From: a virus
Reading direction: 5' to 3' (one strand)
Virus record (IMG/VR): IMGVR_UViG_3300004804_000012
Span: 1 to 42,294 of that record
DNA length: 42,294 nucleotides
Positions 1-42,294 of this stretch are shown one piece after another (within the stretch, counting starts at the first letter, position 1; each line of letters opens with the position of its first letter). Below the pieces are notes generated by a model. It did not search any database and was not told the DNA's origin. It saw only the letters and a list, made by a program, of their open reading frames with translations. The position numbers were made by a program, and so were the translations under genes.

Positions 1-330
1 GAAGTTCAGTCTGCGTGTCGTGGTTGATCGAACGGCCACGTTAAAAATCGATCAAACGCTAACAGGCGCACCTGTTGCTCTCGCTGCCTGACCCAAAAGG
101 TCGGTAGCCCGCAAAGCAGCCCTAGTCGGAGGGGTTGCCTAGCGGTCGCCAAATCCGGCTCGCGCGAACTCACCGCCTGGTTCTGTTCGCGCTAAAACTG
201 TCCCGGGCTGGTTCGCCAAAAACCCACGCCGAGTGGGGACGCGCGAACGAGATTCAAATAACTCGGACACACACGTAGACGACTGTTCTGAAAGTCTCAC
301 CGGACCCGGGTTCAATTCCCGGCACCTCCA
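1..330 (+). ncRNA. ssrA: tmRNA, 3' part (5' end lies before the window)
   Basis: Transfer-messenger RNA, which rescues stalled ribosomes and tags their products for proteolysis. The 3' end has a T-arm (CCGGG TTCAATT CCCGG, 307-323) followed by acceptor strand CACCTCC and discriminator A at 330. CCA is not encoded, as in the tRNAs nearby. An open tag frame ends with GCT CTC GCT GCC TGA (77-91), giving the typical ...ALAA stop. Reading back in that frame gives TLTGAPVALAA; the resume codon is not certain (roughly 41-58). About 215 nt of hairpin-rich sequence, as expected for pseudoknots, separates tag and T-arm. A CGTGG/CCACG stem precedes the tag. The 5' acceptor strand and D-arm are outside the window, so acceptor pairing could not be checked. 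Confidence 0.82.
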
Positions 331-362
331 CTGTTCCTTGTTCCTTACGAAAGGAGACTGTT

Positions 363-713
363 TTGATCACCAAAAAGAAGGCACCCAAAACCGGGTTCTG
401 GGCCCGGTTCGAGGTCGAGACCCGGCGGCGCTTTGCGTTCAGCCTGGCGCAGTTCTGGCCCGTGAACGAGATCCTGCCCGACAGCGAGGCGGAGCAGGAC
501 GAGATTTACTATAGGCGCGCAATCGCCCGGATGAAACCGGCGGAGCGAGTCGAACTTCTCCGGGAGATGTTGCGTTTGACGCAAAAGAGCGTTAAGTTCT
601 TCGATCGCGAGGTGCCGACGTCGGTACGCCTGGAGATGATCTGCGGCGTGATCAGGCGGTTCGAGGAACTTGTCGTGGCAGCGCAGTACGCCGAGATCGA
701 TATTTGGCAGTGA
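363..713 (+). CDS. Hypothetical protein, 116 aa
   Basis: Small, largely helical and charged protein with a basic N-terminus (MITKKKAPK) and no recognised domain. The start is TTG at 363, chosen because a strong ribosome-binding site (AAAGGAG, 350-356) sits just upstream and no ATG is suitably placed. The segment KPAERVELLREMLRLTQKSV looks like an amphipathic helix. It lies between the tmRNA and a tRNA pair, so it may share their transcript. Codon use is G+C-rich, like the other small genes of the first 6 kb. I do not recognise the family and assign no function. Confidence 0.7.
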   Translation: MITKKKAPKTGFWARFEVETRRRFAFSLAQFWPVNEILPDSEAEQDEIYYRRAIARMKPAERVELLREMLRLTQKSVKFFDREVPTSVRLEMICGVIRRFEELVVAAQYAEIDIWQ

Positions 714-750
714 TGTTTAGGCCTGTAGCGCCATGCGCGCACAGGTCAGC

Positions 751-823
751 GGGGACATAGCTCAATTGGCAGAGCAACGCGTTTGCAACGCGTAGGCTGA
801 GGGTTCGAGTCCTTCTGTCTCCA
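751..823 (+). tRNA. tRNA-Ala (anticodon TGC)
   Basis: Complete cloverleaf. Acceptor GGGGACA pairs with TGTCTCC and discriminator A, including a G3:U70 wobble, the classical alanine identity element. The anticodon stem ACGCG/CGCGT encloses loop TTTGCAA with anticodon TGC. The T-arm is GAGGG TTCGAGT CCTTC. CCA is not encoded. Confidence 0.95.
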
Positions 824-826
824 TTT

Positions 827-899
827 GCCAGCGTAGCTCAATTGGCAGAGCAGCTGATTTGTAATCAGCAGGTTGCGGGTTCGACTCCCGCCGCTGGCT
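827..899 (+). tRNA. tRNA-Thr (anticodon TGT)
   Basis: Acceptor GCCAGCG pairs with CGCTGGC, discriminator T. The anticodon stem GCTGA/TCAGC encloses loop TTTGTAA, anticodon TGT. T-arm GCGGG TTCGACT CCCGC. Only 3 nt separate it from tRNA-Ala, so both are probably cut from one transcript. Confidence 0.95.
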
Positions 900-921
900 T
901 CTCCGTTCGAGTGTTGGTATT

Positions 922-1095
922 CCGGACGGTCTAAAGGTGCGCTGGAAACGAAGCGGCTGCTGTGGCTCTGCACGCTGTTGAATCCGGCGGGAAGTAGCTA
1001 CTCCCAACCACGTGTACTGTCTGGCGACATCCACGCATATTCAGTCGTGGCCTGCAGATAAGTGCTGACGTCCAGCGCACCTTTAAGCCGTCCGG
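922..1095 (+). ncRNA. Long-range stem-loop RNA of unknown role
   Basis: The left arm at 922-945 and the right arm at 1072-1095 are complementary over 24 nt with two adjacent mismatched positions. They enclose about 126 nt with smaller hairpins (CCACG/CGTGG at 1031-1050; GGGA/TCCC near 984). There is no convincing ORF inside. The right arm shares CCGTCC (1088-1093) with the left strand of the intrinsic terminator that follows, so the two structures exclude each other, as in an attenuator. It directly follows tRNA-Thr. It could be a stable phage ncRNA or a read-through control element; no known RNA family was recognised. Confidence 0.5.
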
Positions 1096-1119
1096 GTACC
1101 AATGCCCGGGCGGTTTTTT
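1088..1119 (+). terminator. Intrinsic terminator after the tRNA pair
   Basis: Stem CCGTCCGGG / CCCGGGCGG (one G-U pair) with an 8-nt loop, followed by six Ts (1114-1119). Its left strand overlaps the right arm of the upstream long-range stem. Confidence 0.85.
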
Positions 1120-1149
1120 GTTTAACTACCTAAGCACGAGGAGTTACCA

Positions 1150-1359
1150 GTGCCGCGGTTTAATCATGGGTTTTCTTTCCCGTTTGAGATCGTGAGCCGC
1201 GATAAATTTGGCCACGATATTACAAGCGCGCAACTTCGAGAAGCCATCATGGCGCGGCTGGACAGCCTTTCAGACGACGAGCTAGCCGATGCGTGCGACG
1301 AGCCGCTCGACACCTACGAAGAAGCTGGGGGCCCTGATGCTGTCGCAGTTCCTGACTGA
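1150..1359 (+). CDS. Hypothetical acidic protein, 69 aa
   Basis: Starts at GTG 1150 with GAGGAG (1138-1143) as ribosome-binding site. The protein is short and acidic in its second half (SLSDDELADACDEPLDTYEE), with no signal peptide, membrane segment or metal-binding motif. The next small membrane-protein gene starts inside its 3' end in another frame, suggesting translational coupling. Family not recognised. Confidence 0.6.
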   Translation: MPRFNHGFSFPFEIVSRDKFGHDITSAQLREAIMARLDSLSDDELADACDEPLDTYEEAGGPDAVAVPD

Positions 1360-1516
1360 GTTCCTTGTCGGGTTGTTTGGAGTCGCCGCCTACAACGTGT
1401 TCTTCAACCCAAACTTTAAAGATGAGCTTGCGGCCCCGACACAATGGCGGCATCGTATTCGCGACCTATTGGTCGTATTGATATCAATTCAGTTCTACAA
1501 ACTGCTCATTCGGTAG
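1337..1516 (+). CDS. Small membrane protein, 59 aa
   Basis: ATG at 1337 opens a frame beginning MLSQFLTEFLVGLFGVAAYN, a hydrophobic N-terminal segment, and ending with a second hydrophobic stretch (DLLVVLISIQFYKLLIR). It overlaps the preceding gene by 23 nt. The site before ATG is weak (GGGGGCC), so translation may depend on coupling. A perfect ATTGATATCAAT palindrome (1477-1488) lies in the coding sequence and uses an ATA-free Leu-Ile-Ser-Ile context. Probably a two-pass inner-membrane miniprotein of unknown role. Confidence 0.55.
   Translation: MLSQFLTEFLVGLFGVAAYNVFFNPNFKDELAAPTQWRHRIRDLLVVLISIQFYKLLIR
1477..1488. repeat. GATATC palindrome copy 1
   Basis: Perfect 12-bp palindrome ATTGATATCAAT inside the small membrane-protein gene. 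It is the leftmost of 16 copies of an A/T-flanked GATATC motif spread over the window. Confidence 0.7.
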
Positions 1517-1520
1517 CGGC

Positions 1521-1604
1521 GGCCGAGTGGCGAAATAGGTAGACGCACGGGACTTAAAATCCTGTGGTAGCAATACCGTGCGGGTTCGAGTCCCGCCTCG
1601 GTCA
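1521..1604 (+). tRNA. tRNA-Leu (anticodon TAA)
   Basis: Class II tRNA of 84 nt with an extended variable arm. Acceptor GGCCGAG pairs with CTCGGTC (one G-U), discriminator A. Anticodon loop CTTAAAA gives TAA, reading TTA, a codon likely to be rare in a G+C-rich host. T-arm GCGGG TTCGAGT CCCGC. No encoded CCA. Confidence 0.93.
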
Positions 1605-1645
1605 GTGTTTCTGGTTCAATTTCTCCTCTTACGAAAGGGTTCGAA

Positions 1646-2026
1646 ATGGCCAAGCAGCAGAAGCAGCAGAAGCAGAAGAACAGCGGCGTGGTGGCGGTGC
1701 GGGCCAAGAAGGCGAAGACCCCCGCCCAACTCGCCAAGGCGGCCGCCAATGTTAAGGCGGCGCAGGAGCGGTTCAACCAGCTCCAGGCCCAGCAGCAGGC
1801 CGCGAACGAGATGCGGTCGATGGGCTACATGGGGACCGACGCGGACCTCATCGAGATCCGGGTGGCCCAAGCCCAGGCCAAGCTCGACCAGCAGTACGTC
1901 CTCGACGTGCTCGCCGGGCCGCACGGCAAGCGGGTTTCGCAGTTTCTGGGCCGCCGGTTCCGCGGTAGCCCGACGAAGGTCGCGACCGTCGTGAGGAACT
2001 ACCTCAAGACGCAGGGCCTGTCCTGA
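1646..2026 (+). CDS. Hypothetical basic coiled-coil protein, 126 aa
   Basis: ATG at 1646 is preceded by ACGAAAGGG. The N-terminus is very rich in Lys and Gln (MAKQQKQQKQKN), followed by an Ala/Gln-rich predicted coiled coil (about residues 25-85) and a basic C-terminus with GKRVSQFLGRRFRGSP. The overall charge is strongly positive, compatible with nucleic-acid binding, but there is no recognised fold. Codon use is almost entirely G/C-ending, stronger than in the large genes downstream. The leader TTACGAAAGGG resembles that of the gene at 363 (TTACGAAAGGAG), suggesting a shared translation-initiation design. Confidence 0.7.
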   Translation: MAKQQKQQKQKNSGVVAVRAKKAKTPAQLAKAAANVKAAQERFNQLQAQQQAANEMRSMGYMGTDADLIEIRVAQAQAKLDQQYVLDVLAGPHGKRVSQFLGRRFRGSPTKVATVVRNYLKTQGLS

Positions 2027-2035
2027 TCTTAGGCG

Positions 2036-2150
2036 GCCGCCCCTCCTCTACGACAGACGGCCCGGTAATGGTGGTGCTTGGTGTGTTGCTGACAACATCA
2101 GGCCGCTGAAAGCACTATTACCGGGTCGCCTATCGTAGAGGAGGGGCCGG
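2036..2150 (+). ncRNA. Long imperfect hairpin (about 115 nt)
   Basis: Nested arms pair outward to inward: CCCCTCCTCTACGA (2040-2053) with TCGTAGAGGAGGGG (2133-2146), CCCGGTAAT (2061-2069) with ATTACCGGG (2117-2125), and GTGCTT (2074-2079) with AAGCAC (2110-2115). There is no T-run, so it is not a standard terminator. It could be an RNase III-type processing site, an mRNA-stabilising 3' structure or a small RNA. Confidence 0.55.
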
Positions 2151-2181
2151 GCCAAAACACATTAACCTGAAAGGGATCCGA

Positions 2182-2697
2182 ATGCGTTGGTTTGTCGCTG
2201 TTCTGTTTGTGTTGATTGGTGCTTCGGCACAGGCTGAAAGCACCCTGAGCGCGCTTACGGCGCTTATGCAGGAGAACCTCGACGCGTGTACCGTTGAGGA
2301 CATGCCGCGGCTCATGGCCACGATGAGCGTAGAGATGCCGCAGCGTGAGTTGTTTGAAGAGCAGACCCGCGCCGAGTGGGAAAGCTCAAACCTCTACCAC
2401 AAGTTGGACGAGATCAAAATTGTCCGGTGGCGGCAAGTTAGGGCGCCGTATCTTGTGGCGGTCGTCACGCAGACGATCAGCCCTAATGCAACGTTTCAGG
2501 CAGAGGAACGCGAAGGTGACGAGCCGGATGAAGACTTGTCTCACACCTTCTCGCTGCGCACGCGTACGCCAAAGACTCGGTCTACCGTGCTCTTCAAAAA
2601 AGAGCGCGGTAAATGGAAGATCGTGGCCGGGTTAGACGAACCGGTGCCGGTCGACGATTGCCCAGACGAAAACTGCCGTTGGCCCGCGCCAAACTAA
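2182..2697 (+). CDS. Secreted or periplasmic protein, NTF2-like (tentative), 171 aa
   Basis: Starts at ATG 2182 with AAAGGG upstream. The N-terminus is a clear signal peptide: MRWF, a hydrophobic core to about residue 15, then ASAQA as a probable signal peptidase I site, giving a mature start at Glu19. The mature domain has helical repeats (ALTALMQENLDACTVEDMPR), then alternating strands and a final KKERGKWKIVAGLDEP strand pair, an arrangement like NTF2/SnoaL-like domains (inference from pattern only). Cys35, and Cys163 and Cys168 near the end, might form a disulfide after export. A phage protein sent to the periplasm suggests envelope interaction or superinfection exclusion, but no function can be assigned. 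Confidence 0.7.
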   Translation: MRWFVAVLFVLIGASAQAESTLSALTALMQENLDACTVEDMPRLMATMSVEMPQRELFEEQTRAEWESSNLYHKLDEIKIVRWRQVRAPYLVAVVTQTISPNATFQAEEREGDEPDEDLSHTFSLRTRTPKTRSTVLFKKERGKWKIVAGLDEPVPVDDCPDENCRWPAPN

Positions 2698-2705
2698 GTC
2701 TGACT

Positions 2706-2731
2706 AACTCTGACTTATCTTGGTCAGAGTT
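2706..2731. repeat. Inverted repeat after the secreted-protein gene
   Basis: AACTCTGAC (2706-2714) and GTCAGAGTT (2723-2731) form a perfect 9-bp stem with an 8-nt loop, 8 nt after the stop codon. No T-run follows, so if it terminates transcription it is atypical. A second small hairpin, GGCTT/AAGCC, follows at 2741-2754. Confidence 0.6.
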
Positions 2732-2761
2732 GTTTAAACGGGCTTGAATAAGCCAATAAGC

Positions 2762-2836
2762 CGTGTAGTCTCAACCGGGCCAATTTTGTTGTTTTTACGG
2801 GAAAAACGCAATTTTGACCTCGGTTGAGATTACACG
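2762..2836. repeat. 16-bp inverted repeat with A/T-rich palindromic centre
   Basis: The arms at 2762-2777 and 2821-2836 match over 16 bp with one mismatch. The 43-nt interior is itself partly self-complementary (CAATTTTG..GTTTTT / AAAAAC..CAATTTTG). This is the most A/T-rich non-coding stretch in the left part of the window. It could be an RNA structure, a protein-binding cruciform or part of a replication origin; the sequence does not discriminate. Confidence 0.5.
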
Positions 2837-2894
2837 GGTTATTTAGGCGCGCGGCTAAATTATTTTCCCGCACGGTAAATTTTTGCCGTAAGTC

Positions 2895-2959
2895 GTTGCA
2901 GGGCTTGAATTTACAACTGACAAGTTTGTGTCTTGCGCTGTAAACCCAAGCCCCGCAAC
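2895..2959. ncRNA. Multi-stem structured element
   Basis: Stacked complementary segments: GTTGC/GCAAC (2895-2899 with 2955-2959), GGGCTTG/CAAGCCC (2901-2907 with 2947-2953), TTTACA/TGTAAA (2910-2915 with 2939-2944), and an inner CAAG/CTTG loop. The small interruptions between stems are regular. No ORF covers it convincingly. A structured 5' leader for the gene at 3039 or an independent RNA is possible. Confidence 0.5.
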
Positions 2960-3010
2960 AAGTTACGTCAAATCTTGGCGGTTGACGGAGCTAAAACCCC
3001 GGTTTCTAGG

Positions 3011-3026
3011 CCAAAGATATCTTTGG
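3011..3026. repeat. GATATC palindrome copy 2 (16-bp perfect)
   Basis: CCAAAGATATCTTTGG is a perfect 16-bp palindrome, the longest version of the dispersed motif. It lies 13 nt before the ATG at 3039, and its right end overlaps the GGAG that could act as the ribosome-binding site there. Confidence 0.75.
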
Positions 3027-3038
3027 AGTACTGGCTAA

Positions 3039-3344
3039 ATGGAAGTCCTCACGGCTACATATGTCTCGGGCGCAGAGCTGTTCAGAGACTGCGACGATGT
3101 TCTCGACCTTTTCTACGACCGAGCGTTGCCAGACGTACGGCTTCTGTGCCCGAACGACCTGCTTGAATTCGACGGGATTTTGCTCGGCAGTATGACCTCT
3201 CTAGTTGCCGGGCTTGCAGACGCGATTGCCCACGAAACCGACGAAGCGTTTGTGCAGGAGTGCAAGGTCGTTCTTGCGCGTATCGAAGCTCTTGGCGAAG
3301 TCCACTATTTCGTTCTCGACGACGAACTTCTTATGAAAGGCTGA
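3039..3344 (+). CDS. Hypothetical acidic protein, 101 aa
   Basis: ATG at 3039, with GGAG at 3025-3028 about 10 nt upstream. The protein is acidic, without membrane segment or metal motif; the central part (LAGLADAIAHETDEAFVQECKV as two helical turns) looks helical and the end (YFVLDDELLMKG) strand-like. The next gene starts 1 nt after the stop codon, so the two form an operon with the coiled-coil gene at 4031. Family not recognised. Confidence 0.65.
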   Translation: MEVLTATYVSGAELFRDCDDVLDLFYDRALPDVRLLCPNDLLEFDGILLGSMTSLVAGLADAIAHETDEAFVQECKVVLARIEALGEVHYFVLDDELLMKG

Positions 3345-3345
3345 A

Positions 3346-4008
3346 ATGACCAAGACGCATCACGAATCGCAGCTGCTTGCCGCGGCGAAGAGTTACACCC
3401 TGGAGGCGGTGGAAGCTGTCCTGACAGATCCGCTCGCTGAAAAGCAAGACACGAAAAGCATCATCCTCGGCGCACTGACGTCGGTGGGTGAATGCGTCGT
3501 CCACCTTGAAAACGCGCAGGAAAAGGTGGGCTACCTGCTCATGCTGTCGACCCGCGCCGTGAGGGAGGCGGTCATCCATGGTGTGAACATGATGATCACC
3601 GAAGCGGAACGCATGCACACCACTGTTCGACTGTGGCAAGCCGCTCGTGACAACATGGGCGAGGAGGTGGTGGTATTTGACACCGCCGCCGGGATTGTCG
3701 AGGCGGTAATACAGTATCGGCACGTCTTGGCGGCGCTGCGCTATTACCGCGAGCAAACGAAAGACATGCCCGAAGAGCGCGTGAAATGGGATGTGATGAT
3801 CAACATCTTCAAGCTCGCGCAGACGAAGTACGCCGAATCCGTGGTTCTCAACGCGCGCGCTGTGTTGATCTACGTGGCGCAAAACACGCAGATAATCGCG
3901 GAGTTGGCCGAACAGTGGCCTACGGACTCGGCCTGGGTTTCTTGGCCGATTTGGTTGAATCAAAAAGAACTGGCAACGCTGACGATCGACCAGAAGCTCG
4001 GTGCTTAA
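3346..4008 (+). CDS. Hypothetical helical protein, 220 aa
   Basis: ATG at 3346 has AAAGG five bases upstream, inside the end of the preceding gene, so translation is probably coupled. The sequence is almost entirely helix-forming, with many Ala, Val, Glu and Leu residues. It has two Cys-free long amphipathic stretches, an aromatic-rich middle (YRHVLAALRYYREQTKD) and a Trp-rich end (WPTDSAWVSWPIWLNQ). No signal peptide, transmembrane helix or catalytic motif is evident. The stop lies inside the next gene's leader. Not recognised. Confidence 0.65.
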   Translation: MTKTHHESQLLAAAKSYTLEAVEAVLTDPLAEKQDTKSIILGALTSVGECVVHLENAQEKVGYLLMLSTRAVREAVIHGVNMMITEAERMHTTVRLWQAARDNMGEEVVVFDTAAGIVEAVIQYRHVLAALRYYREQTKDMPEERVKWDVMINIFKLAQTKYAESVVLNARAVLIYVAQNTQIIAELAEQWPTDSAWVSWPIWLNQKELATLTIDQKLGA

Positions 4009-4030
4009 CCATTTACAAGAAAGTGGACCC

Positions 4031-4885
4031 ATGTACGAAAGACTGATCGAAGACATCGAAACGCGGCTCAAGCCGAAAGCCGCTGGAACGGGACCGCTCA
4101 GCAACGACGAGCGGTTGTTGGCCCACGCTTGCGCAGCGATTTATGAACTGCGGGCTGATCTTTGTTCCACGACAGTTAAAGCCAGACTGCATAGGGACGA
4201 GCGAGATGGGCTTAAGGGCGAGCTGGAAGATCTCAAGGAAGATCGCGCAGACGATGCTCAAACGGAGCACGAGCTTCGCAAGACCATCTCGGAACTGCGG
4301 GCAGAGAAGGCAACGTTGATCGACCGGCTCACGGCGCGCAACAACGTCATCAATTCGTTGCACACCCGGATCGAGCAGTTGGAACAGAGTCACAAGAGCA
4401 TTAACGCGTCGCTGGCCGCCCGTGTTGACAGCAACAAAGACAGTGCCGAATTGCGTGAGCAGTGCAAGCAGCTCAAAGAGGATTTGAACGGCCGTATCAA
4501 CATCAATATCAAGTTGCGCAGGACCAATGCCGAATTGTCCGAAGAAAACGAGCGACTTAAAACAGAGATTGACGCCACCGACCGCCTTTCTGCTGCCCGG
4601 CACAAAATCGCCGATGAGTTTAACACGGAACTCGGTCGAAGAAGCATAGAGCTGGCGGCCGTGACGATAGAGCGTGATCGGCTCAGGCAAGAAATTGACG
4701 CGCGTGCTGCCGACACCGAAGTTAAGTGCGACGTGATGAATGCGGTGGCGGCCGATCTCGCAAACCTTGAAGACGTACTCGCAAATGCTCGGGAGATTTC
4801 CAGGGCGATTGAGCCCACTTGTCGCGCGTTGGCTGATCAGGCCTCGCGACTCCACAAGACCCTGTCGCATAAGTCCAAGCCCTAA
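4031..4885 (+). CDS. Long coiled-coil protein, 284 aa
   Basis: ATG at 4031 is preceded by AAGAAAGTGGAC, the same 12-nt leader found before the zinc-binding gene at 5706, supporting this start over GTG 4001. From about residue 45 to 240 the protein is a near-continuous coiled coil (repeats such as LKGELEDLKEDR, ELRAEKATLIDRL, NAELSEENERLKTEID). The ends are globular or basic (LHKTLSHKSKP). There are no membrane segments. Structural, scaffolding or cytoskeleton-like roles are possible; the sequence only shows a rod-like protein. Confidence 0.7.
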   Translation: MYERLIEDIETRLKPKAAGTGPLSNDERLLAHACAAIYELRADLCSTTVKARLHRDERDGLKGELEDLKEDRADDAQTEHELRKTISELRAEKATLIDRLTARNNVINSLHTRIEQLEQSHKSINASLAARVDSNKDSAELREQCKQLKEDLNGRININIKLRRTNAELSEENERLKTEIDATDRLSAARHKIADEFNTELGRRSIELAAVTIERDRLRQEIDARAADTEVKCDVMNAVAADLANLEDVLANAREISRAIEPTCRALADQASRLHKTLSHKSKP

Positions 4886-4918
4886 ATAACGGGCAAAAAC
4901 GCGGCATATCTCTTGAAC
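4883..4918 (+). promoter_or_regulatory. Promoter-like element, copy 1
   Basis: TAAATA (4883) followed, exactly 20 nt from its first base, by GGCATATCTCTTGAAC (4903-4918). Two more copies with identical spacing occur at 5576 and 6393, all in intergenic leaders. GAACAC here also forms a hairpin with GTGTTC (4915-4933). The gene served starts at GTG 4974. Confidence 0.55.
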
Positions 4919-4973
4919 ACCTAGTAAGTGTTCACCGCGCCAGCGGCTTCTGGCCTTTACCAAAGGGTTTCAC

Positions 4974-5504
4974 GTGATCAAGGATTGCATTCGTCTAATC
5001 GGTATGGTGGCCTTCATCCTGTGCATGCTCACCCTCCGGCTCAAGAGCGAGATCGAGGCTGTGAAGTTCGACGAAGACTGCACCGGCGTCCTCCTCGACG
5101 CCGACCTGTTCAAGGTGCACGCCGACCGCGACTGGGCGGCGTACGTGGAGGAGATCAGGGCTTCGACGGCCCGGACTGACGAGATCGTCGCCTGCTCTAC
5201 CGCGTCTCGGGCGTTTCACCGCGCCCAGGCCGAAGAGCAGGCAGCGGCCAACCGCCAGGCCATCGAGGTTGCGTTCAAACGCGACCTCGCCAGGATCGAG
5301 ACCGAGCGCCGTCAGGCCGCGGCCATCCTGATGATGGTCGGGCAATTCAGCGAAGCTTGCGGAAAAGCGCAGACCCCCGGCTTCAAGGCCAGTTTCTTGC
5401 GGCAATTTGGCGTTCAGTTCCAGGTGAAAGCCATGGAGTTGAACGGGCAAGTCTCCGTTGACCCTGTGCTGGCAACCCTGCAGGGTTTTCTTGTCGGCCT
5501 CTGA
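4974..5504 (+). CDS. Membrane-anchored protein, 176 aa
   Basis: Start GTG at 4974, with AAAGGG (4961-4966) upstream; no better ATG exists before the hydrophobic segment. Residues 6-22 (IRLIGMVAFILCMLTLR region) form an N-terminal membrane anchor. The remainder is charged and helical, with a coiled-coil stretch (HRAQAEEQAAANRQ to ETERRQAAA) and a hydrophobic end (ATLQGFLVGL). Topology is probably N-in with a periplasmic or cytoplasmic rod. It is transcribed from the element at 4883 and ends in the terminator at 5516, so it is likely monocistronic. Function unknown. Confidence 0.7.
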   Translation: MIKDCIRLIGMVAFILCMLTLRLKSEIEAVKFDEDCTGVLLDADLFKVHADRDWAAYVEEIRASTARTDEIVACSTASRAFHRAQAEEQAAANRQAIEVAFKRDLARIETERRQAAAILMMVGQFSEACGKAQTPGFKASFLRQFGVQFQVKAMELNGQVSVDPVLATLQGFLVGL

Positions 5505-5515
5505 GCCGACCAGAA

Positions 5516-5556
5516 AAGAGCGATCCAGGCCGCAAGGCCCGGTCCCGCTCTTTTTC
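5516..5556 (+). terminator. Intrinsic terminator
   Basis: AAGAGCG (5516-5522) pairs with CGCTCTT (5546-5552), with an inner GGCC-GCAA-GGCC hairpin, then a T-run. TAGCTATCA follows immediately (5558-5566), as it does after three other terminators here. Confidence 0.85.
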
Positions 5557-5575
5557 TTAGCTATCAGCGCTGACC

Positions 5576-5611
5576 TAAATAAACGCCTAAATCACGGCAT
5601 ATCTATTGAAC
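5576..5611 (+). promoter_or_regulatory. Promoter-like element, copy 2
   Basis: TAAATA at 5576, then GGCATATCTATTGAAC at 5596-5611, with the same 20-nt offset as the other copies. It lies between a terminator and the gene at 5706, where a promoter is required if termination is efficient. Confidence 0.6.
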
Positions 5612-5705
5612 AGGAAAGGCTATTAGCGCTAGTAGTCTTTAACACACATAGGGCTTATGCAAGTCCTTTGGCGCGTGCTGTTCCGTGTCATAAAGAAAGT
5701 GGACG

Positions 5706-5930
5706 ATGCGCACATGCGCGGAATGCGGTCAGGACGGCGTTCGCGGAAAGGTTTGCGGCGCGTGCCGCAAGGCCGTCGCACGCCACCAGCGCCTGGTGGC
5801 CCCGGCAGCGGCCCGGCTCAGGGGCCTTGTCGCCGCGGCCCACGCCGCCGGGCGTATGCCCGCCGACCTGCGGGCCGCTTCGGCGGCTGCCGTCGACCGG
5901 GCCATGACGGTCGGTCTGCGCGCCACATAG
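5706..5930 (+). CDS. Small zinc-ribbon-like protein, 74 aa
   Basis: ATG at 5706 follows AAAGAAAGTGGACG, matching the leader of the coiled-coil gene at 4031. The N-terminus holds two CxxC knuckles (C4-A-E-C7 and C17-G-A-C20), a probable zinc ribbon. The rest is an Ala/Arg-rich helix (VAPAAARLRGLVAAAHAAGR). Such small zinc proteins often bind nucleic acids or proteins; no specific family is identifiable. Codons are very G/C-rich, and longer overlapping frames in the same stretch look like artefacts of that composition. Confidence 0.65.
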   Translation: MRTCAECGQDGVRGKVCGACRKAVARHQRLVAPAAARLRGLVAAAHAAGRMPADLRAASAAAVDRAMTVGLRAT

Positions 5931-5944
5931 GCGCGCGTTTAGTC

Positions 5945-6019
5945 GCGCATGCGTGTGTCACGCAGCATGCGCTGAATGCAGGACAAGTCCTGCCGTAATA
6001 CTGTGGGGAAGCTCCACAG
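5945..6019 (+). other. Hairpin-rich leader before the gene at 6083
   Basis: Three consecutive small hairpins: GCGCATG/CATGCGC (5945-5951, 5966-5972), CAGGAC/GTCCTG with a 2-nt loop (5979-5992), and CTGTGG/CCACAG (6001-6006, 6014-6019). They fill most of the 152 nt between two genes. This may be a structured leader or RNA-stability element. Confidence 0.45.
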
Positions 6020-6082
6020 GGCCCGCGAAGCCGCAACTGTTTCATGATAGAGTCACCACACAATCAAAAAGGGGTCACTACA

Positions 6083-6328
6083 ATGACCAAGAAAAAGCAA
6101 AGGTTTCTCGCGGCGAAGAACATTCGCCGCATTACGGGGCTTAAGTTGCCCCTGGCAGTGAAGGCTGCAAAGCTCGTCGCCCACGCGATGGGCGGCGCAG
6201 CGCCAAAACCGGCCGCCATCCCGCCCGGCTGGAGCGTTGACACGGGCGTTCTCTGCCCGTGCGGTCTCGACGGGTGCACACGCACCGTCGTGACAATTCC
6301 CGGGCCACGGGGCACGTTCACGACATAG
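6083..6328 (+). CDS. Hypothetical basic protein with a Cys cluster, 81 aa
   Basis: ATG at 6083 has AAAAAGGGG at 6066-6074 as ribosome-binding site. An in-frame ATG at 6044 lacks one. The N-terminal half is Lys/Arg-rich (MTKKKQRFLAAKNIRRITG), followed by an Ala/Pro linker and a short Cys-containing segment (CPCGLDGCTRTVV) that may bind a metal or form a beta hairpin. It ends 22 nt before an intrinsic terminator, so it is the last gene of its transcript. Not recognised. Confidence 0.6.
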   Translation: MTKKKQRFLAAKNIRRITGLKLPLAVKAAKLVAHAMGGAAPKPAAIPPGWSVDTGVLCPCGLDGCTRTVVTIPGPRGTFTT

Positions 6329-6350
6329 TCGCGGACGCGATAGGCTAACC

Positions 6351-6376
6351 AAGCCCCCTCACCGGGGCTTTTTTTT
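6351..6376 (+). terminator. Intrinsic terminator
   Basis: AAGCCCC (6351-6357) pairs with GGGGCTT (6364-6370), followed by a T-run to 6376. TAGCTATCA (6376-6384) follows directly. Confidence 0.9.
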
Positions 6377-6392
6377 AGCTATCAACACTGGC

Positions 6393-6428
6393 TAAATACC
6401 AGCTCAAAACAGGGCATATCTATTGAAC
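6393..6428 (+). promoter_or_regulatory. Promoter-like element, copy 3
   Basis: TAAATA at 6393 and GGCATATCTATTGAAC at 6413-6428, again 20 nt apart. It is placed between a terminator and the membrane-protein gene at 6491. A perfect 7-bp hairpin, GGTTGTT/AACAACC (6458-6475), lies in the leader downstream. Confidence 0.6.
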
Positions 6429-6480
6429 TCGGTATAGATAGCCCGCGTTTGCCGCGAGGTTGTTAAGCAACAACCCGGCG

Positions 6481-6492
6481 ATTGATATCTAT
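6481..6492. repeat. GATATC palindrome copy 3
   Basis: ATTGATATCTAT, ending on the first two bases of the ATG at 6491, so a protein bound here would cover the start codon. Confidence 0.6.
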
Positions 6493-6811
6493 GGAACTTC
6501 AAGTCATGGAACCGCTTTTTGCTTTGGCGCTGTTTGCGGTGGTGGTCGCCGGTGCGGTGCTTTTCAGCATTCATCGCACTGACATTCGACGTTTAAAGGT
6601 ATGTGACCATCAGAGCTGGCAGTTGTTTTGTAAACACGAGCAACTCATCGAACGACAGGCGGATGAATTGGCCAAGCTGGAAAAACGGCACGAATACCTG
6701 AGAAAGGATGTGGCCAAGCTTGAGGCGCTTCTTGCGCGCGAAGCTTTGTCACGCCACGCAGCCGATGAAGCCCTGACGACGGCGATCACGGCAATCAACA
6801 GCCTGAAATAG
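6491..6811 (+). CDS. Membrane-anchored coiled-coil protein, 106 aa
   Basis: A hydrophobic segment (about residues 8-28, PLFALALFAVVVAGAVLF) anchors the protein. It is followed by a coiled coil (QLIERQADELAKLEKRHEYL to ALLAREALSRHAADEAL), the usual layout of small phage inner-membrane or spanin-like proteins. The start is ambiguous: ATG 6491 has no good ribosome-binding site and touches the GATATC palindrome; ATG 6506 would remove five residues. It is flanked by a promoter-like element upstream and a terminator downstream, so it is probably a single-gene transcript. Similar in design to the protein encoded at 19952. Confidence 0.65.
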   Translation: MELQVMEPLFALALFAVVVAGAVLFSIHRTDIRRLKVCDHQSWQLFCKHEQLIERQADELAKLEKRHEYLRKDVAKLEALLAREALSRHAADEALTTAITAINSLK

Positions 6812-6824
6812 TCGCTCTTCTCAG

Positions 6825-6867
6825 AAAAGCGTAACCCCGGCTTCGGCCGGGCTCTTGCGCTTTTTTT
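6825..6867 (+). terminator. Intrinsic terminator
   Basis: AAAAGCG pairs with GCGCTTTTTTT around an inner CCGGC-TTCG-GCCGG hairpin with a stable tetraloop. TAGCTATCA follows at 6867-6875. Confidence 0.9.
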
Positions 6868-6936
6868 AGCTATCAGCGGTCAAAATTTAAGAAATTGGTA
6901 CACTACGCCTATCCCATTTCCCCAGGAGTTTCTCTC

Positions 6937-7152
6937 ATGGCTGTTTACGACGCGTATGTCCAAGGCAAGTTCTACAAGACGATCGAAGCGCCCTACACGC
7001 ATAACGCGCTCACCCTCGTCACGCTCGACATTCAGGACAACCTCGTGCCTGACTATGACGAATCCAAGCCCGCACAGATCGCACTTCGGCACTCAAAGCC
7101 AACTTCAGCTCCCGTGCCTAAAACCATCGTTACTACAGTTTCAGATGCGTGA
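6937..7152 (+). CDS. Hypothetical protein, 71 aa
   Basis: ATG at 6937, with AGGAG at 6924-6928. A small beta-rich protein (VYDAYVQGKFYKTIEAPYTHNALTLVTLDIQD split over strands) with a Pro/Ser/Thr-rich tail ending IVTTVSDA. No membrane segment or catalytic motif. It is isolated between a terminator and the large gene at 7236. Not recognised. Confidence 0.65.
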   Translation: MAVYDAYVQGKFYKTIEAPYTHNALTLVTLDIQDNLVPDYDESKPAQIALRHSKPTSAPVPKTIVTTVSDA

Positions 7153-7235
7153 CATGTAGAGTACGGCATTGTCTTTTGCGCAGGCTATCTGCCAAAATAC
7201 AGCTGTTCTGTGGCGTACATAGCAAGGATGCTTCC

Positions 7236-9254
7236 ATGCCATTCCAGTCTGAAAAGCAGCGTCGTTTTCTTTGGGCCGCTCACCCCGACATTGCAAAGCG
7301 TTGGGCGCAAGAGTATCCCGAGAGCAACAAGAATCTGCCGCTGTACGCGCACGATCATGAGGGGTCTAAGGGTGACTCTGCCAAGACTGCCGCGGTAACT
7401 GCCCTGCGCCTTGCGGCAACCAAGTGGGCAAATATTACCAACTTAGTGAACATTAACACTTTGAGCGCGGGTGAAACAAAGGCGGCTAACTCGGGAATGG
7501 TGCGCGTTCCTATGCCGAATCACGAAAAGCCGACGTACGCTGGGCAGGAACAAGAGCAAGGCACAGCGAAACCAGTCGAAAACACGGATTGCGAGCCTAA
7601 CGCAAAACAGCAGGATGAAAACGCTGTTAGTGCGCTTTTTGGCAAGCTTTCTGCGGTTCTTGCTCAGCCCTTGCGCGAAGCGCTCGAAGTTGAGCAGGCA
7701 ATGCAGGAGGCACGAGATCCCCGCTTCGTGCCACTAAACCTTGGCATGCGACAGTTCTCGGCACCGAGTCCAACCGTCGCGCCGCCTATGGGCATGGCCG
7801 CCGCTCCTGGCCAACCCCAGCCGCAAACTCAGGCCCAGCCCACACAGCCCGGCCAAGCTGCTCCGGTAGGCGGCGGATCGAACCCGCAGTTCAATCCTAT
7901 CAATGCGTTCGGAGCTATCGGCGCTAAGGGCCAGCTGAACGGCAACGCAGCGTTCGGCCAGAAGAACTCCCCGGACAGCTCAAAGATTGCCAACCTGCAG
8001 AACTACACGTTGCCGCAGTATCCGTACGACCCCCAGCTGCACACCATGTTGCAGAAATGGGAAAACTCAGCCGATGACACTGCGCCCGGCGTACCAGCGC
8101 ATCTCGTAGAGCCGCTGAGCAAGTACATGCGCGGGCTGAACATGACGCACATAAAAAGCCGCCAAGTCGTGCCGGTGCTGCCCGAAGGCCAGAACCCAGA
8201 CGAACTGGACGCCATTGAGACGCTCATGGAGCTTGAGCACGCACAACCCAAGCAAAAGCTCGCGGCCGCAGGCGCCAACCTCGATCCGAACTTAAACATG
8301 GTCTACAACAAGCCGAAGACCAACTACATGATGCCGAAGTACCTGCGAGAGAACCAGCTGGCACCTGAACAAGCCAGCCAGTTGCTCGCAGGAATGCGCG
8401 CCGTGGCGCCCCATAATGCGCTAGACAAAACCAGACTTGACTGGAACGGTTTGCAAATCCAGGGCTACGGCTCCCGCGTCCACAATAACGACCACGTGAC
8501 GCACCTGGGTCGCTGGTTGCATCAGTTTGACGGCGACGAGTTCGAGTCGGCGCATCCTGACAAGACGCAAGGCTTTGGCGACGCGTTCTTTCCGTATGCC
8601 AACCTTGTTTCGGTGCCATCAGGTATGGGCGGCACGGCCATGCACGAGCTGGGCCACGCTATCGACTACAACGCATTTCCAGCCGACAGCAGCTTGCGAC
8701 ATCTCGGAGCTTCGTTGTATCGGGCGCACGCGCCTACGCTCTGGAAAGAACACGCTGCCTGGCGCAAGGGCCGTAAAGGCGTGCTCGACGCTTACACTGC
8801 TGACAAGCTTGACCCGCAGATAGCTTACAAAGTCCTTGAGAGCGGCAAAGGCGCCAAGCGTGTTGGTCTAGGTTCGTATTGGGGCGCCGGACTAGGCACC
8901 GTGGGCGGAATTGGCGCTGCGGCTGCTGGATTGGCCGCGCTAAACGAAATGGGCGTCGATTTGCGCAACATTCCTGGGCGCGTGCTGGCCTTGCCCGTTG
9001 TCGGCGGCGCAATGCTCGGCGGCATGGGCGGCATCGGCTTAGGTAATCTTCTAGCCAAGGAACCGCCGAAACGCGAAAAAATCGTCAAGCTTATGGCCAA
9101 GCAATTAGCCAAGAAACAACGCCTGCCTTACGCCCGAGCCCAACAGCTCGTTGAACAGCAGCTCGCTCAATCGGAGCCCGCGCAGCCCAGCTTGCGCAAA
9201 GCGGCCGCGGCTTTGACTGAAAAGATATCAATGCCGCGCGAGACAATGTTTTGA
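7236..9254 (+). CDS. Probable virion-associated zinc metalloprotease-like protein, 672 aa
   Basis: ATG at 7236 is preceded by AAGGATG, and the N-terminus MPFQSEKQRRFLWAAHPDIA matches a short motif common in phage proteins. Domains in order: the N-terminal motif; a helical region with SALFGKLSAVL; a Pro/Gln-rich linker near residues 180-225; a globular domain; then HELGHAID at residues 470-477, an HExxH zinc site with Asp three residues on, as in gluzincin-like peptidases; then two glycine-zipper hydrophobic stretches (about 545-610) and a Lys/Gln-rich tail. The AAAGATATCAAT motif lies in the last codons (KISM, using rare ATA). The mix of protease and membrane-active segments suggests an injected or capsid protein, which is inference. 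Confidence 0.65.
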   Translation: MPFQSEKQRRFLWAAHPDIAKRWAQEYPESNKNLPLYAHDHEGSKGDSAKTAAVTALRLAATKWANITNLVNINTLSAGETKAANSGMVRVPMPNHEKPTYAGQEQEQGTAKPVENTDCEPNAKQQDENAVSALFGKLSAVLAQPLREALEVEQAMQEARDPRFVPLNLGMRQFSAPSPTVAPPMGMAAAPGQPQPQTQAQPTQPGQAAPVGGGSNPQFNPINAFGAIGAKGQLNGNAAFGQKNSPDSSKIANLQNYTLPQYPYDPQLHTMLQKWENSADDTAPGVPAHLVEPLSKYMRGLNMTHIKSRQVVPVLPEGQNPDELDAIETLMELEHAQPKQKLAAAGANLDPNLNMVYNKPKTNYMMPKYLRENQLAPEQASQLLAGMRAVAPHNALDKTRLDWNGLQIQGYGSRVHNNDHVTHLGRWLHQFDGDEFESAHPDKTQGFGDAFFPYANLVSVPSGMGGTAMHELGHAIDYNAFPADSSLRHLGASLYRAHAPTLWKEHAAWRKGRKGVLDAYTADKLDPQIAYKVLESGKGAKRVGLGSYWGAGLGTVGGIGAAAAGLAALNEMGVDLRNIPGRVLALPVVGGAMLGGMGGIGLGNLLAKEPPKREKIVKLMAKQLAKKQRLPYARAQQLVEQQLAQSEPAQPSLRKAAAALTEKISMPRETMF

Positions 9255-9268
9255 ACACTGCCAAGCTT

Positions 9269-9340
9269 ATGAAACAATATGGCCTGCTCAAGCCGAAACG
9301 CTTGCAGCAGGCTTACCCGCTGCTTGGCGATGACCAATAA
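9269..9340 (+). CDS. Tiny ORF or -1 extension of the upstream protein, 23 aa
   Basis: ATG at 9269 encodes MKQYGLLKPKRLQQAYPLLG plus DDQ. The same frame is open back past the TGA at 9252 and reads LNTAKLMKQYGLLKPKRL, so a -1 slip on TTTT at 9249-9252 would add this tail to the metalloprotease. The amino-acid pattern is protein-like rather than random. It may be a true miniprotein, a frameshift tail or a decayed gene end. Confidence 0.3.
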   Translation: MKQYGLLKPKRLQQAYPLLGDDQ

Positions 9341-9374
9341 CAAGCTTGACTCCTCAAACGCAGAAAGACAAACC

Positions 9375-10574
9375 ATGGCAAGGCGCCCGAAGATCGTTTC
9401 TCCAGCAATGTTTGGGGCCAAGTTTGCGGCGTCTGCAGAAAGCATTGGCAATTCTGCCTTGAGCGGCGCAATGACTGGCGGGCTCGCTGGCGGTGCAATT
9501 GGTGGCGTTGGCGGGCTGGTACACGGCGCGTATAGCGCTGGTAAGGGCAAACGCTTAGGTGGCGCCCTGAAAGGCGGCCTCCGCGGCGCTGCAGGTGGCG
9601 CATTAGTTGGCGGCGGGTTGCTTGGCGGCCTTAGCGCTGGTCTGGCGGCTGGCGCGCCAAACGACGCCCTACTGTCTACCGATAAGGCTACGCAGCGGGC
9701 TGCGCTTCAAAACATGGAAACAAGTTGGAAAAAAGATCCGGCACAGTTCCCTACTGATGCAGCCAACATTCTTGGCTTGAGTTCGGCGGGCGCAGCTGTC
9801 GGCGGCTTGGCTGGGAATCAGTTACGCAATATGCTGCCCGGCGGCAAGTCCAAGAAAGAATCGCCAAAGAAAGATACTGAAACCAAAACCAAAGAGGACG
9901 AAAAGATGGCAAGCGCGTTTGAGTTCGGCGAAAAGCTCGCCATGGATCCGCGGCTCATGGGCGGCCTTGGTGGCGCTGCTCTCGGCGCTGGCGTCGGCGG
10001 CCTGGCTGGCTTGGTAAACCCTGGCGTTGACGAGAACGGCAAACGTAAGAGCCGCCTGGGTGCAGCGCTCAAAGGCGCGTTGGGTGGCGGCGCTGTAGGC
10101 GGTCTCGGTGGCGCCGCTGTCGGGCACTTCGCACCGAATCAGACGCAGCAGTTTGGTTCGCAGATCGCCGGGCTTTTGGGTGGCGGAAAAGCCGGGCCGT
10201 CGCAAGCTGAGCAAGACCACAACCGGCAGATGAAAGCACTCAACCGCGGCTTTACGCGTGGTTGGCCAAGCTCAGAAACAGCACAGCGGCCCCACGCGCT
10301 TATGCACGCTGTTGGCGAAGAGCCGATGGTAAGTATCGCACCGGATTACGTTAATGGCGGGGTAAGTCGGCGGCCAGAAAGTGACTTGAGTGTAAGCCAG
10401 TCATTTCCTGGCGTCGACCGCGATATCGCCGCCAACAACGCCGACTACGACCGCCGCGCCGTTGCCGAGGGCCGCCCGACGTTAGAGCAAGCAGTAGAGA
10501 AGCATCGCGCACAGCTTGCACAACAGCGGCAGCTTCAAGGCGCTTACGGCGCAGAGCCGATGGGTCCGCAGTAA
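9375..10574 (+). CDS. Glycine-zipper membrane-active protein with an internal duplication, 399 aa
   Basis: The most likely start is ATG 9375 after AGAAAGAC; in-frame ATGs at 9279 and 9330 are possible. Two similar modules occur. Each has an FGxKxA motif (FGAKFAAS near residue 14; FGEKLAMD near 182), a run of GG-rich hydrophobic sequence, a charged GKxKRLG or GKRKSRLG knot and a second Gly-rich segment (ALKGGLRGAAGG; ALKGALGGGAVGG). A Lys/Glu linker (about 155-175) joins them and the C-terminus is soluble. Gly-zipper segments favour membrane insertion or tight helix packing. It resembles virion or injection proteins in general design; no family assigned. Confidence 0.6.
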   Translation: MARRPKIVSPAMFGAKFAASAESIGNSALSGAMTGGLAGGAIGGVGGLVHGAYSAGKGKRLGGALKGGLRGAAGGALVGGGLLGGLSAGLAAGAPNDALLSTDKATQRAALQNMETSWKKDPAQFPTDAANILGLSSAGAAVGGLAGNQLRNMLPGGKSKKESPKKDTETKTKEDEKMASAFEFGEKLAMDPRLMGGLGGAALGAGVGGLAGLVNPGVDENGKRKSRLGAALKGALGGGAVGGLGGAAVGHFAPNQTQQFGSQIAGLLGGGKAGPSQAEQDHNRQMKALNRGFTRGWPSSETAQRPHALMHAVGEEPMVSIAPDYVNGGVSRRPESDLSVSQSFPGVDRDIAANNADYDRRAVAEGRPTLEQAVEKHRAQLAQQRQLQGAYGAEPMGPQ

Positions 10575-10604
10575 TACGCTGCCCTCAAACACTGATACCT
10601 AAAG

Positions 10605-10637
10605 AAAAGCGGGGGCTGTAACAAGCTCTCGCTTTTT
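10605..10637 (+). terminator. Intrinsic terminator
   Basis: AAAAGCGGGGGCT pairs with AGCTCTCGCTTTTT (two G-U pairs), then TTC TTT. It is followed by TGCTATCAGCGGT, nearly identical to the sequence after the terminator at 6825. Confidence 0.85.
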
Positions 10638-10680
10638 CTTTGCTATCAGCGGTATTCAAGCGCGTTTGGTAAACTGAGCC

Positions 10681-10692
10681 AAAGATATCAAT
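10681..10692. repeat. GATATC palindrome copy 5
   Basis: AAAGATATCAAT, running into the ATG at 10691. Together with copies at 9224 and 39968 it forms an AAAGATATCAATG subgroup. Confidence 0.65.
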
Positions 10693-10714
10693 GGCCCGTG
10701 GCAAGGATGCCCGT

Positions 10715-13690
10715 ATGCCCCAGCCCGCTGAAGACCTCCACGCGCGCTTTCAACCCGACTACACGCCAGAGCAGCTTGAGAGCCTGGGCGTGTACGACGC
10801 GTTGTATCGTGGCGCGGCACCAAGGCTTGCGAGCCTGGGCGAGTGGAAGCCCGAATGGCTGAGCGAGCACGACCCCAAGGGCTGGGCGCAGTGGTACAAG
10901 CGCTACGCAGGCGGCCGCAGGCTTCCCGGCGAAGACGAGCGGCAGATCAAGCGCTGGCTGAGCTTGAAAGCGCGTCATGGCGGGCCGTTTGTTACGAAGC
11001 CCACGCCAAAACGCGGTTGGGCCTTGCGTAACTGGGCAGTGGATCCGGCCAAGCTGGTGCCCGATCAAGCGCAAGAGATCAACAGCATGCTCGAAGAACA
11101 CCAGCGCAAAGCCATGCAGAAGTTCGTCCAGGAACGCGTCCAAGCCCCTGTGAAGGCCGCCGAGCTTGCGCCCGACGTCCAGCTGCAAGAGCACCAGCAG
11201 CGCGTCTCGGACCGTATTACAGACGAAGACCCGCGCCTGCTGCTCTATCACGGCTTGGGTACGGGCAAGTCGCTCTCGGCTATTGCTGCTGCTGAGGCGG
11301 CCAAGAAAGTCCACGGCGGCGAATACGGCGTCGTAGTCCCAGCCAGTCTCAAGCCGAACTTCCAGAAAGAAGTCAAGAAGTTCACGCGGAACTCGAACCC
11401 TGAGATCCTGAGCTACACGGGCCTGGCTCGCGGCAAAGACTTCCAGAACATGCCCGAAACGCTGGTCATGGACGAAGCCCAGCGCCTCAAGAACCCAGGC
11501 TCTGCGACTACTTCAGCCGCCCAGCGCATAGCGGCCCGGGCCAAGCGCCTGTTGCTGCTTTCGGGTACGCCGATCACCAACTCGCCCGGAGACTTGGCTA
11601 GTCCCGTGTCCATGCTTCGCAACGAGCCGATCTCGCCGAGTGAGTTCGAGAAGCAGTTCGTGGGCTACAAGAAGAAGTTTCCGGGGATCATTCCGGCGCT
11701 TCGGGGCGCGCAATGGGGCGACGTGCCGTACGTCAAGAACGAGGGCCAGCTGCGCAACATGCTGCAAGGCCACGTGGACTATCAGCCGGGCCAGACTCCT
11801 GACGGCGTGAACGTTAACGAAGAAACGATCAAAGTCCCGCTGTCGCCCGAACAGCAGCGTATCCAGAAAGCCGTACGAAGCGGCATTCCGCCCGGGTTTC
11901 TCTGGAAGCTTGACCAGGAGTTCCCGCTATCTCGTGAAGAACTGGGCAAACTCAACTCGTTCATGACGGGCCTGCGGCAAGTCTCGCTGTCGACGCAGCC
12001 GTTCCGGGCCGACAAGAACCCCCTCAAGGCGTTCGACCAGTCGAGCAAGCTGCAGGAAGCCATGAAGCGCCTGCGCGAAACACTGGACTCAGACCCGCGC
12101 CGCAAGGCCATCATCTACTCGAACTTCATCGATGCGGGCCTCAAACCCTACTCGGCTGCTCTGGAGCGCGAGAACATCCCCCATGGGGTCTTCCACGGAG
12201 GCATTCCCTTGGCCGCCCGGCAGCAGGCGCTCAATGACTACAACGCTGGCAAGCTTCGTGCGTTGCTTCTGGGCCCCGCGGCTGCTGAAGGTATATCGAC
12301 CAAGGGCACAAGCTTGATTCAGCTCATGGACCCGTACTGGCACGAATCCCGCACGCAGCAAGCTCGTGGCCGTGGTCTGCGCTTTGACTCACACCAGGGC
12401 CTGCCAGAAGAACTCAAGAACGTCGCGGTTCAAAGATATCTATCGGGCAGCGAAGAGCCCGGTCTGCTGGGCAAGCTCATGGGCAAACGGCGGCAACGTA
12501 CAGGAGACGAGGTCATGTCCCGCTTGGCTGACGAGAAAGAACAACTCAACGAGAAGTTCCGGCAGATCTTGCGTGACGTGGGCACTGACCGCGCACAAGA
12601 GCCGGAGAAAGCCGCGGCTGAACAACCCGCGCCTCCCCAGAAGAAAAAGAAGCCGGGCATGCCGTGGCTGAGTGCTGGCTTGGGTGGTGTCGGTGCGTTG
12701 GGTTACGGCTTGTCGCGGGGTTTGGCGTCAGACGAACAAGCGCAGCGCGTGCGAGACGCGGCCAAGAACTACGACCCGCAAGCATTTCTTACAGGGAAGT
12801 TTCCTGAAAACCAGACTGGCCTGACGTACTACCAGAAGACGCTCAGTCCAGCAGCGCAGCTCACACCTTTTGGCTCTGCGGTCGGTCCAATTTTGACCGC
12901 GATCCGCTCGCCTATTTCGCAGCTCAAGCCGCCTGGCGTAAGTACCGATACGTGGCAAAGCATCTTGACCAATGTGCCGGGTGCGCGCACGTTGCATGAC
13001 ACCGTGGCAGGCGCGCTGGCCGCCCAGCAGCAGAAAGTCGTACCTGCTGCGTACATGCTCAAGACACCCGCTGAACGCAATGGCGGCGGCGGGCTTGCTC
13101 ATTACACCATGTTCTCAAACGGTCCCGTCGCAGCATATGCGCATCAAATCAAGGCGCGGTTGTCTGATCTTCCTGTGCCAGAGAGTATGGGCGTGCCCGC
13201 CAACACGCGATACAGCGACTGGATGGGTCGTAAATTTGAAGATTTTGTGGCGGCACGCACGGGTCAGCGCATTAATCCGTTCGAATTCACGACAAAGTTC
13301 ATGCCGCACGAAGAGCAAGCCAAGCTTATGGAAGACTTCTACAAGTCTTTGCCTCCCGAGCAGCAGCAGTTCCGCCAGACAGCTGAAAACCCAGGCCCCG
13401 GCTATGCCGCGCAGACGAGCAACTATCTACCCAAAGCGACAGCGGCTTTGGCTCTGCGCGACAAGCTCAAACACATTGGCCTAGCAGCAGGTGGCGCTGG
13501 CGCTGGTGGTGCGCTGGGGCACTATCTCATGCGCAATCGCAAGGACAAGAACCCTTTGGGATACTGGGCAAGCGTGCTGGGTGGTACTGGTCTGGGCGGC
13601 GCGGCGGGTTATTACGGCGGCACAGCGCAAGGACAGCAGCAAATGTCGGGCTTGATTGACCAGCTGAAAGCCCTGGCTAATCGCGCTTGA
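10715..13690 (+). CDS. SNF2-type superfamily 2 helicase with a hydrophobic C-terminal extension, 991 aa
   Basis: DNA-dependent ATPase of the SNF2-like SF2 group. The start is ATG 10715, with AAGGAT seven bases upstream; ATG 10691 would add eight residues. A Trp-rich N-terminal domain (about 1-120) precedes the helicase core: motif I GLGTGKS (180-186), motif II DEAQ (253-256), motif III LLLSGTPIT (about 285) and motif VI QARGRGLR (about 549-556). After a Pro/Lys linker near 625-640 comes a 350-residue extension with Gly-rich hydrophobic segments at its start (PWLSAGLGGVGALGYGLS) and end (GGTGLGGAAGYYGG). Typical phage helicases lack this. It may be carried in the virion. The GATATC motif at 12435 uses AGA and CTA codons. 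Confidence 0.85.
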   Translation: MPQPAEDLHARFQPDYTPEQLESLGVYDALYRGAAPRLASLGEWKPEWLSEHDPKGWAQWYKRYAGGRRLPGEDERQIKRWLSLKARHGGPFVTKPTPKRGWALRNWAVDPAKLVPDQAQEINSMLEEHQRKAMQKFVQERVQAPVKAAELAPDVQLQEHQQRVSDRITDEDPRLLLYHGLGTGKSLSAIAAAEAAKKVHGGEYGVVVPASLKPNFQKEVKKFTRNSNPEILSYTGLARGKDFQNMPETLVMDEAQRLKNPGSATTSAAQRIAARAKRLLLLSGTPITNSPGDLASPVSMLRNEPISPSEFEKQFVGYKKKFPGIIPALRGAQWGDVPYVKNEGQLRNMLQGHVDYQPGQTPDGVNVNEETIKVPLSPEQQRIQKAVRSGIPPGFLWKLDQEFPLSREELGKLNSFMTGLRQVSLSTQPFRADKNPLKAFDQSSKLQEAMKRLRETLDSDPRRKAIIYSNFIDAGLKPYSAALERENIPHGVFHGGIPLAARQQALNDYNAGKLRALLLGPAAAEGISTKGTSLIQLMDPYWHESRTQQARGRGLRFDSHQGLPEELKNVAVQRYLSGSEEPGLLGKLMGKRRQRTGDEVMSRLADEKEQLNEKFRQILRDVGTDRAQEPEKAAAEQPAPPQKKKKPGMPWLSAGLGGVGALGYGLSRGLASDEQAQRVRDAAKNYDPQAFLTGKFPENQTGLTYYQKTLSPAAQLTPFGSAVGPILTAIRSPISQLKPPGVSTDTWQSILTNVPGARTLHDTVAGALAAQQQKVVPAAYMLKTPAERNGGGGLAHYTMFSNGPVAAYAHQIKARLSDLPVPESMGVPANTRYSDWMGRKFEDFVAARTGQRINPFEFTTKFMPHEEQAKLMEDFYKSLPPEQQQFRQTAENPGPGYAAQTSNYLPKATAALALRDKLKHIGLAAGGAGAGGALGHYLMRNRKDKNPLGYWASVLGGTGLGGAAGYYGGTAQGQQQMSGLIDQLKALANRA

Positions 13691-13714
13691 AAACGGCGCA
13701 GCAAACGCTATCTT
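13687..13714 (+). promoter_or_regulatory. Possible sigma70-like promoter before thyX
   Basis: TTGAAA (13687-13692), a 16-nt spacer and TATCTT (13709-13714), spanning the end of the helicase gene and 50-80 nt before ATG 13766. Confidence 0.35.
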
Positions 13715-13765
13715 TGGGCGGCATTGGGTGTTCTATCCATTTCCGCTCACTGGGGGCTTTTGCTC

Positions 13766-14656
13766 ATGCCAGACATTCTTGATGCTGTACCCGAGCGTCT
13801 CATCTCTTGCCTTGATCACGGGCACGTTCGGCTCGTCGACTGCATGCCCCGGCTATGCGAGTCCGGCCAGACAGCTGACGCTGCCATCGTCCAGGCGGCC
13901 CGGGTGAGCTACGGCGAAGGCACGAAGACGCTCACCGAAGACCGCGGCTTGATTAGATATCTATTGCGGCATGGGCACACCACGCCGCTTGAGATGGTCG
14001 AGTTCAAGTTCCACTGCAAGATGCCCATCTTCATCGCTCGCCAGTGGATCCGCCATCGCACGGCCAGCGTGAACGAGGTCTCAGGGCGCTACTCTGTCGT
14101 GAAAGACGAGTGCTACGTGCCCGAGCTGGAGAACATCCGCGCGCAGTCCACGGCGAACAAGCAGGGCGGCGCCGGTGTAATGCCGGAAGACAAGGCAACA
14201 GGCTTTCGGTACGACTGTATGTCGAACGCTGCAGAGACGTTTGAAGCATATGGGAATCACATTGACGCTGGCATCTCCCGCGAGCTGGCCCGGATCAACC
14301 TGCCGCTGAGCACCTACACCGAGTGGTACTGGAAGATTGACCTGCACAATCTCCTGCACTTCCTGGCGCTGCGTTGTGACAGCCACGCGCAATACGAGAT
14401 CCGTGTGTTTGCCGAAGCCATGCTGCAGCTCATCACGCCGATCGTGCCGCTGACGATCGAAGCCTGGAACGACTATCACCCACTTCGGGGCGGCATGAAG
14501 CTGTCGCGGCTCGAAGTCGAAGCGCTGACCAAGCTGTTGGAAACGGCTGACCTGTACACCGATCCCGAGATCGAGTCTGACAACAAGCGCGAACGCGAAG
14601 AGTGGAAGCAGAAGCTCTTGCGGATTGAAAAGGGGATCGCTGGAGACACGCACTGA
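13766..14656 (+). CDS. thyX: Flavin-dependent thymidylate synthase ThyX, 296 aa
   Basis: Makes dTMP from dUMP using methylenetetrahydrofolate, NADPH and FAD. The signature RHRTASVNEVSGRY is at residues 96-109 and matches the ThyX motif RHRxxSxNExSxRY exactly. ARVSYG (about 45) and the downstream region with the conserved RINLPLSTYTEWYWKIDLHN also fit. At 296 aa it is somewhat longer than many ThyX proteins (220-260). ATG 13766 is preferred over the TTG at 13724, which lacks a good site. TTAGATATCTAT at 13953-13964 encodes RYL with rare AGA and CTA codons. The stop overlaps the next ATG (TGATG). It works with the dCMP deaminase at 32245. Confidence 0.95.
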   Translation: MPDILDAVPERLISCLDHGHVRLVDCMPRLCESGQTADAAIVQAARVSYGEGTKTLTEDRGLIRYLLRHGHTTPLEMVEFKFHCKMPIFIARQWIRHRTASVNEVSGRYSVVKDECYVPELENIRAQSTANKQGGAGVMPEDKATGFRYDCMSNAAETFEAYGNHIDAGISRELARINLPLSTYTEWYWKIDLHNLLHFLALRCDSHAQYEIRVFAEAMLQLITPIVPLTIEAWNDYHPLRGGMKLSRLEVEALTKLLETADLYTDPEIESDNKREREEWKQKLLRIEKGIAGDTH

Positions 14657-15561
14657 TGCCAGCTTTCTACAACGGCCGCCAACTCGGGCAGGGCGAGTTT
14701 GCAATTGTGCTTGACGGCATCACGTACTTTGGAAGCGCGGTATCGTTTAACACAACGCAGGCGGCTGATGAGCCGCTCCGCGTAGATGTTAACGGCATAG
14801 TCACCAATCGTGAGGGCGCAATTGAGCTGAATCACGTTCCTCGCACTACTGTCCTTGATACTCCGCCTTTTCCTGCGGTGAACGCGCCGCCCGCGGTTGA
14901 GCTTGCTGCGGATCAATCGTTGTTTGAGCCCACCCCCGCGCTTGATTCGTTGCTGGTGTCCCACATTGGTCACTCTGACGCGCTGCCTGAGCGCGGCAAC
15001 TTCAACACGCTGTATTGCGTGTTTGGCTACCCAATGGCGTTCATCTACCGAGAAAACGTAGTTGACGTCCCGGATAACCACGGCGTTACGGGGTATTTCC
15101 CGACAAACGTCGATGCGGCGGCGGTCGCCCGGCGATTCAGCGACGGCGCATTCATGCCGGTCGATTCAGGGGCAGGGTCAATTGTGCTGGACTCTTCCTG
15201 GGTGCAGTTTGCCTACAACCACAACACACTATTGCTCGCCCGCTGCGTTGCCCGGGCGCCCTTCGGCGTGGACGCGGCTTTTTTGCTGTCCAGCGGGCCT
15301 AGTGCCTTGTGGACAGATGGCCCGTGGTTTCATCGGCGCACGCTCTTCGACTTCGACCGTGCTGCTGTCGCCGTCGTCAATGACTTCACTCGTGTAAACA
15401 TGCGTGAAGACAACTTTTTCCGGCGTATTTTTCCAACTGTGATCCAGTCGTTCCCCGCGAGCCCCATCGATCCGCCGCAGCCGCACGATGACGATGATGT
15501 CCCGGCGCCAGTTGCAGAGTCTGCTGCAGCATCCAATCGGCGGCGCTTGATTCTGGATTGA
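14656..15561 (+). CDS. Probable structural protein with C-terminal RRRLILD tag, 301 aa
   Basis: Coupled to thyX by a TGATG overlap. Mostly beta-type sequence with aromatic-rich loops (FGYPMAFIYRENVVDVPDN, GPWFHRRTLFDFD). The C-terminus is a Pro/Asp/Ala-rich linker ending NRRRLILD and stop. The same kind of ending occurs in the proteins at 15591 and 20228, separated from the body by a low-complexity linker, which suggests a docking or sorting tag. No catalytic motif seen. Its neighbours are also probably structural. The stop codon lies within the GATATC palindrome at 15557-15568. Confidence 0.6.
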   Translation: MPAFYNGRQLGQGEFAIVLDGITYFGSAVSFNTTQAADEPLRVDVNGIVTNREGAIELNHVPRTTVLDTPPFPAVNAPPAVELAADQSLFEPTPALDSLLVSHIGHSDALPERGNFNTLYCVFGYPMAFIYRENVVDVPDNHGVTGYFPTNVDAAAVARRFSDGAFMPVDSGAGSIVLDSSWVQFAYNHNTLLLARCVARAPFGVDAAFLLSSGPSALWTDGPWFHRRTLFDFDRAAVAVVNDFTRVNMREDNFFRRIFPTVIQSFPASPIDPPQPHDDDDVPAPVAESAAASNRRRLILD

Positions 15562-15568
15562 TATCTTT
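15557..15568. repeat. GATATC palindrome copy 8
   Basis: ATTGATATCTTT; its left part includes the TGA stop (15559-15561) of the preceding gene. It lies 23 nt before ATG 15591. Confidence 0.65.
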
Positions 15569-15590
15569 CTCCCACTGAAGGCTACGCGTC

Positions 15591-17456
15591 ATGCCCATTG
15601 TCGAGATCAATGAGAACGAGTGCGTGTACATGCGCGACGGCGTTGTGTGCCGCGGCAATATTGATTCCCACGTCGCAGCTGGTCACTGGATCAGCGCTAA
15701 TCCTGTTAGGGCTTTGCCGCTTGTCACGTTGACCGTGGAAGTCAGCAATATGCAGGCGCCGCGTCGGACCACCGAGTTAGAGTACCAGCGCCAGCGTGTA
15801 GAGGAAGTTCAAAGGCTGGTGGCATCGGGGTTGGTGAGCGCTGATGCATTAGCCGCGAACAGGAATGGAGACATCTTTGCTCCGTCTGTTAGAACGGCGG
15901 CACAGAGCACTACAGCATTGCCAGCAGGCTGGGGGATATCAAACACGCCGCGGCAACAGGCTAATTCGTTCGAAGATGCTTGGGCAGTTGCATCGCGCGA
16001 CGGCTCAAACGCGTCTATTGAGGCTGACAGGCCAGAACCCGCTGAGGTGTCGCTCCAGCCTGGTCAGAACGTCAGCGCGGCGGTGAATGAGATGCTGGCT
16101 GAGGCCAATGAAGACGCCTTAGCTGCTCTTCAAGATTCCTTGTCGCAGCCCGAAGCTAACAACGCAGCAACGGTAGGGTTAGGGCCAGCTGATTTTCGAG
16201 TTGGCGCGCTTGGCCGGGCGTGGCTTGTGTCCCACTTCGTTTCTGCCGCTGTTCGCCTAAGCACCGTAACGACGCCGCTAAATGTACTGAATATGTGCAA
16301 CGATAACGTGCGACAGGCGCTGGAAGCATCGGCTAATTTAGTCCCGCAGATGTCCGAGCGTTGGCTGCGCGTGGCGGGGTATCGAAGCCGCGCCGATTTT
16401 CCGCCTGCCGAAACTGCCGCGGCCACCAATGACACGATCTATTTTGCACGCGACACGCGAACGCTGTATTGGTTTGGGCCAGCCGATGGTTTTTGGCGCG
16501 GCCTACCGATTTACGTTCCGTTTCAGCTTCGGGTGTACGAACGACCGACTACCCGCGCGTTCCGAATTCAGCACATTCCAGCGCGCGACGACTCGCCCGC
16601 AACAGCGCAACTTAATGATCGCGTTGATCGTGCGATGTCGCGGGTAGACTTCCTCGCCCTTCGCCGTCCCCCTGCTGATTTACAGGGCGTTGTGACTTTT
16701 GCGAGCAGGGCTGTCTTTACGCCGTATGCAGAGCTTAACAATGACGCACGTGATCGCTGGCTTCTTTTTGCTCGTGATACAGGCGCGTTGTACCGCCCGT
16801 GTCGTGTGACTGGCACGTATGAACAGATTGCGTCTGCTGGAATCGAGGCGGCGAGAGAACTGGACGCTTTTACGCTTCCGGCGGGCATGACGATTCCAAC
16901 CCGCGCGGTGCAGGGCGACCCTGTGTCTGTGTTGCTGCCGCGAATTCCGCGCGGGCGCACGTGGCAAATTAATCACGTCGGAGACTTCGACAACACTGGC
17001 GGCATGGCGGAGCTGGCTTTTAACAGGCAGGTCGACGCGGTAATGGCGCCGGTGACAGAAGCCGAGCTACCCGAGAACTTCCGCGGCGTCGTGACGTATG
17101 CCCACAGAGACGATTTTCCAGTTCGCGAAACGCTGGCCGATGCCGACACGCGGCTGTTCTACTTTTCGCGGTCTGAGGGCGATTTGTATCGCGTGACGCC
17201 GTTCAGGTCAGGCTTTCAGTACACGCGTATTGCCTCGTCGGTGGCGCCTCCCACCGCGGCGAGCGTAACGTCGTCGGGCGGGTTGCAGATGGTCAGTTCC
17301 TGGGGGCACGTCCCCGGCTCTTGGGCCGACTCGCGGCCGATACTGGCTAACACTTGGCCCGGCGGCCGTGCCCCCTCTCCCCCGCCGCCGCAGCCAGTTC
17401 ACACGCCGGTTCCCATCTCAGACGACCGGCCCCGGCGGCTAATGCTGAATGACTAG
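15591..17456 (+). CDS. Repeat-containing structural (tail or baseplate-like) protein, 621 aa
   Basis: Starts at ATG 15591. Three related modules are visible: YRSRADFPPAETAA..IYFARDTRTLYWF (about residue 260), VVTFASRAVFTPYAE..LLFARDTGALYR (about 360) and VVTYAHRDDFPVRET..LFYFSRSEGDLYR (about 500). Each has a strand, an xxFP turn, a D/N-rich loop and a [LI]x[FY][AS]RxxxxLYR strand. Such short beta repeats are typical of phage fibre or decoration proteins (family knowledge, not a match). The N-terminal 250 residues are Ala/Gln/Asn-rich. The C-terminus is a long Pro stretch followed by DDRPRRLMLND, a variant of the RRRLILD tag. Confidence 0.6.
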   Translation: MPIVEINENECVYMRDGVVCRGNIDSHVAAGHWISANPVRALPLVTLTVEVSNMQAPRRTTELEYQRQRVEEVQRLVASGLVSADALAANRNGDIFAPSVRTAAQSTTALPAGWGISNTPRQQANSFEDAWAVASRDGSNASIEADRPEPAEVSLQPGQNVSAAVNEMLAEANEDALAALQDSLSQPEANNAATVGLGPADFRVGALGRAWLVSHFVSAAVRLSTVTTPLNVLNMCNDNVRQALEASANLVPQMSERWLRVAGYRSRADFPPAETAAATNDTIYFARDTRTLYWFGPADGFWRGLPIYVPFQLRVYERPTTRAFRIQHIPARDDSPATAQLNDRVDRAMSRVDFLALRRPPADLQGVVTFASRAVFTPYAELNNDARDRWLLFARDTGALYRPCRVTGTYEQIASAGIEAARELDAFTLPAGMTIPTRAVQGDPVSVLLPRIPRGRTWQINHVGDFDNTGGMAELAFNRQVDAVMAPVTEAELPENFRGVVTYAHRDDFPVRETLADADTRLFYFSRSEGDLYRVTPFRSGFQYTRIASSVAPPTAASVTSSGGLQMVSSWGHVPGSWADSRPILANTWPGGRAPSPPPPQPVHTPVPISDDRPRRLMLND

Positions 17457-17514
17457 CCGCCAGGTATAATCAGGGCCCAGCGGCAAGGAAGTCGCTGTCT
17501 CCCGGAGAAAGAGC

Positions 17515-17871
17515 ATGGCGGCTCGATACAAGCTCTACCGGGCGCTGGTGCAGGTGCTCAAAAAGCACGCCCCGCCTGCGTTCCCTATCTCGGTGACGCG
17601 GGTCCAGCTGCCCAAGCGGCTGGAAGGCCGGTGTTGGAAAGACGGCAAGTCGTTCCGCATCGAGATCGAGAAGAGTCTCGACGAGGCCCGGGCTATTGAC
17701 GTGCTGCTCCATGAGTGGGCGCATGCGCGGGGCTGGAACCATCGGCTTGATACAGCCGAAGATGACGCCGCGTTCAACAAGCTGGCCCACGACGCTGCCT
17801 GGGGCGTGGCGTATGCCGAAGTCTATTGCGTGTACGAGCAGAAGTTCATTCCGGACTCTGCGCGTATCTAA
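17515..17871 (+). CDS. SprT-like small zinc metalloprotease-like protein, 118 aa
   Basis: ATG at 17515, with GGAGAAAG just upstream. HEWAH at residues 66-70 is an HExxH zinc-binding site in a helix (DVLLHEWAHARGW), and the context resembles minimal gluzincin or SprT-type proteins. A third ligand is not certain; candidates are H91 or the Glu residues in the C-terminal helix (AWGVAYAEVYCVYEQ). No signal peptide, so it acts in the cytoplasm or in the virion. A TATAAT at 17465-17470 may be its promoter -10 element. It is the second of three HExxH-type proteins in the window. Confidence 0.7.
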   Translation: MAARYKLYRALVQVLKKHAPPAFPISVTRVQLPKRLEGRCWKDGKSFRIEIEKSLDEARAIDVLLHEWAHARGWNHRLDTAEDDAAFNKLAHDAAWGVAYAEVYCVYEQKFIPDSARI

Positions 17872-17882
17872 GCGCGGCATAT

Positions 17883-18257
17883 ATGGCACGGAAGCCAAAA
17901 AACGACGCAGCGCGGCGCAAGAAGGTTCGGCGGCGGTGGCACGTCCGTAACCGAGCGCAGCTTCGAATCAAACGCAAGCAACGCGAAGCAGCGCTCCGCG
18001 AAGAGGTACGCAAACTAAAGAGCACCACGCCATGTGCTGACTGCGAAGAGACGTATCCGCATTACGTCATGGACTTTGACCATGTGCGCGGCAAGAAATC
18101 GCACAATGTCTCGACGATGATGCGTAAGCCCACGAATAAGATTTGGGACGAGATCGCTAAGTGCGAGTTAGTCTGCGCAAACTGCCACCGCGTTCGGACG
18201 TACCATCAGGCAGTCGCGCGGCAGAAAAAAGCGCAGCAAAAACGGCGCAAGCGATAG
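17883..18257 (+). CDS. HNH endonuclease-type protein, 124 aa
   Basis: The core CADCEETYPHYVMDFDHVRG (about residues 51-70) followed by EIAKCELVCANCHRVRTYHQ is a classical HNH/treble-clef nuclease: CxxC knuckle, DFDH catalytic His region, a second CxxC with H. The N-terminus is extremely basic (RRKKVRRRWHVRNRAQLRIK), consistent with DNA binding, and the C-terminus is Lys/Arg-rich. ATG 17883 is preferred although the ribosome-binding site is poor. It could be a homing nuclease or act in DNA packaging or processing. The stop TAG is part of the GATATC palindrome at 18254. Confidence 0.85.
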   Translation: MARKPKNDAARRKKVRRRWHVRNRAQLRIKRKQREAALREEVRKLKSTTPCADCEETYPHYVMDFDHVRGKKSHNVSTMMRKPTNKIWDEIAKCELVCANCHRVRTYHQAVARQKKAQQKRRKR

Positions 18258-18265
18258 ATATCTTT
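18254..18265. repeat. GATATC palindrome copy 9
   Basis: ATAGATATCTTT followed by GG. The TAG stop of the HNH gene (18255-18257) sits inside it, and a promoter-like sequence begins 7 nt downstream. Confidence 0.65.
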
Positions 18266-18271
18266 GGCCAT

Positions 18272-18300
18272 TTGCGCAGTACAGCGTCTCTGTCTAGAAT
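18272..18300 (+). promoter_or_regulatory. Sigma70-like promoter
   Basis: TTGCGC (18272-18277), 17-nt spacer, TAGAAT (18295-18300). Its -35 and spacer match the candidates at 37229 and 40984. It would drive the gene at 18343 and the two tRNAs. Confidence 0.5.
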
Positions 18301-18342
18301 GCGCAACGTACAGTGTGATACCCCCTCGCAAGGAGCACATTC

Positions 18343-18708
18343 ATGGCTGACGACAACACAGCGGAACCAGTTGAGCGCGAAGAAAAGCTCACAGGCAAAC
18401 TGGACCAGTTGTTCCCGCAGCTGCCCAAGAACCTGGCGTTCAGCGGCGACGGCCAGCACATGTGGTTCTTGGACGCCAGCAGCAAGGCATTCGTCGGCCT
18501 CCACAACGACAACAACGGTACGTGGATCGATCTTCGTAGCGCCGCGGCGTCAAACTACCCTGAGATTGCCCTGTGCGTGCCCCGTGAAGGTGGCAAGGTA
18601 GTCCTGCAGGTTTCAGACGGCAAAGACTCGCCAATCCAGGTGGACGTGATGAAAGCTGCCTGGTTGCTGAAGCAGTTGCTGAACGCTGGCGCGGATGTTA
18701 CAACCTGA
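18343..18708 (+). CDS. Hypothetical soluble protein, 121 aa
   Basis: ATG at 18343, with AAGGAG (18330-18335). The acidic N-terminus is followed by a beta-rich body (LAFSGDGQHMWFLDASSKAF, TWIDLRS, GGKVVLQVSDG) and a C-terminal helix (VMKAAWLLKQLLNAGADV). No motif of known function. It is the first gene after the promoter at 18272 and lies directly before tRNA-fMet. Not recognised. Confidence 0.7.
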   Translation: MADDNTAEPVEREEKLTGKLDQLFPQLPKNLAFSGDGQHMWFLDASSKAFVGLHNDNNGTWIDLRSAAASNYPEIALCVPREGGKVVLQVSDGKDSPIQVDVMKAAWLLKQLLNAGADVTT

Positions 18709-18717
18709 ACTTCTTGG

Positions 18718-18791
18718 CGGGGTGTGGAGCAGTCCGGTAGCTCGACGGGCTCATAACCCGTAGGTCGTGGGTTCGAATCCCACCGCCCCCA
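18718..18791 (+). tRNA. Initiator tRNA-fMet (anticodon CAT)
   Basis: The anticodon stem ACGGG/CCCGT has the three consecutive G-C pairs of initiator tRNAs around loop CTCATAA. The D-arm GAGC AGTCCGGTA GCTC keeps the A11-U24 pair. Acceptor CGGGGTG against CGCCCCC leaves a C1-C72 mismatch, equivalent to the unpaired 1-72 position of bacterial initiators. T-arm GTGGG TTCGAAT CCCAC, discriminator A, no CCA encoded. Confidence 0.9.
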
Positions 18792-18794
18792 CTA

Positions 18795-18850
18795 CGCCGC
18801 TCACGGCTTTAGGACTGAGCATGCTCGGTTGGCCGTGAGCGGCGTTTTTT
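18795..18850 (+). terminator. Strong intrinsic terminator between two tRNAs
   Basis: A perfect 13-bp stem, CGCCGCTCACGGC (18795-18807) with GCCGTGAGCGGCG (18832-18844), a 24-nt loop and six Ts. It sits between tRNA-fMet and tRNA-Ser, so tRNA-Ser either needs its own promoter or depends on read-through. Confidence 0.9.
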
Positions 18851-18853
18851 CTT

Positions 18854-18941
18854 GGAAGGTTGGCAGAGTGGGTTAATGCACCTGTTTTGAAAACAGACGA
18901 AGGGAAATACCCTTCCGGGGGTTCGAATCCCTCACCTTCCG
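18854..18941 (+). tRNA. tRNA-Ser (anticodon TGA)
   Basis: Class II tRNA, 88 nt. Acceptor GGAAGGT/ACCTTCC with discriminator G (typical for Ser). Anticodon loop TTTGAAA gives TGA. Long variable arm (GAAGGGAAATACCCTTC region) and T-arm GGGGG TTCGAAT CCCTC. Confidence 0.93.
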
Positions 18942-18958
18942 CTTTCTTGGAGTGCAAC

Positions 18959-19141
18959 ATGGCTGCGGCTAAAAAAACCGTGCAGTTCTCATTGCCCGAG
19001 CTGCGTGACTTGCTTTCGCACGTCCGGGACAACCGCGACTCCGGCGTGTACTGGGGCAATCAAGAGCAGTTCTACGCCCGGCAGCAGCGCATCATCGAGA
19101 AACTCGAAGAAGCGTTGGGCGAAAAAGAAGTTGACGCCTGA
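18959..19141 (+). CDS. Hypothetical small protein, 60 aa
   Basis: ATG at 18959 after TTGGAG. A short helical protein (FSLPELRDLLSHVRDNRDSG, then RQQRIIEKLEEALGEKEVDA) without metal or membrane motifs. It starts 17 nt after tRNA-Ser and is followed closely by the gene at 19154. Not recognised. Confidence 0.65.
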   Translation: MAAAKKTVQFSLPELRDLLSHVRDNRDSGVYWGNQEQFYARQQRIIEKLEEALGEKEVDA

Positions 19142-19153
19142 ATTGGAGAAAGC

Positions 19154-19483
19154 ATGACAGCAGAATGGGAAGACCGCTCCGACCCTGAATTGATTGCTGC
19201 GCAAAGTGCTGTTGCTAAGTTGCTGGCTAAAAACGAAAACCGGCTTCAAGACCCGCAAACAGCGTACGGGCAGGAAGTGTGGTTATTTTGGTCACTGTTT
19301 ATCGACGCGCTCAAACTGTTTGTTCGGTTGACAGGGCGCGAGCCGACGGTCGTGTACATGCCGCCCGCGATGTTTGAGATGGTCAAACGTTACAACCGCG
19401 AGGTGAACAAACGCGAGCACGAAGTAACGGAAATCATGGGCTGCATTGTATACACAGATGTTAGCGACCTTTGGTTTGATTGA
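19154..19483 (+). CDS. Hypothetical protein, 109 aa
   Basis: ATG at 19154, with GGAGAAAG at 19144-19151. Helical first half (SDPELIAAQSAVAKLLAKNE, FWSLFIDALKLFVRLTG) and a second half of helix plus strand (CIVYTDVSDLWFD end). No catalytic signature. It is part of a run of small genes (18959-20828) with short spacers, probably one operon with the MazG-like gene. Not recognised. Confidence 0.65.
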   Translation: MTAEWEDRSDPELIAAQSAVAKLLAKNENRLQDPQTAYGQEVWLFWSLFIDALKLFVRLTGREPTVVYMPPAMFEMVKRYNREVNKREHEVTEIMGCIVYTDVSDLWFD

Positions 19484-19492
19484 GGACGCCGA

Positions 19493-19765
19493 ATGCTGCC
19501 CAGCCTCTGCTACAACTGCCGTTCTGAACTTGTCGAGATCCGCGGCAAGCTGATTTGCTCGACGTGCCACATGATTATTGAAACGTGCTGCGAGGGCGGG
19601 CCTTGCAGCTATTCTCCCCAGGAAAGGACGAACGATGGGTTTCGACACGACGGACGATCTGGTTTGGCTGGTGACGGAATGGGCGGAAGCTCGCAAGATT
19701 GTGCCCAACAGCACGCCGATCGCGCAGCTCATGAAAACGATGAGCGAGCTGGGGGAACTGGCTGA
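19493..19765 (+). CDS. Small zinc-ribbon protein with an overlapping tail, up to 90 aa
   Basis: The first 47 residues are convincing: CYNCRSELVEIRGKLICSTC is a CxxC-x13-CxxC ribbon, followed by an additional Cys-rich patch (ETCCEGGPC). From about codon 48 the frame overlaps the MazG gene by 131 nt and becomes low-complexity Gly/His/Asp sequence that looks like an out-of-frame reading of mazG. The functional protein is probably only the N-terminal ribbon with an unselected tail, or a frameshift has removed an earlier stop. Confidence 0.55.
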   Translation: MLPSLCYNCRSELVEIRGKLICSTCHMIIETCCEGGPCSYSPQERTNDGFRHDGRSGLAGDGMGGSSQDCAQQHADRAAHENDERAGGTG

Positions 19766-19952
19766 CGCGACGCTCAAGCGCGACGAGGAAGGCATCAAAG
19801 ACGGGATCGGCGACGTGCTGGTCACGTTGATCGTCTACGCGCAGCTGCAGGGCCTGTCCGTGCGCGAATGCCTGGCGCACGCCTACGCTGTCATCAAGGA
19901 CCGCAAGGGCACGCTGACGCCCGAGGGAATCTTCGTGAAGGAGGAGAACTGA
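19635..19952 (+). CDS. MazG-like nucleotide pyrophosphohydrolase, 105 aa
   Basis: Single-domain MazG/all-alpha NTP-PPase, hydrolysing (d)NTPs or alarmones to the monophosphate and PPi. The metal-binding helices are visible: KTMSELGELADATLKRDEEG (ExxE type) and KDGIGDVLVTLIVYAQLQG (xxxD type), with the expected third helix LAHAYAVIKDRKGTL. Length fits the phage MazG family. ATG 19635 has GGAAAGGACG upstream. The stop overlaps the next start (TGATG). Phage MazG proteins are thought to reset host starvation signalling or clean nucleotide pools. Confidence 0.85.
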   Translation: MGFDTTDDLVWLVTEWAEARKIVPNSTPIAQLMKTMSELGELADATLKRDEEGIKDGIGDVLVTLIVYAQLQGLSVRECLAHAYAVIKDRKGTLTPEGIFVKEEN

Positions 19953-20206
19953 TGCTGCCGTTGATTGCGTCGGTGATCGAACAAACGGGCGTTTTTGAAC
20001 GCTTGTTTGCTGCTATCGGTTTTGTTGCAACTGGCGCCGCTGTTTTGTTTGGTCTATTTCGGATCGCCTGTTTTGTGGAGCGCGTCAAATTCCTGGATGA
20101 CTGCGTCGCTAGTCAAGACAAGAAACTGTGTGAGCTGCAAATCTCCGTCAGGCGACTCCACGCCGCCTTCGAGCGCGAAACTCTCGACCGCGACAAACCC
20201 GTGTGA
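19952..20206 (+). CDS. Small membrane protein with a C-terminal coiled coil, 84 aa
   Basis: ATG 19952 overlaps the mazG stop by one base and has GGAGGAGA upstream. A hydrophobic segment (about residues 16-42, LFAAIGFVATGAAVLFGLFRIACFV in two parts) is followed by a charged helix (KKLCELQISVRRLHAAFERE). The layout is like the protein at 6491. Possibly an accessory envelope or spanin-type protein; no family assigned. Confidence 0.65.
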   Translation: MLPLIASVIEQTGVFERLFAAIGFVATGAAVLFGLFRIACFVERVKFLDDCVASQDKKLCELQISVRRLHAAFERETLDRDKPV

Positions 20207-20217
20207 TAGATATCTTT
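20206..20217. repeat. GATATC palindrome copy 10
   Basis: ATAGATATCTTT followed by GGAGG. It starts on the last base of the preceding stop codon and touches the ribosome-binding site of the gene at 20228. The sequence from GATA to TTTGG is identical to the copy at 18254. Confidence 0.65.
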
Positions 20218-20227
20218 GGAGGCTGCT

Positions 20228-20428
20228 GTGGGCGAATACAAAGTCGGCAAGCACGAGATTACCGTCAACCAGCGCACGTACTACGTGGCGGACCAGTTTT
20301 ACTCGCCGCGCGCGCTCGCAGCCGAAACGCTGGTGCGCCAAGCGCCGCCTGCGCCAAAACCTGTTCCCGTGCCTGCTCCTGCAGTGCCGATAAACAATGG
20401 CCGCCGTCGTCTCATTCTTGAGGACTGA
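20228..20428 (+). CDS. Small protein with C-terminal RRRLILED tag, 66 aa
   Basis: Start GTG 20228 is set by GGAGG at 20218-20222. The N-terminal half is a small beta unit (YKVGKHEITVNQRTYYVADQ). A Pro/Ala linker (PPAPKPVPVPAPAVPINNG) leads to RRRLILED and stop. This ending matches the larger proteins at 14656 and 15591. A protein this short is little more than a small domain plus the tag, which argues that the tag has a function of its own. Confidence 0.65.
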   Translation: MGEYKVGKHEITVNQRTYYVADQFYSPRALAAETLVRQAPPAPKPVPVPAPAVPINNGRRRLILED

Positions 20429-20432
20429 ACCA

Positions 20433-20828
20433 ATGGACGAAACGTTTTCTGAATTTGCGCTCAAAGGGCTTAGCGAGCTTTGGGCCGTGTTTTTTGCCTA
20501 TGCGGCAGAAATGGTCACCGCGTACAAAAAGTCAGCGAAGTTGTCTGTGTTTTGCCGTGTGTGTGCGTTATTCAGCTGCGCGCAAACGCTTGCGTGGCTG
20601 CTGGCGTGTTTACCTCTGTTGATCGTCTGGTCCCTGCTAGGGCTCACGCTGGTGCTTATCGCGCAGACCTTTCCGTTTGTTGCGGCGGCGATGGTGCTGT
20701 GGATTGCCTACAACCTTGTGTGGTTTTTTTCGCCCCCGGCTGCGCCGCCGAAGCCGCCCATCTATCACCCGGTTATGGACCCGGTTATGGACCCGCGGCC
20801 AGTTCAAGCCGAAGCTGAAACGCCGTAA
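20433..20828 (+). CDS. Multi-pass membrane protein, 131 aa
   Basis: ATG at 20433, 4 nt after the preceding stop. Hydrophobic segments at about residues 46-70 (CAQTLAWLLACLPLLIVWSL) and 72-105 give two or three membrane passes, followed by a Pro-rich tail with a tandem PVMDP repeat. The repeat is present in the DNA as GGTTATGGACCC twice (20770-20794). Could be a holin-like or envelope protein, but no family is recognised. Confidence 0.65.
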   Translation: MDETFSEFALKGLSELWAVFFAYAAEMVTAYKKSAKLSVFCRVCALFSCAQTLAWLLACLPLLIVWSLLGLTLVLIAQTFPFVAAAMVLWIAYNLVWFFSPPAAPPKPPIYHPVMDPVMDPRPVQAEAETP

Positions 20829-20885
20829 CGGTTTTTAGTCCGCGCTCTGCCCCGTAACTGTTTTTACCGTTCCATAACTGTTTTT
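20825..20885. repeat. Three TAACnGTTTTT direct repeats
   Basis: TAACGGTTTTT (20826), TAACTGTTTTT (20855) and TAACTGTTTTT (20875) in an otherwise featureless 127-nt gap; the first overlaps the stop codon of the membrane-protein gene. Possible binding sites or degenerate terminator remnants. Confidence 0.4.
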
Positions 20886-20955
20886 GCGCATGTGGCCAAA
20901 CAAGCGGCCAAAAGCGCGCCCGCCCGATCGAAACGCCTTGCTGTAAAGGATTGCC

Positions 20956-21279
20956 GTGCCTGCATCTAAGCCACGTCGAAAAGCCGCAAAGAAAGCGGCC
21001 AAAAAAGCGGTCAAGAAAAAACGCAGCGCACAAGACCGGCTGGAAGAGCAGCTCGACGCCTTGACGGGATCGATTGTGCATTTGACCGAGCGCGTCGCCG
21101 CCCTTGAGGCCAGGCTCAGCCGCATGGTCGTGCCCGCGCCTGTGCAGCCAATGCCGTCAACCCCGTGGCCGCCGCTGCCGCCGCTGCCGTTGCCAAAGTG
21201 GCCGCCAAGGACCGGCAAGACAACCCGTTCATGGAAAAACACACAAGACGCCGATTCCGCGCGTAACTCAAGGAGCTAA
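20956..21279 (+). CDS. Lys/Ala-rich protein with coiled coil and Pro-rich tail, 107 aa
   Basis: Start GTG 20956 after AAGGAT. The N-terminus (PRRKAAKKAAKKAVKKKRSA) resembles the basic tails of histone H1 or HU-like DNA-binding proteins. A heptad-type segment follows (LTGSIVHLTERVAALEARLS), then a Pro/Trp stretch. The DNA-binding character is inferred from composition only. The next gene starts 2 nt after the stop. Confidence 0.6.
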   Translation: MPASKPRRKAAKKAAKKAVKKKRSAQDRLEEQLDALTGSIVHLTERVAALEARLSRMVVPAPVQPMPSTPWPPLPPLPLPKWPPRTGKTTRSWKNTQDADSARNSRS

Positions 21280-21281
21280 AC

Positions 21282-21722
21282 ATGACCGCACCAACCGCCC
21301 GTTTCATTCTCAACGTCGAGCAGCGCGTCTACGTGGAAAAGCCTTGGGGCCACGAAGACTGGATCTACAACGGCCGATACTGCGGCAAGAAACTGCACGT
21401 TAACAAGGGCAAAGAGAGCAGTTTCCAGTACTACAAGGTCAAGGACGCGGTGATGCACGTGGAGTCTGGTAAAATCCAGCTGACGTACGGCTGGGACGAG
21501 GATATCTCCCACGCGGCAACGATCACGCTCACGCCCGACATGGCTTTCCACATTCCGCCTGGCATGTGGCACAAGTTTGCTGGCATCGAGCAGTCTGTCA
21601 TCACCGAGTTCAGCACGCACCACAACGACAAAGACGCCGTGTGCGCTGGACAGCAGAATGGCACGGAGAATGACGATGAAGAAGACGGCACGGAAGCAGC
21701 TTCGGATTCACGGAAGTCCTGA
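21282..21722 (+). CDS. Cupin of the mannose-6-phosphate isomerase type, 146 aa
   Basis: VEKPWGHEDWIYNGRYCGKK at the N-terminus is the KPWGxE signature of type II phosphomannose isomerase cupins. It is followed by cupin motif 1 (KGKESSFQYYKVKDAVMHVE) and motif 2 (LTPDMAFHIPPGMWHKF). The usual first His pair is partly replaced (SSFQYYK), so metal binding or catalysis is uncertain. The last 20 or so residues are an acidic tail created by overlap with the next gene. A sugar-nucleotide or polysaccharide role would fit the glycan cassette at 27-37 kb, but it is not adjacent to it. Confidence 0.75.
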   Translation: MTAPTARFILNVEQRVYVEKPWGHEDWIYNGRYCGKKLHVNKGKESSFQYYKVKDAVMHVESGKIQLTYGWDEDISHAATITLTPDMAFHIPPGMWHKFAGIEQSVITEFSTHHNDKDAVCAGQQNGTENDDEEDGTEAASDSRKS

Positions 21723-23775
21723 GCGCGCGTTTGGCGCGCAGCTGGCGTTTGCACTGCACAAGCGCGCCTTCTCGAACGACGAGAAGAGCTTCTCGCCAGC
21801 AGGTTCGGCCAAACCCGCCGTGTCGCCCAGTTCAGCGACCGGCGGGCAACCGCAGCCGCCAAAGCCTCCGGCGCCCATCAAGGCGCCCGCGCTTCCTGCG
21901 CAGCCCAAGCCGCCCGGGCCGTCGCTCTGGGGCGATATGACGGCCAACGGCAAGCGCGTTGGTCTTGGCGTGCTGGGCTCTGTGTCCGGCCTTGGCGCAA
22001 CGGGCGGGCTGGGTTTGATGAGCGGGGCAAACAAAGCCTGGAACGCCGTCACGCCGAAACCGTTGAATACGTCGCAAGGCTGGACGCAGGGCCTCAACCA
22101 GGTTTATGACCAGACGGCCAACTTTGCCGAGAACTCGATCAAAGACGTCGTGGGCGGCCTGACTGGTGACACGGACTACCACACCAGCCGCATGCAGAAC
22201 TCGCTTGAACAAGGCTGGAACGACCCGAGCGTAGATCCCACGAGCCGCGCGATTGCGCAGACCGCTGCGGGCGTGGGCGAGAACGCGTGGACGGGCGCCA
22301 CGTCGTTGTACGGCGGTAACGCCGTATTGAACGCCGCGAGCCGGTTGCCTGGCGTCGCCGCTGGTGGGCAGCTGCTCGCTAAAACGCCCGGCTTTGATCC
22401 TGTGATGCGTGCGACGTCTTACATTACTGGCACGCCCATGGCGTCGAATTTGAATCAAGCTGGCATGCTGGCCAGCCAGATGGGCCAAGCCACGGTTGGT
22501 GCGGGCGCCACGGCGTATGACGGCCTGAATGCGGCGCACGGCATCGAGAGTAATTACGCCGGAATGGTGCCGATGTTTGCGGCGCAGCAGGGCCTGTCGA
22601 ACGTAATCGGCGAAGACGCCGCCAACGTCGTGAACAGCTACGCGGGCGGGCGGTTCATGCAGGGCATGACGCCAGGCCAGATTGCTGTACAGACAGGTCT
22701 TCCTGCGGCTGTTGAAGTTGGCACGCGGCTGCAAAGCCAACCGCAGCCGGAGCAGCCTGCGCCATCGGGCGATCCGTCCATCCTGGGCGATACAACGCCG
22801 CCAAGCGAACCAGTCGCGCCTCCGCCGCCAGAGCAAACCGCGGCGGTCCAGACCAGCATGGCAGCCGCAGCGCAGCCAGACGCGCCGCCAGAAGCCAAAC
22901 AGCAAGCGCAGTCGGACTTTCAATCGTTCATGCAGCAGCAAGCTGACAGCAATCCGCAATTCAAGAACGGCGCGGCGGATCTTGTGTCAGGCGACCCGGC
23001 CCGGCAGAACTCTCAAACCGCACAAGCGTTCCGGCAACACCTGCAAACAGTCGGCAACGACGTGCAAGACGCGGAACTGCAACGTTTGTACGCTGCCAAC
23101 CCGAATCCCACGCCGCAGCAAGCGGGCGGTTTTGCGGCACAAGCCCAAGACGCCTGGAACAACCTTGGTCCGCATGGCCAAATGATGGTGGGCTTGGGAG
23201 CGCCGCTTGCGTTGGCCGGTATGGCGATGTCGATGTTTGGAGACGAAGACGGCGGCATTCTGCCCATGCTGATGAGCATTCTCGGACTTGGCATGGCTGG
23301 CTTAGGCGCAGCTGGTAGTGGCGTGATGGGTGACGGCGCGCAGCAGATGGTCGGTGGCGGCATTCGCAACTTTGCCAACATGATGGGCGCGAAGATTCCC
23401 GAGGGCAACCAAGACCTGTCTGCGTTGCTCAAAGGCCCAGATGCCGCGGTGAGCAGCGCTGGTGGCGGATGGCGCGGCGCCTTAGATATCAAAGGCAAGT
23501 TGCAGAAAGCCGAGCAGCTCAAGCAGCTTACCAGCATGCCGAGCTACTTGGCCATACCGTTGATGCGCAATCTGGATCCCGAGCACATCAAGACGCCGCA
23601 GGACGCTCAAGCCGCCTATGCAAACGCGATGGCGCTGCGTCAACAGCTTGATAATCCCGAAAGTTCACTCGCAAAATCGCTTGCTACAGCGCAAACCATC
23701 GACCAGGGAATTAACAAAGCACAAGACGTTGCAACGGGCTGGTGGAATAAGGCAAAATCAACATTCGGAGGCTGA
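21676..23775 (+). CDS. Large Pro/Gln/Gly-rich probable virion protein, 699 aa
   Basis: ATG 21676 has GGAGA at a good distance; ATG 21670 and 21658 are alternatives. The gene overlaps the cupin gene by 47 nt. Regions: a basic N-terminus (MKKTARKQLRIHGSPERAF), a Pro-rich linker (about 45-80), a long Gly/Ala/Asn-rich body, a second Pro/Gln-rich linker (about 345-430), a hydrophobic Gly/Met block near 500-560 (MVGLGAPLALAGMAMSMFG; MSILGLGMAGLGAAGSG) and a soluble helical C-terminus. Overall design resembles the proteins at 7236, 9375 and 39953. Likely an internal virion or injected protein; function unknown. Confidence 0.6.
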   Translation: MKKTARKQLRIHGSPERAFGAQLAFALHKRAFSNDEKSFSPAGSAKPAVSPSSATGGQPQPPKPPAPIKAPALPAQPKPPGPSLWGDMTANGKRVGLGVLGSVSGLGATGGLGLMSGANKAWNAVTPKPLNTSQGWTQGLNQVYDQTANFAENSIKDVVGGLTGDTDYHTSRMQNSLEQGWNDPSVDPTSRAIAQTAAGVGENAWTGATSLYGGNAVLNAASRLPGVAAGGQLLAKTPGFDPVMRATSYITGTPMASNLNQAGMLASQMGQATVGAGATAYDGLNAAHGIESNYAGMVPMFAAQQGLSNVIGEDAANVVNSYAGGRFMQGMTPGQIAVQTGLPAAVEVGTRLQSQPQPEQPAPSGDPSILGDTTPPSEPVAPPPPEQTAAVQTSMAAAAQPDAPPEAKQQAQSDFQSFMQQQADSNPQFKNGAADLVSGDPARQNSQTAQAFRQHLQTVGNDVQDAELQRLYAANPNPTPQQAGGFAAQAQDAWNNLGPHGQMMVGLGAPLALAGMAMSMFGDEDGGILPMLMSILGLGMAGLGAAGSGVMGDGAQQMVGGGIRNFANMMGAKIPEGNQDLSALLKGPDAAVSSAGGGWRGALDIKGKLQKAEQLKQLTSMPSYLAIPLMRNLDPEHIKTPQDAQAAYANAMALRQQLDNPESSLAKSLATAQTIDQGINKAQDVATGWWNKAKSTFGG

Positions 23776-23805
23776 TGCTCGTTAAGCCGTCGCAAGGAGG
23801 TGACG

Positions 23806-24336
23806 ATGTACGAAGTTGCCTATGTCGCGCTGGCCTGGCTGGCGTCGGACCTTGTGACGGGATTTGTGCACTGGGTAGAAGACCGATACGGAAATCCCGC
23901 GTGGCCGATCGTTGGCAAGCACGTCATTGCGCCAAACATCCGGCATCATGCAGACCCGCGGGCGTTTCTTGTCGGCGGTTTCTTTGAGCGGAACTGGACG
24001 ACATTGGTGCCAGCACTGACGATTGCTGCTGGATTTGCCTGTGTTGGCTGGTACTGGTTCGCTCTGGTGGCGGGGTTTTCGGCGTTTGCGAACGAAGTGC
24101 ACGCGTGGAGTCACCAGAAGTGCAGCCGCGGTATCCGTGGTTTGCAGCTGCTGGGGCTGCTGTGTTCTCAGGAAGACCACGCGCGGCACCATGAACGCCC
24201 GTTTGACTGCTATTACTGCGTCATGACGGGCTATCTGAATCCAGTTCTGTCCTTCATTCGGTTTTGGCCTGGCCTGGAGATGTTGCTCGGCTATCCGACT
24301 GGCATCTGGCCGCGCAAAGAAAGAGAGCACGCATGA
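23806..24336 (+). CDS. CarF/TMEM189-type membrane lipid desaturase, 176 aa
   Basis: Matches the pattern of the lipid-desaturase family that includes plasmanylethanolamine desaturase (CarF, TMEM189/PEDS1) and plant FAD4. Histidine motifs are in order: H22-W-x-E-D26, N44-x-x-H47-H48, N96-E-x-H99-x-W-S-H103, and H125-x-x-H128-H129, followed by YYCVMTGYLN. These eight histidines are the diiron ligands expected for O2-dependent desaturation. Hydrophobic segments (3-20, 66-95, 113-120, 144-165) make it an integral membrane enzyme. Slightly short for the family. ATG 23806 has a perfect AAGGAGG. The likely substrate is an ether or acyl chain of host or virion phospholipid; which one cannot be told from sequence. 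Confidence 0.88.
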   Translation: MYEVAYVALAWLASDLVTGFVHWVEDRYGNPAWPIVGKHVIAPNIRHHADPRAFLVGGFFERNWTTLVPALTIAAGFACVGWYWFALVAGFSAFANEVHAWSHQKCSRGIRGLQLLGLLCSQEDHARHHERPFDCYYCVMTGYLNPVLSFIRFWPGLEMLLGYPTGIWPRKEREHA

Positions 24337-24899
24337 GCACGAACTTTCGCGATATCTACACGCAGTGGGCGCAGAAGCAGGCAACGCTGGCCTTCGTTAT
24401 GAAATCCGCGCGCTGTTGGGCGGGCTACGAGCCGGTTCCGGGCAAAGCGCCCTACAGCGAAGACTCGTGCCGCCCCAAGGGCAGCAAGAAGAAGAAAGCG
24501 CCGAGCGAGAAGAAGAGCGCTGAAGGCTGCTGTGGTCCGGCGAGCGTGCCTGAACACACGTCGCAGGAGCCGACCAAGCAGATCACGCCCAAGCCTGCGG
24601 TGATCAGTCACAGCAAGCAGGTGCTGACCAGCGACCCGGCGCGTTTTGGCGCGTCGATCAAAGAAGCCATTGCGGGCGAGGGCAAAGGCGAGGAAAAGTA
24701 CGAGCCGAAAGGTCCGAAGGCCCGCCTTGGCCAAAGCGTGTTCACGCACGTCGAGAAGAAAGACAAGGAAGAGCTGGATGGCGTGAAGCCGTCCCACGAG
24801 ACATCGAAGCACATCAGCGTGACGCGCGAAGAGCCCGAGGAAGAAGAAGACCTGCGGGCTGAGGAGGTGTTTCCGGACACACGGGCCTATACAGACTGA
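24333..24899 (+). CDS. Hypothetical Lys/Glu-rich protein, 188 aa
   Basis: Starts at ATG 24333, overlapping the desaturase stop (ATGA). An N-terminal helical region is followed by CWAGYEPVPGKAPYSEDSCR, a compact Cys/aromatic/Pro motif of a kind I have seen in virus proteins, and then a Lys/Ser/Glu-rich, probably disordered remainder ending in an acidic tail (EEPEEEEDLRAEE). The translational coupling ties it to the desaturase. It may be a structural or packaging-linked protein; no function assigned. Confidence 0.65.
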   Translation: MSTNFRDIYTQWAQKQATLAFVMKSARCWAGYEPVPGKAPYSEDSCRPKGSKKKKAPSEKKSAEGCCGPASVPEHTSQEPTKQITPKPAVISHSKQVLTSDPARFGASIKEAIAGEGKGEEKYEPKGPKARLGQSVFTHVEKKDKEELDGVKPSHETSKHISVTREEPEEEEDLRAEEVFPDTRAYTD

Positions 24900-24907
24900 C
24901 AACATGG

Positions 24908-24919
24908 ATAGATATCTTT
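24908..24919. repeat. GATATC palindrome copy 12
   Basis: ATAGATATCTTT, in the 52-nt gap between the Lys/Glu-rich gene and phoH. Confidence 0.65.
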
Positions 24920-24951
24920 GTGGCTGACCTCCGGAAAGGACTCCGAGTGTT

Positions 24952-25665
24952 ATGCGAAAAACAACGCGTTCGGCAGGAAAGAAATCATCCGAAAAAGCTG
25001 CGCGCCGCCAAGTGCGCCAAGAAACGAAAGAACAGCAGGTTCGTCAGCCTTTAGAGATCGAGTGGCGCACGAAAGCGCAGGCGCAGGCCTGGGACTTGGT
25101 CGTAAACAACGACCTCACGTTTTTGCTCGGCAGCGCAGGTTCTGGCAAGACGTTTGTTGCCATGGCCTACGCGATCAACGCTGTTCTCACGGGCCAGGCT
25201 GAACATATCGTCCTGACGCGGCCAATTGTGGACGCTGGTGAGAAGATGGGTTACTTGCCGGGCGGCGTCAACGACAAGGTCGACCCGTACATGCGCCCGC
25301 TGTACGACGCCATGGACAAGCTGCTCGGCAAGTTTTCTCCCAAGCGCGAGATAGTCAACAAGGCGGTGATTCTTGCGCCGCTGTGTCACATGCGCGGTCG
25401 GACGTTCGACAACGCCGTGTGTGTGTTTGACGAAGCGCAGAACGCGACGTACACGCAGTTCAAGCTGTTTTTGACGCGGCTGGGCAACAACAGCCGGTAC
25501 ATCGTCACTGGCGACCCAGACCAGAACGACTTGCCGGTTTCTCCTGCGCCGATCCGCGAAGTCGTCCGGAAGCTTGAAAACAAACCGCGTATTGGCGCGT
25601 TCAAGTTCCGTGACAGTGACTGCGTGCGTCATCCGCTTGTGATGACAATTTTGACGCACCTCTGA
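24952..25665 (+). CDS. phoH: PhoH-family ATPase, 237 aa
   Basis: P-loop ATPase widespread in phages, proposed to act in RNA metabolism. Walker A GSAGSGKT (residues 60-67), then LTRPIVDAGEKMGYLPG, the family hallmark, Walker B-type CVFDEAQNAT (about 158-165) and TGDPDQNDLP (about 187-195) are all present. The N-terminal 30 residues are basic. Full length for the phage type. ATG 24952 is preceded by GGAAAGGA. No nuclease or KH domain is fused. Confidence 0.95.
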   Translation: MRKTTRSAGKKSSEKAARRQVRQETKEQQVRQPLEIEWRTKAQAQAWDLVVNNDLTFLLGSAGSGKTFVAMAYAINAVLTGQAEHIVLTRPIVDAGEKMGYLPGGVNDKVDPYMRPLYDAMDKLLGKFSPKREIVNKAVILAPLCHMRGRTFDNAVCVFDEAQNATYTQFKLFLTRLGNNSRYIVTGDPDQNDLPVSPAPIREVVRKLENKPRIGAFKFRDSDCVRHPLVMTILTHL

Positions 25666-25670
25666 GTTCC

Positions 25671-25698
25671 TTGACGGCTATACGCATATCGCTAAACT
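25671..25698 (+). promoter_or_regulatory. Sigma70-like promoter
   Basis: TTGACG (25671-25676), a 16-nt spacer and TAAACT (25693-25698), directly after phoH and 44 nt before the GTG at 25742. Confidence 0.5.
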
Positions 25699-25741
25699 CT
25701 CCTTACCGTAGAAATAGGTCTGCGGTCAAAGGACTGAATCT

Positions 25742-26266
25742 GTGAGCCCGCTTGAACTTGTGCAGTTGTTCGAAACAAAACTCAGCCTGATTGAGTTTCA
25801 TGCCGCAGTTGCTTCTGCCACGCTCAGAATGGTCACGTCGAAGGCGCAGAAACTGAATTACGCCAAGTCGGACAGACGCCGGTCGTTTATGACTCGGCTT
25901 GAAGAAGAAACAGCGGGCTGCGTTGCCGAGATGGCGTGGCATAAGCTGCTCAACCTGTTTTTCGTGCCCGCTATCAACACGTTTCACATCACGCCGGATT
26001 CGCTCGACGACATCGAGATTCGCGCTACAACAACGTCGACAAACCGGCTCATTGTTCGCGACGACGATCATCGCGAACGCCGATTTGTGTTCGCAATCAC
26101 AGATGGCGAGTCTGTGCGTTTCGTCGGTTGGTGCTACGGCTACGAAGCGATGAAGCCGCAATGGCTGGACAATCCGAACGACCAGCGCGAGAGTTGGTTT
26201 GTTCCTCAAGATGCGTTGCGGTCAATGGACACGTTGACGCTCGACCTGCTGGAAGAAGCCGTTTAA
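25742..26266 (+). CDS. Uncharacterised protein, possibly PD-(D/E)xK-like, 174 aa
   Basis: Start GTG 25742 after AAAGGA. The first helix pair ends in ETAGCVAEMAWHKLL, then DSLDDIEIRATTTSTNRLIV gives a DxEIR strand, and RFVFAITDGESVRFVGWCYG provides two strands, in the order alpha-D-ExR-beta typical of compact nuclease-like folds in phages. The catalytic Lys is replaced by Arg or Ala, so activity is uncertain. The rest (SWFVPQDALRSMDTL) resembles the ends of such proteins. It lies downstream of phoH with its own promoter. Confidence 0.5.
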   Translation: MSPLELVQLFETKLSLIEFHAAVASATLRMVTSKAQKLNYAKSDRRRSFMTRLEEETAGCVAEMAWHKLLNLFFVPAINTFHITPDSLDDIEIRATTTSTNRLIVRDDDHRERRFVFAITDGESVRFVGWCYGYEAMKPQWLDNPNDQRESWFVPQDALRSMDTLTLDLLEEAV

Positions 26267-26274
26267 CTACGTAC

Positions 26275-26469
26275 ATGGCCGTATTACGGGAGAGTCGCAT
26301 GGAAAGCGGCCTGCTGTTGCGTGTCCTAACCGCGCGACCGGGTTTGTACCTGCGGAGTCAGCGGGGGCTGGCTTGCACCTCATCAGACAGCCGAGGTGCC
26401 GGGATGCGCGCGGAGATTGATATCTTTGCGCGCTTAACGCTGGTTGCTGGGTTTTCCACGGTTGTCTGA
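26275..26469 (+). CDS. Doubtful small ORF, 64 aa
   Basis: ATG 26275 begins MAVLRESRMESGLLLRVLTA; ATG 26299 is an alternative, closer to a weak GAGAG. The amino-acid sequence is Arg/Ser/Leu-rich without clear structure, and the end contains EIDIFARL, encoded by a GATATC motif. The 302-nt interval 26267-26568 has no other coding candidate. It may instead be a non-coding leader for the ferritin-like gene. Confidence 0.25.
   Translation: MAVLRESRMESGLLLRVLTARPGLYLRSQRGLACTSSDSRGAGMRAEIDIFARLTLVAGFSTVV
26416..26427. repeat. GATATC palindrome copy 13
   Basis: ATTGATATCTTT followed by GCGCGC, in a poorly coding stretch. The same extended sequence (ATTGATATCTTTGCGCGC) recurs at 36835 inside the GT25 gene. 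Confidence 0.65.
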
Positions 26470-26568
26470 GCCTTCCTTCGCCCTTACGCAACACGAGCAC
26501 AAGCAGGAACACGAGCGGTCCTGCTGCCAGCGCCTAGCCCGCCCGATTCACCTTAACCAAGAGGCTGT

Positions 26569-27102
26569 ATGAACCGCACGGACGCCATTCACACGTTGGC
26601 CCGCGACCTGCAGAACGAGTACAGCCATCTGTTGTTCTACACGCGGCAGGCCAGCATTGTCGGGGGCATGCACGCCGCTGAGTACCGCGAGTTCTTCGAA
26701 AAGGCCGCGGCCAGCGAGCTGCTGCACGTGCTGGCGTTTCAGGACCGTATTCTCGGCCTGGCGCCCGAAATTCGGCTGGGCGACCATCCTCTGGCCGTCG
26801 ATCTGCCGCGTTATGCTGCACTGCGCGGATTGACGCCGTTCTTTCATCCTCACGAGGCGCTGGACCACGCGATTCAGCTTGAGACCGACGTCGCGCGGAA
26901 CTACACGCACACGATCCGGTCGCTGGACACCACGAGCTACGACGCGTTTCCCGAGGCGACGTACCTCAAGATCTTCTACGAAGAGCAGCTCAAGGACTCG
27001 TACGAAGACTGCGAGCGCATGCGCCGCCTGCGGGCGAATTTCTGGGAGCAGCCGTGCAATCGCAGCTGGCGGGACTGGACGCTGAAGTCTGCTGACGAAT
27101 GA
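26569..27102 (+). CDS. Ferritin-like diiron protein, 177 aa
   Basis: Four-helix pattern of the ferritin-like superfamily (Dps/bacterioferritin/rubrerythrin group). Candidate metal ligands are E17 (LQNEYSH), E50-x-x-H53 (ASELLHVLAF), E105 (LETDVARNY) and E138/E139 (FYEEQLKDSYED). The final His of the canonical second ExxH is absent, so iron oxidation is not assured. The long, Pro-rich connection between helices 2 and 3 (residues 62-96) fits the superfamily. ATG 26569 has AAGAGG upstream. Phage ferritin-like proteins are unusual; protection of DNA or iron withholding are possible roles. Confidence 0.7.
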   Translation: MNRTDAIHTLARDLQNEYSHLLFYTRQASIVGGMHAAEYREFFEKAAASELLHVLAFQDRILGLAPEIRLGDHPLAVDLPRYAALRGLTPFFHPHEALDHAIQLETDVARNYTHTIRSLDTTSYDAFPEATYLKIFYEEQLKDSYEDCERMRRLRANFWEQPCNRSWRDWTLKSADE

Positions 27103-27129
27103 CCAAAACTCAAACTCACGGAAAGCTAT

Positions 27130-27726
27130 ATGTCGCAGTATAATCTCGCGCATTTGACGCTCGGCAATGACTACGTGCAGGCCGCAATTCAAGACGATGA
27201 GGCGTTGCTGCTGTTTGCGGCGATAAAGTGCATGCGGTTGCGCACGGTCTTGGAGGTTGGCGCGTTGCACGGCTACTCCGCGCAGAACTTTCTAGCTGCC
27301 GTCGGCCCCAAGGGTAAAGTGATCAGCGTAGACATCAACGCAGTCACGCCGCTCGATGTGAATCACACAACGATTCAAAGCCCTATACAAGACGTCGACC
27401 CCGCGTTGTTGCCCGTGCTTGACCTTGTGTTCTTTGATGCGCATGTCTACGACGAACAGCTTGCTTTTTTTAAGCGGGCGCGAGAACAAGGCAAGATTAC
27501 GCCCAAAACGATCATCGCTCTTCACGACACGGGTCTTTTTCCTGGGCCTGTTGTTCCCGGCTGCAAACAAGTTACCGGCGGCTGGATGCACGAAGCAGTC
27601 GAACGCCGCATGGTGAACTATCTTGTAGAGGCTGGCTATCACGCGTTTTGTGCAAACGACGACGGAGGATCTCCGCCGCGGAAGGGCATTACGCTCATGC
27701 AGCAATTTGCTCGCTTTGAAACGTAA
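27130..27726 (+). CDS. Class I SAM-dependent methyltransferase-like protein, 198 aa
   Basis: The Rossmann signature is clear: TVLEVGALHGYSAQNFLAAVG (motif I, about residues 40-60), KVISVDIN (motif II), LDLVFFDAHVYDEQ (motif IV region) and TIIALHDTGLFPG (post-motif), as in caffeoyl-CoA O-methyltransferase-type or Methyltransf_24 proteins. ATG 27130, with GGAAAGC upstream. It opens the glycan cassette, so methylation of a sugar or of another envelope component is plausible (inference). Confidence 0.8.
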   Translation: MSQYNLAHLTLGNDYVQAAIQDDEALLLFAAIKCMRLRTVLEVGALHGYSAQNFLAAVGPKGKVISVDINAVTPLDVNHTTIQSPIQDVDPALLPVLDLVFFDAHVYDEQLAFFKRAREQGKITPKTIIALHDTGLFPGPVVPGCKQVTGGWMHEAVERRMVNYLVEAGYHAFCANDDGGSPPRKGITLMQQFARFET

Positions 27727-27852
27727 TTAGCGCGAGCTGACAAATTTGCTGCGACCTGTTTCGTGCACACAAAAAGTTTTGAAGCAGCCGTACAACCGCA
27801 AACGGCGGAACCGGTCCATGTGGAGTTGGCGACGAATGACAAAGGAGCTTTT

Positions 27853-28299
27853 GTGGCACACGTCTACACCTGCGGCACGTTCGACCTGTTTCATCCAGGG
27901 CACATTTCGTTTTTGAAGCGCTGCTCTCGGCTGGCGGGCGCTGGCGGCACGCTTACGGTTGGTTTGAACACCGACCAGTTCGTGTTTTGGTACAAAAAGC
28001 AGCGGCCGGTTATGCGGTTTGATGAGCGTTGGGAAATGCTCAAAGAATGCCAGTACGTCACCAAAGTCATTCGCAACGTGGCCGGTGCGGATCTTCGGCC
28101 GTCTATCGCGGCGTGCAGTCCGCGCATAGATACCATAGCGGTCGGCTCAGACTGGGCGTGCAAGGATTACTTCGCCCAGACTGGCCTGAGTGACACGTGG
28201 CTCGACGGCAACAACATCTTGCTGGTGTACCTGCCCTACACGCAAGGCATCTCGACCAGCACGTTGCGCGAGCGAATCCTGGCCGACGAAGCGGAGTAA
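27853..28299 (+). CDS. TagD/RfaE-type cytidylyltransferase, 148 aa
   Basis: Nucleotidyltransferase that couples CTP (or ATP) to a phosphorylated alcohol or sugar, as in glycerol-3-phosphate cytidylyltransferase. GTG 27853 is set by AAAGGAG at 27841-27847. The N-terminus VYTCGTFDLFHPGH carries the HxGH motif (H14-H17), and GISTSTLRER near the C-terminus is the second signature. KKQRPVMRFDERWEML matches the substrate-binding helix. The length is typical for TagD. The product would be an activated donor for the neighbouring transferases. Confidence 0.88.
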   Translation: MAHVYTCGTFDLFHPGHISFLKRCSRLAGAGGTLTVGLNTDQFVFWYKKQRPVMRFDERWEMLKECQYVTKVIRNVAGADLRPSIAACSPRIDTIAVGSDWACKDYFAQTGLSDTWLDGNNILLVYLPYTQGISTSTLRERILADEAE

Positions 28300-28304
28300 A
28301 TCGC

Positions 28305-29840
28305 GTGAAGAAACATGTTGCGTTGCACATCACGGGCTTTTTGCGGAACTACCAGTTCTTTGCGCGCAGTGAGTTCTACAAGCGGCTCACCAGCGAGTTT
28401 GACTGTGACGCGTTTCTTACTGTGTGGGCGGAAGATGGCTACGGCAGCAACGCGACGTTCACGTACACGAACAACTTGCTGTCACCGAGCGACATTCACG
28501 CAGAGTTCGGAAGGCCGCTCGTGTGGCTCTGTCAGCGGGGGTTTTCCGCGCACAAGCCTCGATTCGACTACGTTCCCGCACAAAAGCTCTTGGCGTTAGA
28601 GCCACATGTGCTGGAGAAATACCGGTCGAAGTTCTTCTGCGTGAAGCACATGCCAGTGCACCACTACGACGTGCACTTTCACACCCGGCCGGACGTCGTA
28701 TGGACCCCGGAGCTGGTCGAAGAGTGTTTTACGGCACTGGCCGAGTTTGACGCTGATACCTCGCCGTTGTTCACCAGTACTGACTTGTATCACCGCGAAG
28801 GCTGTTTTGGCGACACGTTCCAGATCGGCTCCGAGGCGCACATGTCGTGGCTGAAAGGCTTCCACGACAAGCTGTACGACCAGGCGTATTTGGCGCTGGA
28901 CATTCCGACGGTGCCAGAGCGCATTCTGGAACACTATGCGAACGAAGCTGGTATTGCGCGTAAACAACTCCCCGGCACAATTGAGCTGAACAGGGCCGTA
29001 TGGAGTCACCACGAAAAAAAACGCCGTGACGGAGAAAACATGCAATACGATATTGCCTATTTTTTGCCAGTGACGTTCACCGGCAAATACATCGAACGTT
29101 TGCGCGCATTTCGCAAATACGGGCTGCTTAATCGACAAAACGTTGCGCTGAAAGTGTATCTACTGTGCGGTCAGGAACCTGTGCCCGCAGAGTTTGCGCC
29201 AGATACTTGGCCGTACCCTGTTGAGTTTGTTTCGACGTCTTTTAACTGGGGCGGCATTAAAAATTACGCGTTTGGGCAATACGTCACGCCAGAAATAGCG
29301 GCCAGTGCGCGATGGTGGTACAAGATCGATGATGACTCTGTAAACGATGTAGCTGGCACCGTGCAGCGGCTTGATGCGGATTACGACTGGACGCAGCCGT
29401 TGTATATTTGTGGCGACTACGGCGCGGGACTTGCTCCGTTATTCGTAAACGCAATCGTGCGCTCAGCTCACAGTCAGCGCATATTGATGGAAAACCAGCG
29501 CGACAAACCGATCCTGCACCACGAACGTGAGTCGTCGTTTTTGTCTGGGCCGTGCATGCGAAAAATTGTGGAAGACAGCGAGTGCCAGCGACTTTTTCAG
29601 TATCTGTGTCAACCTGCAAATGATCACCCGGATTGTTTTGGGGATCAGGGTTGGGCGCTCGCGGCGCGTTTTGTACGCGTGCACCAAGTAGATTGCTTGT
29701 TTACGACTCAGTGGCCAATTGTGTCGAATTTTAGTTTGTTTGGCGGGCGGTTTACGCACATTCACTTTGTTCACCCTGAGTGCGCACAGTGGCCGTTGTT
29801 TTTAGAAATGCTTGACCAGCACAACGTACCGACGGAGTGA
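28305..29840 (+). CDS. Two-domain glycosyltransferase-like protein, 511 aa
   Basis: GTG 28305 starts 5 nt after the cytidylyltransferase stop. The N-terminal half (1-235) contains HTRPDVVWTPELV (about 126-138), a motif of some GT-A-like proteins, and LFTSTDLYHREGCFGDTFQI. The second half starts at the internal ATG 29040 (MQYDIAYFLPVTFTGKYIER) and has YKIDDDSVND at about 339-348, a DxD metal/nucleotide-sugar motif. The layout suggests a fusion of two transferase domains. Both activities are inferred; sugars cannot be named. Confidence 0.7.
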   Translation: MKKHVALHITGFLRNYQFFARSEFYKRLTSEFDCDAFLTVWAEDGYGSNATFTYTNNLLSPSDIHAEFGRPLVWLCQRGFSAHKPRFDYVPAQKLLALEPHVLEKYRSKFFCVKHMPVHHYDVHFHTRPDVVWTPELVEECFTALAEFDADTSPLFTSTDLYHREGCFGDTFQIGSEAHMSWLKGFHDKLYDQAYLALDIPTVPERILEHYANEAGIARKQLPGTIELNRAVWSHHEKKRRDGENMQYDIAYFLPVTFTGKYIERLRAFRKYGLLNRQNVALKVYLLCGQEPVPAEFAPDTWPYPVEFVSTSFNWGGIKNYAFGQYVTPEIAASARWWYKIDDDSVNDVAGTVQRLDADYDWTQPLYICGDYGAGLAPLFVNAIVRSAHSQRILMENQRDKPILHHERESSFLSGPCMRKIVEDSECQRLFQYLCQPANDHPDCFGDQGWALAARFVRVHQVDCLFTTQWPIVSNFSLFGGRFTHIHFVHPECAQWPLFLEMLDQHNVPTE

Positions 29841-31237
29841 GTAACGTGTTGCCTGTGACTGCGCTTCAACAGGTTGTCGTCATTCCCGATGACGCTTTCA
29901 CCCCATACACCGTGCCAAACAATCCGCGGCGGCACAAGTATTTTGAGCTTTACCCAGACCGCGAATACGTTGCGCAGTTGATCATCGCCCCGCATCATCA
30001 TGAAGCGTGGTTAAATGTCCATCTGTTCAAGCTCGCGTTGTTTTGTCGCGCGCACGCCATCAAACTCGTCTCTATCGGCCACGAGAATCAGCTGCCGTTT
30101 TTTGGCATGTTCTCAGACGCAGTGATTCTGCAAGAAGGCCCGCTTGACGATATGTTTGGCTGGTTCTCGGCTTTTTCAACAGACATTACTGGCTTCAACA
30201 TGTTGAGCGGCTGGGCGGACATCTACAAACACGATGAAACGAGCTGGGACGACTTACCAACCGTGATGTTGAGCGGCGAAATTCAAAAGGCAGCTAAATC
30301 TGCGTGGCGCGCCATTTACGCGCACTACAAGGCAGAGCACGTGATTGGCGTGTTTAGCGATTGCAATATTTTTGTCACGCAGAGCGCGCGAAACGCGTTC
30401 AGCGGGTTAGATGCCGCAGGCGAGTTGCCGCGCAACGCACTTTGGTGCGAAATCAAAGCGCGTTTCGGCAAGGCAAATTCGCGACTCAAGAATCTGAATG
30501 TAGCGGGCGTGCCGCTTGTTGGGCTCAACAAGAACATGCAAAAAGAACTGGTGCGTGCGCACGGCTCTGCTTTTATGACAGTGCAGCTTCTGTCATCGCT
30601 GTACAACGATTGTCGTATGGTTTTGGGCGCAGGCAGTTCACATGTGTTTGCCGTAGCGCCAGCTAACATCGCAATGGCGTTAGCGCCTGCTGACCGCTTT
30701 TACACAGCAGAAACCGAACACATTGTTCGAAAGTTCAATCTGCACCGATACGGCACAGTGCCGTACGTGGAGGAAGCAACTTTAACGTGGATGTGCACAG
30801 AAGATGCGCGGCAGTACTCGCCCGCCGCTGATGACGAGCAGATTGCACACTGGCAGCTCGATTATTTTCTGACTGAGCCCGCTATGCGCGCATATCTTGA
30901 TTGCGCTATGGCTATTCCGCCGCGAAAAAATGTCGTCGAGTTGAGCTGGGCCGAATACAAGACGCAGCGAGAACTATTTGCGGTTACAACCAAAAACCGC
31001 TTCCGTTTTCAAAGAGATGGCGGGCAACATCTGTGCGATTTGACGCTGAATCCAGACGGCACATTGACGCCTAAATCCGACAACGAGACGTATTGGAATC
31101 TCGTCGGCACCCAGCTCGCGCTCAAAACGCATTTGGGCCAGGCAAGTACGGTCTTGCGTCCAACTCAACAGCGCGGCAAACTAAGCGGGCCGTTTATCTA
31201 CAACCAGACCATCACGCACGAGCTTGAACAGATCTAA
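29837..31237 (+). CDS. Uncharacterised glycan-cassette protein, 466 aa
   Basis: GTG 29837 overlaps the preceding stop by 4 nt (GTGA). A GT-B-like body is possible: HHHEAWLNVHLFKLALFCRA, VMLSGEIQKA, then SSLYNDCRMVLGAGSSHVFA (a sugar-phosphate-binding type Gly-rich turn). The C-terminal 90 residues (RFQRDGGQHLCDLTLNPDGT to NETYWNLVGTQLALK) look like a small beta lectin-type domain. No DxD motif is found. Placement and coupling tie it to the glycosyltransferases; function unproven. Confidence 0.6.
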   Translation: MSNVLPVTALQQVVVIPDDAFTPYTVPNNPRRHKYFELYPDREYVAQLIIAPHHHEAWLNVHLFKLALFCRAHAIKLVSIGHENQLPFFGMFSDAVILQEGPLDDMFGWFSAFSTDITGFNMLSGWADIYKHDETSWDDLPTVMLSGEIQKAAKSAWRAIYAHYKAEHVIGVFSDCNIFVTQSARNAFSGLDAAGELPRNALWCEIKARFGKANSRLKNLNVAGVPLVGLNKNMQKELVRAHGSAFMTVQLLSSLYNDCRMVLGAGSSHVFAVAPANIAMALAPADRFYTAETEHIVRKFNLHRYGTVPYVEEATLTWMCTEDARQYSPAADDEQIAHWQLDYFLTEPAMRAYLDCAMAIPPRKNVVELSWAEYKTQRELFAVTTKNRFRFQRDGGQHLCDLTLNPDGTLTPKSDNETYWNLVGTQLALKTHLGQASTVLRPTQQRGKLSGPFIYNQTITHELEQI

Positions 31238-31247
31238 CAATCGCGTC

Positions 31248-32234
31248 ATGTCTGAAAAGCCCCGCAAAATCATCTTTCGTAATTTTCAGAGCCCGGGCGA
31301 CCTTGTGATGCTGCTTTACGGCATCACGAGCTTGCATGCGTCACATCCCGGCAAGTATCTCACTGACGTTGTCTGCGGGGTCAAAGATATCTTTGTCGGC
31401 AACCCGCTGATTACGCCGCTCGACCCGATGGCGCTTGACGTCACGCTGCTTGAAGCCGACTACCCGTCTATTCATCGCAGCAACACGCACCCGGTGCGGT
31501 TCGTGGAGTCTTTTGGCGAGGAGATGGCCAAAAAACTGGGCGTACAGATCACGCCAACGCGTTTTCACAGTGTGGTCTACATTACACCCGAAGAGCAAAG
31601 CTGGTATTCAGCTGTGCGGGAGATCATAGGCAAAGACGTTCCGTACTGGGTGTTGAACGCCGGACACAAGCACGACTACACAGCCAAGGCATGGTCGTTC
31701 GCGCGCTATCAAGAACTCGTCGCGCGGTTTCCGAACGTCTGGTTTGTTCAGGTTGGCGCAAAAGAACACGAACACCCGCTGCTTGAAGGTCCAAACTTGA
31801 TCAACATGATTGGCAAGACGGATATCAGGCAGCTCATTCGGTTGGTCTACCATTCGTTTGGCGTGATATCCGGCGTCAGCTTTCCGATGCACTTGGCGTA
31901 CGCCGTGCCGGTGCATCCGAGGTTCAGACGCGCCAGCCGCGCCAATATCACGATCGCAGGGGGCCGCGAACCCGCGCACTGGGAAGAGGGGCCGAATCAT
32001 CAGTATCTGCACACCTGTGGCATGCTTCCGTGCTGTGACATGGGCGGCTGTTGGAAAAGTCGCGTAGTGCCCCTAGGCGATGAAGACGACAAAGACAAGA
32101 ATCTGTGTATGCGTCCGGTCGTTTTGGAGAACGGTCAGTGGATCGGCGAGTGCATGGCGCTCATTACGGTCGATGACGTGGCGAAGCTGATTGAACGGTA
32201 CATGGCCTGCCTGGATTACGCACCCAAGTTTTGA
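31248..32234 (+). CDS. Heptosyltransferase-like (GT9-type) glycosyltransferase, 328 aa
   Basis: GT-B pattern: an N-terminal domain, then WVLNAGHKHDYTAKAW (nucleotide-sugar-binding loop) and FVQVGAKEH, and GKTDIRQLIRLVYHSFGVIS plus GVSFPMHLAYA, the GxxxxxHLA signature of ADP-heptose:LPS heptosyltransferases. A Cys-rich insertion follows (HTCGMLPCCDMGGCW), probably a metal or disulfide site. ATG 31248 has a poor ribosome-binding site; TTG 31224 overlaps the previous gene. The AAAGATATCTTT motif at 31383 encodes KDIF. Confidence 0.75.
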   Translation: MSEKPRKIIFRNFQSPGDLVMLLYGITSLHASHPGKYLTDVVCGVKDIFVGNPLITPLDPMALDVTLLEADYPSIHRSNTHPVRFVESFGEEMAKKLGVQITPTRFHSVVYITPEEQSWYSAVREIIGKDVPYWVLNAGHKHDYTAKAWSFARYQELVARFPNVWFVQVGAKEHEHPLLEGPNLINMIGKTDIRQLIRLVYHSFGVISGVSFPMHLAYAVPVHPRFRRASRANITIAGGREPAHWEEGPNHQYLHTCGMLPCCDMGGCWKSRVVPLGDEDDKDKNLCMRPVVLENGQWIGECMALITVDDVAKLIERYMACLDYAPKF

Positions 32235-32244
32235 AGGAGCATAG

Positions 32245-32781
32245 ATGTTTGACGGCGAACCCAAAAAAGGCTTCAAGTATGCTAATGACCGGCTGTATTT
32301 GACAGAAGCCGTTGAGGCCGCGGCAAAACTGTCGCACGACCCAAGAACGCAGAACGGCGCCATACTTGTCGGATATCCACTCGACATCCGGTACTTGCCT
32401 GTCGTAATCGCCGCGGCCAACTGCTTTCCGCCTGGCATAGCAGTCACACCTGAACGGTTAGATCCGGCGGTCAAGCTCAAATACATGGAGCACGCCGAGC
32501 GTAATGCTATCTATACCGCTGCAAAATTCGGCCAGTCAACAGAAAACGCCACGATGTACTGCCCGTGGTTTGCCTGCGTAGATTGCGCGCGGGCTATCAT
32601 TTGCTCCGGCATTAAGCGCGTGGTTGGTTTGCAGAAGCCGCGCGCCATTACGCCAGAGCGCTGGCGCGCTACGATTGCAGAAGCCGACGAATTGCTCAAA
32701 GAAGCCGGGATTCAGGTCGATCTTTTGGATGTCGAAGTCGGCGTCGAGATTTTGTTCAACGGCGAAAAGGTGACGCTGTGA
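32245..32781 (+). CDS. dCMP deaminase, 178 aa
   Basis: Zinc-dependent deaminase that converts dCMP to dUMP, feeding ThyX. HAERNAIYTAAKFG (H83-A-E85) supplies the zinc ligand and catalytic Glu, and MYCPWFACVDCARAII (C111 and C114) the second zinc knuckle. An N-terminal extension and an extra C-terminal strand fit phage dCMP deaminases. ATG 32245, with AAGGAG at 32233-32238. The gene sits within the glycan cassette, apart from thyX. GTGA overlap with the next gene. Confidence 0.93.
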   Translation: MFDGEPKKGFKYANDRLYLTEAVEAAAKLSHDPRTQNGAILVGYPLDIRYLPVVIAAANCFPPGIAVTPERLDPAVKLKYMEHAERNAIYTAAKFGQSTENATMYCPWFACVDCARAIICSGIKRVVGLQKPRAITPERWRATIAEADELLKEAGIQVDLLDVEVGVEILFNGEKVTL

Positions 32782-33194
32782 CGCCATTTCGCCCCACAAA
32801 CATCGCGTTGGACTTCGATCGCACGTTTACGAGTGACATTCCGTTTTGGCGGACGTTCGTGCTGCACGCCATCGAACGCGGGCACAAGGTCTACTGCATC
32901 ACCGCGCGCCACGAGAACGAAACCAACTGCAAGCAGGTCGAAGAGCTGTTTGGCCCGACTGTGTTTCCGCGGCTGGCTGGGGTGATTTACACCCATCACC
33001 AGTCGAAGCGCGCGATTGCGCAGTTCTGGGACGTTCGCATCGACATCTGGATTGACGACATGCCCGAGGGTGTCGGCAAGCAGTCTAAGCGCGACTTTCA
33101 GACGCACGAAATGCAGCACAAGGTTTATGAAGAGCTGCCCGTATTTCAGCCCGACGTTGTGTGTCCGACGGAAGTCTGGAAACCGGCGCAGTAG
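32778..33194 (+). CDS. HAD-superfamily hydrolase-like protein, 138 aa
   Basis: Start GTG 32778 overlaps the dCMP deaminase stop. IALDFDRTFTSD is HAD motif I (Asp nucleophile and acid), CITAR is motif II, HHQSKRA supplies the conserved Lys of motif III and WIDDMPEGV is motif IV. The protein lacks a cap domain. Likely a phosphatase for a small metabolite or a 5' nucleotide or sugar phosphate. Position beside the deaminase and in the glycan region fits either. Confidence 0.8.
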   Translation: MTPFRPTNIALDFDRTFTSDIPFWRTFVLHAIERGHKVYCITARHENETNCKQVEELFGPTVFPRLAGVIYTHHQSKRAIAQFWDVRIDIWIDDMPEGVGKQSKRDFQTHEMQHKVYEELPVFQPDVVCPTEVWKPAQ

Positions 33195-33226
33195 CTATCA
33201 ACGCACTGCGGGCGGAGCAAATTTTC

Positions 33227-33976
33227 ATGAGACAAACTGCGCAAATAAAAATCGTCATCAACTCAAACGTGCACTATAAAAAACAACTTGCTACGTTAAT
33301 CAGCAGCATGATAGCCGTTGGGTTTTGTCGGTTTGACGCGCTCGTTGTTGTAATCTCGCAGTCTTGTGCGGACGAGCCCCCGCGCAAAATGTCGCTGCAA
33401 GAAATTTTACCGGCGGCCCCTGACGTTGAAATCTGTGTCATCAAAATGATGATGAACAGTTTTGACTACGCGGGGTATCACGCGCTGCACCTCTACAAAA
33501 ATGACCCGTTGGTTGTAGCACCCGCGTACCTGTATCTCATGGACACCTGTACTGTTACGCCAGAGTTCAACAATGCGTATGCAACGTTGCGCGTTGAAAA
33601 AAACGCGGTGCATACTTGCCCGCCGCCGCACTCAAACATTTGCGCGTTTGATGCCGCTGTCGTGACAAATTACGGCGACAATTTTTGTACGCCACTCACA
33701 AAAAACGAGGCCGTATCAGTCGAGTTTGAACAGTCGGTGTTCAAAAACGGCAAAGAGATTGCAGGTATTTTGAACTTCGGCCGGTTTGTAAACAACGGCG
33801 CGCGTATTGGCATGAATAACGTTGACATTTATGACACGGGTCATTTACGTCATCGCGTGCGTTATCCGCAATTTGGTGTGGACAAATGGATATTTATGTT
33901 TAAAACCGGGGACATTACAGGTGCGGTCGTGGATTTAGATATGGCGGCGCACGCTAAACTGTTTTCCGAACATTGA
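33227..33976 (+). CDS. Uncharacterised glycan-cassette protein, 249 aa
   Basis: ATG 33227 (MRQTAQIKIVINSNVHYKKQ). The first strand-helix (QLATLISSMIAVGF) and FDALVVVISQS look like the start of a GT-A fold, as in other cassette members, but no DxD motif is present; DLDMA is near the end. Rich in Asn and aromatic residues. A+T content is higher than in its neighbours (many TTT, AAA and AAT codons), suggesting different ancestry. TAGCTATCA lies just before it (33192). Confidence 0.5.
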   Translation: MRQTAQIKIVINSNVHYKKQLATLISSMIAVGFCRFDALVVVISQSCADEPPRKMSLQEILPAAPDVEICVIKMMMNSFDYAGYHALHLYKNDPLVVAPAYLYLMDTCTVTPEFNNAYATLRVEKNAVHTCPPPHSNICAFDAAVVTNYGDNFCTPLTKNEAVSVEFEQSVFKNGKEIAGILNFGRFVNNGARIGMNNVDIYDTGHLRHRVRYPQFGVDKWIFMFKTGDITGAVVDLDMAAHAKLFSEH

Positions 33977-34002
33977 TTCATACTGAATAGGTAGTCATCG
34001 TC

Positions 34003-35097
34003 ATGGACGACGTTCTCATTGTGGGCAGCGGCATGTTCGGCGCTGTCTTTGCTCGGCAGTGCCTCGACGCTGGCAAGTCTGTGCGCGTGCTGGAGCGCCG
34101 CGATCACGTTGCCGGAAACTGCTACACCAAAAACGTCGACGGCATCGAGCAGCACGTCTACGGGCCGCACATCTTTCACACGAACAGCCCGAAGATCTGG
34201 GACTACGTGCAGCAGTTTGGTCGGTTCAACAGCTTCGTGAACAGGCCCAAGGTCAACTACCACAGCAAGCTGTATTCGTTCCCGATCAATCTGTTTACGC
34301 TCTACCAGCTGTGGAACGTCTCGACGCCGGAAGAAGCTCGCGAGGCCCTGGACAAAGTTCGCGTGCCGATCGCGGAGCCAAAAAACCTGGAAGAGTGGGC
34401 ACTGTCTCAGGTCGGTGAAGAGCTGTATCAGACGTTCATCTACGGCTACACCAAGAAGCAGTGGATGCGCGAGCCCCGTGAGCTGCCAGCGTCGATCATC
34501 AAGCGGCTGCCCATCCGGCTGAACTTCGACGACAACTACTTCACGGATCGGTACCAGGGCATTCCGGAAGCGGGCTACACCGCGCTGCTCGGCAACATGC
34601 TTGTCGGCGCGCGTATCGAGTTGGGCGTGGACTACCTTTTCGCGCGGGATTACTGGGACGCACAGGCTAAGACCGTCGTGTTTACCGGCTGCCTCGATGA
34701 ATTTTACGGCTATCGATACGGCCATCTCGACTACCGAACGCTGCGTTTTGAGACAGTGCGTGAAAACATCGTGGATTATCAGGGCAACGCGGTCATCAAC
34801 TACACCGGCCGTGAACCCTACACCCGCGTCGTTGAACACAAGCATTTCTCGGGCGCGCAGACGCCGCACACGCTTGTCACGCGGGAATATCCTGAAGTGT
34901 GGCAGCCCGGTAGCGTGCCGTACTACCCCGTTAATGATGACAAAAACAGCGCGCTTTATGCGCGGTATGCCGCCGTTGCCCGCCAAGAAACAAAATACAT
35001 TTTTGGTGGAAGACTGGCCGAGTTTAGATACTATGACATGCACCAGGTGATCGGCAGCGCGCTGGCGTCGGCGGCGCATTTTCTCGGAGCTGAATGA
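34003..35097 (+). CDS. glf: UDP-galactopyranose mutase, 364 aa
   Basis: Flavoenzyme converting UDP-galactopyranose to UDP-galactofuranose. The FAD-binding motif GSGMFGA (8-14), RRDHVAGNCYT (about 32-42), YGPHIFHTN, the central GYTKKQWMREP and the C-terminal GGRLAEFRYYDMHQVIGSAL are all typical of bacterial GLF. Length is right (360-390 aa). ATG 34003. The stop overlaps the next start (ATGATG). Galactofuranose occurs in O-antigens and capsules of several bacteria; in this phage it implies synthesis or modification of a Galf-containing glycan. Confidence 0.97.
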   Translation: MDDVLIVGSGMFGAVFARQCLDAGKSVRVLERRDHVAGNCYTKNVDGIEQHVYGPHIFHTNSPKIWDYVQQFGRFNSFVNRPKVNYHSKLYSFPINLFTLYQLWNVSTPEEAREALDKVRVPIAEPKNLEEWALSQVGEELYQTFIYGYTKKQWMREPRELPASIIKRLPIRLNFDDNYFTDRYQGIPEAGYTALLGNMLVGARIELGVDYLFARDYWDAQAKTVVFTGCLDEFYGYRYGHLDYRTLRFETVRENIVDYQGNAVINYTGREPYTRVVEHKHFSGAQTPHTLVTREYPEVWQPGSVPYYPVNDDKNSALYARYAAVARQETKYIFGGRLAEFRYYDMHQVIGSALASAAHFLGAE

Positions 35098-36560
35098 TGG
35101 TCACGTATGATTCAAGCAAGCTGTACGTTTGCGTGACGTACACACCGGAGTTCCAGTCGCTTCTCGACAATCTTTGCACATCGCTGACGCACCCTAACAT
35201 TGAGGTGCACGTCAATCAGGCTGTCTTGCAGTTGCGATATGACGGCTTTCGCAGCCGTGGGTGGTTTGAGTGTCTAAAGCTCAAGCTGCAGTTTTTTTAC
35301 GACTTCTTCTCGCAGCTGCCGGACGGCGCCGTGGTGTGTTCGATCGACGCCGACATCCAGTTTTTTCGGCCTGAGCGGTTGTACGAACTGAAGCAGCAGC
35401 TCGATCGTTCAACGCTGGAGTGCTACGGACAGGCAGAGTATCAAGAACGATGGATCGACCGGCCGAATACTGGTGTAGCCAACGGCGGGTTCTTCATGTT
35501 CAAGAAAAACGCCCGCGTGCTGGAGTGGCTGCAAGCAGTTTTGGCGCAAAACTTCAACCGGCGCTTTTTGGGCGACCAAGAATACCTGAACCACTTCATG
35601 CGGCAGAAGCGCGTGCAGTATCAGTTGCTTCCGCCGCAAGAGTTTTTGCACGGCGGGCCGGTTGTGGCCAATAATCTCGACTTTATTGATCACAAGCGGG
35701 TCGTGATGCACCACGCCACCTATACAAAAACTGTCGAGGAGAAGCAGGCGCAGATGACAAAGCTGCGCGCGATCTGCGGATTTACGCCCGTAAACTGGGC
35801 TGACATGCAGAACACAAACCCGCATGTCGTTTTTTACGGCGACGGGCAGCCTGCTGCCACTTACGCCCCTGACAAGCGTTACGCCCTTGTGCTGGCGCGA
35901 TGCACAGAAGACGTGGCATGGGCCGCGCGGTGGCAAGAAACGCTCGACATATTTGTGTACAGCAAATGTGGCGCGCCCGCGCTGGCATTCGATGCAAATT
36001 GGTTGACGTTGCCCAACGTTGGTCGCGAGGCGCACACATACCTGTCGCACATCATCGACCATTATGACAACCTGCACGAGGTCACCATTTTTCTGCAAGG
36101 AAGAATTGATGACGCGCACGCGTACCCAGCGTCGCAGCTCATGAAGTACATCGATCCCGCCAAGAAAAACGGCTTCAGTGCGTCGCATCTGATGCTGGTT
36201 AAGCCGTCACACTGGAACAATATCAATTTTTTGGCAATACCAAAGTACGCGCCAAAAGTGCGGTCTGGCGAGTTACGTATTAACGCGGCTGGCTTGTTAG
36301 CTTTTGCGAACCAGCATTTTGGCAAGCTGCCGGTGTTGGCCGTGAGCAGCTACACCGGTTGTTTTGCCGCTAGCCGCGAAGCCATCCTGAAGTATCCAAA
36401 GTCGTTCTACGTGCAGCTACGGGATATCTTGAGTGACCATCCTAATTCTGAGGAGGGTCACTTTATGGAGCGGCTGTGGGCGCACATGTTCAGTGGCACC
36501 GCGTACGTGCCGGAACTGCTAGGCATTCCCGAGAACAAACGCGACAAGTTTGTCTACTGA
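35094..36560 (+). CDS. Bifunctional glycosyltransferase-like protein (DxD domain plus DUF3431-like domain), 488 aa
   Basis: ATG 35094 or 35097; overlaps the glf stop. The N-terminal domain has VCSIDADIQFFRPERL (DxD at about 85-87) and NGGFFMFKKNARVLEWL, as in nucleotide-diphospho-sugar transferases of the GT77 type. From about residue 260, ALVLARCTEDVAWAARWQET, LPNVGREAHTYLSHIIDHYD and VTIFLQGRIDD match the DUF3431 pattern found in glycan-associated proteins. The order suggests a gene fusion. It is probably the galactofuranosyl- or other transferase acting with GLF, but the sugar cannot be named. Confidence 0.75.
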   Translation: MMVTYDSSKLYVCVTYTPEFQSLLDNLCTSLTHPNIEVHVNQAVLQLRYDGFRSRGWFECLKLKLQFFYDFFSQLPDGAVVCSIDADIQFFRPERLYELKQQLDRSTLECYGQAEYQERWIDRPNTGVANGGFFMFKKNARVLEWLQAVLAQNFNRRFLGDQEYLNHFMRQKRVQYQLLPPQEFLHGGPVVANNLDFIDHKRVVMHHATYTKTVEEKQAQMTKLRAICGFTPVNWADMQNTNPHVVFYGDGQPAATYAPDKRYALVLARCTEDVAWAARWQETLDIFVYSKCGAPALAFDANWLTLPNVGREAHTYLSHIIDHYDNLHEVTIFLQGRIDDAHAYPASQLMKYIDPAKKNGFSASHLMLVKPSHWNNINFLAIPKYAPKVRSGELRINAAGLLAFANQHFGKLPVLAVSSYTGCFAASREAILKYPKSFYVQLRDILSDHPNSEEGHFMERLWAHMFSGTAYVPELLGIPENKRDKFVY

Positions 36561-36561
36561 C

Positions 36562-37191
36562 ATGCCAATCGACTTTCAACACGTTCCGGCGTTTTGCATC
36601 AATCTCGTCGCGCGGCCAACCCGCTGGGCTCAAACGGAAGCTGAGTTTCAACGGGTACAGTGGCCGATCACGCGCTGGCCTGCCGTCTGGTACGCAAACT
36701 CTCCATCCGCAAACGTTGTCAAAGAGCAGGCAGGCGCGCTTGATAGTCATCGGCAGCTGTGGCAGAAGTGTCTAGACGACAAGCTTGACGTGATGGCGGT
36801 GTTCGAAGACGACGTTGTTTTGCCGTCGAACTTCATTGATATCTTTGCGCGCGTATCGGCTGAGTTACCGGCAGATTGGTCGTTATGGCACCTGCACTCA
36901 TCGCGCGCCAAAACTGCTCCGGCGGGTCAGTATCTTGTGCGCATTCTTTCGTCAATGTGGGGCACGCACGGTTACCTAATCCGGCCCGCAGCCTGCGCCG
37001 AGTTGTTGGCTGTTCCTGGTTACGCCGCCGCTGATTACCGCATGACAAAAACCTACCTAGATGCGGGCGGGCAGCCGCTGGGGACAGCAATGCACTCCGG
37101 CCTGTGTTTTCAGCGCGGCGACGACAGCGACATCCCGACGACGGCGCAGTTGCGCTTTTGGCGAGAACAGCGGCAAAAATACTGCCGTTAA
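36562..37191 (+). CDS. Glycosyltransferase family 25 (LPS-type), 209 aa
   Basis: GT25 signatures: FCINLVARPTRW (about residues 10-21), LDVMAVFEDDVVLP with EDD at 82-84 (acidic metal site) and SMWGTHGYLIRPAACAEL, the sugar-acceptor segment. A bit short but complete. ATG 36562 starts just after the preceding stop. An ATTGATATCTTTGCGCGC sequence (36835-36852) encodes IDIFAR and repeats the extended palindrome at 26416. Last gene of the cassette. Confidence 0.85.
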   Translation: MPIDFQHVPAFCINLVARPTRWAQTEAEFQRVQWPITRWPAVWYANSPSANVVKEQAGALDSHRQLWQKCLDDKLDVMAVFEDDVVLPSNFIDIFARVSAELPADWSLWHLHSSRAKTAPAGQYLVRILSSMWGTHGYLIRPAACAELLAVPGYAAADYRMTKTYLDAGGQPLGTAMHSGLCFQRGDDSDIPTTAQLRFWREQRQKYCR

Positions 37192-37228
37192 CGTGCGCCG
37201 GGCTGTTCGTGCTCTTTGCCAACCCGCT

Positions 37229-37257
37229 TTGCGCCCGCGCACGAAAACGTGATAAAG
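37229..37257 (+). promoter_or_regulatory. Sigma70-like promoter before the lysis-type genes
   Basis: TTGCGC (37229-37234), 17-nt spacer, ATAAAG/TAAAGT (37252-37258). The -35 and spacer agree with those at 18272 and 40984. The transcript would have a leader of about 275 nt. Confidence 0.45.
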
Positions 37258-37537
37258 TATCAAGTGCGTGGCAGTGTCACGCAAAAGCCGCAAGTTGGTC
37301 GTGGTGGCCGATCGGTTAGGTGCTATTTCAGCGGCATGGATGTCGCTGGGGTAGCGGGTTCCGTGGTCAGAGCACGCCGTGAACACGGTTGGAGGCGCGG
37401 TGAATGCCACACGGGGCAGCAATGCCTTTGTAAGTCACCGTGAAGCTGCAGCTTGCTGCAGCCGGACCTGCGGGTAGGGGATCCCAGGAGCTTGCGGTTA
37501 TGCCAGTTGCCGGACTTAAGTGGCGGGAGCCAGCAGC
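37258..37537 (+). other. Long non-coding leader of the holin-like gene
   Basis: No frame with a ribosome-binding site and protein-like composition. Hairpins seen: GCGTG/CACGC (37265-37281), CCGTG/CACGG (37377-37388), and a perfect pair of GCTGCAGC octamers (37445-37452, 37455-37462). It may control expression of the downstream lysis-type genes; alternatively a small Arg/Gly-rich ORF from GTG 37249 exists but looks random. Confidence 0.4.
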
Positions 37538-37876
37538 ATGTTTGCAGAACCGACTCATCCTATCTGGGTGTTTCTCAGCGCTTTTGGCGTTTCTGCGTTC
37601 GCTGGGCTCGCCACCTATTTGCGCTTTTCGCGTAAAATGACCAGGCTTGGTCTTCTGAGCGCGTTGTTAAACGCTGGTTGCCTTGGTCTGGCCATCAGCC
37701 TCATGTGGTACCAGCACTATCGAAAGTCGGAGAACGTCTATGGTCTAATTGGTATCTGCGTCATGGCCGGAATGGGCGGGTCGACAGTTACCGATATTCT
37801 GTGGTCTGTTCTCAGCGGCGCGGGCATTAAAGTCACGATTACCCACGAGCAAGACAGGAACCCCAACAATGAGTGA
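37538..37876 (+). CDS. Holin-like membrane protein (LydA-type), 112 aa
   Basis: ATG 37538, with GGGAG at 37524-37528. Three membrane segments, about residues 9-28, 37-57 and 67-90, a short N-terminus and a charged C-terminal tail (THEQDRNPNNE). The third segment, GICVMAGMGGSTVTDIL, resembles the LydA/superfamily III holin pattern. Holins form inner-membrane holes at lysis onset. Assignment is by topology and pattern; a second candidate lies at 41048. Confidence 0.6.
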   Translation: MFAEPTHPIWVFLSAFGVSAFAGLATYLRFSRKMTRLGLLSALLNAGCLGLAISLMWYQHYRKSENVYGLIGICVMAGMGGSTVTDILWSVLSGAGIKVTITHEQDRNPNNE

Positions 37877-38009
37877 TCGTAAAGCTCGGGACATGCTTAG
37901 TGCCGTGGCGCTTGTCTTTACGGTGCTTTGCTCGCTTGCGCTGCTGTCGTCGGCCGTCGCGGTCGCGCAACAGGGCGCGCAAATTGTTGCGGAGGTGCAA
38001 ACGCCATGA
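37869..38009 (+). CDS. Small single-pass membrane protein, 46 aa
   Basis: ATG 37869 overlaps the holin-like gene by 8 nt. A basic N-terminus (MSDRKARDM) precedes a hydrophobic helix (LSAVALVFTVLCSLALLSSA) and a short polar tail (QQGAQIVAEVQTP). The topology (N-in, C-out) and the position beside a holin are compatible with an antiholin or spanin component. The next gene overlaps its end by 4 nt (ATGA). Confidence 0.55.
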   Translation: MSDRKARDMLSAVALVFTVLCSLALLSSAVAVAQQGAQIVAEVQTP

Positions 38010-38560
38010 ATGCACTATTTAACCCCTGCAGTGAAAGTTCCAGGCCGCTTCGATTGGCAGCTGTTGGGTGGGCAGTCGCTGGCGCCACGTTGTGCGCTTG
38101 CGCGCTCTGGTACCACGCATCAGCGTTAGCCTCACACAAGAGTGAATTGCACAAGATCATCAATTACGCACCTGACGCCGTGATCGTGTGCAACGAACGC
38201 GGCCAAGTGCTTTACGCCAACGACGCGGTGCGAGCGATCACGGGTTTCACGGAAGAAGATCTTGTCCGCGGCGGAGTCGAGCAGGTGATTCCAATGCCGC
38301 TGCGCGCTTTGCACAGAAACGCCCTGCGTGGCGCAGTCGTCAAGAGCGACCGAGGTATTGAGGGCGTGAACTACCGGCGGGTCTACCCAGTCATGCGCAA
38401 AGACGGCAAAATGGTCGTCTGCTTGATAAGCGTCGGCAGCGTCCGGCATTACGACGGCCCACAGTTTTTCGCGTTCATCACGCCGGTTGGCGAAGACGCA
38501 GCCCCGGCCCCTGCACCGGCCAAACTGGACCCAGCAAGTACAGCGAACAACGCGCCGTAA
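38006..38560 (+). CDS. Membrane-anchored PAS-domain protein, 184 aa
   Basis: ATG 38006, with GGAGG at 37991-37995. One transmembrane helix (about residues 17-35) is followed directly by a PAS domain (51-162): IINYAPDAVIVCNERGQVLY, ANDAVRAITGFTEEDLV, then KDGKMVVCLISVGSVRHYDG and QFFAFITPV. This is the canonical order beta-beta-alpha with the GxxxxxNxAxxxxxG core. The C-terminus is a Pro/Ala tail with no kinase, cyclase or DNA-binding output domain. PAS domains bind ligands or sense redox or light; here the domain sits downstream of a membrane helix and inside the lysis-type gene group. A sensor that modulates lysis is a hypothesis. Confidence 0.8.
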   Translation: MNALFNPCSESSRPLRLAAVGWAVAGATLCACALWYHASALASHKSELHKIINYAPDAVIVCNERGQVLYANDAVRAITGFTEEDLVRGGVEQVIPMPLRALHRNALRGAVVKSDRGIEGVNYRRVYPVMRKDGKMVVCLISVGSVRHYDGPQFFAFITPVGEDAAPAPAPAKLDPASTANNAP

Positions 38561-38571
38561 CGAGACCCGCT

Positions 38572-39690
38572 ATGGATGGCTTCTCCATTCTTGATCCGGC
38601 AAACTGGCGCGCGGGCGGGCTGAAAGAGCACCCTGCGTACATTGTCGGCAACGCGGCAGCCTGGCTCACCAAAGCTGGCGCTGTCGGAACAAATCACTAT
38701 CTCACCGGGCGGCTTTACATCTCGAAGAGCGGCTGGTTGCTGCTTTCGGTGCCTAATGCGCTTGTGCGCGGCGTTTTCGACGCCATGACGGCCACCGGCG
38801 CCGAGTTGCCCACGTTGAGTGCGTTTATGGGCAAATCTGCCGACAAAGACTTGCTCAACGCGCATATTTCCGTGATGACCGCGGAAGAAGTCGACCAAAT
38901 TGGCGCTGACAAGATCAACGAGCGCGGGCACCACTTTCACTACGCGCTAGGCCAGATCCGCGAGTTTTCGCCTGAGAAAGCGAACACGTTGAGCCGCGTC
39001 TGGGCGATTCAGGTGGCGAGTCCCGAGCTAGCAGCCTTGCGAAAGAGCTACGGGCTATCGGCGCTGCCCAACGACGATCACCCGTTTCACATCACCGTAG
39101 CCGTCAGGCGCAAGAACGTGCTGGGCGCTAATGAAGTCGCCAAGGTAGACGGCAGTCGCGGTGAGTCGAAGGCTGCCGAGGCAAAAGACGCCTTGCATGG
39201 CGGCGCGGCAGATCACAAGCCCGATAGCGCGTTCAACCAGGAGGCCTTGGCAGAAGGCAAAAAGCATGAGCACGAACACACCGACAACGATCAAATCGCC
39301 AAGGAAATTGCCAAGGATCACCTGTCCGAAGACCCCGCCTATTACGAAAAAGTCCAACAAATAGAGAAGGAAAGCAGCGTCTACCTCAATCAGACGCGGC
39401 AGATGTTCAACCCGTTTACGGTGTCTGGGCCGCAGATTCCGTATGACCACAATAAGCCCGTGTTTGAAAACATTCAGAACCAGATGGCGGAAGTGAAGCG
39501 CCGCGGAGATTTCATGCTCCAGGCGGACCGAAATCACCAGATCTGGCGTGCCCAGCTGGATCCGCACTACCGTCATCAACTTGCTCTTCAAGCGTTTCGA
39601 GGTGAACTGCCCCAGCCCGGTCTCACGGACCAGCTGTTTGAACGATATGGCGACGGAATGCTCGCCTCGTTACAGCCGAGGAGGCCGTGA
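38572..39690 (+). CDS. 2H-phosphoesterase-like domain plus C-terminal DUF5661-like region, 372 aa
   Basis: The N-terminal half contains the two short His motifs of the 2H (LigT-like) phosphoesterases: LNAHISVMTAEE (H98-x-S100) and HPFHITVAVRRK (H173-x-T175), 75 residues apart as expected. 2H enzymes hydrolyse 2'-5' or cyclic nucleotide bonds; the phage T4 anti-CBASS protein Acb1 is one example. After a His/Glu/Asp-rich linker (about 220-240), DNDQIAKEIAKDHLSEDPAY followed by YEKVQQIEKE resembles the DUF5661 pattern of phage proteins. ATG 38572 follows the PAS gene. Function is not proven; the first motif has Ser instead of Thr. Confidence 0.6.
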   Translation: MDGFSILDPANWRAGGLKEHPAYIVGNAAAWLTKAGAVGTNHYLTGRLYISKSGWLLLSVPNALVRGVFDAMTATGAELPTLSAFMGKSADKDLLNAHISVMTAEEVDQIGADKINERGHHFHYALGQIREFSPEKANTLSRVWAIQVASPELAALRKSYGLSALPNDDHPFHITVAVRRKNVLGANEVAKVDGSRGESKAAEAKDALHGGAADHKPDSAFNQEALAEGKKHEHEHTDNDQIAKEIAKDHLSEDPAYYEKVQQIEKESSVYLNQTRQMFNPFTVSGPQIPYDHNKPVFENIQNQMAEVKRRGDFMLQADRNHQIWRAQLDPHYRHQLALQAFRGELPQPGLTDQLFERYGDGMLASLQPRRP

Positions 39691-39691
39691 A

Positions 39692-39949
39692 ATGCCGCTT
39701 TTACCGTGGCGACCAAAAAAGCCGGACGCGCCAGTCACACCTGTTATGCCGCCGCCGGATGAACCGAATCCCGCGCGCGCAGCCTGGCTCAAAGCCCTGA
39801 TGCTCCTTCGTTCGATCGACAAGCAAAAGCTTGGCGTGGCGTTGTTCACAGCGCCCGTCATTGCTTTTTTTGCGGTCAGCGGTGTGTTTTTGTGGCTTTG
39901 GGTAGCTCTGCGCGGGCTGTATCGGTTCATCCTCTCTATCTTCAAGTGA
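39692..39949 (+). CDS. Small membrane protein, 85 aa
   Basis: ATG 39692, with GAGGAGG upstream (39678-39684). A Pro-rich N-terminus (PWRPKKPDAPVTPVMPPPDE) precedes a helix (ARAAWLKALMLLRSIDKQKL) and one strong membrane segment (VALFTAPVIAFFAVSGVFLWLW in two parts) with a short amphipathic end. Topology single-pass. Unknown. Confidence 0.6.
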   Translation: MPLLPWRPKKPDAPVTPVMPPPDEPNPARAAWLKALMLLRSIDKQKLGVALFTAPVIAFFAVSGVFLWLWVALRGLYRFILSIFK

Positions 39950-39952
39950 AGC

Positions 39953-40978
39953 ATGACGGCGGCCAAAGATATCAATGCGTGGCAAAGTGTTCCTGCGCGG
40001 GTAAGTCAGCGGCTCCCCGCAGCGGCCATGGTACGGGCACAGCATGAAAAGGCTGCCGTCGCCGCGCACATGTTGGCGACCAGCTGCGCGACGTGGATGC
40101 CCGAAGAGAACATCCTCACGATGTGGACGCGCGAGCCGATCGCCGAGAAACAAGCGCTGGACTACAGGAAATATCTCGACAAGCTGGGCTTCGCGCACCG
40201 CGTGTTCGACGGCGGCGCTCCTGACTGGGGGGCCGAAATCCTGATCAAACGGGGCAATCAGGCGCTCGTGCCTGGCCTCGACAAGGTCTGGCAGTACGGC
40301 AATGCAGCGATGGGCGGCCCAAACCCGATGAGCAACGGTATTGTCTCGGGCCTGCTTCTTGGCGGCCTTGGGTACGGTGGCGGCGCGCTGGCCGAGCATT
40401 TGTTTCCCGAGCGTTACTTACAGCGCGGCAAGCTGCGGAGAAGCCTAGGCACCGCGGGCGCGCTGGCTGGCCTGGGTCTCGGCGCCATGAACGCCAACGC
40501 GAACGCGCGGGCGATGGACACGACTTTTCTCAAAGGCTTGTTTACGGACAACCGGACAGTGCCGCCATTTGTGCAGGAAAAGGTTGGTTTCGACTTCGGC
40601 CGGGATCCGCTGGCCAGTAACGACACCGGGTTGTATGCGCCGTCTGTGCCGGTGCCGCAGTTCAACCAAGCTGCGTGGATGGACGTGCAAAAGGGCATGA
40701 TGAACCCGAACGGCATGCACTCGTCGCCTCAGATGGCTGCTGCTGCAACAGGCCTGATGAGCGGAATCAGCACGGGAGTACGGTCACCGATCATCCGCCC
40801 AGTTGACGTAATCAACGGCATTGCGTCTGCGGGCGTGGGTCTTGCAACGGCTACGATGGCTGGCAAAGCTCTTTCTGCGCTAGCCGGACTAACACCTGAA
40901 GCGCAAAACAAGCTGCAAGATATGGGCTTATGGGCAGGCATGCTACACGCCGTTGTACCGCCAATGTTTGGTCGTTGA
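39953..40978 (+). CDS. Gly-zipper hydrophobic protein of virion type, 341 aa
   Basis: ATG 39953. The AAAGATATCAATG palindrome (39965-39976) lies in the first codons (KDIN). The N-terminal helix domain (1-110) is soluble. Two Gly/Ala-rich hydrophobic blocks follow, at about 128-185 (GIVSGLLLGGLGYGGGALAE; AGALAGLGLGAMNA) and 263-320 (MAAAATGLMSGISTGV; IASAGVGLATATMAGKALSA). The middle contains EKVGFDFGRDP, a relative of the FGxK motif in the proteins at 7236 and 9375. Probably a virion protein with membrane-active segments. Confidence 0.55.
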   Translation: MTAAKDINAWQSVPARVSQRLPAAAMVRAQHEKAAVAAHMLATSCATWMPEENILTMWTREPIAEKQALDYRKYLDKLGFAHRVFDGGAPDWGAEILIKRGNQALVPGLDKVWQYGNAAMGGPNPMSNGIVSGLLLGGLGYGGGALAEHLFPERYLQRGKLRRSLGTAGALAGLGLGAMNANANARAMDTTFLKGLFTDNRTVPPFVQEKVGFDFGRDPLASNDTGLYAPSVPVPQFNQAAWMDVQKGMMNPNGMHSSPQMAAAATGLMSGISTGVRSPIIRPVDVINGIASAGVGLATATMAGKALSALAGLTPEAQNKLQDMGLWAGMLHAVVPPMFGR

Positions 40979-40983
40979 CTTAC

Positions 40984-41012
40984 TTGCGCGTTTGATTCGG
41001 TGGTGACACAAT
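40984..41012 (+). promoter_or_regulatory. Sigma70-like promoter
   Basis: TTGCGC (40984-40989), 17-nt spacer, CACAAT (41007-41012), in the gap before the gene at 41048. TAAATA occurs 3 nt further downstream (41015). Confidence 0.4.
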
Positions 41013-41047
41013 AGGTAAATACACACCTCGAAATCAGGAGCCCTTTT

Positions 41048-41419
41048 ATGACCACGCCCCGACCTGAAGCCATTCGTGCAGAGATGCGGTTGCTTAACGC
41101 TGAGGCCGACGCTGTTCCCGGCGTTTCCCTCACGGATTGGAGCAGCCCCGAGTTCTGGACTATGGTCGTTTCTGCGATCACGAACCTCGTAACGGTGGCT
41201 GTCGTGCTGGGCTGGCTCAGCTCGACCGACGCCGAGACCGTCACCAAGGCGCTGTCGGCACTGATCGGCGCCGGACAGGTCATCATCGTCAACGGCCTGC
41301 TCGTGTGGCGGTTTATCTCCGCGCGCGTTCAGGTGAAGCAGGCTATGATCACAGCCCGCTACAACTACATGGCGGCGGTAACGACTGAACAGATGCGGCT
41401 TGGTATGAGAACTCGGTGA
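41048..41419 (+). CDS. Two-pass membrane protein, holin candidate, 123 aa
   Basis: ATG 41048, with CAGGAG at 41037-41042. After an acidic N-terminus, DWSSPEFWTMVVSAITNLVT opens the first membrane helix (about 37-57), and LSALIGAGQVIIVNGLLVWRF the second (68-90), followed by a basic helix (ISARVQVKQAMITARYNY). This is a common arrangement for phage holins and lies two genes before the peptidoglycan-binding protease. Stop/start overlap with the next gene (TGATG). Confidence 0.6.
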   Translation: MTTPRPEAIRAEMRLLNAEADAVPGVSLTDWSSPEFWTMVVSAITNLVTVAVVLGWLSSTDAETVTKALSALIGAGQVIIVNGLLVWRFISARVQVKQAMITARYNYMAAVTTEQMRLGMRTR

Positions 41420-41823
41420 TGACAAACGAAGAGCTGCAGGAGCGGATCGACAATTCGCCCGCACTCAGCGCACTGCAGAGTCAGCTCCAGTCCGAAATTG
41501 GGTTTCGAGCGCCTGCTGAATTTGCGCTGAGTGCGATCCTGGTTGTGTCGATCATTTCGATCATCGTCCAGATTGTCATTCACTGTCGTGAAAGCCGTGA
41601 TGAGCAAAGCGTGCGCGCTTCAATGCGCGACGTGCGGTCACTGCCTTTGCGGCAGCAGTTTCGGTTGCGGCGGGCGTTGACGGAGCTGTGGCGCCAGACA
41701 TACCCGAGAGCAACGCGCCATCAAGAAAACCCGCTGATCGACGCGGTGTACCAGCTCAGCGACAGCGCGGATGACGCCGCTATCGACGAGTTGCTGTGGC
41801 TGGCGGCGCAACACAAATCATGA
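41419..41823 (+). CDS. Membrane-anchored protein with a charged cytoplasmic-type domain, 134 aa
   Basis: ATG 41419 overlaps the stop of the holin candidate by one base. One membrane helix (about residues 38-56, FALSAILVVSIISIIVQIVI) separates an N-terminal helix (NEELQERIDNSPALSALQSQ) from an Arg-rich domain (DVRSLPLRQQFRLRRALTEL) and an acidic end. Could be a lysis regulator or spanin-related; not recognised. Confidence 0.6.
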   Translation: MTNEELQERIDNSPALSALQSQLQSEIGFRAPAEFALSAILVVSIISIIVQIVIHCRESRDEQSVRASMRDVRSLPLRQQFRLRRALTELWRQTYPRATRHQENPLIDAVYQLSDSADDAAIDELLWLAAQHKS

Positions 41824-41851
41824 CCGCATTCTTCGCAAGGACGCGAACTAT

Positions 41852-42294
41852 ATGGCAAGGATGCCATCAAAACACCAGCATGTACTGCCTACAGGAGAGA
41901 TCCTAAAAAAGCTGTACGGCTTTGGGTATTTTGGCACGAAGACCTGGCAACAGGTCAAAGGGCTCAAGGGCGAAGACCTTGATTGCGCTGTGCGCGAGTA
42001 CCAGCTTTTCCACGGTTTGGACCCCAATGGTGCTGTCGGGCCTGAAACGGCAAGCGTGCTTTCTCGGCGTCGATGCGGGTTGCCTGACTTTAACTTCTCA
42101 GCGGGCGACTCGGTCTGTAAGTGGACGCACAAGACGATCACGTACTTTCCAAGCCTGACACTCCCCGGCGTGTCGTCTGAGCAAGCTGCGCAGGCGTATG
42201 ACATCGCGTTCAGCCAGTGGGCCGCGGTGTGCGACCTGGAGCCGCAGCGTGTCACTGCCGCAAACAAGGCGAACATTCTGGCGCGGTCTGGAAA
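41852..42294 (+). CDS. Matrixin-like metalloprotease with peptidoglycan-binding domain, N-terminal part (truncated by window end)
   Basis: The frame is open from ATG 41852 to the window end; 147 codons are visible. Residues about 10-70 (GEILKKLYGFGYFGTKTWQQ to DLDCAVREYQLFHGLDPNGA) form a PG_binding_1 domain. RRRCGLPDF follows (C75), matching the cysteine switch PRCGxPD of matrix metalloproteinase prodomains. KWTHKTITYFPSLTLPGVSS then resembles the first strand of the MMP catalytic domain, KWxxxxLTYxxxxx. The HExxHxxGxxH site would lie beyond the window. Together with the preceding holin candidate it suggests an envelope-degrading or lysis enzyme kept latent by its Cys. The start is supported by AAGGACG upstream. 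Confidence 0.75.
   Translation, partial: MARMPSKHQHVLPTGEILKKLYGFGYFGTKTWQQVKGLKGEDLDCAVREYQLFHGLDPNGAVGPETASVLSRRRCGLPDFNFSAGDSVCKWTHKTITYFPSLTLPGVSSEQAAQAYDIAFSQWAAVCDLEPQRVTAANKANILARSG

What the first reader, a model, noticed from the sequence alone, without database searches (positions are those of the whole stretch)
23806..24336. Phage-encoded CarF/TMEM189-type lipid desaturase
All histidine motifs of the plasmanylethanolamine desaturase/FAD4 family are present in a complete ORF with a perfect ribosome-binding site, surrounded by phage genes. These enzymes make the vinyl-ether bond of plasmalogens (CarF, PEDS1) or desaturate phosphatidylglycerol acyl chains (FAD4). I am not aware of a described phage version. 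It would be a virus tool for changing membrane lipid chemistry.
Basis: partly seen in the sequence, partly recalled or inferred. Interest (0 to 1): 0.87.

Follow-up and report, generated by a model that had tools for sequence, protein, structure and literature searches.

The report
Phage-borne eight-histidine membrane lipid desaturase
A bacterial virus carries a complete, conserved membrane enzyme gene of the family that puts double bonds into membrane lipids; many uncharted phages carry it, but the residues point to an uncharacterised acyl-lipid branch rather than to the plasmalogen-making enzymes first suggested.

Summary
The 176-aa ORF at 23806-24336 matches Pfam PF10520 (Lipid_desat) at E=9e-42, with all eight family histidines and the catalytic aspartate at the published spacing. 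The window is an IMG/VR virus record; a 127-kb syntenic relative is a jumbo-type phage (phage RNA polymerase, tail sheath, baseplate). That relative lacks only this gene at the same spot, so it is a one-gene cargo cassette. 118 IMG/VR stretches encode relatives; 34 viral lineages form a supported clade beside alphaproteobacterial homologues, under purifying selection. Portal or terminase genes share the contig in at least 13 records. One cultured phage, Erythrobacter phage vB_EliS-L02, has a relative annotated 'hypothetical'.

It belongs to a third, uncharacterised branch. Best reading: a compact di-iron desaturase that remodels host phospholipid chains during infection. A 595-kb phage (LR756511) separately acquired a version that keeps all PEDS1 diagnostic residues. 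Substrate untested.

The parts
23806..24336 (+). PF10520 lipid desaturase, 176 aa; His residues H22,H47,H48,H99,H103,H125,H128,H129 and D26
   Evidence: AlphaFold2 pLDDT 93.2, pTM 0.87
23794..23801 (+). Shine-Dalgarno sequence AAGGAGGT, 4 bases before the ATG
   Evidence: sequence, script
21676..23775 (+). upstream neighbour, about 699 aa (start uncertain), unknown function; its 3' end marks the left edge of the insertion point
   Evidence: 45% aa orthologue in the 127-kb relative ends at L144:5613
24333..24899 (+). downstream neighbour, 188 aa, unknown function; its ATG overlaps the desaturase stop (ATGA); right edge of the insertion point
   Evidence: 42% aa orthologue in the relative starts at L144:5649
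24952..25665 (+). PhoH-like ATPase
   Evidence: phrog_170 E=3.5e-60; a phoH also lies beside the desaturase in vB_EliS-L02

Best explanation
The gene encodes a compact membrane-embedded di-iron desaturase of family PF10520, carried as single-gene cargo by a large tailed phage. SHOWN by sequence: family membership, an intact eight-His plus Asp site, purifying selection, phage linkage, and a clean gene-absent site in a relative. INFERRED: the eight histidines bind two irons; the enzyme takes O2 and electrons from a host donor (identity unknown) and puts a double bond into an acyl chain of a host phospholipid; this changes membrane properties during infection to the phage's benefit. The branch is neither PEDS1 nor clearly FAD4 but an alphaproteobacterial/phage branch whose substrate is not known. 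Phosphatidylglycerol or another host phospholipid acyl chain is more likely than the sn-1 ether chain of plasmanyl lipids.
For: PF10520 E=9e-42. Eight His and Asp invariant in 68/68 relatives. 118 viral stretches encode relatives. Viral clade of 34 lineages, support 99/95, next to alphaproteobacterial homologues (the alternative tree is). dN/dS 0.13 for the window against its 96% relative and median 0.167 over 72 viral pairs. AlphaFold2 model pLDDT 93.2; the top two PDB entries are Scs7p sphingolipid hydroxylase structures and human SCD is third (VIA Z 6.6, 6.0 and 3.9), all histidine-box membrane lipid enzymes. Portal on 10 and terminase on 6 IMG/VR contigs bearing relatives, 13 contigs together. 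Empty site in a 127-kb phage relative. Against PEDS1 chemistry: G57 at the H131 position, N44 at Phe118 (PMC8960569, PMC9131029).
Against: No activity data for any viral member, and none known to me for the alphaproteobacterial ones beyond failure to replace CarF. Fold matches to solved structures are weak (Foldseek E 0.4 at best; Z under 8 may be only a common arrangement). Phe118 is replaced in nearly the whole branch, and Phe118Ala left only 6% activity in mouse PEDS1, so the chemistry could differ (for example hydroxylation). Host unknown.
Confidence: 0.7

Rival explanations
1. It is a phage CarF/PEDS1: it makes the vinyl-ether bond of plasmalogens from plasmanyl lipids.
For: Same Pfam family; CarF model NF045946 matches at 1.1e-28; eight His and Asp conserved.
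Against: The ninth His essential in CarF and human TMEM189 is G57; Phe118 is N44; TM1 is absent; 100 bits against a cut-off of 500; nearest cellular relatives are of the alphaproteobacterial type that failed to complement carF. Plasmalogens are absent from most aerobic bacteria (PMC8156234).
Confidence: 0.07
2. It is a phage FAD4-like enzyme that puts a trans double bond at carbon 3 of the sn-2 chain of phosphatidylglycerol (a special case of the best explanation).
For: Shares the eight His without the ninth, as FAD4 does; published trees group alphaproteobacterial homologues with plants (PMC8156234, PMC9131029).
Against: Phe118 is conserved in FAD4 and PEDS1 alike but is Asn in this branch (PMC8960569); no FAD4 sequence could be put into the tree here; no peroxiredoxin partner recognised beside it.
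Confidence: 0.25
3. It is a histidine-box enzyme of the same fold that hydroxylates rather than desaturates lipids.
For: Weak Pfam FA_hydroxylase match E=8e-4, below cut-off; best solved-structure match is the Scs7p hydroxylase; Phe118 replaced.
Against: PF10520 scores over 120 bits higher; all characterised PF10520 members known to me are desaturases.
Confidence: 0.12
4. It is a host gene in a mis-assembled or mis-classified contig, without viral function.
For: The window has no detected terminase or portal.
Against: A near relative contig (G005) carries the gene in the same place and a 127-kb phage shares the flanking genes; a cultured phage genome has a homologue between phoH and portal; 13 IMG/VR contigs carry it with structural genes; viral sequences form their own clade.
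Confidence: 0.03

Closest known systems
CarF (Myxococcus xanthus) / TMEM189-PEDS1 plasmanylethanolamine desaturase
   Same: PF10520 domain, eight essential His and Asp100 equivalent
   Different: lacks the His131/His113 equivalent, the Phe118 equivalent and TM helix 1; scores far under the CarF equivalog cut-off
Plant FAD4 phosphatidylglycerol Delta3-trans desaturase
   Same: PF10520 domain, eight His without the ninth
   Different: Phe118, conserved in FAD4, is Asn; substrate untested
Alphaproteobacterial PF10520 homologues (Hyphomonadaceae and others)
   Same: closest cellular relatives; short N-terminus, Asn common at the Phe118 position, no ninth His
   Different: 39-44% identical to the window protein; the viral rows form a separate clade
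Cyanophage and polar-virus fatty acid desaturases (Roitman 2018; PMC7300359)
   Same: virus-encoded membrane lipid desaturases proposed to alter host membrane fluidity
   Different: PMC7300359 describes stearoyl-CoA-type Delta9/Delta6 desaturases with three His motifs; that these are of another Pfam family (PF00487) is from my own knowledge
Erythrobacter phage vB_EliS-L02 hypothetical protein UIS25202.1
   Same: 39% identical over 91% of the protein, all eight His, next to phoH and portal
   Different: long branch, placement with the viral clade not certain; annotated as hypothetical
Harvfovirus 'lipid desaturase domain-containing protein' (A0A3G5A308)
   Same: best match by fold among viral predicted structures (E 2e-5, TM 0.65)
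   Different: giant virus of eukaryotes; 24% identity

Membership tests
PF10520 Lipid_desat | score above curated cut-off over the full domain | tested here: met
   143.5 bits against 26.4, model 2-174 of 175
PF10520 Lipid_desat | eight essential histidines and catalytic aspartate | tested here: met
   H22,H47,H48,H99,H103,H125,H128,H129,D26; invariant in 68/68
PF10520 Lipid_desat | di-iron centre in a membrane helical fold | tested here: inconclusive
   confident all-helical model, weak matches to Scs7p and SCD; metal geometry not measurable
CarF/PEDS1 | ninth histidine (mouse H131, CarF H113) | tested here: not met
   G57 in the window; His in only 1 of 36 viral rows, the huge phage LR756511
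CarF/PEDS1 | Phe118 equivalent | tested here: not met
   N44 in the window, Asn in 35 of 36 viral rows
CarF/PEDS1 | NF045946 equivalog cut-off | tested here: not met
   100.5 against 500 bits; note that an Actinomycetota relative with the ninth His also scores only 196
CarF/PEDS1 | four transmembrane helices with TM1 upstream of the first His box | tested here: not met
   in-frame stop 31 codons before H22; hydropathy finds no TM1, whereas Actinomycetota homologues have one
CarF/PEDS1 | plasmalogen formation | not testable with these tools
   needs a lipid assay
FAD4 | eight His, ninth His absent | tested here: met
FAD4 | Phe118 conserved (PMC8960569) | tested here: not met
   N44
FAD4 | trans-Delta3 desaturation of phosphatidylglycerol, helped by PRXQ | not testable with these tools
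   needs a lipid assay
phage auxiliary metabolic gene | encoded in a phage genome, intact and under selection | tested here: met
phage auxiliary metabolic gene | alters host metabolism during infection | not testable with these tools
   needs infection lipidomics

The most novel reading that the evidence does not exclude
Tailed phages have captured the plasmalogen-desaturase family at least twice: once as an uncharacterised third substrate branch spread over many phage lineages (window), and once as a PEDS1-like version with all nine histidines, Asp and Phe in a 595-kb phage. This would give phages a way to install new double bonds, possibly vinyl-ether bonds, in host membrane lipids.
Probability: 0.3. 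Interest if true: 0.8.

Novelty: new variant of a known kind. Interest (0 to 1): 0.62.

Why it matters
Virus lipid desaturases have so far been described for cyanophages and polar viruses, as acyl desaturases with three His motifs. This adds a separate desaturase family, widespread in phages but hidden under 'hypothetical protein', with one cultured host-phage pair (Erythrobacter litoralis and vB_EliS-L02) in which its effect on lipids can be tested directly. The branch also offers a compact form, lacking the first membrane helix, of a family for which no solved relative was found by sequence, and residue differences that bear on what sets vinyl-ether against acyl-chain specificity.

Tried and rejected
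PHROGs has no family for the protein. phmmer against PDB found nothing. No plasmid homologue. A single-sequence scan of GTDB genomes found none; the alignment scan found six. The weak phrog_2 'terminase' hit in the window is the PhoH ATPase, so it is not counted. Terminase and portal models found nothing convincing in the window or in its 127-kb relative; the relative is recognised by RNA polymerase, tail sheath, baseplate and head proteins instead. Neighbours conserved around alphaproteobacterial homologues gave no obvious partner such as an electron carrier or peroxiredoxin, but they were judged by eye, not by a family search. Adjacency to phoH is shared by the window, its near relative and vB_EliS-L02 but not seen in the other viral lineages, so it was not used as functional evidence. 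A single origin for all phage copies including LR756511 was rejected (AU p 0.016 and 0.0026). No FAD4, CarF or animal PEDS1 sequence could be fetched, so their residues are taken from the papers and the tree lacks them. The tree also samples only alphaproteobacteria and Actinomycetota among cells.

Full report
OBSERVATION. Pfam-A gives PF10520 Lipid_desat at E=9e-42 over nearly the whole model. NCBIfam's CarF equivalog matches at 1.1e-28 but with 100 bits against a cut-off of 500. The window is a 42,294-base IMG/VR virus record.

CATALYTIC RESIDUES. Mouse PEDS1 needs H96, H121, H122, H187, H191, H215, H218, H219 and D100; F118 is next most important; H131 is needed in CarF and human TMEM189 and leaves 7% activity when mutated in mouse (PMC8960569; PMC9131029). 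The window has H22, D26, H47, H48, H99, H103, H125, H128, H129 with the same in-motif spacing and the same 25-residue step from the first His to the HH pair. In 68 aligned relatives these nine positions never vary. The H131 position is G57 and the F118 position is N44. Among 36 viral rows only the 595-kb phage LR756511 has Phe and His there; 0 of 27 alphaproteobacterial rows have that His; the Actinomycetota rows all have Phe and two of five have His (the assignment of the single viral Phe and His to LR756511 is read from its sequence EFQEHHIRPRAFLYH).

SIZE AND FOLD. An in-frame stop lies 31 codons before H22, and hydropathy shows no helix corresponding to TM1, which Actinomycetota homologues have. 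Alphaproteobacterial homologues share the short form. AlphaFold2 with 39 sequences gives pLDDT 93.2 and pTM 0.87. The best solved-structure matches are the Scs7p sphingolipid hydroxylase and human stearoyl-CoA desaturase, weak in score (Z 6.6 and 3.9; Foldseek E 0.4 at best) but of the expected enzyme class. Among viral predicted structures the top match is a giant-virus lipid desaturase domain protein.

PHAGE LINKAGE. The window carries helicase, thyX, phoH, dCMP deaminase and five tRNAs, with its recognised phage-type genes on one strand, but no terminase or portal that the models detect. The 127-kb contig G851 shares more than 20 genes with it and encodes RNA polymerase beta parts, tail sheath, baseplate wedge and head proteins, so the window is most likely a fragment of a jumbo-type tailed phage. 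In G851 the genes on either side of the desaturase are neighbours with 35 bases between them (L144 5613 to 5649), and PF10520 is absent from that record. In the window the desaturase stop overlaps the next start (ATGA). This is a one-gene insertion or loss.

SPREAD. An alignment scan of IMG/VR found 118 stretches that encode relatives. Portal genes lie on 10 and terminase genes on 6 of the contigs bearing them, 13 contigs together. GenBank phages hold only two, both without a functional name: vB_EliS-L02, between phoH and portal, and LR756511. The vB_EliS-L02 paper does not mention a desaturase. PF10520 is rare in the cells sampled here: 6 of 385 alphaproteobacterial genomes at E 0.001 or better, and 28 of 299 in the order of a Henriciella genome.

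EVOLUTION. 34 viral lineages including the window form one clade (99/95) beside alphaproteobacterial homologues; vB_EliS-L02 joins it with 92/79 but is on a long branch and moves when other long rows are removed. LR756511 goes with the Actinomycetota CarF-like rows; forcing all phage copies together is rejected (p 0.016; p 0.0026). The gene is under purifying selection: dN 0.018, dS 0.139 against its nearest relative, and median dN/dS 0.167 over 72 pairs.

FUNCTION. The intact site and the selection make an active enzyme likely. Loss of the ninth His, of Phe118 and of TM1 argues against plasmalogen synthesis, and the alphaproteobacterial homologue tested by others did not replace CarF (PMC9131029). 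FAD4 also lacks the ninth His but keeps Phe118, so this is not filed as FAD4. The best reading is an acyl-lipid desaturase of a third branch, acting on host phospholipids during infection; substrate, electron donor and benefit are inferred.

NOVELTY. Viral lipid desaturases are known (Roitman 2018, cited in PMC7300359; PMC7300359 itself). In the held papers no phage PF10520 enzyme was found; this covers open-licence PMC papers only. Hence: new variant of a known kind.

Noticed in passing
L005:6001-6459 (LR756511.1 54612-55070): A 595-kb uncultured phage encodes a 152-aa PF10520 protein that keeps the ninth His and the Phe of PEDS1; separate origin from the window's clade.
   Followed up: partly
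L142-L147 (IMGVR_UViG_3300044613_004618): 127-kb relative of the window with phage-type RNA polymerase subunits and contractile tail genes but no terminase or portal found with the models tried: a divergent jumbo-type lineage.
   Followed up: partly
window 34003-35097, 27763-28299, 36562-37191: UDP-galactopyranose-mutase-like (phrog_9677, E=5e-124), heptose adenyltransferase-like and glucosyltransferase-like genes: a possible surface-sugar module.
   Followed up: no
window 27130-28299 against L140:6281-8059: Order of the methyltransferase-like and heptose-adenyltransferase-like genes differs between the window and its near relative, suggesting a local rearrangement.
   Followed up: no
L068 and L070 (IMGVR_UViG_2936182689_000005 and _000004): Two contigs with portal and closely related desaturases carry the same IMG dataset number, possibly two viruses or proviruses from one sample or genome.
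   Followed up: no
window 38572-39690: Protein with a 2H phosphoesterase domain (PF22547) joined to DUF5661.
   Followed up: no
window 751-1604 and 18718-18942: Five tRNA genes (Ala, Thr, Leu, Met, Ser) in two clusters.
   Followed up: no

Follow-up and report, generated by a model that had tools for sequence, protein, structure and literature searches.

The serotype loci for capsule and O-antigen in bacteria have fixed flanks and exchangeable sugar genes, and they diverge fast inside. For phages, virion glycosylation has been described in mycobacteriophages where, according to Freeman et al. 2023 as cited in PMC12619734, phage glycosyltransferases modify capsid/tail proteins and shield the particle. 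The moraphages, which are large aquatic jumbo phages, have several glycosyltransferase orthogroups in their core genome (PMC12619734); UDP-galactopyranose mutase (UGM) and tmRNA are not mentioned in the main text of that paper. That phages can carry UGM is already known: the enzyme (phrog_9677) is annotated in Agrobacterium phage Atu_ph04 (PMC6630229) and in Rhizobium, Aeromonas, Streptococcus and Lactobacillus phages, and 88 phage records of it were found.

The window, by which we mean the whole stretch of 42,294 nucleotides that was analysed, is a 42-kb fragment from a jumbo-phage lineage not described before, one relative of which is 203.9 kb long. PHROGs recognises few proteins in this relative, and no DNA-level match to the right half of the window was found among named phages. 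The virus Rctr197k was considered as a useful relative and rejected; it matches just 17% of one flanking protein. The locus extends from about 26365 to 37503, that is from the edge element el5 to the edge element el3, with PhoH as its left neighbour and a holin-like membrane protein (37520..37876, + strand; phrog_6384 holin, 1.4e-4, the match covering most of its length) as its right neighbour. A sequence-only reading had postulated a ten-kilobase glycan cassette with UGM, and all the genes it named are present where it placed them, all on the + strand; three extra ORFs (32245-32781, 32778-33194 and 33161-33976) were absent from its list. The coupled starts it described are borne out, as of the ten cassette junctions six are overlaps of 4-34 nt and one more has a gap of just 5 nt. 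Its one transcribed block stands as far as the coupling goes; a single transcript across the cassette is presumed, promoter and terminator scans of the cassette having given no more matches than chance.

Our proposal, which has about an even chance of being right, is a variable locus for the glycosylation of virion fibres, with a fixed place in the lineage, of which the cassette would be one version. The comparison was made with 12 complete loci, the window counted. In none of the 12 is the site empty; its gene content is reshuffled, and across the relatives the locus is multi-gene with a size of 6-11 kb. Absence from close relatives with an insertion junction was looked for and not seen, and the idea that the cassette is a recently inserted island is rejected because the site is never empty. 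Genes for GT9 and for a HAD-like protein are present in 10 and 11 of the 12 loci, GT25 lies near the right edge in all eight close lineages, many relatives have ferritin-like homologues close to the left edge, and the position of the holin-like gene is conserved. The locus of relatives also holds the actin-like Volactin. This mixed content (ferritin-like, deaminase, HAD-like, Volactin) would suit a hypothesis in which independently acquired metabolic genes have gathered at a tolerant site, with no common product and no single target. We consider this improbable, since nearly all versions contain GT9, the HAD-like protein and, among close relatives, GT25, and since in each version no recognisable class of genes is larger than the glycan-related one, a pattern not expected of random cargo. 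It should be noted that the deaminase, the ferritin-like protein and the Volactin of relatives are likewise ill-suited to a pure glycan role.

Cassette proteins diverge much faster than their neighbours. Pairs with 93-97% identity in flanking proteins have GT25 proteins of 54-59%; for G6 and G10 the values are 97% for g38572 and 54% for GT25, and for G4 and G6 they are 94% for PhoH and 59% for GT25. Between the window and G1 the flanks are 86-94% identical, the deaminase 60% and the methyltransferase 52%, the G1 counterpart of the latter occupying another position. The flanking proteins place the window nearer G1 than the more distant G7, opposite to the deaminase, which is 69% identical to that of G7; exchange between lineages is therefore concluded.

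The UGM (34003..35097) scores 373 bits with TIGR00031 over residues 3-359, the NCBI equivalog cut-off being 304, matches Pfam GLF at 3.8e-74 and aligns end to end with E. coli 1I8T (3e-128 over 2-360). R170 and R278, the active-site arginines of the E. coli enzyme, align to R168 and R275 and are invariant in five lineage members. The protein can be accepted as a genuine member of the UDP-galactopyranose mutase family, as the sequence-only reading had called it, and is predicted to convert UDP-Galp to UDP-Galf. In a tree with long branches the UGMs of the lineage group together in a separate clade (SH-aLRT 98) close to planctomycete and verrucomicrobial enzymes, a position which bears on the origin of the gene and not on the host; they are less than 60% identical to the UGMs of named phages. 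The gene is present in just 6 of the 12 complete loci. Because half of the loci are without it, UGM is not the defining gene of the locus and galactofuranose cannot be the purpose common to all of them.

The other cassette proteins were assigned to families from sequence alone. The first ORF after el5 codes for a ferritin-like protein (26569..27102; Pfam Ferritin 3.7e-5, just under the cut-off), and the next for a SAM methyltransferase (27130..27726; Methyltransf_24 1.2e-6, above the cut-off). The nucleotidyltransferase (27763..28299), which may in fact begin about 30 codons further in, had been called TagD-like, which holds at the superfamily level (CTP_transf_like, 1.2e-14) but not for TagD itself (TIGR01518, 59 bits, under the cut-off of 165); with HldE domain II it scores 49 bits, under the cut-off of 182, and the nearest solved structures are ethanolamine-P and glycerol-3-P cytidylyltransferases. 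The two-domain transferase, a putative glycosyltransferase, exists, with its start corrected from 28197 to 28305 (28305..29840), G1 starting at the matching codon; G1 has its N half as a separate protein, and G2 its C half, which has a DDD motif and is weakly Fringe-like. The 466-aa product of 29837..31237 has no match in Pfam, PHROGs or PDB, and of the eight close lineages just G2 and G7 have a homologue (58-64%). AlphaFold2 models of the 29837 and 28305 products were too poor to use (mean pLDDT 32 and 36). The putative, heptosyltransferase-like GT9 gene (31224..32234) is a borderline case, at 21.7 bits (PF01075 1.5e-4) against a Pfam cut-off of 22, or 22.4 bits when the neighbours in frame are included; its protein has no PDB match. 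It is followed by a dCMP/cytidine deaminase-like protein (32245..32781; PF00383 1.4e-12), absent from most relatives, by a small protein (32778..33194; phrog_4256 3.4e-21, phrog_4919 5e-20) which we read as HAD-like from its DFDRTFT motif, and by a 271-aa protein (33161..33976) with no Pfam or PHROG match and no homologue elsewhere in the lineage. The GT77/DUF3431-like fusion had been recognised correctly (35094..36560; PF03407 Nucleotid_trans 9e-7, PF11913 4.8e-19). Its start overlaps the UGM stop, it also stands directly after UGM in G1 and G10, it is split in L193, and it has no match in named phages. GT25 (36550..37191) scores 55 bits against a PF01755 cut-off of 24 (1.3e-14) and matches the bacterial GT25 structure 8XLZ at 4e-9.

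The fibre model hypothesizes that UGM makes UDP-galactofuranose from host UDP-galactose in the cytoplasm and that, in relatives, the phage's own HldD and HldE supply ADP-heptose. Soluble glycosyltransferases (GT9, GT25, GT77/DUF3431 and others) would then transfer these sugars, accompanied by methylation, to a protein of the virion; the most probable acceptors are tail fibres, collagen-like or other, whose genes lie nearby. Swapping of genes between relatives would give each phage a different surface glycan, much as bacterial capsules vary, and presumably the phage would benefit by evading recognition or by tuning its adsorption. HldD is above the curated cut-off in three relatives (G2, G6 and G12) and G2 has a full-length HldE-like protein, which fits the presence of the GT9 gene; the window, a 42-kb part of its genome, has no ADP-heptose genes. 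In G2, G4, G6 and G10 there are tail-fibre genes upstream of the locus, and they share its strand. Some of these fibres are collagen-like with G-x-T repeats, 28 of 44 triplets in one G2 fibre ending in T/S, and the fibre genes of relatives are intermingled with more glycan genes, e.g. GT9 and GalE-like; the window fragment has no recognised fibre gene. A second GT9 fusion (635 aa, 75-85%) is found within a conserved block of G2, G6 and G7. The sequence-only reading considered the block sufficient for a galactofuranose-containing glycan; a predicted capacity for UDP-galactofuranose is supported, and a glycan on fibres, containing galactofuranose, is what we infer. No galactofuranosyltransferase was identified; the ORF directly after UGM is a candidate.

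That reading had left the virion, host LPS and DNA or protein as targets, of which virion protein is now favoured. It should be remembered that GT9 (heptosyltransferase), GT25 and UGM likewise belong to the classic LPS and O-antigen enzymes. During infection the phage might thus alter a glycolipid or the LPS core of its host and so prevent binding by rival phages, or by its own progeny on cell debris (superinfection exclusion); the ADP-heptose genes of relatives agree with this, and rapid turnover is also compatible with a receptor arms race. The linkage in relatives is, however, to fibre genes, and the flippases GtrA (PF04138) and Wzx-type (PF01943) are absent from eight lineage records, which may be incomplete, with positive controls. 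This speaks against serotype conversion of the temperate style, although core editing needs no transporter, and we regard editing of the host surface as rather unlikely. Sugars on modified bases of the phage DNA, as a protection from restriction, are very improbable. The cassette does hold a deaminase-like gene and the window a ThyX at 13724, and in Lactobacillus phage ATCCB the UGM gene adjoins thymidylate synthase and beta-glucosyltransferase genes, so UGM may serve DNA elsewhere. The usual source of hydroxymethyl pyrimidines is the ThyA family, and this (PF00303) is absent from four lineage records, that of 203.9 kb among them, with a positive control; the deaminase is missing in most relatives, and several transferase families per locus exceed the need of known DNA glucosylation.

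Both edge elements were previously uncatalogued: neither has a match in Rfam 15 at gathering score, or anything credible at E<=5. The 3' element el3 (37262..37503, + strand, about 243 nt), directly before the holin-like gene, is the newest element of the locus and is well supported as a new structured RNA. Its alignment of 17 distinct sequences has 93.5% of cells paired and compensatory, two-sided change in 44 of 82 pairs against 24.9 in shuffles, and covariance-model matches range from 1e-31 to 1e-81. Its sole Rfam match, of 6 bits, is at chance level. The motif GGCCGAYYGGUUAGG resembles a D-arm. A derivation of el3 from tRNA was rejected, as its scores with the five tRNAs of the window are the same as those of shuffles. 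The 5' element el5 (26365..26545, + strand, 180 nt) is 85-98% identical in nucleotides to nine relatives, whereas such flanking DNA as can be aligned with the distant relatives is mostly at 65-76%. It is possibly a structured RNA, with a weaker case than el3: its fold has 48 pairs and 95.8% of cells paired, with two-sided change in just five pairs, a number reached by 34 of 500 shuffles. A tentative extension of the fibre model would be an exchangeable "glycotype" module, a viral counterpart of the capsule locus using phage-made UDP-galactofuranose and ADP-heptose and bounded by the two RNAs; el3, as a long leader or free RNA, would influence either lysis timing, through the holin-like gene, or the module, and the edges would be homology anchors for swapping.

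If the fibre model is true, these phages change the sugars on their own surface in the manner of bacterial capsule variation, a matter of interest for how giant phages evade recognition and adjust their attachment. The pan-locus also offers a supply of glycosyltransferases not yet characterised, whose domains occur naturally fused in some cases and split in others. The moraphages, compared by description, are similar in having several glycosyltransferases in large phages. The UGMs of named phages belong to the same enzyme family as that of the window, but in two annotated regions they have at most one glycosyltransferase neighbour, whereas those of the lineage lie inside a glycan locus. With the mycobacteriophages, as PMC12619734 cites them, the likeness is in the phage-encoded glycosyltransferases, virion modification here being a prediction; the difference is a reshuffled 6-11 kb locus with nucleotide-sugar enzymes (UGM, and HldD elsewhere in relatives). 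With capsule and O-antigen loci the phage locus shares the fixed flanks, the exchangeable interior and its fast divergence, by analogy and not by membership; unlike them it is viral, no Wzx-type or GtrA flippase was found, and its edges are conserved RNA elements.

ORF calls and profile searches confirmed, on the + strand at 27130-37191, the block of glycan genes named by the sequence-only reading. The strongest member is the UDP-galactopyranose mutase (UGM, 34003-35097), whose earlier naming as GLF is borne out: its score lies above the NCBI equivalog cut-off (373 vs 304 bits), and it can be aligned over its full length to 1I8T from E. coli (3e-128). The GT25 protein (start at 36550) and the Nucleotid_trans/DUF3431 fusion (35094) pass their Pfam cut-offs, and the GT9 protein (31224) is borderline, 21.7 against a cut-off of 22. 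The proposed TagD-like cytidylyltransferase holds at the superfamily level and misses both the TagD and the HldE cut-offs; the two-domain transferase exists, with its start moved to 28305. Three ORFs had been overlooked, all on the + strand, coding for a deaminase-like protein (32245), a small HAD-like protein (32778) and a protein without assigned function (33161). Genes overlap at 6 of the 10 junctions in the cassette, and promoter and terminator scans of it gave no more than chance.

At 42,294 bases the window, a viral record, is evidently a fragment: its left end truncates a tmRNA, and an ORF continues past its right end. This phage-encoded tmRNA covers positions 1-333 (RF00023, 104 bits, cut at the record's 5' end), and five tRNAs lie elsewhere in the window. 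The protein at 41846-42294, cut by the record end, carries a peptidoglycan-binding domain and a weak matrixin-like domain (Peptidase_M10, 0.024) and is conserved in relatives. At 23800-24336 there is a Lipid_desat protein (Pfam 9.4e-42), 96% conserved in the relative G1; it belongs to the family of Kua/TMEM189/CarF-like plasmanylethanolamine desaturases and is a lipid enzyme that one would not expect in a phage.

A search with UGM gave one close relative, G1 (contig L002, 94%). Flanking genes gave G2/G3 (203.9 and 86.7 kb) and G4, and the conserved edge DNA gave G5 to G11 together with a more distant set, L188-L202. In their overlaps, the members of the pairs G2/G3, G4/G11, G5/G8 and G6/G9 are nearly the same, and each pair was counted once. 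The right half of the window has no DNA-level match in the named-phage collection.

The locus is complete in eight close lineages (window, G1, G2, G4, G5, G6, G7 and G10), and in all of them the order is PhoH and its neighbours, the conserved noncoding element el5, glycan genes, a second such element el3, a holin-like gene and onward. In four more distant loci (L189, L193, L197, L199) PhoH is still found at the left side and el3 at the right side. Among the twelve complete loci UGM is found in 6, GT9 in 10 and the HAD-like protein in 11; GT25 is present in all eight close lineages, and a profile search of the four distant loci found none. In G1 there is no counterpart of the 29837 gene of the window or of the C half of its 28305 protein; a 711-aa DUF3431-GT9-methyltransferase fusion is found there instead. 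The 28305 protein is itself a fusion of proteins which occur separately, the N half in G1 and the C half in G2. From these differences and the joined and split forms it follows that genes and domains are traded at the site. A Volactin-family actin-like protein recurs inside the locus of relatives (L075, the contig of G4, 7031-8062 on the - strand, Pfam 7.5e-60; L193, 9922-10923; also G5, G6, L189, L197 and L199) and is missing from the window and G1. A short way left of el5 in G4, a GT25 is fused to a radical SAM domain (L075, 10608-12155, - strand).

Pairwise identities show that the inside of the locus changes faster than the outside. Between G6 and G10, which also differ in the presence of UGM, the flanking protein g38572 is 97% identical and GT25 only 54%; between G4 and G6 the values are 94% for PhoH and 59% for GT25; and between the window and G1 six flanking proteins are 86-94% identical, the deaminases 60% and the methyltransferases 52%. 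The window deaminase shares more with that of G7 (69%) than with that of G1 (60%), a sign of exchange. The UGMs of five lineage members group in a single clade (SH-aLRT 98, by a quick tree method that warned of long branches), and bacterial enzymes of Planctomycetota and Verrucomicrobiota lie near it in the same tree. This looks like one acquisition, and the absence of UGM from G4, G5 and G6 would then be loss or replacement.

The element el3 (37262-37503, + strand), a structured RNA some 243 nt long, separates the glycan locus from the holin-like gene. It drew attention by its conservation (81-86% to distant relatives), which exceeds that of the adjoining coding DNA. From eight sequences an 82-pair multibranched fold was obtained, in which 18 pairs have two-sided change vs 8.2 in shuffles. 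The covariance model found 27 places (E 1e-31 to 1e-81), in two dozen contigs besides the window, e.g., L193:10943-11188 and L189:3219-3467. With 17 distinct sequences in an alignment fitted to the model, 93.5% of cells are paired and 44 of the 82 pairs show two-sided change vs 24.9 in shuffles, none of 500 being as high; slid structures gave 13-20 such pairs. An independent fold of this alignment kept 34 two-sided-change pairs among 61. Invariant G-U pairs suggest that the RNA is encoded on the + strand. The end of el3 lies a few tens of bases 5' of the holin-like gene (phrog_6384, 1.4e-4), so that it may plausibly be a leader, and it could just as well be a free RNA. The element el5 (26365-26545), at the 5' edge, is as conserved as el3 (85-88% to distant relatives), and its covariation is weak. 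Neither has a match in Rfam. Our guess from the conservation is that the two edges are recombination anchors.

Which sugars are made can be predicted in part. The presence of UGM implies UDP-galactofuranose, given its predicted activity. HldD above the curated cut-off in G2, G6 and G12, together with a 505-aa protein of G2 that has two domains and resembles HldE (212 bits, under the equivalog cut-off of 521), suggests a supply of ADP-heptose; the window fragment has neither protein, and its use of heptose is proposed by extension from the relatives. The GT77-DUF3431 fusion, directly 3' of UGM in the window, G1 and G10 and split in L193, is the best positional candidate for a galactofuranosyltransferase.

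In G4, G6 and G10 the locus is preceded on its own strand by fibre genes, and likewise in G2 if its contig is circularly permuted; PHROGs annotates several as tail-fibre proteins or virion structural proteins, down to 7e-126. Collagen-like G-x-T repeats occur in G2, G4 and G10, and in one G2 fibre T or S ends 28 of 44 triplets. Such repeats in bacteria, e.g., Bacillus BclA, are O-glycosylated on threonine, and the GT25 family includes collagen galactosyltransferases; by analogy this is a lead towards a fibre target. Among the fibre genes of relatives there are also a GT9 (G6), a GalE-like protein (G2) and, in our own reading, putative sulfotransferase-like and further transferase-like ORFs, and G2, G6 and G7 share a further GT9 fusion, conserved in a different place. 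We give glycosylation of the virion fibres about an even chance of being the role of the cassette; that it is cargo of unlinked genes is doubtful. Editing of the host surface is unlikely, if somewhat less so than cargo. The markers of serotype conversion and export, GtrA and a Wzx-type flippase, were not found in these possibly incomplete records by searches whose positive controls worked. The same holds for a ThyA-type hydroxymethylase, a marker of DNA-base modification, and glycosylation of DNA is the most improbable of these roles. At 14656-15561 and 15591-17456 the window codes for two proteins whose C-terminal ends resemble each other (RRRLILD / RRLMLND), in a stretch which matches where relatives have fibre genes; a family search gave no match.

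UGM in phages is already known, with 88 records and a published report (PMC6630229). In Lactobacillus phage ATCCB (L078, 6043-9098) it adjoins a thymidylate synthase and a beta-glucosyltransferase, a neighbourhood hinting at possible DNA glycosylation with galactofuranose in that phage. Glycosylation of virions by phage genes is also known (Freeman et al., 2023, as cited in PMC12619734). New are the fixed-site glycan locus with swapped content, which belongs to a lineage that the named-phage collection does not contain, and the el3 RNA, which is possibly more novel than the cassette itself.
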